Position numbers and translations under genes: made by a program
Source of the DNA: Prostheceraeus crozeri
Taxonomy: Eukaryota; Platyhelminthes; Polycladida; Euryleptidae
Direction of reading: 5' to 3'
Assembly (NCBI GenBank): GCA_907163375.1
Contig: CAJQUW010005259.1
Span: forward strand, 62,001-126,000
DNA: 64,000 nt
Notes under the pieces: generated by a model
What the model was told of the DNA's origin: nothing
Databases searched by the model: none
The model's input: the letters and a program-made list of their open reading frames with translations, nothing else
Shown: piece by piece, positions 1-64,000 of the stretch
Layout: every line of letters begins with the position of its first letter
How positions within the stretch are numbered: the stretch's first letter is position 1

Positions 1-2175
1 GGTAGATACCAGATGCCATTATCTATAGCTCAGTGTTGCATGCAACCTTGTTAAAGTTCACTTAAGGCATGCGCCACAATTGATTCACACACATTTCACA
101 TTTCAGTCAAATAAAATATATGTTTTATAATCTTGCATAGAGCCATCTGTCACAGCACTGAATCGCAATAATCATGATGTCAGAAACGTGTGTGCATCAA
201 AAAGCTTAATACAATCAGCGATGTTGAATAGGGATTATCCGATTCAAATATCAAAATACTTCGCTTGCCGAGTGATTGTCATATTTCAATCATATCTTTA
301 TCAAAAGCGGGTTTACATTTACAGAAATGATTTCCAAATTAATAAGTGTAATTTATTCATTTGGATAGATATTATTATCTTTCATGATAAAAGCTCACTA
401 AATTTTCTAATTCCATGTTGTCAAAACTTGCGTTGCTAAAACGGAAAGCTTACTGATTGCAGGATACTGAATCGCATTCGGTACAACCATCGTATTTTCA
501 GTTTCTACCACATGCACATGCTGTACTACAATAGCCTACATAGAATTATGAGTAAATGCAAGTATTTTGGTATAATTTTAGGATTTGTGCGAATTTTGGG
601 ATAGACAAATCCTTAAATTTTGGATTCGCGCCCAGCCCTAGCGTGCGAATAGATATCACATGTGCACTATTTCACACTTCAAAGAAGCGTTGGAGGTTAT
701 CAATTCCAATGGGTTACTATATAAAATTCTAGCAAAAAAAAACGCACAAAAGTGATCATATTTTCATTTTTTAAACCTTAGTCAAACCGGTATGTATTTT
801 TCAACTCACTCTACAATTTTCCAGTCTCTAATGGCGCATCGATGTATGAAGATGTTATTGACTTCAATAACAGGACTGATATTAATATTAATCTGCTTTC
901 AACCAATTGTGAAGCAGTAATTGCTCTGCTAACGCAAGCTGACACTAATATAGTACTTAAGTCGATGAATTCTCAATGCTACTTATCATGCTTTTTAATT
1001 TTCATGCACGGACAAGTTTCAAATATTCATTTTATGTCACTTTTTAAGCGAGTATCCATTTCTACATTTGCTGCATGTATGATGTGTAAAAATTCGGCCC
1101 ATAATTATGATTTCAAAAGTAATCAATGTACAAGTATTTTCAAAAAGGTCAACGATTCGACAAGTATAGAATTGACGCATGTAGGCACTCTCCAGCAAGT
1201 GCAATTCCCTTAAGTTTCATGCATGCTTTGTATGCAATCTTTGCAAGTCACTTGCTTTCAATAACACATTCCATCGATACGATAAAATGATTTTATTCAA
1301 GTTATTCTGTGATAACTTTGTTAAGCTAGTAACATTAGCAATAGGAAGGGCGCTGTAATAGAAAAGATTGTTGACTTCTAAGCTTCTATGGGAGAATATC
1401 AAATCAGCTGTCATTGATTGCATATGGAATTAAGATGATAATCTCCGTGTACTTTAAAGTAAAAGAAGAGTTCACTACTCAAGAAATGTCCTCAGGAGAC
1501 AAGTGGAGACCGAAAATGATTGAAATGAATGTAGGTCATCGCAGAGAATTCTATCATTGTCTTCATGAATTTTGCAAATGCTTCAACCTTCTACACTCAA
1601 CGCTATAAGTGTGTCAATCATTCAAATATTGTATTTTGATTGCGGTGCAAATTGACTTTTGTTCTTGTTGTTTATGGATCTCTCAGTCGGCGTCACATTT
1701 TTTCTTGCACACTTCATCGGTATGCGAAAATGAAGAATTTCTCAGAGAGCCCCATTCCCAGACTTTTCTCTCGGCCATTACTGGTAGTCATGCAAGGCAA
1801 ATTCAAGAGAAAGATTATTACCACAGTGTCGACGAACTTGAAAAGCAAGATTTGCAAGAAATAGACTTAAAAGCAATGTTAAGTGATGATGTGGCGCTGA
1901 TCAGTCTGTTTACGCTGTATTTTGATCGCTTGAATCGATTCTTACAGTAGGATTGCCGGCACTCTAAATCAAAAATCAACCATGAATATAGATTCCTCAA
2001 ACAAGCAGTTATATTTTAAGATGGAGGGCATCACGGGAACAATTAATTAATTTTGATCAATGCTGTGTTGATCAACTAGGAATGAAGACCTTATAGCTAG
2101 GCCAGTTGTTAAAGAACCGTGATTGTAAGCTTTAATGTCACTGGTCTTATTATCAATCATTTATCATTAATTGCT
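1..2175. other. Host flank left of element 1, no gene seen
   Basis: AT-rich single-copy-looking DNA. The open frames present are short, lack recognisable domains and have no coding-like neighbours, so I read none of them as genes. The stretch ends at the target-site duplication of element 1. Confidence 0.6.
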
Positions 2176-2182
2176 TGCGACT
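2176..2182. repeat. Target-site duplication of element 1, left copy
   Basis: TGCGACT stands directly before the left inverted repeat (which begins AGTAATGGG) and again directly after the right one at 20583-20589. Two more bases (CT) upstream also match because the right repeat itself ends in CT. Polintons usually duplicate 6 bp; here 7 match, so one base may be chance. Confidence 0.85.
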
Positions 2183-2646
2183 AGTAATGGGTAAAAGACC
2201 GTTCCAGGACACCATAAAATCAAAAAAATTGGTATCTTTAAAAACGACATAAATTCATGAATTTGAACCCTTTTTCAGGTTTTTAAGACCTAAATTCATG
2301 AATTTAGTCCATTCAAAAAGTACCATTTTTTCAAAAAATGACATTTTTAAAAACGACATAAATTCATGAATTTGAACCCTTTTTCAGGTTATGAAGACCT
2401 AAATTCATAAATCGGCTAAAGCCAGAGGAGCTTCGCTCCGATTTGGGCGTTTTTAAAAATACCCAATTTTCAAATTTTTCAAAATCTCAAAATTTGAGAA
2501 TTACAATCGGGCGAAGCCATAGAACCTTCGGTTCGATTTTCATTGCTTAAATCATGACCGTTCCAGGACACCAAAAATCATAAAAGTTGAGAATTTCAAA
2601 TTCATGAATTTTATCCATCTTTCAGGTTTTTAAAATATATCATGTG
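2183..2646 (+). repeat. Element 1 left terminal inverted repeat
   Basis: Matches the reverse complement of 20106-20582 over its whole length with a few small indels and substitutions. It starts AGTAATGGG, agreeing with the AG start typical of Polintons. Internally it contains two copies of a segment built on AAATTCATGAATTT-like palindromes (near 2236-2300 and 2347-2410), two copies of ACCGTTCCAGGACACC (near 2208 and 2557), and GC-rich mini-hairpins at 2414-2423, 2427-2439 and 2522-2534. Confidence 0.95.
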
Positions 2647-2738
2647 TCTAAAAATATTTCTTTAAAAGTGGAAGAAACAAAAGTGGAAGAAACAGCAAGA
2701 ATATATCCTTCAATATCATATGAACGTAGTTCTGCTAC
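2647..2738 (+). pseudogene. Remnant of the 5' end of the two-helix membrane gene
   Basis: The sequence is a degraded direct-sense copy of the 5' flank and first ~30 codons of the membrane gene at 17597-18289, with its repeated GAAGAAAC units and the following codons; the initiator triplet reads GTG. It lies directly inside the left inverted repeat. The simplest reading is that the membrane gene once abutted the right repeat and that the repeat pair once extended into it. Similarity stops abruptly near 2738. Confidence 0.8.
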
Positions 2739-2789
2739 CCCCTCCCTTCTGTCTTCTAGGGGTCCCTTAAGAAATTTTTTTATTATAAA

Positions 2790-3251
2790 ATGAGCAACAT
2801 AAATAAGTTTTTTAAATTATATGGAACGCAAACTACGACAAATTTCGACCTAAAGAAAATCGCAAATGAATTAGGAATAAAGAATTTTCATGTTCTAATG
2901 AGAGACGAATTACAATTCCTAAAAAATAAGCCAACAGGAACCTTCAGTTCCCGGAACAAAGTTCCATCAATAACTGTAAATTTCGTAACCAATCTCCATA
3001 CGTCAGATGAAAAAGGCGTACATTGGTCAGCAGGACAAAGAAATATAAACTGTTCAAATTATTATTTTGACTCATACGGACTTCCACCTACGAATGAAGT
3101 AACAGAAATACTTGGCAATGGAATTTATAATACGTTTCAAATTCAAAAACCGGGAACTACTTATTGTGGACAATTATGTTTATACGTTTTGTACAAATTA
3201 CAAAAAGGAGTATCATTTCTAGATATTATGTTAGAGTTAAACAATCTATAA
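2790..3251 (+). CDS. PRO: Adenain-type cysteine protease (PRO)
   Basis: A 153-residue protein with the adenovirus-type (Ulp1-like, C5) protease layout: His78 in GVHWSA, Asp94 in YYFDSYG, Gln119, and Cys126 in YCGQLC. In this family the enzyme matures virion proteins during capsid assembly. It sits alone on the + strand next to the left inverted repeat and converges on INT with about 34 bp between the stop codons. The ATG at 2790 follows an A/T-rich run and matches the start of the second copy at 58107. Residues about 50-60 are an insertion absent from that copy; the DNA there contains the hairpin GGAAC-AAA-GTTCC (2953-2965). The fold and active site should be unaffected because the insert precedes His78. 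Confidence 0.9.
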   Translation: MSNINKFFKLYGTQTTTNFDLKKIANELGIKNFHVLMRDELQFLKNKPTGTFSSRNKVPSITVNFVTNLHTSDEKGVHWSAGQRNINCSNYYFDSYGLPPTNEVTEILGNGIYNTFQIQKPGTTYCGQLCLYVLYKLQKGVSFLDIMLELNNL

Positions 3252-3285
3252 CTCAAGCGAAGCTAGCTAAAGCGCCACCTAAAGG

Positions 3286-4653
3286 TTAAAGCTCTGTTTT
3301 CTGTAATTCATTTTGATAAAAACGACCTCTGATATCTTCATCATCTAAATCTTTGATTTCGTAAGTAATCGGATAACTTTGATTTATTTTAGAAATTTCA
3401 AATATTTCTTTTGTCCAGTAACCAACAAAGCCTTTTTCAAATTTATTCTTATATTTAAATATTCTAACTCTATCTCCAATTTTAAATTTCGGCTTAAGTT
3501 TCTGCAAATTCGGATTACTCTCATTCAAATTATTATTCTCGAATATTTTCTTTCGTATCAAATCAGGGTCGTCAGAAGCATTCTTTGGGGTTTCTTCAAT
3601 ACCAGAATGAACTTTATTATTGTACTCTTCTACAACTCCTGGTAATATCTTCAACCATTTCTGATTTCCTTGCTGAGTAAATTTTTTGAAAATTTTATTT
3701 TTTAACGTCCGATTGAATCTTTCTATCACTACGGCCTTCCCAGCGTTTTCAGTTGAATAAACAATTTCAAATAGTGGCTGAACGTTTCGGTTATAAAATT
3801 CCGACCCTTTATCAACAAACAATTTTTTTGGCTTTCTATTACTTTCTTTAAAGATTTCTTCAAACGCATATTTAACTGAAAGACCACTTTTATTTTTTAA
3901 AGGCTTTACCCAAGCATATCGTGTATATAAATCTATAACGGTCAATGCGTATTTGTAGTCAGAATTTGTCTTAGAACCTTCGGTTCGGTCCCTTTCATTC
4001 GGCATATGAATAAGATCAGCACTCCAAATATCATCTTTATTAAATACTTTTACTTTTAATAAATATTTAGGCTTTCTATATTCTTTATGTATTTCAGATG
4101 CATAAACGTCTGAATTATGATTTCGAGCGTTGCTCTCAGACAGCTTTGCTGTCGTTTCATTTAAACCCTGACCGAATAATATTTTAGCTTGTAAAGCTTT
4201 CTTAACAAACATTCTTTCAATTTTTTCTCTAAATGTAGGATTCTGAATACTATCTAATTCTTGAATCATCTTCTTATCAGCTGCATGACGAGAACTTAGA
4301 TCATGATTTCGATAAGCTAAATCATGCCTGTAAGCGGCGGCATCTACTCTATTTATTGGTTCTTCACCTGGTTTCGGATTATTATTCTCATCTAGTCTTA
4401 TATCTAATCGAGTTCCTGGACCAGTATATGAATGACCAGGAAGATGTTTTTCTTTCGAATATTTACTCCAAATAAATCCAGGAAAGCTTTCTAATGTTTT
4501 TTGTATATCACCACCGAAGTGGTATGGAACTTTGTTCTTGTCACCTCCAATATCCTGACAATGTGAGTTTTTATTTTTGTTTAATAGATAATTCAATAAA
4601 TCTAAATTAGAAATTTTTAATTTAATTAAATTTTCGGAATTTTTAGAATTCAT
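3286..4653 (-). CDS. INT: Retroviral-like integrase with N-terminal phospholipase A2-like domain
   Basis: A 455-residue protein with two parts. Residues about 70-135 carry a calcium-loop-like YTGPGT (76-81) and the catalytic pair HD at 110-111 in YRHDLAYRNHD, the pattern of the parvovirus-type secreted PLA2-like domain. Residues about 200-350 are an rve integrase core with Asp213 (WSADLIHM), Asp281 (FVDKGSEFY) and Glu311 (VIERFNRTL), followed by an SH3/chromo-like C-terminal part (385-452). The usual Polinton HHCC zinc finger of the integrase is not visible; the PLA2-like region takes its place. Integrase inserts the element DNA; PLA2 domains in parvoviruses act on membranes during entry. The same fusion is open in the second copy (56218-57561), so it is not a local sequencing error. 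Hairpin-bearing insertions lie near residues 36-46, 175-183 and 222-232. Confidence 0.9.
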   Translation of the reverse strand: MNSKNSENLIKLKISNLDLLNYLLNKNKNSHCQDIGGDKNKVPYHFGGDIQKTLESFPGFIWSKYSKEKHLPGHSYTGPGTRLDIRLDENNNPKPGEEPINRVDAAAYRHDLAYRNHDLSSRHAADKKMIQELDSIQNPTFREKIERMFVKKALQAKILFGQGLNETTAKLSESNARNHNSDVYASEIHKEYRKPKYLLKVKVFNKDDIWSADLIHMPNERDRTEGSKTNSDYKYALTVIDLYTRYAWVKPLKNKSGLSVKYAFEEIFKESNRKPKKLFVDKGSEFYNRNVQPLFEIVYSTENAGKAVVIERFNRTLKNKIFKKFTQQGNQKWLKILPGVVEEYNNKVHSGIEETPKNASDDPDLIRKKIFENNNLNESNPNLQKLKPKFKIGDRVRIFKYKNKFEKGFVGYWTKEIFEISKINQSYPITYEIKDLDDEDIRGRFYQNELQKTEL

Positions 4654-4725
4654 TTTAAAAGATAAAAAAAATTAAGAAGATAAAAATAAATGTTTTACCG
4701 AAAAGAACCAAAGGTTCTGAGGTTA

Positions 4726-5211
4726 TTACCTTATCATACTAGGACTTAGATATATTCCAGAACCATCTTTAGTTTCTTTAATTTCAATTAAATCATCAAC
4801 ATTGTGGAGAATATTTTTAAGAACTCGTTTTCCTTCATCAACTAATTTTAATTTACTAATAAAATTATCTACTACTCCTTCACCCCTAGCAACTTTCTCT
4901 AACTCTCTATTATGTCGTTTTTGTTCTTCTAATGCTGCCTTCTCTGATTTATTTTTATTTACTGCTTGGACAATACCAGCTGTCCCACCTGCAACACTTC
5001 CTGCTGCAGCTATGCCACCTATTATTAGTGGAATTAATGGGAGAATCCCGCCATTCTTTTCTTCTTGTAATTGTATATTCTCTATCATTGGTTTACTTAT
5101 GTAATACTTTTTTTTGTTAATCGTAATAGTTTTAGGGGTATTTTTGTCAACAATATTACGTAATTTTAATTCAACAGTTTTATTATTAATATTACTTTTC
5201 GCTTGCGACAT
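4726..5211 (-). CDS. Small hydrophobic virion-like protein
   Basis: 161 residues. The N-terminal third is basic and polar, then comes a strongly hydrophobic Gly/Ala-rich segment (about residues 58-85, beginning GGILPLIPLIIGGIAAAG) and a charged helical region rich in Lys/Glu. This arrangement resembles the small membrane-active or core proteins encoded beside the capsid genes in adenovirus-like elements, but I base that only on layout and context. It lies between INT and MCP on the same strand, with 72 bp to INT. A second copy at 55566-56047 is broken by a one-base deletion in an A run. Function is inferred, not shown. Confidence 0.7.
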   Translation of the reverse strand: MSQAKSNINNKTVELKLRNIVDKNTPKTITINKKKYYISKPMIENIQLQEEKNGGILPLIPLIIGGIAAAGSVAGGTAGIVQAVNKNKSEKAALEEQKRHNRELEKVARGEGVVDNFISKLKLVDEGKRVLKNILHNVDDLIEIKETKDGSGIYLSPSMIR

Positions 5212-5220
5212 TTTTAATAA

Positions 5221-5400
5221 AAAAATTTTAAGTTATCAAAAATTTAAATCTATTCTAGTTATGAAAAAATTTCAAGTTACCAAAAAATTTCAAGTTACCA
5301 AAAAATTTAAATCTATTCTAGTTATGAAAAAATTTTAAGTTACTAAAAAATTTTAAGTTACCAAAAAATTTTAATCTATTCTAGTTATGAAAAAATTTTA
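5221..5400. repeat. AT-rich tandem repeats between two virion genes
   Basis: Irregular tandem copies of a unit with AAAAAATTTCAAGTTACC and CTATTCTAGTTATGAAAAAATTT, lying upstream of the hydrophobic gene (- strand). They probably include its promoter region. Element 2 has only a short version of this stretch (55510-55560). Confidence 0.7.
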
Positions 5401-5412
5401 ATTAACTTATCA

Positions 5413-5454
5413 GAGCGAAGCTCCTCTGGCTTTAGCCTATCGGACCAAAGGTCC
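5413..5454. repeat. Mini-hairpin cluster 3' of the capsid gene
   Basis: Three GC-rich inverted repeats in a row: GAGC-GAA-GCTC (5413-5423), GGC-TTTA-GCC (5428-5437) and GGACC-AAA-GGTCC (5442-5454). They lie just past the stop codon of the major capsid gene, where they could also act as RNA 3'-end structures. The second element has related but not identical hairpins at the equivalent place (55402-55503). Confidence 0.8.
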
Positions 5455-5462
5455 TAAGGTTA

Positions 5463-6797
5463 CTAACCGATCCTTACCATCTTTCCATTAAGAATTTCAA
5501 TAGAATATTTTACATCTTCTAGCAATAAACCATAAGCCATCAATGAAGTTGTGGAATCTTTCTTTTCAATATTAATTGTTACATCACAACCATTTTTAAT
5601 AATATCTTCAGATTGTGCACTTAAATCGAAACAGAAAATTGGATATAAATGTCTCCAATCTCCAGGAGTTAATTGTGGTTCAACTCCAAATTCTATACAA
5701 AGATTTCGATAAGAATCATATCCTTCCATAAATTGATTATTGGTATCATCGAATCTTAATGGATCAATTGGATAACGGGTTTGATTTAATGAAACTTGTA
5801 AACTTCGAATTGTATTAATATGAAAAATATTATTGTTCTTATCAAAACTTGGAGAATTATTTCTTTGAAAAGTTAGTAATAAATATCTTGGAGTATTCGC
5901 AGTTCTAGTAAAATGCCAGTTAAATCTTTGTTCGGAAAAAGTTACTGAACTAGCAGTACGCTTTAGAAAATTTACTGGAATTGGTTTGTTAGTATTTAAT
6001 CTTTTTGCAATAGCTGTTTCAATCTCTAAACTAGGAGTAATATGTTTAATCCACCATTCAAGTCTATCAATTTTTAAATATGCTTTTTTTCCAGTCTTAC
6101 CAAAAAAGATTAATTCATTATTTGCTGTACGATGAATTATTAATTTAAATTTTAATTGATATGATATTTTATCATAATCTAAATATCCGAATAATGGAGA
6201 CAATGACCAATTTACTGTCTGTTTACTTTTTTTGTTAAATTCACGTCTTTCTTTATATGCTTCATTATTTGTTTTATTTAAATGTTTTGCAATATTTTCT
6301 ACATCTTTCGCAATTCCTGCGGCATCTGTTCCAGCGTGAGTTAAATCATCAACAATTATACCATCATTAGTATCAGGAAACCAACCTTCGATTTCATACT
6401 TTTTATTATTTTCACCAATTGTTATAAATCTAAGCATTGTATCAATTACACCTGGAGAATCACTTATTGTTTCTATATTTTGAGTTGCAAGATCTAAACG
6501 CATTTGTGTAAATAAACTTGGGAAAAAATTATTCTCTAGTGTAATATTATCGGTATCTGGTAATGGTGTTGTAAAATTAGCATCACTATATAAAGAATAT
6601 TCACAGTGTAAAAATGAATCAGGTAGATATAAATAACTCTGCTGATTATCAACTTCAAAAATTAAATCTCCTCCAGTATTTACTCTACTGGAAGATCCGG
6701 GATTCATAGCAATTCTTATATAGTCATTCTTTTTTTGATTATAACTGACGAACGGAGGATCGTCTAATCTAAATTTATTTTCGATAAGCGAAGACAT
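5463..6797 (-). CDS. MCP: Double-jelly-roll major capsid protein (hexon-like)
   Basis: 444 residues, rich in beta-strand-like alternation, with no signal peptide or membrane segment. Size, position beside the hydrophobic proteins, and features such as the C-terminal stretch around YPIFCFDLSAQSEDI fit the double-jelly-roll capsid protein of Polintons/adintoviruses, which forms the trimeric capsomers of an icosahedral shell. The name rests on my recognition of the family and context; a structure-based search was not possible. It is the best conserved part between the two elements and I see no mini-hairpin within it, unlike INT, PRO and POLB. The second copy (54058-55393) is split by a one-base insertion. 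Confidence 0.82.
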   Translation of the reverse strand: MSSLIENKFRLDDPPFVSYNQKKNDYIRIAMNPGSSSRVNTGGDLIFEVDNQQSYLYLPDSFLHCEYSLYSDANFTTPLPDTDNITLENNFFPSLFTQMRLDLATQNIETISDSPGVIDTMLRFITIGENNKKYEIEGWFPDTNDGIIVDDLTHAGTDAAGIAKDVENIAKHLNKTNNEAYKERREFNKKSKQTVNWSLSPLFGYLDYDKISYQLKFKLIIHRTANNELIFFGKTGKKAYLKIDRLEWWIKHITPSLEIETAIAKRLNTNKPIPVNFLKRTASSVTFSEQRFNWHFTRTANTPRYLLLTFQRNNSPSFDKNNNIFHINTIRSLQVSLNQTRYPIDPLRFDDTNNQFMEGYDSYRNLCIEFGVEPQLTPGDWRHLYPIFCFDLSAQSEDIIKNGCDVTINIEKKDSTTSLMAYGLLLEDVKYSIEILNGKMVRIG

Positions 6798-6892
6798 TTT
6801 TATAAAAAATAATTTGACTTTTTGTTTTTCTCCCAGACAGAAAAAATTCTGCTAAAATAATTTTACTTAAATAATTTTACTAAAATATAATT

Positions 6893-7402
6893 TTAGAATT
6901 TTGCTAGCCCATTACCTCTTATTTCTTCAATTGTTTTTTTATTATTTTTATTTTCATTATGTTTACTATTAGACGGAGCTCCGCTCCTCAAGGTTTCACC
7001 CCCCACAGCTATGTTAGCAATTTTATTTTTTGTTTCATCTGAAAGTTTTTTTAAATTTTTTAGTTCTTCGGAATCATTCCTAAGTTTACGAATAGCTTCT
7101 AGTTGTTTTAATTCGTTTTGAGACTTGACAGCATTTGATATTGCACTAGCTGTACTACCTATAGCAGCTGCTCCTTTTGCAGCAGATGTAATCAAATCTT
7201 TATTATTTTTAATTAAGTTAACGATACTACCAATACCAGAAAAGATGCCAGCCCCTTCTTTTTGGAACGTCTTTTCTAGGAACTTTTGTGTTCCGACTGT
7301 TTCTACACTATCATAATGGTACACAGGTTTCTGAGATGGTTCATGAGCAATTTTATTATTTGATGCAAAATGTTTAAGATTGTGTTTATAAATTATAGGC
7401 AT
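6893..7402 (-). CDS. Small amphipathic virion-like protein
   Basis: 169 residues. It has a basic N-terminus (MPIIYKHNLKHF), a Gly/Ala/Ser-rich hydrophobic-amphipathic region (about 48-92, containing GIFSGIGSIVNLI and AAKGAAAIGSTASAIS) and a charged, likely helical C-terminal half. The layout is like the membrane-disrupting or cement proteins near capsid genes in adenovirus-like elements; that role is inferred. It lies directly upstream of MCP on the same strand. The region around residues 43-52 and the C-terminal tail differ from the second copy by hairpin-containing insertions. The tail here includes GGAGC-TCC-GCTCC (6975-6987). Confidence 0.65.
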   Translation of the reverse strand: MPIIYKHNLKHFASNNKIAHEPSQKPVYHYDSVETVGTQKFLEKTFQKEGAGIFSGIGSIVNLIKNNKDLITSAAKGAAAIGSTASAISNAVKSQNELKQLEAIRKLRNDSEELKNLKKLSDETKNKIANIAVGGETLRSGAPSNSKHNENKNNKKTIEEIRGNGLAKF

Positions 7403-7448
7403 TTTTTAGGATTAAATTTGACTTTTGGGAAAAAATATTTACGAACGG

Positions 7449-7535
7449 CTAAAGCCTCGAGGAGCTTCGCTCCGATTGGTTAGAAACCTGAGGACCTTTG
7501 GTCCGATCGGCTAAAGCCTCGAGGAGCTTCGCTCC
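7449..7535. repeat. Mini-hairpin array 3' of the fibre-like gene
   Basis: A run of GC-rich hairpins with short loops: GGAGC-TTC-GCTCC (7461-7473 and again 7523-7535), GGACC-TTT-GGTCC (7492-7504), each preceded by GGC-TAAA-GCC units. The order 'CGGCTAAAGCC-TCGA-hairpin' is repeated, so the hairpins travel as small composite blocks. The last one ends two bases before the stop codon of the fibre-like gene. Confidence 0.85.
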
Positions 7536-7537
7536 GA

Positions 7538-8425
7538 TCAAGATTTACGTTTGTGAATGGACAACAACTTCGAGATAACTTTATTAATTGACTGTTGCAC
7601 TTTATCTATTGCGTCAAGCAGCGTGTGATGTACTTTAATTTCTTTTCTATTAACTTGCATTTTCACCTGATTCATCTTCAACGCCGTTTTAAGAGCATTT
7701 AGCTTAATTTTAAGAACATCTAATTGTCTTTTAACAGAATCTAACTGTTCTTTATTTTCTTTAGAGTTTTCTTGTAAATTTTTCTTTAATTCATTTTCTA
7801 AATTGATTTTAAGAGTTTTCATTTTATCAACTTTTTGATTAAGTGAGTTTACTTCATTTATTATTCTATTCATCTTTTTCATTTGTTGAGTAATTTTAGA
7901 ACTCAATTCATCAACACTTTTTTGGAATGTAGTTTGTAACTGCTTTAAATTTTTTTTAATTCTTTCAGGTAGTTTTTCTATTTCATCTTCTAATTGTTCT
8001 TCTAACATTTTTATCTGATGTTTATTTTTAATTACAGCAGATTTTAAATTTAAAGAAAGTAATATTAAAATTTTTGATTGTTCAGAAATCTTTTTAAAAA
8101 GTTTTGCTATATCTGCTTCTAGCTCTCTATCCTTTTTATCAAGTTTTAATAATTTTTCGTTTAATGATTTGTCATTAAGTTTAAGCAACTTTAATTCATT
8201 CATCAGTGGAACCAAAACATCGTTTATATATTTTTTCTTTAAATCATTGATTTGTGTATCAACATATTGTTTATTTGTTAACTCTGTATTTTGTTGCGGA
8301 AGAATAGAAAGATGCAATGGACCAGATAAAACGTCTCCAGTTTTCATAATATAATTTTCTATCTCTATTTCTAATTCACGATTATTCGGGATATATGCAC
8401 CTCCACCAACATTTGGTAACATCAT
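7538..8425 (-). CDS. Coiled-coil fibre-like protein with tail-fibre motif
   Basis: 295 residues. Near the N-terminus (about residues 28-60) the pattern KTGDVLSGPLHL ... NTELTNKQYVDTQI matches the 'GDxMSGPLxLPxxPxxxxxATKxYVD' motif common in phage and giant-virus tail/receptor-binding fibres. The rest (about 60-290) is almost wholly predicted coiled coil with leucine/lysine heptads and ends basic. Its place next to the capsid genes suggests a spike or fibre; the receptor-binding role is inference. It starts at 8425 and shares a 75-bp spacer with the divergent gene at 8501. The second copy (52405-53292) is intact and differs at 12 residues. Confidence 0.75.
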   Translation of the reverse strand: MMLPNVGGGAYIPNNRELEIEIENYIMKTGDVLSGPLHLSILPQQNTELTNKQYVDTQINDLKKKYINDVLVPLMNELKLLKLNDKSLNEKLLKLDKKDRELEADIAKLFKKISEQSKILILLSLNLKSAVIKNKHQIKMLEEQLEDEIEKLPERIKKNLKQLQTTFQKSVDELSSKITQQMKKMNRIINEVNSLNQKVDKMKTLKINLENELKKNLQENSKENKEQLDSVKRQLDVLKIKLNALKTALKMNQVKMQVNRKEIKVHHTLLDAIDKVQQSINKVISKLLSIHKRKS

Positions 8426-8500
8426 TTTTTAACAATAAAAAAATAAAATTTTTTCTAATAAAAATAGAAAAATAAATTTTTTTCTAATAAAAATAAAAAA
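8426..8500. promoter_or_regulatory. Likely bidirectional promoter
   Basis: This is the 75-bp gap between two divergent start codons. It is almost pure A/T and holds two direct copies of about 27 bp containing TTTTTTCTAATAAAAATA. Divergent genes with so little space must share control sequences here. No experiment or known element motif supports the exact sites. Confidence 0.5.
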
Positions 8501-9790
8501 ATGGATAAAGCAAATTTAAAAAAATTATATTCGCCCGCATCATCCTGTTCTTCTTATTCGACGAGATCAACGGGATTTGAAAATAAATGTTTTGATAATA
8601 ATAATCCATGTATAGATGTTAATATTTTATTTCTATTACAAGCCGAAATATTTAGAGAACAGACTAAAGGTTTACCTTCTATAGAAACTAATTATTGTTT
8701 ATTTCCAGGTGATCCATTTATTAAATTTATGGAGATTGTTAGTAAATATAATGATGTAGCTTATGTGGAATTAAATAAAGAAAATATGGTTATAATAGGT
8801 CATAATAATGTATATGGGTTTATCAGAGCAGTTTTGCCGATTAGTAATACTGATTGGATAGAAAATAAAATTATTAATTATATCAATATTAAAGAATTAG
8901 TTAAAAAATTAAAATCTTTTTCGAAAGAAAAAATTAGATTATTTGTTGACGATCAAAATCAATATAACATTCACATAGAGAGTAAAAAACATAATGAAGA
9001 ATTATTATGTCAAGTTTATTATAGAGACACAATTTATAAACAAGAAACATTAGAAATGCCGCAAAGATATGATGATGATACGTATATAGGATTATATTCA
9101 AACTTAAATATTAATTTGTTAAAATCTTATATGAATGGTTTAGCTCAACAAGAGAAAATTTATATGTGGACTACACCTTATACTATTAACAATGACCATA
9201 ATCATATTCATAATAAACGAACTGAAGGTTCTAGGGCTTTGCCCTATCTTAAAGAATCTTATGATAATATAGATGATGATTCTGTAACATCTGAAAATGG
9301 TGTAAATGGTAAAAAAGATTATAAAAATATTAGTAATTATAAAAATTTATCTAAATTTCATTTTCTTACAATTGAAAATAATAATGATGGTATAGTTGAA
9401 GATACTGTTAGACAACTATGTGTCGGGTCTACAAAATTTAAATTAGGATTTACATCTAATCAATTTAAAATTTTATCATCTTTAACAAAAACTAAAAGTG
9501 ATTCAGATTATGGTGGTGTTATTAAATTTTCCAAAAGAGATCAAAGACCAATATTTTTCTCTATTATATTATTATCAGATAAAAGATGTAATTTAGAATT
9601 AGATATTCCAATAAGAGAATGGTATCCTATCATGGAAGGGCATCCTATACCAAAAAGTGTAATTTATGATGATGAAGAAACAATTTATGATGATGATGAA
9701 GAATCAATTGATGATGATGATGATGAATCAATAGTTAGTGAAAAAAAATTTAAATTATCTTTTGATAAAACATTATATGATGAAACTTAA
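8501..9790 (+). CDS. Unknown 429-residue element protein
   Basis: I do not recognise this protein. It starts at ATG 8501 after an A-rich run. The N-terminal 25 residues are Ser-rich; two segments (about 50-180 and 295-365) have alternating strand-like patterns (for example VAYVELNKENMVIIG and FKLGFTSNQFKILSSLTK) separated by a low-complexity linker (about 230-285). The C-terminus (about 375-410) is a run of Asp/Glu. Two related beta-rich halves plus an acidic tail, beside the polymerase and on the same strand, could fit a sliding-clamp-like accessory factor, but that is a weak guess. The linker carries the mini-hairpin GGGC-TTT-GCCC (9234-9244). It has no counterpart in the visible part of element 2. 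Confidence 0.8.
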   Translation: MDKANLKKLYSPASSCSSYSTRSTGFENKCFDNNNPCIDVNILFLLQAEIFREQTKGLPSIETNYCLFPGDPFIKFMEIVSKYNDVAYVELNKENMVIIGHNNVYGFIRAVLPISNTDWIENKIINYINIKELVKKLKSFSKEKIRLFVDDQNQYNIHIESKKHNEELLCQVYYRDTIYKQETLEMPQRYDDDTYIGLYSNLNINLLKSYMNGLAQQEKIYMWTTPYTINNDHNHIHNKRTEGSRALPYLKESYDNIDDDSVTSENGVNGKKDYKNISNYKNLSKFHFLTIENNNDGIVEDTVRQLCVGSTKFKLGFTSNQFKILSSLTKTKSDSDYGGVIKFSKRDQRPIFFSIILLSDKRCNLELDIPIREWYPIMEGHPIPKSVIYDDEETIYDDDEESIDDDDDESIVSEKKFKLSFDKTLYDET

Positions 9791-9933
9791 TATGATAAAA
9801 CTTAATGTGATAAAGAAAAAAATAACTAAAGAACGTGAAATATATAATAATATAAAATAACACTCAAGTCCTTGATATTAGAATGTTTATATCTAAAATT
9901 AAAACACAAATTTTTCCTTAAAAAATAAAAAAA

Positions 9934-12900
9934 ATGGAAAATACCAAGTTTTATTGTGTCTTATGTAAAAAAAGTTGCAAACAAAAAGAAGTTATCAATC
10001 TCATTTAAATAGTAAATTGCATTTACAAAATGTAGAACGAGTTGATGAAGGAAATATATTAAAATTAAATAGTTATAAAAACTATCTAGAAACATTGCCT
10101 ACTGATATAAAAGTTAAAAAAATGTTTGATGATTATTCACATTCGGAATATAAAAAAGTTTTTAATAGTGAAGATGAGACCATACAAACCGAAGGTTCTA
10201 GGGCTTCGCCCGTACATGTGACATCGGAGATGTCTTCCAGGGCTTCGCCCGTACCAGATGGAAGATATTTATTTAGCGATACTGATGAATTTGATGAAGC
10301 TGAACGAACCGATGAAGCCTTACAAACAGAAGGTTCTAGGGCTTCGCCCGTAACAGATATAAAATATTTATTTAATCAGTCTTTTCGAACCGAAGGTTCC
10401 AGGGCTTCGCCCGTTGAATATAATGAAACCGATAAAACTTTTTATAATGTATTAACAAACTTTTATAATATATTTAAGAAATCTTTCAAATGTTATATGA
10501 ATGTAGAAGTACTTTATACAAAAAATGGACCTGATGGAATTCCTGAAGAAATAATACAAGGACATTTTACAAATTCACAAGAAATTCATAATGTAAATGA
10601 TATACAACCCATATTTGAATCGATGATACTTAAATTAGAAAATTGTATAATTGAAGCCCAGTTACGTGAATCTGGTTGGAGATTTGTTAAAATACTATCT
10701 AAGAAAATAGTAATTGATAAATATAAAAATAATACTGGTGGTAGTTATGTTTCTTTACCTTTCAGTTCACCACAAATAATCAACATAAAAAATGAAGATG
10801 ATTATTGTTTTCTGTGGAGTATTATAGCACATTTACATCCTGCAGAATATCATAAAGAAAGACTAAGTCATTATAATAAAGAAGAATACATAAAGGAATT
10901 TGATCTTTCTGATGGCTTAGATGAATTTCCATATGATTATAATAGGTTAAAAAAGTTTCATAAAAAGAATAAAAATTTAATAGAAGTAAATGTTTTTGAA
11001 TTAAATGTGAATTATGTTTCTATTGGTAAAATTACTCCACTTTACTCAGATTCAAAAAAATTTTATTTGAATAATAAAAATTTATGTCAATCAGAAATAG
11101 TATATAATGATAGAGGAAATTACATGCATCATAATATTTTTTACCAAGGAAATATAATATGTACTGAAAAATTTGAACTTGTTAAAACATTATCACCAAT
11201 AATGATTAATCATAATAATTATAAAGGACGTACTGATGATTATAATTACAAATATTCATCTTTATCTTCAGAATATCAACAAAAATTAGAAAATTTAAAT
11301 AAAAGTTTACAAAAATGTAAAACAGATTATCAACAACAAACAATATTAGTACAAGAATATGGCCATAAATATCAAAATAAGATAGAAACAATTCAAAAAT
11401 TAAATGAAGAAAATAATAAAGAATTAAATAATGAAGAAAATAAAGAATCGGCTAAAGCCAGAGCTTCGCTCCGATTAAATGAATGTTTAAAAAAATGTCT
11501 ACAACAATATAAAGAACAATATGATAAAGAATATATTTATCAGCTACAAATATTAAATCAAAATTATCATCAAAATACATTTAATATTACAAAAGAAATT
11601 AATGAAACACATGAAATATATCAAGATAAATTTGAAAAACTAGAACAGTCAAAACAACCAGCACAAGCGAATATATTATATTATCAGGGTCATTTTATAT
11701 TGTGTAAAGATGTTTCTATATTTACAAAAACTTCAGATAATAAAAATTTTCCTTGTCTTCAATGTATGACAAGTTTTAGAACTTTAGAAGAAATGAATAG
11801 ACATTTGGAGAATTGCCAACAAAATGAAGCAGTTCAAAATACTTTTCCTAAAGATGATTATTTAGAATATAATAAATGGTATTTTAAAAATAAAGTACCC
11901 TTTACTATTTATTGTGATTTTGAAGCATATAATGTTAATATGACACAAAATCGAACGGAAAGTTCCAGGGCTTCACCCGATTCTGAAAATTGTACGGGCC
12001 AAGCCCTAGAACCTTCGGTTTTTAATTCTGAAAAAAGTGCACCTGGAAAAAGTTCAGCTGAACAAAGTAAAGAAAAATATTTATTTGAACAAAAACCATT
12101 ATGTTGGGGAATGTACATTCATTCAAATTATCCTGAATTATTTAAATCAGAATATTTTCAATACTATGGTGAAGATAGTTCAGAAATGTTTACAAAGAAA
12201 GTAGAAGAATTACAAGGACGTTTTTCACAATTGCTTGAAACAAATATTCCAATGATGCCATTAACAGAAAAAGAAAAATTAAATTTTATTAATGAAACAA
12301 AATGTTATTACTGTGGAAGAGAATTTACAAAAAATTATAAAAATGGCAAAGGTAGATATCTTGATAGGCGAAGCGACGGCTCTGCCGTCAAGGTAAAAGA
12401 TCATGATCATCTAAATGGATTATATAGAGGTGCAGCACATAATTCTTGTAATCTTAATGCTAATAAATTTAAATATAACTTTGTTCCTCTGTATTTCTAC
12501 AATGGTTCTAAATATGATTTCCATCTAGTAATGAAAGATTTATTTTCATCTGAAAAATTACAACAACAACAAATAAATGTACTATGTAAAACAGAAGAAG
12601 AATATTTTTCAATGCAATTAGGTTGCATTAGAATTTTAGATGCATTTAGATTTTTTACTCCTTATTCATTAGATGTTATGGGAAAAACTTTGAAATCTGA
12701 ACAATGTAAAATATTAAATAAATATAATTTAAAACCTTTAAAAGGAATATTTCCGTATGAGTATATAGCCTGCGGCTCACAGTCGACCTATGGTTCACAG
12801 TCGAAGACTGATATAACTGGAGATAAAACCTGTGGTTCACAGTCGAAGACTGATTTTAATTCTGTGAATAAAATTATGGAAGAAAAACAACTTCCTCCAA

Positions 12901-14732
12901 TAAATAAATTTAAATCAACATTAAAACAATCAAAATTATCTGACGAAGACTATGCAGAAGCTGAAAAAAATTGGAGAGAGTTAAATTGTAAAACAATGTA
13001 TGATTATACAATGAAATATCTTCAGATAGATGTATTAATACTAGCTGATCTTTTCGAAAACTTTCGTGATATGTGTTTAGAATATTACGGAATAGATCCA
13101 TGTTATTGTTATTCTACACCAGGTTTAACATGGTTAGCAGGATTAAAACATACTGGTGTTCAAGCCGATGGCTCTAGGACAAAGTCCGTTAAACTTAAAC
13201 ATTATAAAGAAAATACATATGATAAATTATTATTTTTTGAATCTGGAATTAGAGGTGGAGTTTCATCAGTTTTAGGTAATAGATATGTTAAATGTTATAA
13301 TAAGAAAGTAAATCCACAAGAATATGGAATAATGAAACCTTTATCTCCAGAAGAAAAAGAAAAAATATTAGAAATTTTTCGAACGAAACGAGAAGGAGTA
13401 GAACGTGAAAAAGCAATTGATGAATTCATGAGAGAAAACTATTTGTTATATTATGATTTTAATAGCTTATATTCTTCTTGCATGATACAAGAATTACCAA
13501 CAGGTGAAATGTCATGGTGTAATATTCGTACGACATCAGAGATGTCTACTAGGGCTTCGCCCGATCTAGATTATCAAAGAACATATGATGGTGAAAATAA
13601 TTTTGGTTATGTATATGAAGTTGATTTAGTATACCCTGATTATATAAAAGATAAAACAAAATATTTTCCTTTCTGTCCCGAAAACAAAATTCCTAATATA
13701 GAAGATTTTTCAGATTATCAAAAATCTTTAATTCCTAAGAAATATAGACCAACAAAAAAACTTATGTTAACACAAAGCAATAAAGGAAAGTATGTTGTTG
13801 AAGGAAGAATGCTAGATTGGTATTTAGATCATGGAATGATTCTCACCAAAATACATCGAAAACTAGAGTATAGAAAATCTAGGTGGTTAAAAAATTATAT
13901 AGAGTTCAATATTGAAAAACGTAAAATAGCTAAAAGAAATAAAGATGATTTTGGAAACGTGTTCTTCAAATTAATGAATAATGCATTTTATGGTAAGACT
14001 TTAGAAAATGTGCGTAATAGACAAAATATTGAAATAGTTTATGATAAAGATAGATTTCAAAATTTAACAAGGAAACCTACATATAAAAGAACTACTAGAT
14101 TCAGTGATGAACTTTGTGCTGTTCATCTAAGAAGAAGCATTGTAAAACATGATAAGTTTAATTTCATTGGTTTCACTATATTAGAATTAGCTAAACTATT
14201 TATGTATAGTTTTATATATGATTATTTAGCACCTGCTTATGGCAAAAACTATAAATTACACTTTACAGATACCGATTCTGTTTTCTTAGAATTAACAATA
14301 CCGTATAATTCTACACTTGATGAAGAAATAGATAAAATAAAAGATATCATTCATCCTTCTGATTTATGTAAAGTAAAAGATGAATTAGAAGGAAATGAAG
14401 ATTTCATAACAGAAGCTATATTTTTAAAATCTAAATGTTACTGTTATGATACAACTAATAATATTAGGACATCGGAGATGTCTTCCAGGGCTTCGCCCGT
14501 TAAAACACATAAAACATTAAAAGGAATTTCAAAGGCATCAGTGGCTAATCAAATAACATTTCAAGATTATAAAAATGCATTATTTAATAATGAAATAAAA
14601 ACAGCATGTAATTATAGACTTAATTCAAAAAAACATAACATGTATTTAAAAGAAGAACATAAATTAGCATTAGATCCATTTGATGATAAAAGAAAAATTT
14701 TACCTGATGGAATAACTACTGAACCTTTTTAA
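9934..14732 (+). CDS. POLB: Protein-primed-type DNA polymerase B (element 1), frameshifted near start
   Basis: The main frame runs 9975-14732 (about 1,585 codons) without an ATG at its start. The ATG at 9934 lies in the neighbouring frame and begins FYCVLCKKSC; the main frame continues YQSHLNSKLH, so together they outline a C2H2 finger broken by a one-base loss near 9979-9992. Exonuclease motifs: DFEAY (about 11916), NGSKYDFH (12501), YLQIDVLILAD (about 13017). Polymerase motifs: DFNSLYSS (about 13458, A), KLMNNAFYGK (13967, B), FTDTDSV (14262, C). A second zinc finger (about 11754-11817) and an endonuclease VII-like block with CYYC, DHDH and CNLN (about 12302-12460) are inserted, as is common in this polymerase lineage. 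It replicates the element DNA. Many in-frame mini-hairpins encode GSRASP-like peptides. Confidence 0.92.
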
Positions 14733-14820
14733 TTTTCTAATTTCTAAGATAGACAAATTTGATATATATATAAAATAAAAAAATATTGTAACACTATATT
14801 TGTATATTTTTATCACTCCT

Positions 14821-14875
14821 CGAAAATATTTTCGATCGACTTTCAGTCGGGGCGAAGCCCCTCGAGGCAAAGCCT
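14821..14875. terminator. Hairpin cluster between convergent POLB and ATPase
   Basis: A tight row of inverted repeats: CGAAAATATTTTCG (14821-14834), CGACT-TTC-AGTCG (14837-14849), GGGGC-GAA-GCCCC (14849-14861) and AGGC-AAA-GCCT (14865-14875). The last overlaps the stop codon of the ATPase. They lie between two convergent genes and could form RNA 3'-end structures, but equally belong to the dispersed mini-hairpin family. The terminator role is only a suggestion. Confidence 0.45.
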
Positions 14876-15569
14876 AGTCAGAGAAGAATTGTTCGATAAC
14901 TCTTTCATGAATTTTTTTATCAATATTAATTGTGATAAATCCATAATCTTTTGACCAAGCATTGTTACACGATTGTTTAAATTCATCTTTATTTCTTACA
15001 CATAAATCTCTTAACAAATCACTTAAGTTTCTTGCATTTATTTCAAATAGTATAAATATATTTGCATTCTTTCTAATAACACTTCCGTCTAATGAATACA
15101 TACTTTGTGTTAAATAAAAAACACTACAGTTATTATGTCTACCTCTTGTGAAATAATTTCTCTGAACTGACTGATTTCTATCATTAACACAATCATCAAA
15201 AATTACACAATGTTTCATTGTTTTATCTAGTTTACTAGGATCTTGCATATTACCACTATCATCTATTAATTGTATCTTTATATGGTTATTTTTATTAGAT
15301 TCTACTAACTGATTATTTTTTGCTGCTTCTTCACACCACGAACTTATTTCTTCTTCATCTTCAGATTTTTCATATTCTTTGAATAATGAAGCAATTGCTG
15401 TTTTTTTAAGATTATTTTCAAATCCATATTTTAAAAATTGATAGACGGGTTGTTCTGCCGTTGTTGTATAAATTATAAGATTGTTATAATCCAAAAAATT
15501 TGGAGTCGTTAAAATTTTAAATAATAGATATGTTTTTCCACATCCTGATCTTCCACAAATAACTGACAA
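14874..15569 (-). CDS. ATP: A32/FtsK-HerA-like packaging ATPase
   Basis: About 231 residues. Walker A is GRSGCGKT and Walker B is HCVIFDDC, followed by LTQSMYSLD, the sensor region typical of genome-packaging ATPases of Polintons and NCLDV-type viruses. The enzyme would drive DNA into preformed capsids. The reading frame before Walker A has no ATG: it starts at TTG 15569 and the open stretch reaches back only to a TAA about 15 codons further upstream, past an 8-A run. So the start may lie in another frame across that run, or the N-terminus may be spliced or damaged. It converges with POLB. Confidence 0.85.
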   Translation of the reverse strand: MSVICGRSGCGKTYLLFKILTTPNFLDYNNLIIYTTTAEQPVYQFLKYGFENNLKKTAIASLFKEYEKSEDEEEISSWCEEAAKNNQLVESNKNNHIKIQLIDDSGNMQDPSKLDKTMKHCVIFDDCVNDRNQSVQRNYFTRGRHNNCSVFYLTQSMYSLDGSVIRKNANIFILFEINARNLSDLLRDLCVRNKDEFKQSCNNAWSKDYGFITINIDKKIHERVIEQFFSD

Positions 15570-15702
15570 AACTTTATTAGATAAATTTGGATGATGATTA
15601 AATTTAAGTTTTTTTTATTAAATTAATTTAATAAAAAAATTTATTTTTATTTTATTTTTGTTTTTAAAGAAGAAGAAGAAAATTAAACTTCTCTAGCTTC
15701 GC

Positions 15703-15776
15703 GTGGGAGTTTATACCTCTCGAACGGGAGTTTATACCTACCGAACGGGAGTTTATACCTCCCGAACCAAAAGATC
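15703..15776. repeat. Three 20-bp tandem repeats at the penton 3' end
   Basis: Three copies of a unit containing CGAACGGGAGTTTATACCT lie just past and over the penton stop codon. The last can pair as GGGAG with CTCCC across TTTATAC. They are in no gene apart from the edge of the penton frame. Confidence 0.8.
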
Positions 15777-16541
15777 TATCATAATCTCTTCACCTCCAAA
15801 ATTTATTTCTTGTCCTTTCTCATCAGTGATTCTAATGCCAATGTTGTTAATAGTTTTTCTTGTAATAGGAAAATATATTAATGTTTGTGGAATTACATTT
15901 AATCTATAACCAATGGGTACAGTAAAAGCTGGAAAACTGAATATTAAATTTGATAATTTACCATTTATATATCCTCCTTCAATAATGTCACAATGTACAA
16001 CAATTGAATTTATTTCAGTTATTTTTGGAATCTTCTCACCTAAATGATAACCTTGACTATAGGTTTGTTTATTAAATCCTAATAGCTTTGACAATGATCT
16101 ATCATGATTAAAATCAACTTGATGATTTTCGTCTAAAGTAAGAGAAAATTTATTAACTGCCGGTTCAACTGCAAAATGTAATTGTTTCTTATCTTTAAAT
16201 GATATACCTAAATGTCTCTTAATTTCATTTGATATTGTTTCAACTTCGTAAGAACCAGGAAGAAAAGTTAGTATTTTCCATGTTTTGCCTTTATCAGTAG
16301 AATATCTAAATTGATCATTCACATCTTTGATAACGTTTTGTATAGTGTTAAATGTAGAGAAACTAGTCAATGCAATTTGATAATTTTTATTTTGTTCTAA
16401 ATGTAGAATGGGTTCTAAATTACAAGTGTGTGATGAAGTAGTTGTTATAATTTTTAACGTCGTACTAAATTTTGATGAACCCAAAATCTCTGTTAGATTT
16501 TCTAAATGATTATTAATTTTGTCTAAATCTGCTGAACACAT
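15753..16541 (-). CDS. Penton-like single-jelly-roll minor capsid protein
   Basis: 262 residues, beta-rich, no membrane segment. The C-terminal half has the order I associate with Polinton/adintovirus penton proteins: LLGFNKQTY, then VVHCDIIEGGYINGK, then a YFPITRKTINNIGIRITDEKG stretch and GGEEIMIDLLV at the end. These proteins occupy the fivefold vertices of the capsid. The assignment is by pattern and context. It starts at ATG 16541 after an A/T-rich leader and is transcribed with the ATPase direction, about 180 bp upstream of it. No mini-hairpin interrupts it. Confidence 0.8.
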   Translation of the reverse strand: MCSADLDKINNHLENLTEILGSSKFSTTLKIITTTSSHTCNLEPILHLEQNKNYQIALTSFSTFNTIQNVIKDVNDQFRYSTDKGKTWKILTFLPGSYEVETISNEIKRHLGISFKDKKQLHFAVEPAVNKFSLTLDENHQVDFNHDRSLSKLLGFNKQTYSQGYHLGEKIPKITEINSIVVHCDIIEGGYINGKLSNLIFSFPAFTVPIGYRLNVIPQTLIYFPITRKTINNIGIRITDEKGQEINFGGEEIMIDLLVREV

Positions 16542-16611
16542 TTTTAAACTAAAAAAAATTAAATAAATATTTTTTTATGAAAAAGGTAAAACAACAACAT
16601 ATTTCAGCTAC

Positions 16612-16680
16612 GGGCGAAGCCCTGGAGGACATCAGAGATGTCCGGTTCGGGCGAAGCCCTGGAGGACATCAGAGATGTCC
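16612..16680. repeat. Duplicated mini-hairpin block
   Basis: Two tandem copies of the block GGGC-GAA-GCCC (16612-16622, 16649-16659) plus GGACATC-AGA-GATGTCC (16627-16643, 16664-16680), about 37 bp per copy. The same two hairpins occur joined in the polymerase gene (13532-13562, 14468-14498), so they move or duplicate as a pair. The second copy runs into the last codons and stop of the next gene (16669). Confidence 0.9.
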
Positions 16681-17490
16681 TGTTATACTTTTATAATCCT
16701 CTTCATTTAGAATCTTCTTTTCTAACAGTCTTTTCAATATAGCATGAATTTCATTGAAACTAGAATTATGTCCTTCTTTTATTGCAGATATTAAAATATT
16801 TAATCTATTTAGTAATTCTTGTGGATCATCTGGCAAAAATACAGTTGTTTCAGTTTTCTGTTTTTCAGATAAACCTTTTCCTACTTTAACTCCCGTTGAT
16901 AATAAATTTTCTAATTGTTTATAACGTCTAAGAGATTTTACTGCACCAACTCTGTCTAACATAGCTTTATATTTTATGAGATCTTCTACAGCATAATTAT
17001 TTAAATCTGCTCCTCTTAAAAGATTAACAAAATTTCTATCTAAATTAAAAGGAGATTTATCTGGTGAAAAAATTAAACCTCGAAAAGGTTGTGGAAATAT
17101 TTCTTTTTGTCCGAGATAAAATCTAGGTATTGTTTTTCCATCTATAAATGAAATAGAATGTTCAAATTGCATAGATTTTGGTAATTTCTTATTAATGTTT
17201 GATTCTAGTAATCCATAGTCATCTAATATAGTTTTGTGCTCTGGATCTGTTATATCAATTTGTTTATCATTATTTGTACTTTCTTTTTCAAGAGTTTTAA
17301 ATGGTTTCATAGTTTTCTCAAAATCAGTTTTTACTTGCTCGGTTTGCTGCATTTGTTCAAACATATCAGATTGAATACCAGCTTTTATCATTCTATGTTG
17401 AAGATGATTTTCTTTCATAATATTTCTTTGTTTTATTAACTCTTCTAATTGTTTTATTCTTTTAAAATTATCAGCTTTAATTTTATCCAT
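16669..17490 (-). CDS. Conserved Polinton-type protein of unknown function
   Basis: About 273 residues from the ATG at 17490 (MDKIKADNFKR); the frame stays open 22 codons further upstream, but the A/T-rich leader just before 17490 favours that ATG. The N-terminal third is charged and helical; the middle holds a strand-rich part (IPRFYLGQKEIFPQPF) and the C-terminus has VFLPDDPQELLNRLNILI followed by a helical end. A similar C-terminal pattern (leucine-proline-acid-proline, then a long helix) is familiar to me from unnamed proteins of adintovirus-like elements. The role is unknown; packing beside the penton and membrane genes suggests a virion or assembly part. The last codons are formed by a mini-hairpin. 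Confidence 0.7.
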   Translation of the reverse strand: MDKIKADNFKRIKQLEELIKQRNIMKENHLQHRMIKAGIQSDMFEQMQQTEQVKTDFEKTMKPFKTLEKESTNNDKQIDITDPEHKTILDDYGLLESNINKKLPKSMQFEHSISFIDGKTIPRFYLGQKEIFPQPFRGLIFSPDKSPFNLDRNFVNLLRGADLNNYAVEDLIKYKAMLDRVGAVKSLRRYKQLENLLSTGVKVGKGLSEKQKTETTVFLPDDPQELLNRLNILISAIKEGHNSSFNEIHAILKRLLEKKILNEEDYKSITGHL

Positions 17491-17596
17491 TTTTAAAATA
17501 TAATATTTGAATTTTGTGGTAACATTGGAATACAGCAAAAACATTTTACTGAACAAATTATTTTTTTATTGCTTTGTTGTTTGACATCTTTTCGCT

Positions 17597-18289
17597 TTAA
17601 GTTTTGTTTAATAAAGTTTTGCTTAAATTTTCGCTTAAAGTTTTTAGCTCTTCTAAAAAAATTTTGTCATTTTCTTCACTAGAAATTTTGCCATCACTAG
17701 AAATTTTGCCATCCTGTTTATTCTTATCATCAACTTTTTCGGACTTTAAATGAAAGGTTTGATTTACTTCATTAGCTATTTGATCAAATTTTTCAATCTC
17801 ATCTAACGTAATAACATTATCATCACATACTCTTTGAAAGTAGTAATGTAGTTTATCATAGACTTCTTTAATATGTAAATGCTTAGTTTTTAATGATTTT
17901 CGTTTCTTAGTTATTAAAGATTTATCTAACATTGTAACAAGTGAAGTTGCAAAAACGCCCGTACCTGTTAAAGCTGTAGCAACTACTGGAATTACTAAAA
18001 CACCAGAAGATATAACAATTGTTAAAGCACCTAAACTTATTGTTAAGAATATGCCAATTCCTTGTGTTACATTCTTAACTTTAGTCCATCTCTTTCTTAA
18101 TTTTTTATAATGCTCTAATCTTAATAATAATTGAGATTCCTTATCTTTCATATAGCGTACTCTATCTTTGTGTTTTTCAATGTTAATCTTTTCAATGTCC
18201 ATTAAAGTAGAACTACGTTCATATGATAACGAAGGATATATTCTTGCGGTTTCTTCCATTTTTGTTTCTTCCATTTTTGTTTCTTCCAT
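17597..18289 (-). CDS. Two-helix membrane protein, conserved in Polintons
   Basis: 230 residues. It opens with repeated MEETK units (an 15-bp tandem repeat in DNA), then a charged helix, two adjacent hydrophobic segments (about residues 75-98 and 100-122, GIGIFLTISLGALTIVISSG and VLVIPVVATALTGTGVFATS), and a C-terminal charged helical part with another small repeat (DGKISSDGKISSEE). Proteins with this helix - two membrane spans - helix order are common in Polinton-like elements; function unknown. Fragments of this gene are found at 2647-2738 and 20041-20089, showing that the right end has been rearranged. Confidence 0.7.
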   Translation of the reverse strand: MEETKMEETKMEETARIYPSLSYERSSTLMDIEKINIEKHKDRVRYMKDKESQLLLRLEHYKKLRKRWTKVKNVTQGIGIFLTISLGALTIVISSGVLVIPVVATALTGTGVFATSLVTMLDKSLITKKRKSLKTKHLHIKEVYDKLHYYFQRVCDDNVITLDEIEKFDQIANEVNQTFHLKSEKVDDKNKQDGKISSDGKISSEENDKIFLEELKTLSENLSKTLLNKT

Positions 18290-18306
18290 TTTTTAAAGAA
18301 ATATTT

Positions 18307-18465
18307 TGAATAAATATTTTGAAAACAATCTTCTGAAATGCTATTTAAATCGAAATACGTAGTTGTTTGTTTGTCGTATATTTCTAAGAACTCAGTCATG
18401 TTATTAACCTGAGGTAATATATCACCTATATTACTCAGTATAACTGTCGGATTTTCATCATTCAT
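18307..18465 (-). pseudogene. Fragment resembling the N-terminus of the protease
   Basis: From the ATG at 18465 the frame includes TEFLEIYDKQTTTYFDLNSI, which lines up with the first 21 residues of PRO (KFFKLYGTQTTTNFDLKKI) and then loses similarity. It runs without a clean stop into the 5' flank of the membrane gene. I read it as the remains of a second, diverged protease copy, or of a gene with the same N-terminal module. No catalytic part is left. Confidence 0.5.
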
Positions 18466-18596
18466 TTTAAATGAAATAAATTCCAATAACTGTAATAATG
18501 ACTACTTCTTGTACAGGAAAATGAAAACAACGGCAGTGTATTTTGCATCAAATATAATAATACAACAATCAATCTTATCATACAATTGTACAATGT

Positions 18597-19111
18597 CAGT
18601 CTACTACCATTAGACTGGAGAACAAAAGAAAATTTAATTACATTTCAAAATAATCCAAAATGCAATACTACTAAGTTCCATGAATCATTCTTAAATACCA
18701 AAGATTATGTTACATACTGAAATATAGATCTATACAATAGCAGTCTACTACCATTAGACTGGAGAACAAAAGAAAATTTAATTACATTTCAAAATAATCC
18801 AAAATGCGTTACTACTAAGTTCCATGAATCATTCTTAAATATCAAATATAATAATACAACAATCAATCTTATCATACAATTGTACAATGTCAGTCTACTA
18901 CCATTAGACTGGAGAACAAAAGAAAATTTAATTACATTTCAAAATAATCCAAAATGCAATACTACTAAGTTCCATGAATCATTCTTAAATATCAAAGATT
19001 ATGTTACATACTGAAATATAGATCTATACAATAGCAGTCTACTACCATTAGACTGGAGAACAAAAGAAAATTTAATTACATTTCAAAATAATCCAAAATG
19101 CGTTACTACTT
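18597..19111 (+). repeat. Tandem array with 144/150-bp alternating units
   Basis: Four copies start at 18597, 18741, 18891 and 19035 with CAGTCTACTACCATTAGACTGG. Spacings are 144, 150 and 144 bp, so the larger unit is 294 bp in two nearly identical copies. All spacings are multiples of three, and one + frame reads SLLPLDWRTKENLITFQNNP in every copy, broken once per large unit by TGA. It looks like a decayed repeat-protein gene rather than simple satellite DNA. The flanking host DNA has nothing like it. Confidence 0.85.
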
Positions 19112-19196
19112 ATAAAGAAGTCTTCATAAATATGTATACATCAAATATGTATGTACATTGCACATATCTTAAAAAGTGAAACAACACAGTTAATGT

Positions 19197-19802
19197 TCAT
19201 TCATCTTGGGAACCAAACCTCATTTCTTCTATAGTTGTCGGTTGATTCAATTTTTCTATATAAATTTTGATTTCTTTAAAATGTTTTCTAACAAAACTAA
19301 TGGGCATTGATGAATTTAAAAATAATACGTGTGGTAGAATTAGATCTGATAAGTTCATCAAGAAATAACAATAACTTACGTTATAGGAAATTCTAAATAG
19401 TTCCAAGTTTGCCACAAATCTGTTTTTTTTATTGTCACTCAATTCCAGAATTCTTTTAAATCCATAACCTTGATAAGCAGCACTTCTCAGCAACGACCCA
19501 TGGTGCACTTTATCACTTGCAATCAGTTTTGAAATCATAGTAGCACTATCTTCGATGGTAATGAAATGTTCTTTTGTAACATTGAACTGAGGAATTGTAG
19601 TAGTGTTAAGATACTGTTCTATTTTTACTGTAATATCCTCCACTTGTTTTTGAGAGTCCAATTTGTTCTTCTTTCTCGATTGAATTTCTAACTTCCACTC
19701 TTCAAAGTATTTATTCGCAGTTTCCTTGTGCTCTTCTTTAATTAAGTTTAGTAAAATCGGCATGTAAAACGAAAAAGCTTCTGCGGCAGTACGTTTTGGC
19801 AT
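19197..19802 (-). CDS. Unknown cargo protein in the right-end insertion
   Basis: 201 residues from ATG 19802 (MPKRTAAEAF). I recognise no domain. The first ~80 residues are a charged, helical region; the rest mixes helices with moderately hydrophobic stretches (NVSYCYFLMNLSDLILPHVLFLN) and ends acidic (GSQDE). Codon use and base composition are less AT-rich than the neighbouring element genes and it has no mini-hairpin, suggesting a later arrival. It is flanked by the tandem array on one side and by a fragment of the membrane gene on the other. It may be a captured host gene or exon, or a gene of another element. Confidence 0.6.
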   Translation of the reverse strand: MPKRTAAEAFSFYMPILLNLIKEEHKETANKYFEEWKLEIQSRKKNKLDSQKQVEDITVKIEQYLNTTTIPQFNVTKEHFITIEDSATMISKLIASDKVHHGSLLRSAAYQGYGFKRILELSDNKKNRFVANLELFRISYNVSYCYFLMNLSDLILPHVLFLNSSMPISFVRKHFKEIKIYIEKLNQPTTIEEMRFGSQDE

Positions 19803-20040
19803 TTTGCAATAAGGAAAGAAAACAGTCACTAGTTATGATTAATGGAATTGTAAATGAAGTCTTACTTCCTACATGCTGCAATTATACGCCACGTCTTTAC
19901 AAATGAATAAGTGGGTGTAGCAGCTGTTTGTTCTTTCATACATTGTTTCCTTTCAAATGTTTGAGTTGGAGGACACAGCTCCTTACACTGAAATGCATTT
20001 TATTCATAAATGCGGGAAGCAGATGTTCTCTACCCTTGAA

Positions 20041-20089
20041 TGACAATTGTAAAAGTACCTAAACTTATTGTTAAGAATATGTCAATTCC
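20041..20089 (-). pseudogene. Fragment of the membrane gene beside the right repeat
   Basis: About 49 bp match 18021-18063 with few changes (shared core CCTAAACTTATTGTTAAGAATATG cut to CCTAAACTTATTGTTAAG here for length). It corresponds to codons near the first membrane segment. Its position right next to the inverted repeat marks the outer edge of the inserted segment. Confidence 0.8.
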
Positions 20090-20105
20090 TTCAAATATTT
20101 TTAGT

Positions 20106-20582
20106 CACATGATATATTTTAAAAACCTGAAAGATGGATAAAATTCATGAATTTGAAATTCTCAACTTTTATGATTTTCGGTGTCCGGTTTTACATGACC
20201 TGGAACGGTCATGATTTAAGCAATGAAAATCGAACCGAAGGTTCTAGGGCTTCGCCCGATTGTAATTCTCAAATTTGAGATTTTGAAAAATTTGAAAATT
20301 GGGTATTTTTAAAAACGCCCAAATCGGAGCGAAGCTCCTCTGGCTTTAGCCGATTTATGAATTTAGGTCTTCATAACCTGAAAAAAGGTTCAAAATCATG
20401 AATTTATGTCGTTTTTAAAAATGTCATTTTTTGAAAAAATGGTACTTTTTGAATGGACTAAATTCATGAATTTAGGTCTTAAAAACCTGAAAAAGGGTTC
20501 AAATTCATGAATTTATGTCGTTTTTAAAGATACCAATTTTTTTGATTTTATGGTGTCCTGGAACGGTCTTTTACCCATTACT
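20106..20582 (-). repeat. Element 1 right terminal inverted repeat
   Basis: Reverse complement of 2183-2646, ending CCCATTACT at 20582. Weak similarity continues inward to about 20090 (AAATATTTTTAG). A short extra stretch (TTTTACATGACC, near 20191) distinguishes it from the left copy, and the mini-hairpin next to it differs: this copy has the form GAACC-GAA-GGTTC with GGGC-TTC-GCCC (20232-20257), whereas the left copy has only part of the second. Confidence 0.95.
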
Positions 20583-20589
20583 TGCGACT
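20583..20589. repeat. Target-site duplication of element 1, right copy
   Basis: TGCGACT, identical to 2176-2182. Confidence 0.85.
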
Positions 20590-23316
20590 TCCATTTGAAG
20601 GCAGGCTTTAAAAGTATTTTTTCAATCTAAGTACGGTCTCTACTCTGGGCGAGCTCTTTTCAGAAAAATGCGGTAGCTATAACACCTGACAAACAAACAA
20701 ATAACTTGAATACTGTAATACTCAAAGTAGATAAAGTCAAAACGTTTATTTCCAACTTGGAAAACGTAGTACATAACATTATATTCATTAAGTGATGAGT
20801 GATAAAATGATAAAAATGTCCATATACAGTGAATGATGGATGGAGGATGAGATGTACAAGTAAGTGAAATGATGATACGAATCGGAAGAAAAGGCCGTGC
20901 GTAAATCATTACATGCATTACAAGTCAAATGTCAAAATTGATCATGAATAATCTGCAAATTGAAAAACATGCATGTTTAATAATATTAACATTATCTCAC
21001 GTCTTGGTATTCTTATGAATGAATAAATCTTAGTTATGATTTTGCATCTTTTCTTGATTAATTTCTTGTCTATATAATAATCACAATTTATTTATGAGTT
21101 TTATTAATAAGGTTTGGAGAGCCGGTCAATATATAATGCAAGGACAGATATACAGTAGCAAGCATTTAATAAAATAAAAATGCAGTTATCAAGTAACTCA
21201 CTTGTAAATGGTGAACGTTGGATAGGCTTTCAAGAATTTTGAAGTACCGGAATTCTCAATCTAGTTTGGTCAAGATATTGTACCTGAACCTGATAAGAAA
21301 ATGCTGGACCTGACCCGAACCCAAAGAACAGACCAGATTAGAAATAAAAACCATTCATGATATCATGACAATGCTTGTATGACCGGAAACGATCACACTG
21401 TAGACGTCTGGGCAGCGTTTGAGCTCTAAAAGTCACAATTTCCTCAGAGCAAGTTGGGAAGGAGTAACATGGAAAGCCGTCAAGGTGGATATCTGGACTT
21501 AATAGGTTGTGCTCCTGCCATAATCTGTGTTAGTACTGTACTGTCTAATCTAGAAAAAGTGCATAAAGCTGTAGAAAGTGTATAAAACACACAATCCATA
21601 AAAGGAGAAATGCAAGTTACTACAAAATAATTAGCATGCTATTTATTATGTCAGTTGTCAGATTTTCTTTTTTAACCTGCGTATAGTGATAGGAAATATA
21701 TCACTATACTAAAATAACTACAGCTCACTACTAAACTATGCTAAAATATTCTGTATTATTATATTCGCAAGAAATTCGTTCAGTTTTTCAGCAAATAAAT
21801 TATTAGGCTTCAGTGAAGGTCTTCAGTTAGTCAAATGCTAGTTTCAATTTGCATGTTGATTTTGCATCACGTTGCATATAATGTACTTTTCGTATCTAGG
21901 GATTGTGTCGTGAAATGTGGAGACTATAGAATCTTAACAGCTACCGTCACTAGATTTACGTCATCACACGAAAGCGAGTTCCACCTACGTGGATCACAAA
22001 ATTATTGCACGTCTTTTCATGACGCATTCGTCCATCTAATCTAAAGTTTGTTGAGATAGATAGGCCTGTAACAACCAAACATGTTTTTTTTGTTGATTGA
22101 AAGTGAAACGATTTTTTCTGCGATGGCCTTATGGTCTTGTCACTTCCTTTACAACTTGTTGCAGAAATTGAAGATGCATTCGTCTGCTGCTCGAATTCAC
22201 TTTCTTGAATAAATTCAGGTAACCATCTGCTATTTCAAGACTATCAAAAATTCATCGAATTTGCACTTAAAACAAAAATATATCATAATATACTTCACCA
22301 TTCTTGGAAATTCTACACAGGTTATATCAGTCTTGCCATTAACTTTCTTCCGGCATCTGTTTTTTACAGGGAATTCTGCTAGCTTGACAAAGAATGCTAG
22401 CTATGATGGAAGTCTAGATATCATAGTGATCATAGTATCAACTATTGTTGTTTTTATTGGTATTTGGCATCCTATTTCATGGGAAGAGAATGCACTTAAT
22501 GTGAAGTGTGCTACACTTTTGGCACATAAAGTTCTAATTCTAAAACTCATGCGAGCGCAATGCATTCATAACTTTACTCATGCTACACATCATCATTCAT
22601 AAAATACGATTGCTACCTTTTGATGTGATGATAAATTAAGTTTCTATGATTCTTTGAAATTTATTTCGAATGTCTAATAGTCTAAAGTCAAGCAGGTGCA
22701 AATGTATGACGCAAAATGACTCCAAAGTTTTTAGAAATCTGTCTAAGAGAATAATCAGCATAGTAATTGACAACAAGTCGGGTCAGATTTCAGTAGGTAG
22801 ACTGAAGCGGTCTTTCATTCCTTCTTGTCAAACATTCCCGTGTTTCTATCTGCAATAAACCGGTCACATTTTTGAAATCACCGACTTGAATAGCTCAACA
22901 AGGGCCAAGAGAATGGTGGCACGCATTTTTGCTTGATATGAATATTACAACAGCTGCCTCTCGTGTGGTGAACTTGATGCTTTCTTCGACTGTTGTTGAA
23001 CGCGTCAGTCCAATACAGAAGTATTCATCGATCAACCAGGAATCGCCTCCGAAACATCAGAGTGAAGAAGTTGTTAAATGTTTCCATTAACAGCGCCCTC
23101 GTCAGTCAACTCCCTAATAAATCAACAAAACCTCGACAAATCTTCATTGTTGATGAGGATTTCAGAGAGAGAAAGGTGAGACTGAACAAGAATTTGAAGG
23201 AGAGGAGCATCAGAAGGAAGAAGTAGAGGACGTGGGGGAAGAAGAAAAAGGAGAGAACTAGAGTTTTTGTGATTTTTGAATTCATAAAATTTGAACTTTT
23301 ATAGAATGTTTGGCAT
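20590..23316. other. Host DNA, no gene seen
   Basis: AT-rich sequence with only short open frames and no recognisable domain, RNA gene or repeat array that I can support. Confidence 0.55.
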
Positions 23317-23324
23317 GTTTTAGA

Positions 23325-25314
23325 CAGTGACGGATCTTTGAAATCAGGCGCCCGGGGCAGAACCTGTAATAATTGCGCCCCTAAATAATAGTGCATTTCT
23401 CTTCAAGAATGGTTTTTGTTGGATCATTAATTATACATGACACACCGGTAGCAGTAGCCTACCTATGAAATTTCATCTAACTTAGAACAGCAGCTTAACT
23501 AGACAAATCTCTGTACGTCTGTGATGACCTCATAACCATAATGGAGTATGACAAATTTTCCGCTTATCGACATGAGTGGTTCTGGTATCTCTGGCGTACA
23601 ATGTGCATAATTGTTCAGTTTTATAAAATAAATGTACAGCTCATTTTAATACGTCGATGACATTCGTGGATGTCATTCTTCTATTCATTCAAAAAAGATG
23701 AAGACACTTTAGAGAAATCTCATCATCCCAAATATTGCATGCATTCAGTTAAATAAAAACAACTGTGATGGTTTTGATAAATTACTGTAATTATCAGCTA
23801 TTAGAAAGAAGAAATAATCACGACACATGTATGTACATAGCTTACAATCGCGGGGACTTAGGGTCAGGGCAGACTAGCAGAGATTGTCAACTCTAGCAAA
23901 TTTTTGAAATCTAGTACTAGTATCTATGATTTGGAGCAATATTTCTGTGGTAATTTGCATCTTCGTAATGCTACATATAAGTCCGATTTCTCCGTTTTGG
24001 AGTGCAAAATTCAACTTGTCAAAAGTTAAACATTGAATCACAATCTTTAGAGTTGTCAATCTTCATTTGAGTCAGGGCACACAAGAACAGAGCAACTACA
24101 ATCTACTGCAATGTGATCAGAAATCGGAAAGTTCTATCACTTGGTCTAAAACGTTTATAATTTGCTATTCAATCCCAATCGACCCTTCTTTTTCGAGAAA
24201 AATTCATTGAGAGCATCTTGCTCTGAAAGGGCAGTTGTTAATTCACTTTCAGTGCTTAGGATAGCAATTGCACTAAGTCGATCTTGCTTCATGCTGTTGC
24301 GATGATCATTTGCAAGTATCTTCAATTTAGAGAATGATCTCTCACATGATGCCACTGACACTGCAGTTGTCAAAAGAATTTTGATGGCTTTCAGCATATT
24401 AGGGAAAGCATTTGGACCGAATGCGAGCACCTGTTCCATCAAAAAATCTGCATTTACGCTAGCATTGGTTTCCAGTTTTACTAAAACCTTGAAATCGGTT
24501 ATTTCTTGAGACAACTCTGTAGAAAGAAAATCGGGATAGTCTGCCACAAAGACATCAGCTGCCTCTGTCAGGTCAACGTCAGAGTCAAAGTTATGCAGAA
24601 AATTAAACTTCTTGCTGACAGAAGTAAGACGATTGCTCCGACTAGCTATTTCATTGTGAAGATGATCTAGAGCGCTGTACATCGTACGCCTCACCATCTG
24701 TTCTGATGTGATGACGGTGTCCTCAGCCAACTCCCCAGGCATTTTCTTTATTTTCCTCCTTCTTTTTGATTCAACTTGTACTCCAAGCTTCTCACAGATC
24801 TACCGAATACCGATACATGTTCCAATAGAATATTAGACAAGTATAAGTATGTCTAACAATTTTAGATTGAATGAATTATCTAATATCAAAACCAATTTCA
24901 TTCTCTGAATACCATTTAGACTAGGTCAGTCTAATCATAAAAAATTATTTCATTGATTCAATAAAACATTCATTCTAATTATGCCTGAATACAATATAGA
25001 TTACATTGATATTATTTTGTGACTCCGCATACGGCCCCTAATCTCAATTTCTCAACAAATACGTTGCTATGTGTTTCTCACATTTCATGAATGCAGTCTA
25101 TTTGTAAGCTTATGGATTTACAGAATTGATGGATAATTTTAAACATAATGAATCTCTGAGTGCGACATTTCACAATCACTCAGATCAGACTAAATTACAA
25201 GAAGTCTTCGTCAAATTATGAATATAAGATGAAGTTGTCTTGTCAATGTGGCGCCCCCCACAAACCCGGCGCCCGGGGCGGTCGGCCCCCCGCCCCCCCA
25301 TACGTCCGCCACTG
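23325..25314 (-). mobile_element. hAT-family DNA transposon, 2.0 kb
   Basis: Ends are CAGTGACGGA on the left and TCCGCCACTG on the right, an imperfect inverted pair typical of hAT elements. Both sides carry the 8-bp duplication GTTTTAGA (23317-23324 and 25315-25322), exactly the hAT length. Sub-terminal GC-rich GGCGCCCGGGGC-like sequence is present near both ends. Only the C-terminal part of a transposase is open inside, so this copy is an internally shortened, probably non-autonomous member. Confidence 0.92.
24155..24742 (-). pseudogene. hAT transposase C-terminal dimerisation region
   Basis: 195 residues. The stretch TTAVSVASCERSFSKLKILA followed by RLSAIAILS is the hAT dimerisation motif (ZMYM1-like branch). 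The DDE/RNase H part and BED finger are missing, so the protein is an N-terminally truncated remnant that cannot catalyse transposition. The ATG at 24742 may be fortuitous. Confidence 0.85.
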
Positions 25315-25322
25315 GTTTTAGA

Positions 25323-27255
25323 TAATGTTAGGTAATGGATATGTTTCTGTTTGTCTTTAGATTTGACATTATACTTCATGTTTTCTGAAAATGGAATAAT
25401 TCCCAAGTTCTCCGCAGAAGCATCAAATAATGTGATTCTCATCTTGATAATAAATGGCAGAAGTAAATAAGTGAATTTCGTGAGGTGACATTAATTCAAT
25501 CAGTCAATTTCTTAAATGATTGTATGTCAATAAAATACGCACTTCTGTTATTTGATAATTGATATCAATGCACAAATTGCAGCTCAGGTTTCTCATATTA
25601 AACTGCCCATAAAACTGCCTTTTAAAACTGCCCATAAGGTTGACAACTCATTCAATAGGTTGGACATCTTAAAAACGTAGCAAGATGATGACCTTTAAAA
25701 ATACAAAAAAGCATCATGTTTTTTAAAGCATTTTGAAAGAAATATGTTTTTTTTAAACCCTAATCCTCATCACAAAAAGTGACATAGAAAAATATGGCTC
25801 CGCGGTCCACTGGACCCTACCACCTCAGTCTCTGAGGGTTAACAAATATAAAGATCTGTATGTACGAAATAGTATAAAAATGAGAGGAAAATTAGTCAGG
25901 AAATCAGATTAAGGTAAGAAAGGGAAATTGAGGAAGAGGTAAAAAACAAATAAGAAAATGTAGTGCTGGATTGTCAGTAGCAAGACAATGACTTGACAGG
26001 AAAGTTATATAGACATCAAACATGTTCAGAAATTGTGAAAATAGAAAGAATCTTTATAAATACCATAAAGCATAAACATAGGATTTTCATGGTATGCATG
26101 TACACGTATGTAGGCAAGCAAGTAAGTAAGCGTATGCTTGATGAATATAGAAATCATCGGTACAAATAAATACAATCTTTTATGGCCGCATTCAAAAACT
26201 GTCTGCTCGACTTTCAAAAACATACGAGTACTCCTTATTTGCGTTAAAATTCACTGCGTCTTTTTTAGCCATGCTCTTCCTTTTTACATGGTCCCTTCTC
26301 CCAAAATCGCCAATTGAATGTATCATTTTATTAAAAGATCAAGTTTTCGTCTTTACGAAAATTCTGTACACATATTATTATGAATCATTCGCAAAATCTG
26401 TTTTCCTTATTTCGTTTAAAAATCTTGCTCAGCTATTGCATCTCAATTGTTTGATGTTTGTGGCTTGTGAAGATCATTTATGAGCTGATTCGCATCCGGT
26501 CCATGTGCTGCTTGACTCTCGTCCACGTGTGTTAACTGTTCGCCGCTATACAGCTAGAGATTTGTTTCATTCAATACAAATCAGTTTAGTATCCACAATC
26601 ATTCTCCAAAACGCTTTTTTAGACTCAGCTGACCTGAAAATTCAGATAGCTTAGCTGAACTTGCTACCGATTGATATCATCGCCTGATAAATCATCATAA
26701 GGATGAACAAAATTCTCTTTGTTTGTCGGTGTAGACTGTTCTTCCTATTTCTATATAATGAAGATGATACACATCATATTAACAAGACTCTCTTTGATTA
26801 TTGTTTTTCATTCGACTTTTGATTGATGTTTGCGACTGCAGCTTTCGCTTACATCTTCTCTTTTCCATTTTCTGATTCGAATAAATCTTCAGGACAGTAT
26901 AGTTCAAGGTGGTTCATACAAACTTTCATATTGTCTTTTTCTAATTAAGTCTCTTGGTGACAAATCAAAATGGTGCTATCATATGAAAATAATTAATCAT
27001 CAATTAATAATGACTGCTCTAAAATTCAAAACACATCGTTTGTACACTTTATAAATCTAATTACCAATCAAATTTGCACCTCTTCGACTGAAAGGAAATT
27101 TTTTGAAAATAACTTTTTCTTATCATTCAAAATTTATGATCAGTTTGACATTAATGCGCCATGCAATGCGAATACAATTAATCTGTTAGCTAGATATTTC
27201 TCTTGCTTTATGTGAAAGATAGTACTCGCATCAGAAGATTGATTTGCAGCCAACA
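25323..27255. other. Host DNA with a short dispersed repeat
   Basis: No gene recognised. The segment about 25764-25802 (CACAAAAAGTGACATAGAAA then AATATGGCTCC) recurs at 48031-48068 in nearly identical form, so it belongs to some dispersed repeat whose limits I cannot define. Confidence 0.5.
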
Positions 27256-27257
27256 TA

Positions 27258-28863
27258 CAGTGCTATCAAAAAGTCCCTTTCATATTTCAAATTAATGTAA
27301 CTTTGGTAATATTCAATATTTTTGCACGGTTTAAAGACTGGTCTGTAGCCAGAACGCCCAAGTTTTGTTTTATGCCTCGCAGCTTATTGTTTCTCGAGCA
27401 GGTGTGCGAAAATTATCGTGAATCATCAATAGTGCGTCACGATGAGTCATCACTATCAGTCATTGCTAACATCGTAGCCATTCACTTGTTATTTTGTCGA
27501 TCACTATGTTGTCGCTGGAACAAAGAATAGAAGTTGAGCGCCTAATGATAAAGTATGAATCCACCACTGCAGTTCGCCGAGAACTTCAACGGCAAAAGTG
27601 GGAGAACATTCCATCTGACCCGACAATGCGATCTCTACTCAAGAAGTTCTTAGAGACTGGGAGTGTCGCTGACAGGGATAGAAGTGGACGTCCCAGAACT
27701 TCAGTTAACGACGATAGCTGCGAGGCCGCAGCTGCATATCTTGCAGAGACTCCTGATGACTTTCATTCCGTTAATGAAGTGAAAAATGTGCTGGATATCT
27801 CGTTCGGATCAACGCATTCCATACTACGGCGCTGTTTAGAAATGAAACCCTACAAACTTCAGCTACACCAACGCTTGAGTGATGAGGATAAAGTGGCAAG
27901 AGTCTTTGCATGTGAGACTATGATTGAGAAAAACGAGGAGACTGGTTGTTTTGCAAAATTGATAACTTCAGATGAAGCAGTCTTTCATTTGAATGGAGCA
28001 GTAAATCGCCACAATTGCAGGATATGGGCTAAGGAGAAGCCACAACCATGTCTGATAAAAGAACATTCGTCGCCGAAAGTTGTTGTGTGGATTGGAATGA
28101 GTTCTACACGCTTGTATGGACCATTCTTTTTTGATCAGCCGACTGTTATGTCTGACAATTATCTTGAAATGCTTCGAACTTTCTTCTTGCGGGAGCTTCA
28201 ACAAGAAGGAATTGTGGATGAAGTTTGGTTTCAGCAAGACGGGGCTCCACCCCATTGGGCCACTTCAGTGCGAAATTTCCTCAACGATGTTTTTCATGAT
28301 CGATGGATTGGAAGAAATGGTCCACTCCCCTGGCCAGCACGATCGCCAGATCTCTCACCCCCAGATTTCTTCTTTTGGGGATATTTGAAGAATGCAGTCT
28401 ACAAGTGTCGCCCAAGCAACTTGAATGAACTGAAAGCTTCCATTGTGGAAGAATCACTGAATGTTCACTCAGACATTCTGCAGAGAGTAAACAGTTGTTT
28501 CGAGGATCGTCTAAGACGTTGCATTGATTATGATGGAGATACTGTAGAAAAGTAATTGATTCTACTGATTCCAACAATAGTGCGCAAATCAGTTTGTTGC
28601 TATCAGTTGCTAATCAGTTTGTTTGAAAAAGTTATAAGATTGAAAATGATATCAAATGTACTTGGTTGTACTGTTATTTACCTTATTTTGCCATATTTCG
28701 ATATATCATGATTCAATTTCTCTGTAAATTGGATTACATTAAATGACTTAGGGTAAAACTTGGGAGTTCTAGCTACAAATCAGTCTTTAAACCGTGCAAA
28801 AATATTGAATATTACCAAAGTTACATTAATTTGAAATAGGAAAGGGACTTTTTGATAGCACTG
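27258..28863 (+). mobile_element. Tc1/mariner-superfamily transposon, 1.6 kb
   Basis: Bounded by TA dinucleotides (27256-27257 and 28864-28865) and by inverted repeats of about 108 bp (27258-27365 and 28755-28863) starting CAGTGCTATCAAAAAGTCCC, identical over most of their length. The single gene between them is open from end to end. High similarity of the repeats and the intact frame point to recent insertion. Confidence 0.95.
27506..28555 (+). CDS. Mariner-type transposase
   Basis: 349 residues from ATG 27506 (MLSLEQRIEVERLM). The N-terminal part is a helix-turn-helix DNA-binding region with GSVADRDRSGRPRTS as linker. The catalytic triad is visible: ITSDEAVF, WFQQDGAPPHWA and SPDLSPPDFFFWGYLKN, about 36 residues separating the second Asp from SPD. 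It cuts and pastes the element at TA sites. No frameshift or stop is seen, so it may be functional. The spacing and motifs place it in a mariner-related group rather than classical DD34D Mos1, but the exact family needs a tree. Confidence 0.93.
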   Translation: MLSLEQRIEVERLMIKYESTTAVRRELQRQKWENIPSDPTMRSLLKKFLETGSVADRDRSGRPRTSVNDDSCEAAAAYLAETPDDFHSVNEVKNVLDISFGSTHSILRRCLEMKPYKLQLHQRLSDEDKVARVFACETMIEKNEETGCFAKLITSDEAVFHLNGAVNRHNCRIWAKEKPQPCLIKEHSSPKVVVWIGMSSTRLYGPFFFDQPTVMSDNYLEMLRTFFLRELQQEGIVDEVWFQQDGAPPHWATSVRNFLNDVFHDRWIGRNGPLPWPARSPDLSPPDFFFWGYLKNAVYKCRPSNLNELKASIVEESLNVHSDILQRVNSCFEDRLRRCIDYDGDTVEK

Positions 28864-28865
28864 TA

Positions 28866-31800
28866 TTATATACTACGCGTTTCATTGCATCGATAAATTC
28901 TTCTGTGTACCTACATGTGGCTTTGATTATCCAAATTCCATACTTAACAGCTTTATTTTTGAAGATAGAGCACGTTACGGTAATAATTGAATAATTCATA
29001 TCAGGGATAATTTAGCCGTTGGTGCAATTTAGTATAGTGAATTTAAAAAGTGATAAGTCGATAATTTTTCTATTGTCACGTCTGCTCTATTAGCGGTTTG
29101 CAGTAAGAATGTACAACGAAAGATGTGACAGATGATGAAATTTAATGAAAATGATCTAAAATAAATATATCATGGTCAGATGAGGCGGACACAATGAAAA
29201 ATCAGGAATCTCAATATTCATTAATTATTTTTCTCGTATGGGACGTGCTAGCCAAGGAGAGATAGTGGGTGTATTGAATGTGCGGTTACTCTACGGCAAG
29301 GACAATAGGTCAGCTGAAGTACGATGGCAAGATTATTAAAGTCAGGTCATTTCATGGGTCTTAGATGCCTTTAGTCAATCATTAATGAGCGCGTTTCATC
29401 GACTTAAATTTACTTTTAATCGTTATATGTAAAGTAGTGATAGGTGCATTTAAACAGTCGAGAGTAATACCTACTATTCGTGAAATAATTCATAAGTAAA
29501 AATCTGATCACACAATCATTGGTACTCAGATGTGATTTATTTTAAGTATGCATGCAGTACTTCCATTCAGACACTATATAGGAAGAATTAAAGGAATTGA
29601 ACTTAAAAGGAACAACAGGAACATAGCGACTTATAGACATATACAAAGATTTCCCTGATGTTGATCATTATCTACATGACCTAATGTTAATGCTCGCAAG
29701 AAGTCATATTCCGAATTATCAGCTCAGAAACTGACATTTAATGGCAGGGTGTTCATATTAAGAGAACTTGCAGTGCTTTAATTCATGAATTTTGCGGAGA
29801 AGAAAATCCCGTTTATGAAGTACATTACAGTTTTCGCATAAGCCCCTCAAAGAATTTCATTCTTTTACATTTTGTTAATTCAAAAGTAATTTTCCATTAT
29901 CGTCAGACTTGGCGCTAATGTGACAAAGACGTAAAAAGCTTCATTCGGTAAGTGCACTCATGAAAACTTATCAGATAAAGCTGTTGCAATAACTTATCTC
30001 CAATTTTACAACATTGAGTAAATTGCTTTTCTTAATGCCTTGGATTTGTTTCGATAATGTTTGGAAAGTTTGTTATGAACATTAATCAATTATCGATAAT
30101 TTTTTTCTATTAATGTAGTTCTATAAAGAGAAATTCCTATTTATCAGTTATTAATAAAATTATGCTATCGTGACGCGCGTCTACGGTGTGCATCATTAAA
30201 AATATTGCATTCTGGTCAACAGGCTCATTTGTTCACAATTTTCAAGTCATGAATTATAATTTCTCTGTCTGTCTGACAAATCGGTGACACGTGACTTCGA
30301 TGATTCTTTGATTTGCTAAATTCAAGATTTACACACCAGTGCGTGTGAAAGACAGAGACAACAAGTAAAACATTCACAATCGATAACATAAAAATGCCTG
30401 TCTGACATTTTTTTGTCTGTCGGCTTTTTTTAAAGATCAATTTTTTAGTCAACTCACTACAAAATGAATATTTGGCTGCTTTTATTCACACCAGGCTTTA
30501 AAGCGCTTTGCAAGGCGCCGTAAAGGGAGAGATATTCCTGCACGAAGAGTGTGTGATTTTCGGTCCAAAATAGATTGCAGATTAAAATGACAGATTTGGC
30601 TCTAAAATTTTCAGCACATGAAATGCGACACCACCCGGGTGTCCACAGAGAAAAGTAAATCAAAAATCAAAGATAAGTTAGGAAAATCTATCTTCGTAAG
30701 TCTTGTTTCAGGGGAGACATTGTTAGAAATCATGGTTTGCACCAGAGTTTCGGAGCTCCGGCTCCGGCTTCGACCCAAGACCCTTCGACACGAGACCGAA
30801 AATGAGACTTTACAGGGAATGATGTGGATTGACCGGACATAGCGTTTAATCAGAAGTGAGTAGGCTATAAATGGGTAAATCCAATTTATTCCATAACATT
30901 TCTGTCTTTTCAACTTTGGGTCTCAGATTTCCGTGAAAATTTGCATATATACTCATTTTTTACACTGAACACGAAAATCTTAGCGGCGACCACACCAAAT
31001 AAAAACATTCCATAGAAATCTAGCACTTTTTAAATGCCATTTTCTTCTAGATCTCGGTCAGAGAACAATGATCTCGGTCAGATAGATGTCGAACAGGAAA
31101 CTCTTCGGCTCCTGCATTTGGGTTGCTGATGAGACTGGGAACTTAGGATGAATACTTGCATGCGTAAAGCGAAGTGACCAAAATGTAATGTATTGCATTT
31201 AATGTCCTTGACAGGAACAGGAAACTCTTCGGCTTCAGCATTCGGGTTCATGAGACTCTGGGAGCTTAGGGCGAACACTTGAATGCGTAAAACGAAGTGA
31301 TCTAGATGTAATTGCATACATTATAATGTCCTTTGACCGAGACCCTTGTATTCTGACCGAGATCTTCAATTTTAACGTTGTCCTCTGACCGAGATTTTTT
31401 AGGGTCTCGGTCAGAGGACATTCTCGTGGTTTTTGGAGATTTTGAGAGGGTTAATTAATATAAATGAAAAATTTCTTTTGCATAGATGTCAAGAGCATGG
31501 ATCCCTCCTATGCCGCGAAATTTCATCGATTCCTGACAAAATTTCTGGCTTCAGCATCCATATCAAAGTTTTTGGAATATTCAAATACTCTGGTCGAAAA
31601 AACGGATAAAAATATTTTTAAATCAATATTGCTCACTTGTAACGTCACCAAGCTGAATTTTCTTTACGGATTTATAAACTACCACACTAGAGGATTCGTT
31701 TGGTGCAAAACGTTTGATGGAAAAATCAATATTCTTCGAGAAAAGGTACCTCGGTCAGAGGACAGAAAACGTCTCCGTCAGAGGACATTTTTTCATTGGA

Positions 31801-32600
31801 CAATGGAAACCCACTAAAAATTCAATGGTTAATATTAATTACAATATTTAAAATTAGACTGTCTTATTAAAGAGCTGATCTTCTACTTTCAGATGATATA
31901 AATATTAGTGGGTGTATTTGAATGTAGCTGATCGAAAATCCGTGTTGAAATGAGAATACTGTAACATTGGACATGCTTTTTTGGTCTCTTTTCAGCAGAA
32001 ACGACAACTTGTGAAGAAGGTCTTGGCTTTGTGACTTTTTAAAAACCATGCCATAATAGATGAGATCCTGACGGTTCGATTAAAAAAACTATTGAAATCG
32101 GTTTAGAAATATGGATTTTACAAATCAAAGACACATTTTCGTCAAATGTTGTGGATTAAATTGGATTTACCCAAATATTAGGAGGATATCATCTTAGTCA
32201 GACACATCGGCCATAGTGAAAGGGTTTTAAAACCATCTTCAATCCGTTTTCACTTGGATACTTGGATCAATTATTCATTCCTGGCGGCCGGTTGTGTATC
32301 TGCTTGTCTTGGGGTCTTGTCGGTTCGTTTGGTGTTTTGGGTCTTCTGGCGGTGGATTCTTGTCGAATTTTGGATTGGAGTGTTCCTTGTTGTGTCGAGA
32401 TCGTGATTCTTTCGCTGGATTTGCCGCTCATTTGGTCGTTTGCATCGTCTTCCTCTTTTTTCGCGTTTCTGCCCCCGGTTTGTGTGAACTGATATCAATA
32501 TCTCGTTTGGCCGCCAGTATCAACGTGCTGTGCCGTCGTGACAATAGCGTGTCACATGTATTATCTTTGCTGGTCAATCGAAGTTATCAATACCGTTATT
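28866..32600. other. Host DNA, mostly unremarkable
   Basis: No gene recognised. A region near 31030-31440 contains short recurrent pieces of CTCGGTCAGA and a local duplication described separately. From about 32280 the composition turns less AT-rich, perhaps the 5' untranslated part of the retrotransposon that follows. Confidence 0.5.
31087..31330. repeat. Imperfect tandem duplication of about 120 bp
   Basis: Two copies (about 31089-31205 and 31213-31330) share ACAGGAAACTCTTCGGCT, GAGACT-GGGA and TGCGTAAA-CGAAGTGA blocks in the same order. It is followed by recurring ACCGAGA/CTCGGTCAGAGGACA words to about 31430 and again near 31750-31790. Confidence 0.75.
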
Positions 32601-32792
32601 TCAATATCACGTGTGAGTTTTCGGACCAAGTTTGATATCTACTAAACTTCAGATCTGCAGCTACGTTAGCGAATCGCTTCAGTCACTGTTTCAATCGTAG
32701 TATTGAGTGTGAGGTTCTGGGTTCGAATCCGTATGCGAAAACTTTTCGTCGTGTAAACTTCAATAATTTTTACAACAAATTCAACTTTTGAT

Positions 32793-33542
32793 ATGCCTCC
32801 AAAGAGATCTGATTCTAATTGCTCATTTTCACTTGATGATGTGAAACTGTTGATGGAATCAATGAAAAATGACATTGTTTCTCTACTCCGTAGTGAACTA
32901 GCAAATCTGAGTGGGTTAATAAGCAATCTTGGTAATCGCATTAATGTACCCGAGGGAAATCTTTCAGATGTGAAATTATCTCAACAACTTCAACAATAGG
33001 AAATAGTGAAATTAAAGGAGCATATTTTCTCTACGGATACATCATCAAATCACCTTCAAGTGGATATAATGCTTCAGGAAATTGAGCAGAGGGAGTATCG
33101 TAAACTCAACGTTGTCATCTCCGGTTTACCAGAACCACAGGAGGGTTCTATTGAATTGAATCGTGACTGTGACAGTGATTCCTTTAAAAAGATTCTCAAT
33201 GAATTGCAGGTTGATAATCATGATTTTTCTGATTTGAGACCTTTGGGCAGGTATCACGACGGAAGGAATCGCTTGTTGAAGGCGCGTTGCAGTGATTTGA
33301 AGATGAAGACTGACATTTTGACTAAGTCTAAATGTTTGAGGAATAGTGACAGTTATTCTTCTATCTTCATCAATGCTGATCGTATCCGATATCAGAGAGA
33401 AAAAGACAATACTTTGCGGCCTGAACTGAAGGAGAGAGGTAGTCGTGGAGAAGATGTTGTTATTTTTCAAGGCAATGTTTGTGAAAGGAAAATGTTGCGG
33501 AATTTTCAAATGCGTTTTAGCAACTCGAAGCTGTGGTGTTAG
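32793..33542 (+). pseudogene. LINE ORF1-like protein, broken
   Basis: A first frame starts MPPKRSDSNCSFSLDDVKLL with leucine-rich helix, stops at 32997-32999 (TAG), and the following frame from 33006 continues with QREYRKLNVVISGLPE and LLKARCSDL, a pattern of the RRM-like domain of CR1/L1-type ORF1 proteins (which bind the element RNA). One in-frame-type stop separates the two parts. Confidence 0.75.
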
Positions 33543-33544
33543 TT

Positions 33545-34464
33545 TAAATAATAATCCCACTCCTTTTCCGACCATCTTTTTAGCGAATGCCCGCCCAATC
33601 TTGCCGAAGTTCGATGACTTGACTGTTTCGGTATCCTCCCTGAATCCCGGAATGATTTTAATTACTGAAAGCTGGCTACATGAAAATATCGAGTCCAGTT
33701 TGTTGACTCTGAATGATTACAATTTCTTTAGATGCGATAGACCAGGTCGCTCTGGTGGCGGAGCTTGTGCTTGGTTGGCGGATTATCTTTGCGCTGTTCC
33801 GTTAATACTTACAAATGCTCCGAACACGATTGAAGTGCTGATATTAAGAATTCAGTTGCTGAACACATTACTTGTGTGTGTTTATATTCTTCCAAATTTG
33901 CTATCTTCAGAATTGAGTGATTTAGCAAGTTACTTTTGTGAAACGTTGAACGACGAGTTATCAATGGATCCAGAGAAAAATATCATATTTTGTGGAGACT
34001 TCAATAATTTCGATGGAGTATTGTTTGATTTGAACTTTGACATGATCAATCGCGTTCAGTCACCAACTCGTGGTCGCTCTATTTTGGATCAAATTTGGAT
34101 TTCTCCTGGTTTATGTGATAACTATCCTTCGGATGCTTTGATCGGACCACCGATAGCTACATCTGATCATAGCACCATTATTCTATTTGGCAAATCACGT
34201 GTTTATTCTCCAACTCGCATGGTCAAACTGTGGGACTTTAGGAGTTCAAATATCAATAATTTTCTAGCAGCTTTATCCGCTCAAAATTTCGATCTGTTAT
34301 CCAGCTTTTCATCTGTAGATGATAAATGTGACTATCTTTATCATTGTTTCAACAATGCACAATCTGTCATGCCATCAAAGTATGTTGTGATGTCGTCGAA
34401 CGACAAACCATGGGTCACGCCATTGCTAAAAGACCTTATAAATCAAAGATGGGCTGCATTCTGA
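33545..34464 (+). pseudogene. LINE ORF2 endonuclease domain
   Basis: APE-like endonuclease signatures are visible: NARPILPKFDDL, ITESWL, GGGACAW, FCGDFNNF (about 33990) and the C-terminal ATSDHSTI (about 34160). It nicks target DNA for reverse transcription. The frame ends at a TGA at 34462-34464 before the RT domain, so ORF2 is interrupted here. Confidence 0.85.
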
Positions 34465-36134
34465 TGCAAAGATTGGAGTTTGTTCAATCATCTCAAGGAC
34501 AAAGTTCGGGTGGAGATATCTAGGGCTTAACGCCTATGGTCAATTCGTCAAACAAATTCTAGTAGGCATGTATGGAAAGTCGTTGATGAAGTCCGAGGGA
34601 AATCTAGTTGCAGCGAATTTGATTCAATTATTCGACAACACGGGAATGTCCAGGCGTTCATTTCTTCGCTAAATGAGGACCTTTGTCATAATTACAATAC
34701 AGAAAATTTTCAGAACATCCCAAGCATAACATATGACAATCAATGGTTTCCAAATTTCTCCGTTCAAGATGTCTTCCATCATTTATCCCGAATTGATTAC
34801 GGAAAATCTTCCGGTCGCGATGGCATTCCTAACTATTTACTGAAAGTAAGCGCTGAGCTACTCTGTTCCCCGTTATATGACATTTTCCGTCATTCTACAG
34901 TTACAAGAACTTTTCCGAGTCACTGGAAGATTGCCGACGTGGCCCCCATACCTAAACAGCCGAGGCCTACAATTAAAGATTTTCTCCCCATATCATTGCT
35001 GCCTACACTTGGGAAAATTCTGGAACGCATTGTTCTGAAATCGATTCGGCCCCAACTGATTGACTTGTTCTGTCCATATAAGCATGCCTACCGCTCTATG
35101 GCTCTACTGACACTGCATTAGTTTCTATACATGACTCTATCACATCGTATCTTGAAGAACCTGAAGTTAAGGCAGTTCGGTTAACATGCCTAGATTTGTC
35201 CAAGGCGTTTGAGAGGGTACACCATGGGACTCTCATCAATCTTCTATTATCGTCAAACATTGAGAAGGGATTTATCGTATGGCTTGTTGATTACCTGACC
35301 TCCAGATTTCAAAAAGTGAAAGTCAAAAATTCATGTGGACCCCTATTCCAAGTTCCGTCTGGAGTTCCCCAAGGTTCAATCTTGGGCCCTTACCTGTTTG
35401 CCAGTTTTATGGGCTCTTTGAATGTGCCACCTCCAAATAAGATCATTATATATACTGATGATATTATTTTACTTGAACCATTGCCATGTTGTCATGATAA
35501 TGTATCAGCTATTTGTAGTTGGATTTGTGATAATAAATTGACTTTGAATGTATCTAAGTCCCGACAAATGATCATTCCTAAAGTTGAATCCTTGCCATTT
35601 GACCCATCCTACCCAACCATAGAAACTGTTTGCCAGATGAAAGTTCTTGGTGTTCATTGTACTGCAGATATAAAATGGGATCATCATTTCTATGTCATAC
35701 TCAAGTGTGCTTCTAGACGTTTGTATATAATTCGAGTTTCGAAGACCGTGTTGCCACGCATTGAGTTGATAAGCGTTTATTTTACTTTGGTTGTACATGT
35801 AATTCTATATGCGTCTCCTTTGATCTGTCACTTGTCGTTTAAGATAAGGAAACGACTTGACATTTTTCAAAATCGTGCACACAGACTTATATGTGGTAGT
35901 CATTGTGATTGTTCTCTTTTACCTGACTTATCATCCCTTCGTAAATCTCGTGTACTTAAGTTGTTACACAAATGCGAGATTCAAGTTGACCATGCTCTAC
36001 ATGATTTGATCCCGACGCGTCTACCAAGAAGTGGAAAATTTTGCCTTCCGTTTTGTACGACTTCAAGACGTATGCATTCCTTTGTTCCGTACTCATGTTT
36101 AATTGCCAATAACTTTGATAACTTTCTGATTTAG
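34465..36134 (+). pseudogene. LINE ORF2 reverse transcriptase domain, broken
   Basis: Spread over at least three frames. Recognisable RT parts: KSSGRDGIP-type motif (about 34806), ADVAPIPKQ and PISLLPTLGKILE (about 34935-35025), LDLSKAFERVHH (about 35193), SGVPQGSILGPYLF (about 35359), the catalytic box as IYTDDII (about 35448) and LGVHCTADIKWDHH. The tail has the FQNRAHRLICG-like thumb motif of CR1/Jockey elements. Frame changes near 34470 and 35120 make it inactive. Confidence 0.88.
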
Positions 36135-36225
36135 ATTATGCACTGCATATTCCTTTTTTTTCTCTTTTGATGTATTATGATCTGATGTAATGCTACGATT
36201 CCCATTTGAATTTGAATAAACGCTC

Positions 36226-38540
36226 TCTGCTACTGATATACATGTATGTAGACTGCGGCAGACGCTCAGCTTCGAAGAAGCCATAAAAAGGATGCAGGCC
36301 TACTACATTATCCGCAAGTGCAATTTTCAGCCTCGTTCCTGCAGAAACTCGTGCTGCCGGCCGGACGAGATGATTCAACCTCTTAGATGACAAGCTTCTA
36401 ATATTAATCAAGTGAAACAATTGGATATTTCTAAATTGAACCAAAATTGTTTTTATATCAAAAGCACTTCTTCTGAGTATTTTATTAAAAATTAGACACT
36501 TATAAAATATCCATGCGTTGTTAGGGAGGAATTATTAAGAATCAGTTTTGTGCTTGAATAATAAGTACACTAATTTTGAGGTGTGAATGCATCTGTATTG
36601 TCTGTATATATCACCTTTTCTGATTGAGTTCAATTATATATAAAACTTTAGGCCTGAACCGTGGCATAAAGTTTTTAGTCTGCACAAAAAGTCAATGAAA
36701 CGAACTGTGTTGATTTAATGCGAAATACAATGTTAACAAAAGCATATTTGGTACATCTATCATATTCTATCTCATTTTTTTCTCATATTGCATGATAATG
36801 CAAGACTTTCTGTGTCCATGTGTTAAGAAGTTCCACGATTCAAATGAATAATTTCCTGGATGGAAATTATTAACCTGGTGCAGACTTCTCTAAGGAAAAA
36901 CTCATGCATTATATCAGATAATGCATAGATTTTTTCAGTCACTATTTATCACAACAACGTCGAGCATTCGACTTTCGGTAGCCATAACAAATAATGACCT
37001 GAAATCTATGCATTATCTATTACATAATAAATAAAATCGCTCACAGATTATTGCTAGGATGGACGACACTTTTGATTCCTTTTTGCTCGGCATAATTTTA
37101 TGGCTTTCAAGCAAGTTGATTCCGATTTCAGAATGTTGTATCAAGAAAATCGACAGATTCATCAACTTTCCAATCTTACGGTAGCTCTAATAGAAGAATA
37201 ACTGGCTTTCGATGCATAATTAAGTAGAAGACTGCTTGTCCCTCATCTACATTAGCTGAATTACTACTGACTTGTAATTGGAAATACTCCTGCAGGTGTG
37301 TCGCCTGTGGATAAGCACATGAACCTAAATTAAAGCTTTCACCTGAGATAATGCCTCTCAATGTCCCTTTCTCATCATCTCACATATGAGTCGTGATGCT
37401 GTCAGAGCTCATATTATTATCAGTGCAATTGACAAATGCAGATATTCACGAAGGTAAACAAAAGAGTAAATTAATTAAAGCTGATCGCGAAGATGATAAA
37501 GAAATAATATTGCTTCATGCCGCAAGCAACTACTCTCTGAGTACAAAGATTCTTCACTAATAACAGTGATCGAACGAATTTTGTATTGTACAGTAATGTT
37601 GATATTTGCCCTTAAATCGCCCATGGGATGTTATTGATTGTACATTGAAATTGTGATAATTTAGGAAGAAGCAATTACAGCACACGTTTTGCTTTCATAT
37701 TGATAATCTTTAAATCATTGATTCAGGATCTCTTCATTTCCGGAAGGTAATAGGTTCATGCTCAGTAAAAGCCATTATATAACACAACCCATTCGTTTGA
37801 ATATTTGAGCCTGTCGACCGGTCAAACGCCAGCAATGCTGATGGTGCTTAGGATGGTCCAGAGCTAATTTGATGGGCACGGATCAAACTATTGAATATTG
37901 ATTCTATCAAATAATATAACCCAAATTTATTGATTTAGTAATTTCCTGACTGATTCAGATTAAAAATGACTTCCCAATAAGCTAGTACTGTTAAATACTG
38001 CACTAAGACACGAAATGATCCACAAGTTTTGCATTCTGCTTGAAAATGCAACAAATTATGTAGTAAAGAAAAAATAAGTGCTCATGATGACAAGATAAAT
38101 CTGTCAAAATTGGAAACAAAATGTGATAATTATATGAACTACAGGATGTGAACACAAAACTTCCAATATAATTACCGAAAATTCATTCCATTTAACACCT
38201 CTTATTCAAATTTTAAAGACGTTTAGATTTTCTGAGAGCATATATCAATGTTAGCGGGATGTTCTTTACTTTGAATGATAATATTTGAGATGTTCAAAAT
38301 TTAATATCTTTGAATTGAATCCAATTTCACAATTTGCATTTGTAATGGAGGTTAAATGTTAATTGCGATTCTGTCTTTCAGAATGGAGCTAAAAAGAAGA
38401 TTTTATTTATTTTTTATTTTTCACGAAAAGATTTATGTGACATTTATGTCTCGGCGAGACTTCAAGGGCACAAGAAAAAAAAAAACGCAGCAAAACAAAT
38501 TCGATCGACGTCACAGGAGAGAGGCAAATGTTAGAAATTG
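36226..38540. other. Host DNA, no gene seen
   Basis: AT-rich, only short open frames without domains. Confidence 0.55.
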
Positions 38541-38562
38541 AGAAGCAAACAAAAACATATCA

Positions 38563-39345
38563 TCAGTGACTGAAGGCAGTAAGCAGGAGTTCGGATTTCA
38601 GGGCCCTCTTGAAGGAAGGGACTGAGGGAGCCGCTTTGACACTATCCGGCAGACTGTTCCACACGCGGGCAGCCGCGACCGGGAAGGCCCTGGCACCGAC
38701 AGTCTTCAGGCGGGAGGTTGGGACAAGCAGCTGGTCACCTGAGGCCGAGCGGAGACTTTTACGGGAAGGAATGGAGGACACACGATGCAAGAGGGACGAC
38801 AAGTATGAAGGGGCTCCTCCCCGAAGGCACTTGAACGCGAATACCGCCACGCGGAAGGTGATGCGATGGCGGATCGGGAGCCACTGCAGCGACTGGAGAA
38901 GCGGAGTGATGTGGTCACGGGAGCGGGCACGAAACAAGATCCGTGCCCCAGCATTCATCACGGATTGCATTCTGGAGAGGGAGTTATCAGGGAGACCATA
39001 CAGCAGACTGCAGCAGTAATCAAGTCTGGAGAGCACTAGGGAGACCACGAGGGTGTTCAAGACAGATCTGGGAAGGAAGCGATGTATGGTTCGGAGCTGA
39101 CGGAGAGTCGAGAAGCACTTGGAGACGATATTCGAAATCTGGGGTTGCATTGATAAGCAGGGGTCGAGAAGCACACCAAGATTGCGGACTACGGTTGATG
39201 GACTGATCACACTCTCTTGGTTGATGGCGGTGGGAGTCAGTGGGGCAAGGTGACGACGTCTTTTGGAGGTGAGCCACATGACTTCTGTCTTGCTGATGTT
39301 GAGCAGAAGGCGATTACTTGCCAGCCATCGGTGGACAAGATATCA
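38563..39345 (-). mobile_element. 3' fragment of a second LINE (CR1/L2/Rex-like RT)
   Basis: A GC-richer island encoding on the - strand 238+ residues of an RT C-terminal part: NISKTEVMWLTSK near the 5' edge, RNLGVLLDPCLSM, SRLDYCCSLLYGLP, HITPLLQSLQWLPI and RVWNSLPDSVK. These are the post-palm motifs of CR1-type elements. The frame is open to near the element's 3' end. The 5' end is cut at about 39345, as usual for LINE copies. It differs in composition and sequence from the LINE at 32690-36225. Confidence 0.88.
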
Positions 39346-42300
39346 TAAAGTAAAACAGGAATGCAGATTAAGAAAATTACAGGCTGCGATTCGATAGAGA
39401 ATTGCTTCAAAATTACCCTATAAACGTGAGCCACCAAATGAAATAAATTTCGCTGCCAAACCTACTCATCAAAAGTAACTGACATTTCTTCCAAATGAAG
39501 ATGGTTTGGCTTTCATGGTTGCCAGACCACGTACATCTAGCAGCGGCCGCTTGAATGATTAGGTAGCCATAGTTTTAAATTCTACTGGAACTTCTCACAT
39601 TAAGCATATTTATCAGTTCTACTTATAGATGCACTGAGCATTAGCAGATTTACTAATTATTTTCGTGCAGCATTCATGTACTTCTTTAAAATTATTTTGC
39701 ATGTGATGTACGTCTATTTCTGAGTCAGGTGATAGCGAACTCACCTCTACGCAGGTGTTCCGACCCACTTCCAGAGTCTAGGTCTAAGTGCCGAACTGAT
39801 TGAGATCATGAGATCAGTGCTGTTGCACATTAATTGCTCTGTAAGCATGTTCCTACATATGCATCAAACATAAATTAATTTTACGCTATGAAACTAACAA
39901 GTATCATCACTGTGGACCTGCTATAATCACTATTTCAAAATTACTTAATACATATTTCTTATTTCTTTGACATTCAATTATTTATATATAAAAAAACCGT
40001 TGACTTAAGTATAATAGAATCGAATTCAATATTGCAAGTTCGATATTCAAATATTAGTATCTTGCTATTTATAACGTAGTAAAAAGTAGCATGTAACTTT
40101 TGACATATTTATGCGATTAGAAGAAAATGAAGGATCCAGTAGAAGTTTTACAGGTTTGGTAGCTTTGTAACCAGGCCGGAAAAACTCTACCCGATTAACG
40201 GAAACAAAGCATTTAGTGGCAAGCATTTCATCGATTTGGTGGCATGAGATTTAGTGTACATCCAAATCGATGCTCTTTGTATAAATACATGCAAAAAAAT
40301 CGAGTAAAACAAGATTGCATTTTCGCGAATAGGTTATGGAACGCCTATAAGGGGTCAAAACGCGTTTCAACGAAGAAACTGATGCTTCACAAGCTGATGA
40401 ACTTGCACCAGAAGTAAGTGCTGAGGCATAGCGCATATAAACAGCAGGAGAGGCTAGACGGATTGGATAGAGAAAACTGAGTGCACACATCACTGGTTGG
40501 AGGATGGAGATGGATGGAGGTCAAAATGCGATCAAGGACACGACATCTTCCGTGCATCTGACTATACCCGGGACCGACGTTATATCAAATGTGAGGAAGA
40601 TTTTAAGATACTCGACGACAATCAAAAACTGCTGCTAACGGATACCCTGGGAATCAGGTCATATTTATGTCTGATTCTGGTTCGAGTCATATTTGTGTCT
40701 GTCTGATTCTGGTTCTAGCACGGCAGCAGGCAGGACATGCTAACCTCACTGCAATTGGCGGTGACGCATAGTATGTTCACACCCATGGGTGTATCTCCGG
40801 AAGATTGCCTGTTACTCCTCCCAGCCCTCTAAAACCAGAGCACAACATTGAGTTGTTCATGTCAAGAGAGCTTACAAGGCAGCCGTGGTGGTATTCTTCA
40901 GCCGGACGCTGAAGGAGTGGTTGTGGAGACCTTACCGCCAACGTCACCAATGAATTCGATATCAAAACATTAGGAAAGTTGATATTAAGTAAAGCAATGA
41001 TGTTTTGCGTGTAGCAAATCGATATAACTAATTCTTTGAGTGTCTTTCAGCCTTCTCAGTAAGCACATGCTAAAATATTGTGCTAATATAAGTCAACGAC
41101 ATTTAGCGCAGAATCAGTTGTATTAAGAGATGATTTTACCATGTTTTTTGTTGCCATAAAGCCTCAGATAGTTGATTTTGATGAAATTGATTTAATCCAT
41201 GTAGCAGAACCCTTGCTTTTGTACGATGTTTCAAATTTATCCATACCTATCGGAAATAGGCCTAAAATGAGTCATAATTGTTGCACTTTTACATCCTCAA
41301 AATAGCTGTGAAGATCTCAAACTCTATAATTACTGCTGTGAAAACTTTGCTAGCAGTTTCCTTTTTAATGTAGAACTATAAATATAATGATAGCTTTCAT
41401 CTTGAACATTGATTTATGCTGAGTTATTCATGTAGGCCAGCTGGTCATGCGCTATCATGTGCGAAAGCAAAATAATCACATCTTGCGATCTTCTAATACA
41501 ACTCATATGCACGGACATGATGCAAACAATGAATAAATGAATTTCACCCATTATGCAACGCCGTGGACATGTACAAAATCATTCTTTATCCAAAAGTAAA
41601 AATTTTGTGTTTGTTAATTACAGGGCCCTGCGAGTCGGGCTTTTTGTCAACCTCGAGTCGAGTCGGGCAAAATTTTCATCGATATTAACAGGCAAAAATG
41701 TGTTAAGGCCTACTCAGGCTATTAAAAGCAATGAAGGGAATAAGAAAGCAAGGTACATGGCGACGCACATCGTTCATCGAGTGAGTGGGTTATCCTTTGT
41801 TAAGTATATGTAATTGTGGACATCAGACATACAGTACATTATACCAATCTAAAAAATTCTATGCATTCAATCACTTGTTTTTGCAATCAATTTTTAAAAC
41901 CTCTTGTTTGAGCATTGTACAATATATATTTTAATGCCTTGTAGACATATTATGCAATGATTACTAGGCAAGCATGCCACTATTCTGAATACCGTGCACG
42001 GTGAGAGTGAACATCGCTCAGTTACTATTAGGAAATTGATAAAATATCAATTTCATCTTTAACGACTTAACTTATACCTATATTTTTCACAGTTTTGAAG
42101 TACGATGTCTACTAGTCGCTGTTAGATGTCAGAGCAGGTCCTATTATTTCAATAATATTATTATTATATTAATAATTTATTCAAGTTGTTATTCAAATTA
42201 TATTAATTTATTCAAGTTGTGCACTATTGCAATGTGCATTTATAGAATTATGTGTATTTATCTAATGGTACTTTATTCAGTCTATTGCAATTCAATAGCT

Positions 42301-45300
42301 TGTGCAGTTATTTATCACTATAGAGAACAGCACATCATCATGATATCAGTTGCAGCTGATTAATGTGATTTTGCCTGAGTTGTGGTCTACTGACCATTAT
42401 GTCATCCTGCCTTTATGAGAAACCTGTTTACCTAAGTTGATGAGTGCATAGAGTAAGTATATTAGGTAGAGAGGTAACTCCGCATTTATTAAATCCCCAA
42501 TGTGTATACACTTTCGATTTTATTAAATGAACTCAAGGGAGATACAGGTGGTATTGTCACCAAATGTGAGAATAAGAATATTCAGAAATATTCTTATCAG
42601 AAATATATCAAGAATATTCTTAAGCGTGATCATATCACAGGCAACCTGCCACTGGTAAGGCAAAATCACAGAATCAAAGACAATGATTTCAATTAACTTT
42701 GAAAGATGTAAATAGGTCCACATCACTATTCAGATTCAAGAAATGAAACATGAATTTAGTGATCGAATCATAAAATCATGCCGGTGAAAATTGAATTAAA
42801 AACTTGAAATTTCAGCCAAGAAAGCAAGAATGATATCGCGACTTTTTTATGAAGATTTCCATTATAACACGGTTCATGAAATTCCCTATATAATCAGCTT
42901 AATTTCCGCTTAGTTAGGATGCTTATTAGCAAATATTCATTCCTTTTGATATCCAACTTGTTTCATACTACTTATATAGGAGAGTCATCTCGGTAGTATA
43001 TAAATTAGCAAATTTGGACTATTTTCAAAAGTGCTCAAATAATTTTTTGGACCACGGGAACGTAATCTCCGCAAAAAACTGAATCTTTTGATATAAAAAT
43101 TTTCACTGTATACAGATACTTATCTAAGTCGACACTCTACCTACATATCCCTACTCTATTGATGAGTGTAATTTTTTGTGAGCAGTGTATTCAATCAAAA
43201 TAGAAAATAACGTTTGAAACAAAAATCTGTATATACTCGCAAAACCTTTCAGTTTTTTTAACCAAATATGATAACAATATATGTGCATATTTTTACCAAA
43301 ATACAAAATAAATTGCGTTTTCTGAACAGCTGCCACAGTGAGTATTTGTATGCGTGTGATAAACTAAGAATAACAAACAAACTGTCTGATAATGTCGAGT
43401 CAAGTCGACTCGACATTTTCGAGTACTTGCACGGCCCTAGACATTTCTGCATCCCCCGACCATTTTTCGACCCACTTGGCCTACCCGAGAAAAAAACTTA
43501 CCAACTTTACCAAATATTTGGTATTTACTTGGAAAATTTATAAGATTTGAATAGTTTAACAAGCGTTTTGGAAATTTAACAAATTTAGGAAATGTGTAAC
43601 ACTTGCCTAACAAATATTTGCTACATTTTGTATGTAAGTCGATATTAACGAATTTTGCGAAATTTAGAAAACGTTTATCAAATGCCTAGGTAATATTTGT
43701 TTGGTTATCCAAACAAATGATTTTTTTGCATTTACTAAGTTTGATGAAAGAAAAATCTTGCAATAGGCAGGATCCGCTTATGAGTAACTGTCGTAAAAGG
43801 CGGTTTTAATTGCATGGTGATTTCAATGTGCGGTAACTTCACCCGTACAATTTTTTGAACTCATGCATATCACAAGGATGATCATCAGCTCTCATAAAAT
43901 CTGATTACAATCATCTCTCAATAAAATAGAAATGCAACGTCACAGGAAATACCCAATAATAAAGTCTGTACTATATCACAGTTTTGCGTCGTTGATAACT
44001 GGCTGATTTTTTTGCCATCAAACTTAATTAAATGATTGAATAATGGAATAATTGTCAGGAAACTGTTGATATTTTCTATGATGGCACCAACAATTTCTTT
44101 AAAATCTTAAAGAGAGTGCATTATGTCATTTCCATGGATATCGACATATGAAACATGTGGGCCTGAAATGTGCATGTCTACTATTATTTCGAGTATTTTA
44201 TATATGCCCATTTATATTTGATGAAATTGTGTGTATAAAATAAATATTCAGGTGACTTCATCACTACTCTCTCTCTCTCTTTCTCACTCACTCACTCGTT
44301 CCCCTTTTCTTCTTCTTCTACTCATTTTTCATCAACTTTCACATTCACTACATGTACAATGTAGCTACAATAGCAACAACATCAGTCATATATTTTCATT
44401 ATTAAGGGAGCCTAAGCAGTTCTATCGGCACACATTTTGCTTCTCAAATTAAAGCATTTATTGAAGTTTCTAAGTTCCATACCGTGCCCATCAGCAAATC
44501 GACTTTGATCAGTTTGCTCGTGTGTTCGCTAAATTACTTAGCTAGTAATTTGCAAAACTTATGATATTAAATCAGTATGCAACTGACCAAACAATTACAT
44601 AAGCATCTCGCTCAGTCTGCGTAATCATATCTCGCTTCTATAACTTTCCGTCACTATATTAAGGAAATTCGCCACGCGCACGCAGCTGAGGAAGTTCGTT
44701 CACATTGTTGGCAGCCTGGTCGTGGCCGCATTCGGGAGCCATGAGCGGTCGATAATATTCTCTAGCTGCGCTGTGACTCATCGTCCCTGCTTAATAATTA
44801 TTATCCGCCCATCACGTGGAACAGACAGCTGCGCAAGGCGCAGTAGCTTGTGCACTCTTCGCTCTCGTGTCGAACGCGTGTTTACGTTAACTGCTTAATA
44901 TTACAAAAGTCAGCGCATCAAGAGGATATTTCTACTTACACACCTTTATTTATTCATCGTCGGTTTGTGATTGTCTACGTTTTTTCATCATCTTGCTTAG
45001 CTATCATGCACAAAATGGAGCACAACTCGAAAATGAACACTCGCATGTAGTCAGTGAGTTCTTCCAGTCAATGAAGCCATCAAGTTCCTTTGATTTTTGC
45101 ATCAGAATTAAAAATGCACCTCTTGGATCAAACTACAGAAAAATGGTAAGCTTCTAAATGTTTCTGAATTTATTTTGTCAACTTGGTTTCAGCATTTAAC
45201 TGCAAGTCTAGGTACATGTATTTGGAAATCCCGAAAACAAAATCAAAGGAGAGATTTGGTCATGGATTTGGGTTTATTGACCATGAACACGTAGAGACAT

Positions 45301-45458
45301 TTCTATTATTGACTACTGCTATATCTGCTCTTAATTTTACAAATACTAAAGAGCTACTAGCGTCATACTTAATTTACTGATAACAAAATATCTCAATTCC
45401 TCTTAGTTCCTCATAGCAGACATTTCACATTTTAGGAGTCCTACCAATACTTTGAATT
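39346..45458. other. Host DNA, no gene seen
   Basis: AT-rich sequence with no supportable gene. It includes a pyrimidine-rich microsatellite at about 44266-44330 (CT and CTCA units). Repetitive AAATATTTGG-like words occur at 43500-43700 and are treated in the findings. Confidence 0.5.
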
Positions 45459-45584
45459 CATTTGTGTAATCGAAAACCCAAGTAAAGCGATGTGTTTCTT
45501 GATAGCTATAATATTTATTTATATATAAATATTATAGCTATCAAGAAACACATCGTTTTACTTGGGTTTTCCATCACACAAATG
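45459..45584. repeat. 126-bp foldback inverted repeat
   Basis: CATTTGTGT...GAAAACCCAAGTAAA runs to a centre near 45521 and returns as its reverse complement (TTTACTTGGGTTTTC...ACACAAATG) with only a few mismatches. The arms are about 60 bp and the loop is a few A/T bases. This is the form of a small foldback/MITE or a recent inverted duplication. No target duplication is certain. Confidence 0.9.
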
Positions 45585-48500
45585 ATGTCACATGCCCAAG
45601 GCTTATTCACTTTGAATTTAATATGAGAATGTGCATGTATATCAGTTTTCACGACGACGTTTCTCGTTGAAAATTCGATCAAAAGTTGATTGTGTCGTCA
45701 AAAGAATCATAATCAAATTGGAATATGTTGAAATGGTAATATATTGTTTTCAAATTCGTAATTTCTGATTGCTTACATTGTAGCTATCGCCTGTAGCTAC
45801 CGCCTATGATATTCAATTAATTTTTTCAGAATTGCCACATTTTAGAAAATGGTATCAATTTGACATTTCGAGTAGTTTAAGAAAAATGATCAAGCACACA
45901 AAAGGCATAGATGCTATACGACAGACTGCACGTTGTTGGCTACATACACACTGTAATAAAGATCAGTCATGCGTTGCAGTCCAACAACAGGTTTAGTTTT
46001 GCAAAATCAATAATTTTTCATGCTTTACGTTAAATATAAAACAATCAAAGTACAAACTCATTGCTACTCTTTTATTCAATTTGTGTTTACTTATTACAAA
46101 TTATGCTTCGCACTTTTCAATATCATCGTAGGCCTAGCTATTATGGTCACATGTTAGTTGTAGGCCCACCATGAGTTACCTGTAGAGATGCTGTCATATA
46201 AGCGGTAGACAAGATGACATTATGTGTGTATGTGTTTGCAGATTGTGATTTTAAACAAATTGTTTAAAATAAAATAAAATATCAAAATAAAATTACATGT
46301 GCGGTATTAAATACTATAATAAAAATTCAAGCATTCCTGAATATCTTCATCGCATGAACGGTTGATAAGCAGTCGGTAATAGGCTACATCTCGGTAAGGC
46401 TCTGTTTTAATTTGCAGATTGCATTTTTTGTAAAAACAGTTACCGGTACTTGAATATCAAAATAAAATTATTGATAAATACTAAGAGTATTGATTAAAAA
46501 AATAATTGATAAATTGTTAATGATCACAATTCAACCACTCTTGAATATCTTCATTTGCTATCAAAATCCCTAAGAATATCGCTTCCCACATTGTCAGAGA
46601 TGAAATAATCCAAAAGCAGTTTTCTTAATAGTCTCTACTGTAACACCTAAAATTACTATAAATGATTTATCTTCTGAACTTTGAGTAAGCCTACCCATAG
46701 AATGTTAATTAAGATCCGTTAAGTTTGATAATTCTGCTCTGCACATCAGCACAAGATTTGTCTTCTTTTTTACAGGTGTTGATTGCTGAGGCTGTGTATC
46801 TGTCCATCGATGACTCAATACCTGACCTACATTCGGCTGCTTTTCCGTCTTGTCTTGTGAGCTAATTAACCCCGAAAACTACTGGAATTATTCTTTATCC
46901 ATAAGTCTCTCATACTCGCAACGTCCCAGCGATCGTCAGATTTGGACAACCGTGTTGTGGTCCAACCGCGAAGATGTTTTTTTCAGTGACCTCGTATCAT
47001 CGCTTCAAACTTCATTTGGTAGTGACTGTTTCTCCGTTGAACTGTAAATTTTTCGTGATATCACCTCTATTCTTAAAAATGGAACTGATAACGGCGCGAC
47101 GGTGTTTGACTCGAAATGACAGTGTTTCAGATGAAGTGAAATGCGTATTCGGGCTGTGGGCATGCTTTCTGGTTGGAAGGATTTTCAAATGAAGAATGAT
47201 CAAATCCGGATAGAGAAATTTCCTTTATGTTGATAAAAGTGATATTCATAAAAATTATTTGTATCGGATCGTTCGATGTGTGCTACTATATAAAACTCTG
47301 TTCATTTTCCAAATACGTATGAAAAATTGTATTTTTGAAGGATATCCATTCCTTCTGCTGTTTACTTTGGGGAGCAGGGCTCAGTTTTTGTAATCTCTAT
47401 GAATGTTATCGTACAAAGCATAATTTTAGCAAGATCAGTCATTTTATTCTAGTCATGCAGTTTTATATGCCGTACGGATTTTGAACGATTTTGAGCATGA
47501 ATAATTCGAGCAGAGCGTTTTACTAGCTATCTTTTTGCCGAATTATGATTGTTTTGGTTTTCTATTTGATAAATATAAAACATTTCATACAAGAAGATAT
47601 TTTTCATGAATTCAAATTTGCAAATGTTTCGTAATCGCCTATGAAGTAGGATAAAATTTGCTTATTATTTGCTTAACATATTATAAAAGCTAGAAATAAT
47701 TTGCTAAATGTTTTGTAAAAGTTTGGAAAATTTACAAAATATTTACTAAACATTTCGTAAAAGTTCAGAGAATTTGCCAAATATTTTGTGGAAGTTTGCT
47801 AAATATTTAGTAAAAGTTTAGGAAATGTACTAGGTTTGATAAATATTTCTTAAATATTTCTTAAATGTTTAGGACTTTAATGCCAAGTACTTGGTAAGTA
47901 TCTGTTAAACTGACAACGGTAATTTTACTCGGGTATCTATCATACTTCTACTGATTCAATTGAGCTAAAGCAGCACATGCAGATTCACTGTCAAAAATGG
48001 TGATTTTATATGGGCATGAGCGGTTGATATATCCTCAGCACAAAAAGTAAAATAGAAAAATATGGCTCCCTATTTCACTGGCCTCTCAAGGGTTCTCCTC
48101 GAATGTGGATGAGGTCCGGGAATTTAATCAACGATGAAAGAGGCTACCCAAGTGCCTAAACGATTTCAAAGAGGGGGGTAAGCACGCATCTCCAAGGTGA
48201 AGATTGGGATCGCTAAAGGCTACCTCGCTAGCTGGACGGAGTAGGTGCTTACAGTGGCAGAGGTCAACATGAAACATCCCCCGACAGTCCACCAGGATTG
48301 CAAAGGGATTGCAGTCATGAGCTGATTGATGGCTGCTTCTGCTGTTACGATCCCGCAGAAAGGGTCTTAATTTTCAAGATGCTTGATTAGTGAGAAGGCA
48401 AGGTGGCCCTTAGGGGGATCGATGATGCGTTCACGGAGTCTCACAGTGGCTTGCAGTCAGGAACGAGAGTAGCTACGAGTCAAGCACCAGCAAGGATCAC

Positions 48501-50815
48501 CAGTTTCCCTCCTGCGAGTCAGTGAGGTCAGGAACTATTGGCAGCAGGAACAGCGCGCGTTCGTTCTGCGCGTACAGAACCAGAAGCGGTTGTTTAGTGC
48601 GCCAAATAAAAAATCGACAGCGCGTGGCAGTGTCTTGTCTTTGCGATAATGGTCAACCCGCAAGCACGGCGTTAGTGGCAATGGCGACTCCCACGCGATC
48701 AATGGATCAACGGAGAGATGGATCAAAGGCACTGTGTTCATTTTGAAGACATGCACACCGAGCATGCACATTTTGAGGCTTATCAGATCCTACTAATGTT
48801 GATGAATACATCACAGTACAGGGCATTCTGCCTGGAAAATTCTAATAGTGCCATTGAATTTGAAGCAGACCTACATACGCCCTATGTCTACCTTTAATTT
48901 TATTTTGCCAATACATGCAAGTGAATCTCATCACACTTCACCCGTGCGTGTCTTTGATAGTTAGCCCAATGGAAATCTGTAAAACGCGATGGCCCGATGG
49001 AAACGGAAATTATATAATGCTGCATATTTAACAAAAGATTGTAAAAAAGCAATGACCAAAGTACTAAGGCAGTGGCGGACGAATCGTCGGGTTTTCGATT
49101 GGTTCTTTTCATATCAAAGGAACATCGAAGGTCAACCTGTAAAGGAAAGAAAGCACCTGAGCACATTAGGAAGTGTAGACATTAGATTCGAAGCAGTGTC
49201 ACTGCTATCTACTCATACAAACTACTGTAACAAGGTCAACATCTCCAGTCAGCAGTACCGGGTACTTCGGGTTGATACTTCGGGCAGCAGTACTTCGGGT
49301 TGATCGCTGGTCGCTGGAATGCTAAGATGGCCTGCATCTTAGCAAGAGGAGCAACATCAGGACCGGTTACGCACTACGCAGTATTCGCTATGAGATTCCA
49401 AAATTCTGAGGTCAAGTGAATTGATATTTCGTGACCTGTATTGATTTATCATGGAATTGAATTACCTATTTTTTGTCACTTTTCACTTTATTCGTTCTCA
49501 ACATCAAGAAATGCTGAAAGAATTTTATGATGTAGCCGTCCTTCTCAAAAGGCTTCATTCTCATGAAAAGTGTACTTGAAATTACCAGTTCAAGCTGATC
49601 AATTTGCTATTCTCATCAAATCGTCAATGGAACTCGTGTATTGTTGATCTTGTAATATTTAACTGGTACTATGGTATTATCTAACGAATTGGTTTGATAG
49701 CAGAAATGCGCAGTGAAGTGAAGGATGGAATCAAATATATCATCGAAATAATTAGATCTATATATTTTGCATCAAGTTGGTGACTGACATTTACATGTAC
49801 AATGCATGTGTATACTCAATGGATTACTTCAATTCATCGGGATATCATGAATAATGTCCACTTTGAAGTCAATGGCAACAACCATGTTCATAAAAATCTC
49901 AAAGATAAAGGTACCTAATATACTAGACCGATGCAGCTTTATGTTAAAACTAAATGCATCTGCATACATATGCTGCTACTCAATTTGTTTGAAAAAGTAT
50001 TATGAAATGAAGCATTAACACTGTATTATTTTAGCGAGACTGGTAATGGGATAATATATTGCTTTAGATATTACATGCTGCAATAGCATCATAAGCCTGA
50101 TGAACTACTCGTTTATTTGAAACTTCAAAGTGGACAGTATTTCATTCAAGAATAAATTTGTCGTGTTTTTGATTTCACCTGGTGTGAAAAATAGTTAAAT
50201 CGGATTTCATCGACAATAAGTCTACAAAAAATAATGTTTATTGTAAGATTAATCTATCACTTGTGTACTTAGAAACTGATGCATCGACTCAGCAAAAAGT
50301 ATATAACAAAAATAGAATAATCGAAATAATTGAAGAATACAAAAATAGAATAATTGAAGGTTGTAGTGAAGAAAATATAAGAATCACAAAGTAATTCTTC
50401 AGCATCAAATTTTAAAGTAACGCACGCCGGTTTCAACATACCGGTAACATAGAATAGAAAAACTTATAAGAACTGATAATCAACGAATCCGAATAAAGAA
50501 ATTGCCTACAAAAAGGAAAGGGGTGCCTCCAATCTAGGCTGCCAACATAATATTTTTTAACTCCTGCGCCACCCTATGAGCCGGCTACAAGGGTGAAGCT
50601 TTTGCGGGTTTTTCGAATTTCATTTGTCAAGATTTAATAGTTGGTAGCCCTAACAGCTGTATTACTATTCACCATATTGTAATGGACATGTTGCCCTTTA
50701 CTCGAATAATTTGACCAAAAATTGAAGACCTGTTAAGATTTGAAGCTGTTCAAGATCAAATTCCATTTTTTTCCATGGGGTGAATGCTCACTGACCTGAT
50801 GATGATATCGTTTCC
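45585..50815. other. Host DNA, no gene seen
   Basis: AT-rich, with a less AT-rich part at about 48100-48760 that holds no frame or domain I recognise. Degenerate AAATATTT-GTAAAAGTTT words fill about 47580-47880. Confidence 0.5.
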
Positions 50816-50823
50816 CTTGACAT

Positions 50824-51525
50824 CAGGGATGCGGAGTCCTATCATTTTGATAGGACTCCGACTCCGGGTAACAAGTATATAAAACCTACATCATAGATCA
50901 CTATAGGCTTGCCTGAACCTATTTTTAGTAATCATTGTTGTATCAATTATCAATCATTTTCGAAGAAAGTTTATCGAATGTCGCTTTACGTTGGATGCAT
51001 TCGACTCGGCTCCTCCCATCTTGTTGATTTGTGCTTTACAAGGTTTTTCTCCAGTCTCTACCATAGGCAGGAAAATCTCCCATCCTTCTCCAACAAATAT
51101 GAGTTCACTTTCGATTTTAATATGCACTTTAGAGGAGCCATCACACACGATTAACGTGAGGGTAAGAGGTAATGTTCTCAAACAAACTAGTATTTCATTT
51201 TTGTCTTTGATGTGACCTTTGGTGTGTGTGTGATCGAGGCTAGGAAAGCTTGTCTTCTCTACTAAATCACCGAGTGAAAAGACAATCCTTATTTCACTAT
51301 CACGGTTCATTCCCTCAACTATTACAAGCCGTGCATGGATCAGTTTCTCTGTACTTTTGTTTGACGGAGAAAGTTGACATCAAGACAGTGACAGCTATGC
51401 ACGAGGATAAATATTTTGTTTGTATTATATTTCGGGTCTAGTTATAGGCCGAAGTCCTATCATTTGATAGGACTCCGAATACAGCAAAAATGATAGGATT
51501 CCGGGAATCCGAATCCACATCCCTG
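50824..51525. mobile_element. Non-autonomous hAT-like element, 702 bp
   Basis: Ends CAGGGATG and CATCCCTG form short inverted repeats. The 8-bp duplication CTTGACAT flanks it (50816-50823 and 51526-51533). Each end carries a longer inner palindrome built on GGAGTCCTATCA and TGATAGGACTCC, so the element can fold at both ends. No transposase is encoded; the short open frames inside look fortuitous. Confidence 0.92.
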
Positions 51526-51771
51526 CTTGACATAGATGAACAGTTCCCTTTTAAAATATATAATAAATAAGGATATTCCCCCCCATAGAAATGAATTACT
51601 TCCATGAATAGTTAGTGATTTGATATTTATTTATTTCCTAATTGCTGTGAGATAGAAAATTAGTAATTTTCAGACCTTTAGCAAGCTGTATATAGCAATC
51701 ATTTTCTAAATGTCGGATTTTTTGAAAGCAAATCTATGCAGAAATTTCGTTGCAATTTCCAGTAGTATATA

Positions 51772-51835
51772 GTGTGACATCCGGCGCGACGCTTCGCTTC
51801 GCTTTGCTTCGCTTCGCTTGCGCCGGATGTCACAC
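51772..51835. repeat. Large terminal hairpin of element 2
   Basis: A 16-bp perfect stem GTGTGACATCCGGCGC / GCGCCGGATGTCACAC encloses a 32-base loop made of GCTTC-type repeats. It is far more GC-rich than its surroundings and sits at the presumed left terminus. Confidence 0.9.
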
Positions 51836-51839
51836 TTTT

Positions 51840-52190
51840 GCGGGTTTTTTCAAAATTTTCAAAAAATCAAAATTTTAAAATTTAGGTAGACTTCAAATTT
51901 CACGTGGCCGAAGGCCGAAGGGCGAAAATTTAGGTAGTGACAAATTTTCAAAAAAATCAAAATTTCAAAAATTTAGGCGGTCTCAAAATATCACGTAATC
52001 GAAAATTTAGGCGTTCTCAAAATATCACGTGTATGAAAATTTAGGCGGTCTTAAAATATCACGTAATCTAAAAAATATCACGTGGTCGAAAAATATCACG
52101 TAGCCGAAGATCGAAAATGTAGGCAGATGAAAATCTAGATAGCCCAAAAAATATCACGTTGTCCTAATATACCAGAAGATTGTATTCAAA
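51840..52190. repeat. Subterminal repeats of element 2
   Basis: Degenerate tandem units containing AAAATTTAGGCGGTC and AAAATATCACGTAATCG, each about 30-36 bp, occur roughly eight times. They lie at the place held by palindrome-rich repeats in the terminal repeat of element 1, though the sequences differ. No gene is present. Confidence 0.8.
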
Positions 52191-52204
52191 ATATTTCTTT
52201 AAAA

Positions 52205-52315
52205 ATGGAAACCTCAACAGGGGAAGCCTCAGAAATGGAAGGAACTTCGGCGGGGACGGCGACGGCAACGGCGACGACGAAAATTGAAGAAGCCTCAGAA
52301 ATAGAAGGAATCTGA
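52205..52315 (+). CDS. Short Glu/Thr/Ala-rich open frame
   Basis: 36 codons, MET-S-T-G-E-A-S-E-M-E... with a run of alternating Ala/Thr. The leader (ATATTTCTTTAAAAATGGAA) closely resembles that of the membrane gene in element 1, and the EASEME units parallel its MEETK units, so this is probably the surviving 5' end of that gene. It is too short to call a real product. Confidence 0.4.
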   Translation: METSTGEASEMEGTSAGTATATATTKIEEASEIEGI

Positions 52316-52404
52316 GTGATCTGATGTCCATTCATTCTCTTTGTTGATCCGTGAAAAAATTATTTTTTATTTCCATGACATATATATCTTTTATTGTTTA
52401 AAAA

Positions 52405-53292
52405 ATGATGTTACCAAATGTTGGTGGAGGTGCATATATCCCGAATAATCGTGAATTAGAAATAGAGATAGAAAATTATATCATGAAAACTGGAGACGTT
52501 TTATCTGGTCCATTGCATCTTCCTATTCTTCCGCAACAAAATACAGAGTTAACAAATAAACAATATGTTGATACACAAATCAATGATTTAAAGAAAAAAT
52601 ATATAAACGATGTTTTGGTTCCACTGATGAATGAATTAAAGTTGCTTAAACTAAATGACAAATCATTAAACGAAAAATTATCAAAACTTGATAAAAAGGA
52701 TAGAGAGCTAGAAGCAGATATAGCAAAACTTTTTAAAAAGATTTCAGAACAATCAAAAATTTTAATATTACTTTCTTTAAATTTAAAATCTGCTATAATT
52801 AAAAATAAACATCAGATACAACTATTGAAAGAACAATTAGAAGATGAAATAGAAAAACTACCTGAAAGAATTAAAAAAAATTTAAAGCAGTTACAAACTA
52901 CATTCCAAAAAAGTGTTGATGAATTGAGTTCTAAAATTACTCAACAAATGAAAAAGATGAATAGAATAATAAATGAAGTAAACTCACTTAATCAAAAAGT
53001 TGATGAAATGAAAAATCTTAAAATCAATCTAGAAAATGAATTAAAGAAAAATTTACAAGAAAACTCTAAAGAAAATAAAGAACAGCTAGATTCTCTTAAA
53101 AGACAATTAGATGTTCTTAAAATTAAGTTAAATGCACTTAAAACGGCATTGAAGATTAATCAGCAGAAAATGCAAGTTAATAGAAAAGAAATTAAAGTAC
53201 ATCACACGCTGCTTGACGCAATAGATAAAGTGCAACAATCAATTAATGAAGTTATCTCGAAGTTGTTGTCCATTCACAAACGTAAATCTTGA
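52405..53292 (+). CDS. Coiled-coil fibre-like protein, element 2 copy
   Basis: 295 residues, open, same length as the copy at 7538-8425 with 12 substitutions and no indel. The tail-fibre-like motif (KTGDVLSGPLHL ... NKQYVDTQI) and the heptad coiled coil are preserved. Being the only intact gene of the shared block besides INT, it suggests recent divergence of the two elements. Confidence 0.78.
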   Translation: MMLPNVGGGAYIPNNRELEIEIENYIMKTGDVLSGPLHLPILPQQNTELTNKQYVDTQINDLKKKYINDVLVPLMNELKLLKLNDKSLNEKLSKLDKKDRELEADIAKLFKKISEQSKILILLSLNLKSAIIKNKHQIQLLKEQLEDEIEKLPERIKKNLKQLQTTFQKSVDELSSKITQQMKKMNRIINEVNSLNQKVDEMKNLKINLENELKKNLQENSKENKEQLDSLKRQLDVLKIKLNALKTALKINQQKMQVNRKEIKVHHTLLDAIDKVQQSINEVISKLLSIHKRKS

Positions 53293-53294
53293 TC

Positions 53295-53334
53295 GACGAA
53301 GTCTTGGGTTTCTAACCTATCGGAGCGAAGCTCC
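53295..53334. repeat. Mini-hairpins after the fibre-like gene
   Basis: GAC-GAA-GTC (53295-53303) and GGAGC-GAA-GCTCC (53322-53334). The corresponding place in element 1 holds a longer array (7449-7535), so the number and sequence of hairpins has changed since the copies separated. Confidence 0.85.
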
Positions 53335-53421
53335 TGAGGTTATTACCTTATCATAAACGTAAATCTTAGCGCAAATATTAACATAAATATTTTTCCCAAA
53401 AGTCAAATTTAATCTTAAAAA

Positions 53422-53990
53422 ATGCCTATAATTTATAAACACAATCTTAAACATTTTGCTTCAAATAAAAAAATTGCTTATGAACCATCTATGAAATCTG
53501 TTTACCATTATGACAGTGTAGAAACAATCGGAACACAAAAGTTCCTAGGCACCGCAGGTGCCGTTCAAAAAGAATGGGCTGGTATCTTTTCTGGTATTGC
53601 AAGTATCGTTAACTTAATTAAAAATAATAAAGATTTGATTACATCTGCTGCAAAAGGAGCAGCTGCTATAGGTAGTACAGCTAGTGCCATATCAAATGCT
53701 GTTAAGTCTCAAAACGAATTAAAACAACTGGAAACTATTCGTAAACTTAAGAATGACTCTGAAGAACTAAAAAATTAAAAAAACTTTCTGAGGAAACAAA
53801 AAACAAAATTGCTAACATAGCTGTGGGGGGTGAAACCTTGAGGAGCGGAGCTCCGTCTGATAGTAAACAGGAGAAGAAATCAGGCGTAGCCATAGAACGT
53901 TCAATTGAAGAAATAAGAGGTAATGGTGTTAACAACAACCTTCGGTCTAACCAGCAAAGCTGTAGCGGAGCTGGTCTAGCGAAATTCTAA
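53422..53990 (+). pseudogene. Amphipathic virion-like protein, element 2 copy, frameshifted
   Basis: Collinear with 6893-7402. The frame from ATG 53422 breaks near 53776 where one base is missing from a T/A run, and the rest is readable in another frame to the stop at 53988-53990. Relative to element 1 it contains extra hairpin DNA at 53548-53562 (GGCACC-GCA-GGTGCC) and, near the C-terminus, GGC-GTA-GCC (53883-53891) and CAGC-AAA-GCTG (53952-53962). Confidence 0.75.
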
Positions 53991-54057
53991 AATTATATTT
54001 TAGTAAAATTTTTTCTGTCTGTGAGAAAAACAAAAAGTCAAATTATTTTTTATAAAA

Positions 54058-55393
54058 ATGTCTTCGCTTATCGAAAATAAATTTAGATTAGACGATCCTC
54101 CGTTCGTCAGTTGCAATCAAAAAAAGAATGACTATATAAGAGTTGCTATGAATCCCGGATCTTCTAGTATAGTAAATACTGGAGGAGATTTAATCTTTGA
54201 AGTTGATAATCAGCAAAGTTATATATATTTACCTGGTTCCTTTTTACACTATGAATATTCTTTATATAGTGATGCCAATTTTACAACACCATTACGAGAT
54301 ACCGATAATATTGCATTAGAGAATAATTTTTTTCCAAGATTATTTACACAAATGCGTTTAGATGTTGCAACTCAAAATATAGAAACAATAAGTGATTCTC
54401 CAGGTGTAATTGATACAATGCTTAGATTTGTAACAATTGGTGAAAATAATAAAAAGCATGAAATCGAAGGTTGGTTTCCTGATACTAATGATGGTATAAT
54501 TATAGATGATTTAACTCACGCTGGAACAGATGCAGCAGGAATTGCGAAAGATGTAGAAAATATTGCAAATCATTTAAATAAAACAAAAAATAGTGCATAT
54601 AAAGAAAGACCTGAATTTAACAAGAAAAGTAAACAGGCAGTAAATTGGGTCATTGTCTCCATTATTCGGATATTTAGATTATGATAAAATATCATATCAA
54701 TTAAAATTTAAGTTAATAATTCATCGTACAGCAAATAATGAATTAATCTTTTTTGGTAAGACTGGAAAAAAAGCATATTTAAAAATTGATAGACTTGAAT
54801 GGTGGATTAAGCATATTACTCCTAGTTTAGAGGTTGAAACAGCTATTGCAAAAAGATTAAATACTAACAAACCAATTCCAGTAAATTTTCTAAAGCGTAC
54901 TGCGAGTTCTGTCACTTTTTCCGAACAAAGACTTAACTGGCATTTTGCTAGAACTTCGAATACACCAAGATATCTATTACTAACATTTCAAAGAAATAAT
55001 TCTCCAAGTTTTGATAAGAACAACAATCTTTTTCATATTAATACAATTCGAAGTTTACAAGTTGCTTTAAATCAAACCCGATATCCAATTGATCCATTAA
55101 GATTCGATGATACCAATAATCAATTTATGGAAGGATATGATTCTTATCGAAATCTTTGTATAGAATTTGGAGTTGAACCACAATTAACTCCTGGAGATTG
55201 GAGACATTTATATCCAATTTTCTGTTTCGATTTAAGTGCACAATCAGAAGATATTATTAAAAATGGTTGTGATGTAACCATTAATATTGAAAAAAAAGAT
55301 TCCACAACTTCATTGATGGCTTATGGTTTATTGCTAGAAGATGTAAAATATTCTATTGAAATTCTTAATGGAAAGATGGCTAGGATCGGTTAA
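54058..55393 (+). pseudogene. Major capsid protein, element 2 copy, frameshifted
   Basis: Matches the element 1 capsid protein from end to end. The frame from ATG 54058 is left near 54646-54650, where one additional G follows AATTGG, and continues in the next frame to 55393. Outside that point the sequence is highly conserved, so either the break is recent or it is a consensus error in the assembly. Confidence 0.85.
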
Positions 55394-55401
55394 TAACCTG
55401 A

Positions 55402-55503
55402 GGACCTTTGGTCCGATAGGCTAAAGCGAGAGGAGCTTCGCTCCGATCGGTTAGTAACCTGAGGACCTTTGGTCCGATCGGCTGAAGCCTCTGAACAAAG
55501 TTC
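55402..55503. repeat. Mini-hairpin array 3' of the capsid gene copy
   Basis: GGACC-TTT-GGTCC (55402-55414 and 55463-55475), GGAGC-TTC-GCTCC (55432-55444), GGC-TGAA-GCC (55480-55489) and GAAC-AAA-GTTC (55493-55503). Element 1 has three hairpins at the same place in another arrangement. Confidence 0.88.
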
Positions 55504-55565
55504 TATTGGTTAATTAAAAATTCTTAACTTAAAATTTTTCCTAACTTAAAATTTTTTTATTAAAA

Positions 55566-56047
55566 ATGTCGGAAGCGAAAAGTAATAATAATAAAACTGT
55601 TGAATTAAAATTACGTAATATTGTTGACAAAAATACACCTAAAACTATTACGATTAACAAAAAAAGTATTACATAAGTAAACCAATGATAGAGAATATTC
55701 AATTACAAGAAGAAAAGAATGGTGGAATTCTCCCATTAATTCCACTAATAATAGGAGGCATAGCAGCAGCAGGAAGTGTTGCAGGTGGGACAGCTGGTAT
55801 TGTCCAAGCAGTAAATAAAAATAAATCAGAGAAGGCAGCATTAGAAGAACAAAAACGTCATAATAGAGAGTTAGAGAAAGTTGCTAGGGGAGAAGGAATA
55901 GTAGATAATTTTATTAGTAAATTAAATTTAGTTGATGAAGGAAAACGTGTTCTTAAAAATATTCTTCACAATGTTGATGATTTGATTGAAATTAAAGGAA
56001 CTAAAGATGGTTCTGGAATATATCTAAGTCCTAGTATGATTCGGTAA
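55566..56047 (+). pseudogene. Small hydrophobic protein, element 2 copy, frameshifted
   Basis: The start codon at 55566 and about 33 codons match 4726-5211; one A is missing in the A-run at about 55660-55667, and the rest, including the hydrophobic Gly/Ala segment, is open in another frame to 56047. Apart from that break only a few residues differ. Confidence 0.78.
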
Positions 56048-56048
56048 T

Positions 56049-56190
56049 AACCTCAGAATCTTTGGTCCGATAGGCTAAAGCCTCTGAACAAAAGTGATCG
56101 GCTAAAGCCTCAGAACCTTTGGTCCGATCGGCTAAAGCCTCAGAACCTTTGGTCCGAGCGGCTAAAACCTCAGAACCTTTGGTTTTATTA
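56049..56190. repeat. Tandem block of GGCTAAAGCC and GAACCTTTGG units
   Basis: Four to five imperfect copies of a ~31-bp unit (CGGCTAAAGCCTCAGAACCTTTGGTC) lie between the hydrophobic and integrase genes. The array keeps an open frame that artificially lengthens the integrase ORF upstream of its real start. Confidence 0.88.
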
Positions 56191-56217
56191 GGTAAAACAT
56201 TTATTTTATCTTTTAAA

Positions 56218-57561
56218 ATGAATTCTACAAATTCCGAAAATTTAATTAGATTAAAAATTTCAAATCTAGATCTAATGGATTGTCTCTTAAAAGTACATAA
56301 AACCTCAAATTGCCAGCACACCGGTCGGCTGCACAGCGGTCGGCTGCACACTGGAGGGGATATACAGAAAACATTAGAAAACTTTCCTGGATTTATTTGG
56401 AGTAAATATTCAAAAGAAAAACATCTTCCTGGTCATTCATATACCGGTCCAGGAACTCGATTAGATATAAGACTAGATGAGAATAATAATCCAAAACCAG
56501 GTGAAGAACCAATAAATAGAGTAGATGCCGCAGCTTACAGGCATGATTTAGCTTATCGAAATCATGATCTAAGTTCTCGTCATGCAGCTGATAAGAAGAT
56601 GATTCAAGAATTAGATAGTATTCAAAATCCTACATTTAGAGAAAAAAGTGAAAGAATGTTTGTTAAGAAAGCTTTACAAGCTAAAATATTATTTGGACAG
56701 GGTTTAAATGAAACGACAGCAAAGCTGTCTGAGAGCAATGCTCGAACCTACGCGTCTGAAATTCATAGGGAATACAGAAGGCCTAAATATTTATTGAAAG
56801 TAAAAGTATTTAATAAAGATGATATTTGGAGTGCTGATCTTATTCATATGCCGAATGAAAGAGGGTTTAAGTACGCATTGACCGTCATTGATTTATGTAC
56901 ACGATACGCTTGGGTAAAGCCTTTAAAAAATAAAAGTGGTCTGTCAGTTAAATATGCGTTTGAAGAAATCTTTAAAGAAAGTAAGAGAAAGCCAAAAAAA
57001 TTGTTTGTTGACAAAGGGTCGGAATTTTATAACCGAAACGTTCAGCCACTATTTGAAACAGACAAAAGTCATCGCCAAGGCTCAGTTTATTCAACTGAAA
57101 ATGCAGGGAAGGCCGTAGTGATAGAAAGATTCAATCGGACGTTAAAAAATAAATTATTCAAGAAATTTACTGAGCAAAAAAATCAGAAATGGTTGAAGAT
57201 ATTACCAGGAATTGTAGAAGAGTATAATAATAAAGTTCATTCAGGTATTGAAGAAACCCCAAAGAATGCTTCTGACGACCCTGATTTGATAAGAAAAAAA
57301 ATATTCGAGAATAATTATTCAAATGAGAGTAATCCGAATTTGCAGAAACTTAAGCCGAAATTTAAAATTGGAGATAGAGTTAGAATATTTAAATATAAGA
57401 ATAAATTTGAAAAAGGCTTCGTTGGTTACTGGACAAAAGAAATATTTGAAGTTTGTAAAATAAATCAAACTTATCCGATTACTTACGAAATCAAAGATTT
57501 AGATAATGAAGATATCAGAGGCCGTTTTTATCAAAATGAATTACAACGAACTGATTTTTAA
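56218..57561 (+). CDS. INT: Integrase with N-terminal PLA2-like domain, element 2 copy
   Basis: 447 residues. I choose the ATG at 56218 because it matches the start of the element 1 protein and the upstream part is only hairpin repeats. The PLA2-like loop (YTGPGT), the HD pair (YRHDLAYRNHD) and the integrase residues (WSADLIHM, FVDKGSEF, VIERFNRTL) are all kept. Differences to element 1 are concentrated in three places, each with a hairpin or tandem insert: residues about 33-45 (repeat GRLHSGRLHTG), 219-221 (a 10-residue insert absent here) and 281-290 (insert TDKSHRQGS present only here). The gene is open throughout. Confidence 0.9.
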   Translation: MNSTNSENLIRLKISNLDLMDCLLKVHKTSNCQHTGRLHSGRLHTGGDIQKTLENFPGFIWSKYSKEKHLPGHSYTGPGTRLDIRLDENNNPKPGEEPINRVDAAAYRHDLAYRNHDLSSRHAADKKMIQELDSIQNPTFREKSERMFVKKALQAKILFGQGLNETTAKLSESNARTYASEIHREYRRPKYLLKVKVFNKDDIWSADLIHMPNERGFKYALTVIDLCTRYAWVKPLKNKSGLSVKYAFEEIFKESKRKPKKLFVDKGSEFYNRNVQPLFETDKSHRQGSVYSTENAGKAVVIERFNRTLKNKLFKKFTEQKNQKWLKILPGIVEEYNNKVHSGIEETPKNASDDPDLIRKKIFENNYSNESNPNLQKLKPKFKIGDRVRIFKYKNKFEKGFVGYWTKEIFEVCKINQTYPITYEIKDLDNEDIRGRFYQNELQRTDF

Positions 57562-57602
57562 TTATCATTATCATTATTATTGGAACTAACGTTTTTCGGG
57601 AA

Positions 57603-58107
57603 TTAAATTCCCTTGTTAGGCGTAGCCATAGAACCTACGGTTCGTTCAATTCCCTTATTCAATTCTAACATAATATCTAGAAATGGTACTCCTTCCTGTA
57701 ATTTCAATAAAATATAAAGACATAATTGACCACAGTAAGTAGTTCCTGGTTTTTGAATTTGAAATGTATTATAAATTCCATTGCCAAGTAATTTTTTGAC
57801 TTCGTTTGTAGGTGGAAGTCCATAAGAGTCGAACCAATAGTTCTCAGCCTCCGGGGGTTTCAAAATAGTAATTATCTCCATTTTTATTTCTATGCCCGGC
57901 TGACCAATGTACGCCTTTTTGGTCTGAAGTGTGAAGATTCGTTATGAAATTTATAGTTATTGTTGGCTTATTTTTGATCAATTGTAATTCGACTCTCATT
58001 AGAACATAAAAATTCTTTATTCCTAATTCATTTGCGATTTTCTTTAGGTCGAAATTTGTCGTGGTTTGCGTTCCATATAATTTAAAAAACTCCTTTATGT
58101 TGCTCAT
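57603..58107 (-). pseudogene. PRO: Protease, element 2 copy, frameshifted
   Basis: Two overlapping frames match the element 1 protease: 58107 down to about 57850 (N-terminal part with GVHWSAGHRN) and about 57880 down to 57650 (C-terminal part with YCGQLCLYILL). The switch lies at about 57845-57865, where additional GC-rich bases (CCTCCGGGGG) are inserted. The tail past residue NKG is altered by hairpins at 57619-57643. The 11-residue insert at residues 50-60 of the element 1 protein is absent. Confidence 0.82.
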
Positions 58108-58129
58108 TTTAAATGGAATAAAATGTCTT

Positions 58130-59030
58130 GTTTAACAATGTTCCATTTTATTTTTATGAACTCCCATTAAGAGGATATTGTTTGTTTTATCTGTATAAAG
58201 ACAATAACAACATCTGTTACCACATTTCTCAATCCGCATGATTGTTTTAGGGATCATACGGGTTGTGCACTCATAACATGGTGTTAAGAACATAAAAGCA
58301 ATCTATTAATTCATTCTCTGCTTTGAGGGAATATTCTGTTGTTATAGCAAGCATTCAATACAATATCGCAGTATCGATAGTCGAGACCAATTGTCGAGCC
58401 AAAACCGCAACTTTTCTGGTTTTGGTCGCTAGTTTGGTTTTGGATCTGGCCGATGAAATGATTTACAATGCGGTGCAATTTCCTCATTGTCATTCAAGTA
58501 CTATTCAAGCATTAATCATACGCGTCATGTCATACCCGTATGTTGTCAAGCAAACTTCATACACCTACAATGCCGCTTTGCTTAGATCACCATTCATAAT
58601 TTTCACTTGCTATTTAAACACGCACAATTCATAAAACGTGACACATTACAATCTTAGTTTAAATCTTATCATCACAATGGTTGGATCTACTGAAAGATCT
58701 GTTCGATTGGAGTCAAAGCGGAGAAGAATTCAGAAGTTAACAAGGGAAATCATACATCTGCAAGCACAAAGTAAAATATTCTTACACTTGGATATGAGAA
58801 GAATTTTTGAATATATCGGAGACTCGCAAGATGTAGAAAATATTAAACTTAATTGAACAACAGCAGACAGTAATATTTTCTTTAAGGCGTAGCGCGTAGC
58901 CATAGAACCTTATCACAAGAACGGGACGAACAAATTATTGATTAATCAACAATATCATCGAACAATCAACAATATCATCGAACAACATCGATACAACAGG
59001 GCCGCCAACTTATAGAAAATCTCAACAAAA
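58130..59030. other. Spacer of element 2 with one small basic open frame
   Basis: Mostly AT-rich DNA without recognisable genes. It includes a mini-hairpin-like word GGCGTAGCGCGTAGCC (58886-58901), which suggests it is still within the element rather than host DNA. A 59-codon frame is listed separately. Confidence 0.5.
58677..58856 (+). CDS. Small basic open frame, unknown
   Basis: 59 residues from ATG 58677 (MVGSTERSVRLESKRRRIQK). The first half is Arg/Lys-rich and probably helical, the second half acidic. I recognise no family. Short length and single copy leave open that it is fortuitous. Confidence 0.3.
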   Translation: MVGSTERSVRLESKRRRIQKLTREIIHLQAQSKIFLHLDMRRIFEYIGDSQDVENIKLN

Positions 59031-59040
59031 TATTCAATCT

Positions 59041-59415
59041 ATGTCAAATATGCTACCTATTCAAAATATGCAACCTATTCAAAATATGCAGCCTATTCAA
59101 GAAATTCAATCTATGTTAAATATTCAATCTATTCAAGAAATTCAATCTATGACAAAAATTCAATCTATGACAAATATTCAATCTATTCAAGAAATTCAAT
59201 CTATGTCAAATATTCAATCTATGACAAATATTCAATCGTTAAATATTCAATCTATGTTAAATATTCAATCTATGACAAATATTCAATCTATGACAAATAT
59301 TCAATCTATGACAAATATTCAATCTATGACAAATATTCAATCTATGACAAATATTCAATCCATGACAAATATTCAATCTATGACAAATATTCAATCTATG
59401 TCAAATCTACATTAG
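59041..59415 (+). repeat. 18-bp tandem repeat, open frame MTNIQS
   Basis: About 20 units of ATGACAAATATTCAATCT and variants (first units ATGCAACCTATTCAAAAT-like). The array stays in one open frame of 124 codons reading MTNIQS repeatedly. It is a coding-compatible minisatellite; a real protein cannot be inferred from it. Confidence 0.85.
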
Positions 59416-59489
59416 CTGGCGCAAAACAAACAAACAATTTGAAGAGAAAAACCTTCATATAAACGCTGTGAGTGCTACAATTGATTAAT

Positions 59490-60016
59490 TATATTTTTGG
59501 ATGTAATAAGTTTTTGGATGTAATAAGTTTTTAGATGTAATAATTTTTTAGATGTAATAAGTTTTTGGATGTAATAAGTTTTTGGATGTAATAAGTTTTT
59601 AGATGTAATAAGTTTTTAGATGTAATAAGTTTTTAGATGTAATAAGATTTTGGATGTAATAAGTTTTTAGATGTAATAAGTTTTTAGATGTAATAAGTTT
59701 TTGGATGTAATAAGTTTTTGGATGTAATAAGTTTTTGGATGTAATAAGTTTTTGGATGTAATAAGTTTTTAGATGTAATAAGTTTTCGGATGTAATAAGT
59801 TTTTGGATGTAATAAGTTTTTGGATGTAATAAGTTATTGGATGTAATAAGTTTTTAGATTTAATAAGTTTTTGGATGTAATAAGTTTTTGGATGTAATAA
59901 GTTATTGGATGTAATAAGTTTTTGGATGTAATAAGTTTTTAGATGTAATAAGTTTTTAGATGTAATAAGTTTTTGGATGTAATAAGTTTTTGGATGTAAT
60001 AAGTTTTTAGATGTAA
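59490..60016. repeat. 17-bp minisatellite
   Basis: About 30 copies of GGATGTAATAAGTTTTT with G/A variation at the second position (GG or AG). It separates the 18-bp array from the 3' end of the polymerase gene. Unit length is not a multiple of three and no frame is open through it. Confidence 0.95.
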
Positions 60017-60026
60017 AAAAAAAATA

Positions 60027-63000
60027 TTATTCCCACGTGTCATCATCATCATCACTTAAATTACTCTCACTGACGATTGTTTGAAATATTTCAGCTTGAA
60101 TATCTTCTCCGTTATAAGGTAACATAATTTCATTTTCATCAGGTGCTTGACGTTTAAGAATATTTATTTGACCAGAAAATATTTTTTCTTAAGTGTTATT
60201 ATTTTTATCAGGAATACTAATTCCAGTTTCTAAAGATCTTTTCCATGGTTTATTAACTGTAGTCGATAATGTTTTACCCGAATATAATTTTATAAAATCT
60301 TCTACTTTTACTTTATCTTGTGAATATCCTTTGAATGTTTTCTTTTCACTAAGTCTCCCTTGTTCATCTACAGTAATACAATATTTTATTTTAGGAGCAA
60401 TAAACATTGCAAAAATAATTCCACCATTTCCATAATCATTTTTTCCTTGACACAATTCCCCACCAACATATCCAGCAGCATCTAATTTATTGAACAGCTC
60501 ATTAGAAATGTATATTGAATCAGTGTTTTTTACAATTAGTGGAAAACCACAATTAAATGCGGCATCTTCTGTTTCAATATCATAAACATATTGTGGTTTA
60601 TTATTTAAGTATCTTACAGTGGTGACATCTTTGGTAATATCATTTTTAACTTGACACGCAGTAAAACACAATGGTTTATCTTGTCTTTCGCTTACTACCA
60701 AATTAATACCTAGAGATGATGCCAAATTGTATAAACCACTAAAGGTTTCTTTATTTTTCTGTGTAAAACAAATAGTTGCATATTTACTTGTAAAAAAAGA
60801 TTTTTTGCTCCCATCTGCTGCATAAAACCCAACAAAGAACCAATATCTAATATTATATTCAGCATTTAGAACATTCCAAGGAACACGCTTTTCTCTAAAC
60901 TGATTATAATAATTTTCACTAAAGTATGTGGCATATTGTTTTGGATTTTCAAAATTAAGTTTGTATACCCTAGATGATCTCATTGTATCATATATTTTAC
61001 AATCATTGTTATAAGCTTGATTAATATATGTTTTTAATTTCATTAAGAGGTAAAGGTCTTGGTTATTTAAAGTACAACAATATCTGACTCCTGATTCATA
61101 ATTATAGATTCCAGCAGAACCATCTCCTAAAAAGAACCCTTCTACAAATGCTCGCCTACATATTAAATTAGGTGGATGATTAACATAAATATCATATAAA
61201 ATTTGTTTCAATGTGATTGTATTGTCGTGTAAAAATAATTTATTATGTAGTAAATTTGTTCCTATATTTAATTCTTGTGGCTTTATTTCATTACCTCTTT
61301 CATCTAACAATGAATGATCTTCAGTAACATCTACTATTCCCATTTTTGTTCTTATTCGATAAATACGTTTATTTGTAAGATGTCTAATAATTTTTTTTAC
61401 TTTACTCCATCCATTATGAGTATAAATTTCTAAATTATCAACAAATGAAATTTCTTTCATATCACCATTAATTTCAAACGGATTAATTCTATAGTTGTTT
61501 ATAATACTATCTATTCTAGAAATAAATAATAAATTATTCTTTCTCAATATTACAGCCGTGTCAGCTGTTACTGAATCTGTATAATGAATGTATTTTTCGT
61601 TGAAACCATTAATTTCTAAAATAAAGTTATTCATGATTCTTCTAGAGTGAGAAAGAATGAAAGAACCTAAGTGTGATGGCATGAATGACGTCTTCCCATC
61701 TTTTACAATATTAGTTTTGAGAAATTCATCATCTTCCATTTCTACTTTCGCTAAATATTGTTCATCATTTAATTTTTCATAATCTTTTACTTCTTGAGTG
61801 AAATTTTTTCTCAATGTATTCTCATTCCATAAATGATATTTAGTGGTTATATCTTTTTGCACAGTTCTGCCATATAGCGAATTCATCAATAATTTAATTA
61901 ACTCATCGCCTACAGTATTTCCTTCTGTTTTATATCTTTTTCTCAAATTAAAAAGTTTTTCAATATAATTTCGAAATGGTGAAACTTGATAATTTTTTTC
62001 ATAAATTATACCATCAGTAATATGTAAGATTTTCCCCCCGCATCTAACAATTTCTTGTATGTCTACAGAAGTTAATACATCATAACATATACCATTTCCA
62101 AACCTGATTACTTTTACATGAGAATTATTATTTTGATTTTTAACTTTATCTTTTATAGGAACTGGTTGAAAAAACATATCATTGGGATATTGAAACACAA
62201 CAGAGAATATTCCAGTTTTAGGTCTAAATGTTTGAGTATTAAATTTATATACTATTTCCCGCTCTTCTTCTTGACGAAATTTTCTAGCGGATTCAGCTTT
62301 AGGGTATTCTGAATTTTCATCATACATAGCTGATGGATATAAAGATGTTGCATCAAAAGCCATTAGAAATTCATTTTTTTGTTCAAGTAGTTGATTTGAA
62401 ATTTTCTTACAAATTTCAGTTTTATCTCCTAAATCTCGATACTGTTTCATTAAATCTATTAAATTACTTCCAAGGGACAAAGCCCCACCAGCGTAGCGAC
62501 CAGGGGACAAAGCCCCACCAGCGTAGCGACCAGGTAAATACTGTTTTAATATTGGTAACAAGATGCTACAAAATGGTGATATGTATTTTCTTATATTTGC
62601 TGAAACTCTTCCACCTTTAACAGATTTTCTAATATAATTTCTAGCCCATAAATCTATATGAGAATGAATATTTATATTGTCATTTTGTACGCTTTTCATC
62701 CAACCGTTAAATGTTAAAGCAGAGGATGTCAAATTAGTAGTTATATCTTCACCAACTAAATCTCGCATAACATTATTATATTTGTAGATACAAAAAGCTA
62801 AAGAAAGAATATCGTTAACTAAATATGGTCTCCATTCAATTTCTTTTTCTTTATAATTTTCATGTGTTATGTCTCCAATTTCATAATTTAATTTACACAC
62901 ATTCATAGGAATTTTAAAATTCTCACACCATTTAGAAAGACTTGTTTTTACATGTTGATAACTACATTTCATTATAATAGTTTGAAGTGCTAATTTACCT

Positions 63001-64000
63001 GAAGGTGAATCTTTTTTCATATTGTTTTTAAATCTAAAAGATTTTTGAATGTATCTACTAACACATTCAGTTGTATAAGGATTTTGTAATGAAGCAGTCA
63101 ATATTCCTCTTGAAGTTTTAAGAGGCGGTTTAGATAATTTAAAATTAGCTTTTATCGGAAAATAGGAATCAAAACCTGATGAATTGTGTGCTATTAAAGT
63201 TACTCTCGAATAATTAAATTTTCCAAGAGTTTTAAAAAATTGATGGATCGGACATACGTCCTCTGGGTTTCCCCCGATCGGACATACGTCCTCTGGGTTT
63301 CCCCCGATCGGACATTCATCATCCTCAGTTCTCGTAAATATTTTCACACAATTTTGAAGTTTATTAAATTTTAATTCAGTTAAATTATTATACTCATTAA
63401 TCTGTTTTTTAAGTTTTTTAATTTCATCTTCATCTTTTGATCGTTTAATTTTAATCATATCACTTAACAAACGTGTTTCTAATTCTTTCAATCTTTGTTT
63501 CGGTAAACAACATATAAATTTATTAAAATTAATAGCTCCTACAGCATAAGGAATATGATGAGCTGTTGAACAGTTAGGATCAGGAAAAGTTTCGAGATCC
63601 CAAATATATGTTGAACCATAGTCAATTTTTTTCTTTGTTATGATTTTATACGGATGCGTTGTTAGATTTTCATCAGTAACCGTTTTATATATGGGTTTGA
63701 AATTATTTTCAATTTCTCTAATAGCTTTTAATTTATGAGATTTATTAATTAAACAATAGTGACCAATTGTTGAACCTGCGTGAAAATAATTGTAATAAAC
63801 ATAATTATGAAACGTTTCAATTCCTCTAGGATTTAAATGACGATTGCCAGGACTATAATATTGAACACATTCTCCAAAATATTTATTGAATTGAGAAAAT
63901 TTGCAGTTTGACATTACTCCTGTTCTAGATGTGGCTTTCTCTTTATATAAAAAATTATTAAACATTTCTTTCATCATTTCTCCTTGTTCTTCATTAAAAC
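60027..64000 (-). CDS. POLB: DNA polymerase B (element 2) carrying an intein, 5' end off window
   Basis: At least 1,260 codons, still open at the window edge. Exonuclease motifs: WDLETF (about 63590), HNSSGFDSY (about 63175), and YLVNDILSLAF. Polymerase motifs: DATSLYPSAM (about 62340, A), LMNSLYGRT (about 61880, B) and motif C YTD/TDSIY, interrupted by a 350-residue intein. This is a protein-primed-type family B polymerase clearly different from that of element 1. A stop at 60189-60191 ends the main frame, but the same frame then stays open 53 codons to 60027-60029 with a natural-looking acidic tail (LSDDDDDTWE), so the stop may be a point change. Two in-frame tandem duplications occur: CPIGGNPEDV (63243-63320) and PGRYAGGALS (62470-62535). 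Confidence 0.9.
60525..61574 (-). CDS. Full-length intein with LAGLIDADG endonuclease in POLB motif C
   Basis: 350 residues between YTD and TDSIY, so removal exactly re-forms the polymerase catalytic box. Splicing blocks in order: N-terminal Ser with SVTADTAVIL (block A), VTEDHSLL (B, about 61303-61330), YVYDIETEDAAFNCGF (F, about 60545-60600), and a terminal Asn followed by Thr+1 (G, IVKN|T). Two endonuclease motifs sit between: FVEGFFLGDGSAG (about 61109-61148) and FVGFYAADGSKK (about 60798-60840). The protein would excise itself from the polymerase; the endonuclease would spread it to intein-free alleles. Oddities: Ser rather than Cys at position 1 and Lys rather than His before the last Asn, both known but less common in inteins. 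Confidence 0.93.

Follow-up and report, generated by a model that had tools for sequence, protein, structure and literature searches.

Short GC-rich double hairpins in a Polinton lineage of the flatworm Prostheceraeus crozeri, very probably mobile mini-elements

Introduction

The window analysed here, a stretch of 64,000 nucleotides from the flatworm Prostheceraeus crozeri, contains a Polinton in which short GC-rich hairpins with three-base loops are scattered within and between genes. Do these hairpins arise as structures, serve the element as signals, or move as sequences? A related debate concerns mitochondrial GC clusters and double-hairpin elements, for whose movement rival routes have been proposed (excerpts of PMC4478555 and PMC2800124). 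We consider that the hairpins are very probably the halves of mobile mini-elements, here called 'double-hairpin elements' (DHEs), and that this explanation as a whole is likely; for their movement we tentatively favour the handling of hairpin DNA by a structure-specific nuclease while the element replicates.

Results and discussion

The carrier elements

Two related elements of the window carry the hairpins:

2183..20582, no strand assigned: element 1, a Polinton with terminal inverted repeats of about 480 bp and Pfam matches for integrase, capsid and ATPase
9975..14732, plus strand: polymerase ORF (family B DNA polymerase, 1585 aa), named via its relatives and containing most coding insertions
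53305..57644, no strand assigned: units of element 2, at 53.3, 53.8, 55.38-55.50 (an array), 56.7 and 57.6 kb, in a region homologous to element 1

Element 1 can be assigned to the Polintons/Mavericks by its terminal inverted repeats, retroviral-type integrase, packaging ATPase and double-jelly-roll capsid protein, and is bordered on either side by TGCGACT, the element's own target duplication. The polymerase ORF has no Pfam polymerase match of its own and was identified through homology to PF03175 proteins. The host flank includes ORFs that we read as LINE-like, mariner-like and hAT-like, with an Exo_endo_phos match below the cut-off.

Hairpins are in large excess and pair up as double-hairpin units

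Element 1 contains 44 loop-3 hairpins (stem of at least 4, at least 3 G/C in the arm) versus 1.3 in shuffled sequences (mean of 40 dinucleotide shuffles, as for all hairpin counts below), and 26 versus 0.7 with stems of at least 5. The dispersed GC-rich hairpin family proposed in the initial annotation is thus real, and all nine stem-loop words quoted there are present in the sequence. Hairpins with loops of 4, 5 and 6 bases number 1, 2 and 2 in element 1 (1.5, 1.2 and 1.3 in shuffles). A smaller excess was seen at loops of 7 (8 versus 1.6) and 8 bases (7 versus 1.4). Element 2 has 10 loop-3 hairpins (1.7 in shuffles), located at 51.9-57.7 kb, none of them in its polymerase ORF. Host DNA (20583-51700) shows a mild excess, 13 versus 8.0; the earlier statement that hairpins are missing from 20.6-51.7 kb therefore holds for the words of this family, but not for hairpins generally. 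A 5'C-G3' closing pair is found in 41/44 hairpins of element 1, 4/13 of the host and 10/10 of element 2, and loops made only of purines or only of pyrimidines in 39/44, 7/13 and 8/10, respectively.

The hairpins pair up as units, most of them 28-37 nt long, with the architecture C-[hp1]-spacer-[hp2]-G, a spacer of 2 to 5 nt, loops of the GAA/TTC type and hairpins mostly closed by C-G; they occur singly or in arrays separated by AT. The initial annotation had taken the single mini-hairpin as the unit, whereas the true unit is a double hairpin with C...G ends, a short target duplication and a present/absent polymorphism. Twenty-three such units were counted in element 1 versus 0.00 in shuffles (maximum 0 across 20 shuffles). 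Hairpin pairs also exceed shuffles in the host (9 versus 1.7) and in element 2 (4 versus 0.2); none of the nine host pairs inspected is a unit of the family, one of them having a GGAGC stem with a different loop. The units of element 1 are distributed as follows:

2413..2440, plus strand: type A, 28 nt, left terminal repeat; flanked by AT; mirror copy at 20325-20352
2508..2535, minus strand: type C, left terminal repeat; one stem base altered; mirror copy at 20231-20258, AT flanks
4124..4154, plus strand: type E, 31 nt, in the PLA2-integrase ORF; TT flanks; common to element 2
5411..5470, minus strand: two tandem units with AT between them, intergenic
7446..7536, plus strand: three 29-nt units in an array with AT between them; one unit (31 nt) shorter in L019
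9218..9245, plus strand: type C, partly decayed, in ORF 8501-9790
10185..10212, plus strand: type C, 28 nt; TA target (overlap TACA); filled/empty alleles
10215..10251, plus strand: type B, 37 nt; TA on both sides; missing from L017 (39 nt less)
10323..10350, plus strand: type C; TA target; other copies have type B or no unit here
10386..10413, plus strand: type C; TT target; other copies have type B or no unit here
11449..11473, plus strand: type A with a 3-nt internal loss
11952..11979, plus strand: decayed type C; intact in L018; type B in L093, L099, L100 and L101
11995..12022, minus strand: type C in reverse orientation; TA on both sides; missing from L018; small tandem repeats at the site
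12366..12389, plus strand: type F, in the Endonuclease_7-like stretch; missing from L018 and P0002
12767..12810, plus strand: type D with an 18-nt internal duplication
12825..12852, plus strand: type D, 28 nt; AT target (overlap GAT); missing from L017 and L018
13161..13188, plus strand: type C-like, 28 nt; TT target (overlap GTT); empty in 3/30 copies
13527..13563, plus strand: type B, 37 nt; TT target; missing from L017
14466..14499, plus strand: type B, 34 nt; TT target (overlap TTA); empty in 1/30 copies
14848..14876, minus strand: unit between genes; filled and empty copies differ by 31 nt; overlap AGTC or TC; filled in 14/30 copies
16611..16682, minus strand: two tandem type B units, intergenic; type C here in L056, type B in L095, L096 and L102

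Twenty-six of the 44 hairpins of element 1 lie within ORFs, and the polymerase ORF alone holds 19. Near 11449..11473, at a second type A site (11420, AT target), some other copies carry a unit and some lack it. The peptide encoded by the type E unit at 4124..4154 is missing from eight aligned relatives, and P0135 has another insertion at that place.

Units exchange hairpin 1 while hairpin 2 stays constant. DNA folding of seven stretches of 1-1.5 units only mildly beats shuffles (z from -0.91 to -2.45), and a tandem unit pair reaches z -3.58.

Filled and empty alleles reveal a short target duplication

Comparison of the window with L017, L018 and 30 PolB copies (the window's own included) revealed filled and empty alleles among copies of the same genome at 12 sites (11 coding, one intergenic). 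Since the 30 copies are the best scorers against the window's protein, they would under-represent out-of-frame insertions, and allele frequencies are biased. All coding length differences are multiples of three (30, 36 or 39 nt), that is, insertions in protein genes are in frame at 11/11 polymorphic coding sites, a result that the choice of copies by protein score favours; the intergenic site differs by 31 nt. A private type A insertion was found at about 9726 in one of the 30 copies. Some of the empty alleles may instead be exact deletions.

A short duplication, of 2-5 bp as read, is resolvable at 11 of the 12 sites. At all ten resolvable coding sites, an A/T dinucleotide (TA, TT or AT) adjoins the C...G unit within the duplication, and this dinucleotide varies from site to site for one given unit. 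An exact overlap of 2 bp is limited to 10323, 10386 and 11420, plus 13527 if the window's allele is used (TC; the commonest allele gives TTC); at 9726, 10185, 12763, 12825, 13161, 13527 and 14466 it measures 3-5 bp. We read these longer overlaps as 2 bp extended by matches to the ends of the unit; a fixed 2-bp duplication then fits the ten resolvable coding sites, the exact overlap being longer at seven of them. The junction at 10215 is not unique (15-bp overlap, both neighbouring units having a common hp2), other allele pairs at 10323 give overlaps CC, A and CCGTA, and small repeats at 11420 and 11996 yield odd overlaps.

Among the loci compared, the two flanking dinucleotides are equal around 44/47 type C, 53/53 type A and 62/76 type B units, in tallies that include many copies of one site and some overlapping loci. 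TA, AT and TT were all found around type C and around type B units. Type A always lies between AT and AT (53/53 cases), so that type A, taken by itself, could have brought its AT along or inserted by microhomology.

These alleles bear on the proposal, raised at the outset, that the hairpins have a structure-only origin through template switching of the element polymerase at quasi-palindromes, with no mobile unit. The tandem growth by a 31-nt unit, the 18-nt internal duplication and the swapping of hairpin 1 do resemble copy-choice, and hairpin-half shuffling and tandem growth may indeed use a template-switch-like process. Template switching does not, however, explain exact units at sites with different flanking dinucleotides: thousands of 26-32-nt words are identical, units of 28, 34 and 37 nt are repeated, the dinucleotide comes from the target, and empty alleles exist. 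Moreover, in five shared units, stem pairs changed on both sides number 0 of 1233 intact pair-cells, besides 13 broken ones. A structure-only origin thus appears highly improbable and, in our view, is excluded as the sole cause.

Equally improbable is that the units are functional signals of the element under selection (terminators, packaging or recombination sites). Units of both terminal repeats and some spacers do recur among the copies sampled there, but 19/44 hairpins are inside the polymerase gene, many units are optional among copies 96-98% identical, they are inserted in either orientation in Polinton DNA, genes included, and the frame is retained despite the decayed unit 11952-11979.

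Thousands of copies, all those sampled in one Polinton lineage

Three exact unit types are present genome-wide in 4380, 3159 and 2613 copies (reversed controls, 0). All 50 sampled places (20, 20 and 10) show homology to elements 1/2 in the stretch fetched, with a minimum coverage of 0.44. The units are found in other copies of the family, and the initial annotation was right in proposing that they spread by copying. Two copies (7.1 kb) of a second Polinton-type polymerase lineage contain no A, B or C units and no GGGCTTCGCCC. As far as sampled, the units are tied to one virus-like transposon family. The filled and empty alleles, the duplications, the exact genome-wide copies and this confinement together argue that the units are mobile mini-elements.

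Could DHEs be non-autonomous transposons moved by a conventional transposase with a 2-bp duplication, such as a mariner/IS630 enzyme encoded by the host or by some other element? The duplication is reducible to 2 bp, TA is one of the targets, and the host flank has the mariner- and hAT-like ORFs of our reading. We nevertheless regard this as improbable: TT and AT are targets besides TA, the 28-nt unit lacks the usual terminal inverted repeats, and a host transposase should fill host DNA too, yet all 50 sampled places fall in Polintons, and the second lineage shows no unit in its two polymerase regions.

RNA-mediated spread is a somewhat better candidate, though still an unlikely one: double hairpins would be transcribed, behave like small ribozymes or tRNAs, be ligated into DNA at nicks or staggered cuts, and finally be copied into DNA again. 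Such a route had been suggested for yeast GC42 and the Allomyces elements, and is argued for GC42 in excerpts of PMC4478555. The presence of units in genes and in both orientations agrees with it, as do the LINE-like ORFs of the host flank, by our reading of ORFs whose Exo_endo_phos match is below cut-off. However, element 1 has no Rfam match at E below 0.42, and none of the four matches listed covers a unit; the favoured GAA loops are a signature of DNA mini-hairpins; and LINE enzymes would hit host DNA too, whereas all 50 sampled units are in Polintons.

A tentative nuclease mechanism

For the movement of DHEs, a nuclease mechanism is possible, and we put it forward tentatively. DHEs would move during replication of the element as extrachromosomal linear DNA. 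Strand displacement would expose single strands in which the very stable GAA mini-hairpins fold; the stability of GNA mini-hairpins in DNA is documented (excerpts of PMC4686876). A structure-specific nuclease, postulated like its intermediate, would make cuts staggered by 2 nt close to the branch, the copied unit would be joined at the staggered cut, and the 2-nt gaps would then be filled. Out-of-frame insertions would afterwards be purged by selection on the virus-like genes.

The prime suspect is a weak Endonuclease_7-like stretch inside the element's own polymerase ORF. Five of the eight aligned polymerases match Endonuclease_7 at E<=0.01, the window's own polymerase reaching only 0.051. 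Among the single matches (n=4), that of P0007 is above the Pfam cut-off and those of P0002, P0004 and P0027 are below. Many of the polymerases listed under PF02945 come from elements outside the unit survey. The DHE might then be a 28-nt structural DNA parasite of one Polinton lineage, transposing as hairpin DNA via the junction-cutting nuclease of its carrier's polymerase. If this tentative reading is true, it is one mobile element living on another, and counts among the shortest whose target duplication is defined.

Likeness to known systems

By architecture, DHEs are closest to mitochondrial GC clusters and double-hairpin elements, and so resemble an oddity known mainly from mitochondria. 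The parallels drawn initially with Rickettsia palindromic elements and yeast mitochondrial GC clusters were judged right. Tandem arrays of the yeast clusters were reportedly described by Weiller et al. in 1989, to go by the title. According to excerpts of PMC4478555 and PMC8811140, yeast GC clusters such as GC42 are short GC-rich palindromes in AT-rich DNA, with a terminal duplication AG or ACT, in-frame insertion in var1, unit merger, shuffling and presence/absence polymorphism. DHEs share with these descriptions the GC-rich palindromes in AT-rich DNA, in-frame gene insertions, tandem arrays, a short duplication, shuffled units and presence/absence polymorphism. In contrast, their flanks are TA/TT/AT at the ten resolvable coding sites and AGTC/TC at one intergenic site, instead of the AG/ACT given there; the unit is a double hairpin with GAA-type 3-base loops and other sequences, and they are carried, on large genomic contigs, by a virus-like transposon (50/50 sampled in Polintons).

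Allomyces mitochondria have double hairpins in genes, in numbers that vary between close species, as reported in excerpts of PMC2800124. There too, in architecture though not by sequence comparison, two adjacent GC-rich hairpins form one insertion unit; these elements reside in organelle DNA and, in the same excerpts, have no flanking duplication, unlike DHEs, which reside in Polintons and have a short duplication at 11 resolvable sites. In sponge mitochondria, hairpin and double-hairpin elements have invaded repeatedly; some lie in coding regions but most, unlike DHEs, in intergenic or rRNA regions, and the mechanism was left open (excerpts of PMC2800124).

A comparable system is now available in a virus-like element of high copy number. 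It offers units by the thousand, alleles with and without them, a candidate nuclease and, in the same genome, a sister lineage whose two sampled polymerase regions are so far free of units; together these features make the mobility question testable. The data suggest that virus-like transposons have mini-parasites of their own, which add short peptides to the viral polymerase without closing its reading frame.

Rickettsia palindromic elements are bacterial and about 100-150 bp long, and Pandoravirus MITEs are much longer and belong to a known transposon family; DHEs, at 28-37 nt, are shorter than the former. The Rickettsia palindromes lie in protein genes without abolishing function (excerpts of PMC6649704), and DHEs are likewise in frame at 11/11 polymorphic coding sites. 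The Pandoravirus family consists of palindromic repeats within a giant virus genome (excerpts of PMC5799277), a virus-type setting comparable with that of DHEs in their virus-like Polinton.

Hairpin excess and structure of the units

The GC-rich part of the inverted repeats with three-base loops that the initial annotation had reported in element 1, the Polinton at the left of the window, is indeed far denser than in shuffled sequence, with 44 hairpins against 1.3 expected. No such excess over shuffles was detected in element 1 for loops of 4 to 6 bases, and it was smaller for loops of 7 and 8 bases (8 vs. 1.6 and 7 vs. 1.4, respectively). The three-base loops also have a distinctive make: they are closed by a C-G pair in 41 of 44 cases (4 of 13 in host DNA) and consist purely of purines or of pyrimidines in 39 of 44 (7 of 13 in host DNA). 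GAA/TTC is the chief loop (24 of 44), and G-C-closed GAA loops are described as unusually stable DNA mini-hairpins (PMC4686876).

Two of these hairpins (hp1 and hp2) make one unit, C-[hp1]-spacer-[hp2]-G. A fixed grammar retrieved 23 units in element 1 and none in its 20 shuffles. The same grammar retrieved 9 units in host DNA vs. 1.7 in shuffles. The earlier claim that host DNA lacks these structures is right for the words of the family, though not for hairpins as a whole; no family unit was found among nine host pairs examined with a slightly different grammar. Several types were distinguished, under names (A to F) coined in this analysis:

Unit types
Type A: CGGCTAAAGCC-AGA-GGAGCTTCGCTCCG
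Type B: hp1 GACATC-NNA-GATGTC, hp2 GGGC-TTC-GCCC
Type C: hp1 AACC-GAA-GGTT, hp2 as in type B (GGGC-TTC-GCCC)
Types D, E and F: rarer than A, B and C

Units also occur in tandem arrays of the form unit-AT-unit-AT (window 7446–7536 and 55.38–55.50 kb).

The carrier element

Main features of the carrier
2183–20582: element 1, with inverted terminal repeats and TGCGACT at either flank
3286–4653, minus strand: ORF fusing a phospholipase A2 (PLA2)-like domain to a retroviral-type integrase
9975–14732: ORF of 1585 aa (protein P0001), predicted family B DNA polymerase

Both Pfam domains of the PLA2-integrase fusion are present in most of the 120 relatives listed. Further ORFs encode a double-jelly-roll capsid protein and a packaging ATPase (Pfam). 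The assignment of P0001 as a family B DNA polymerase comes from its relatives, a Pfam search having found no polymerase match in the ORF itself. A stretch of this protein (window 11200–11650, around residues 420–560) is missing from the aligned relatives and itself bears tandem and double-hairpin insertions. Elsewhere in element 1, window 18547–19110 contains 270-nt direct repeats (the copies at 18547 and 18841 are identical, the copy at 18691 is 61% alike in that register), and tandem CGAACGGGAGTTTATACCT repeats at 15705–15760 vary in number between element copies.

Filled and empty alleles

The polymerase of element 1 carries extra peptides at the units relative to the related proteins P0002 (69% identity) and P0003. 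Many units are missing from both L017 (98% identical when gaps are excluded) and L018 (90–96% identity in colinear pieces), two other copies from this genome. The match of L018 (contig C8638) to the polymerase stays colinear up to about window 13210, and the two differ beyond that point.

Both filled and empty alleles were found among the 30 polymerase copies (L023–L052) that scored best out of 31149 first-look candidates. The window's own copy is among them, the rest are 96–98% identical and 21 of the 30 have no stop. This Polinton family has recently been very active. The bases repeated at the junctions were as follows:

Overlap between filled and empty alleles
9726: ATC
10185: TACA
10215: fifteen bases; neighbouring units share hp2
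10323: TA
10386: TT (GTT in some copies)
11420: AT
12763: ATATA, read to the right of an adjacent base difference
12825: GAT
13161: GTT
13527: TTC with the commonest allele, TC with the window's allele
14466: TTA
14849 (intergenic): AGTC or TC

Delimiting the unit by its C (A in some) at one end and its last G at the other leaves a duplication of TA, TT or AT at each of the ten resolvable coding sites; the duplication at 10215 is not resolvable because its neighbouring units share hp2. Overlaps are odd in further allele pairs at 10323 (CC, A, CCGTA), 10185, 11420 and 11996, where bases have changed, units stand in tandem or small repeats intervene. Every one of the 11 coding length differences (30, 36 or 39 nt) is divisible by three, whereas the intergenic difference is 31 nt. 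Since the 30 copies were picked by protein score, insertions that shift the frame may have escaped; L017 and L018, which were found through a DNA pattern instead, agree with the in-frame result. The type A insertion at 9726 is private to one of the 30 copies. In the copies compared, clean units are present or absent, occur in both orientations with a short target-derived duplication, and are in frame where they lie within coding sequence.

Distribution within the genome

The 2.05-Gb assembly contains 4380 exact units of type C, 3159 of type A and 2613 of type B, and reversed-sequence controls for the three types gave none. A mariner-like ORF of the host DNA matches its nearest relatives at 80% identity or less, and those from named species at about 40–42%; its transposons and the size of the assembly suggest that the host is probably an animal. 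For the units, we sampled 20 places of type C, 20 of type A and 10 of type B, taken from the first 100 listed of each type. Homology to element 1 or 2 was seen in all 50 sampled stretches, with coverage from 0.44 (L089) up to 1.00. For representative picks, the rule of three then puts less than about 6% of units in other places.

The genome also contains a second lineage of Polinton-type polymerases (34 copies scored, the PolB protein P0027 being the query; ORF of about 1292 aa, open in most, e.g., L104 and L105). Two of its polymerase regions (7.1 kb) contain no A, B or C units, and their three-base-loop hairpins number 3 vs. 1.05 and 1 vs. 0.50 expected. Element 2 encodes a polymerase (window 60189–63977, minus strand) with an intein containing a LAGLIDADG-like domain; it shares 19% identity with that of element 1, whereas the capsid regions of both elements are 92% identical. 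Element 2 thus appears to have arisen by recombination between two Polinton lineages, and its hairpins are confined to the part homologous to element 1. Within the sample, the units are restricted to one carrier lineage.

Searches in other databases and known parallels

A scan of IMG/VR for GGAGCTTCGCTCCGAT gave 14 loci (GC 0.48–0.68), in which three-base-loop hairpins reach at most about 1.7 times the shuffled number and in part fall short of it; the 96-base contexts of these loci show no double unit, and we take them for chance matches. The type C pattern was absent from IMG/VR and GTDB genomes, and the type A pattern from IMG/VR. Alignment searches of IMG/VR with P0001 or the integrase as query found no relatives. 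One IMG/VR polymerase relative, L103 (29% identity), has 7 such hairpins vs. 1.45 expected, but four of the seven are one CATCG-CCC word and none has a GAA/TTC loop, so that they are of another make. Among 121 PolB proteins (P0001 and 120 listed of 319), unit peptides are present only in P0001, apart from an unrelated match in P0027. None of four weak Rfam matches overlaps a unit.

In the open-access papers listed, neither titles nor the openings of abstracts mention elements of this sort in Polintons. Double-hairpin elements and GC clusters are known from mitochondria, so the units are taken for a variant of that kind, in a class of carrier that is new.

Possible mode of movement

The restriction to one carrier lineage suggests that units move while the carrier replicates itself rather than in chromosomes; the main rival explanation is RNA-mediated copying of the units. 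The carrier's own insertion is flanked by a 7-bp match (TGCGACT), so that unit movement is not readily ascribed to its integrase, and no other transposase or recombinase was recognised among the unknown ORFs with Pfam and PHROGs. Directly upstream of the polymerase part, an Endonuclease_7 stretch (PF02945) was detected in five of eight polymerases of the group (E ≤ 0.01), and above the Pfam cut-off in one of the four reported singly; the match in P0001 has an E of 0.051, and one unit sits within the stretch. T4 endonuclease VII is described as recognising branched structures of many kinds; for some junction-resolving enzymes (Hje, Hjr), cleavage at a distance of two base pairs from the junction is reported (PMC3157427). 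During replication of the carrier, a hairpin-forming unit might be cut with a 2-nt stagger.

Decay and possible exchange of hairpins

Once inserted, a unit can decay: that at 11952–11979 is decayed in the window and in L017 and intact in L018. Stem pairs in five shared units include 13 broken pair-cells and none doubly changed, which, together with this decay, gives no sign of maintenance in place. Divergence at three of the five shared units is 0.1–0.6%, vs. 1.5% for the rest of the gene; we dropped the idea that shared units are better conserved than the gene, as the site flanks look equally quiet and the two other units diverge by 3.7 and 5.8%.

Some places are occupied by B in certain copies and by C in others: near 10185, at 10323 and at 10386 among the 30 copies, and in other loci at 11952 and 16611. 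The two types have a common hp2 and different hp1, so that either hp1 was swapped in place or the site was hit again. This shuffling resembles the merger and shuffling described for yeast GC clusters (PMC4478555).
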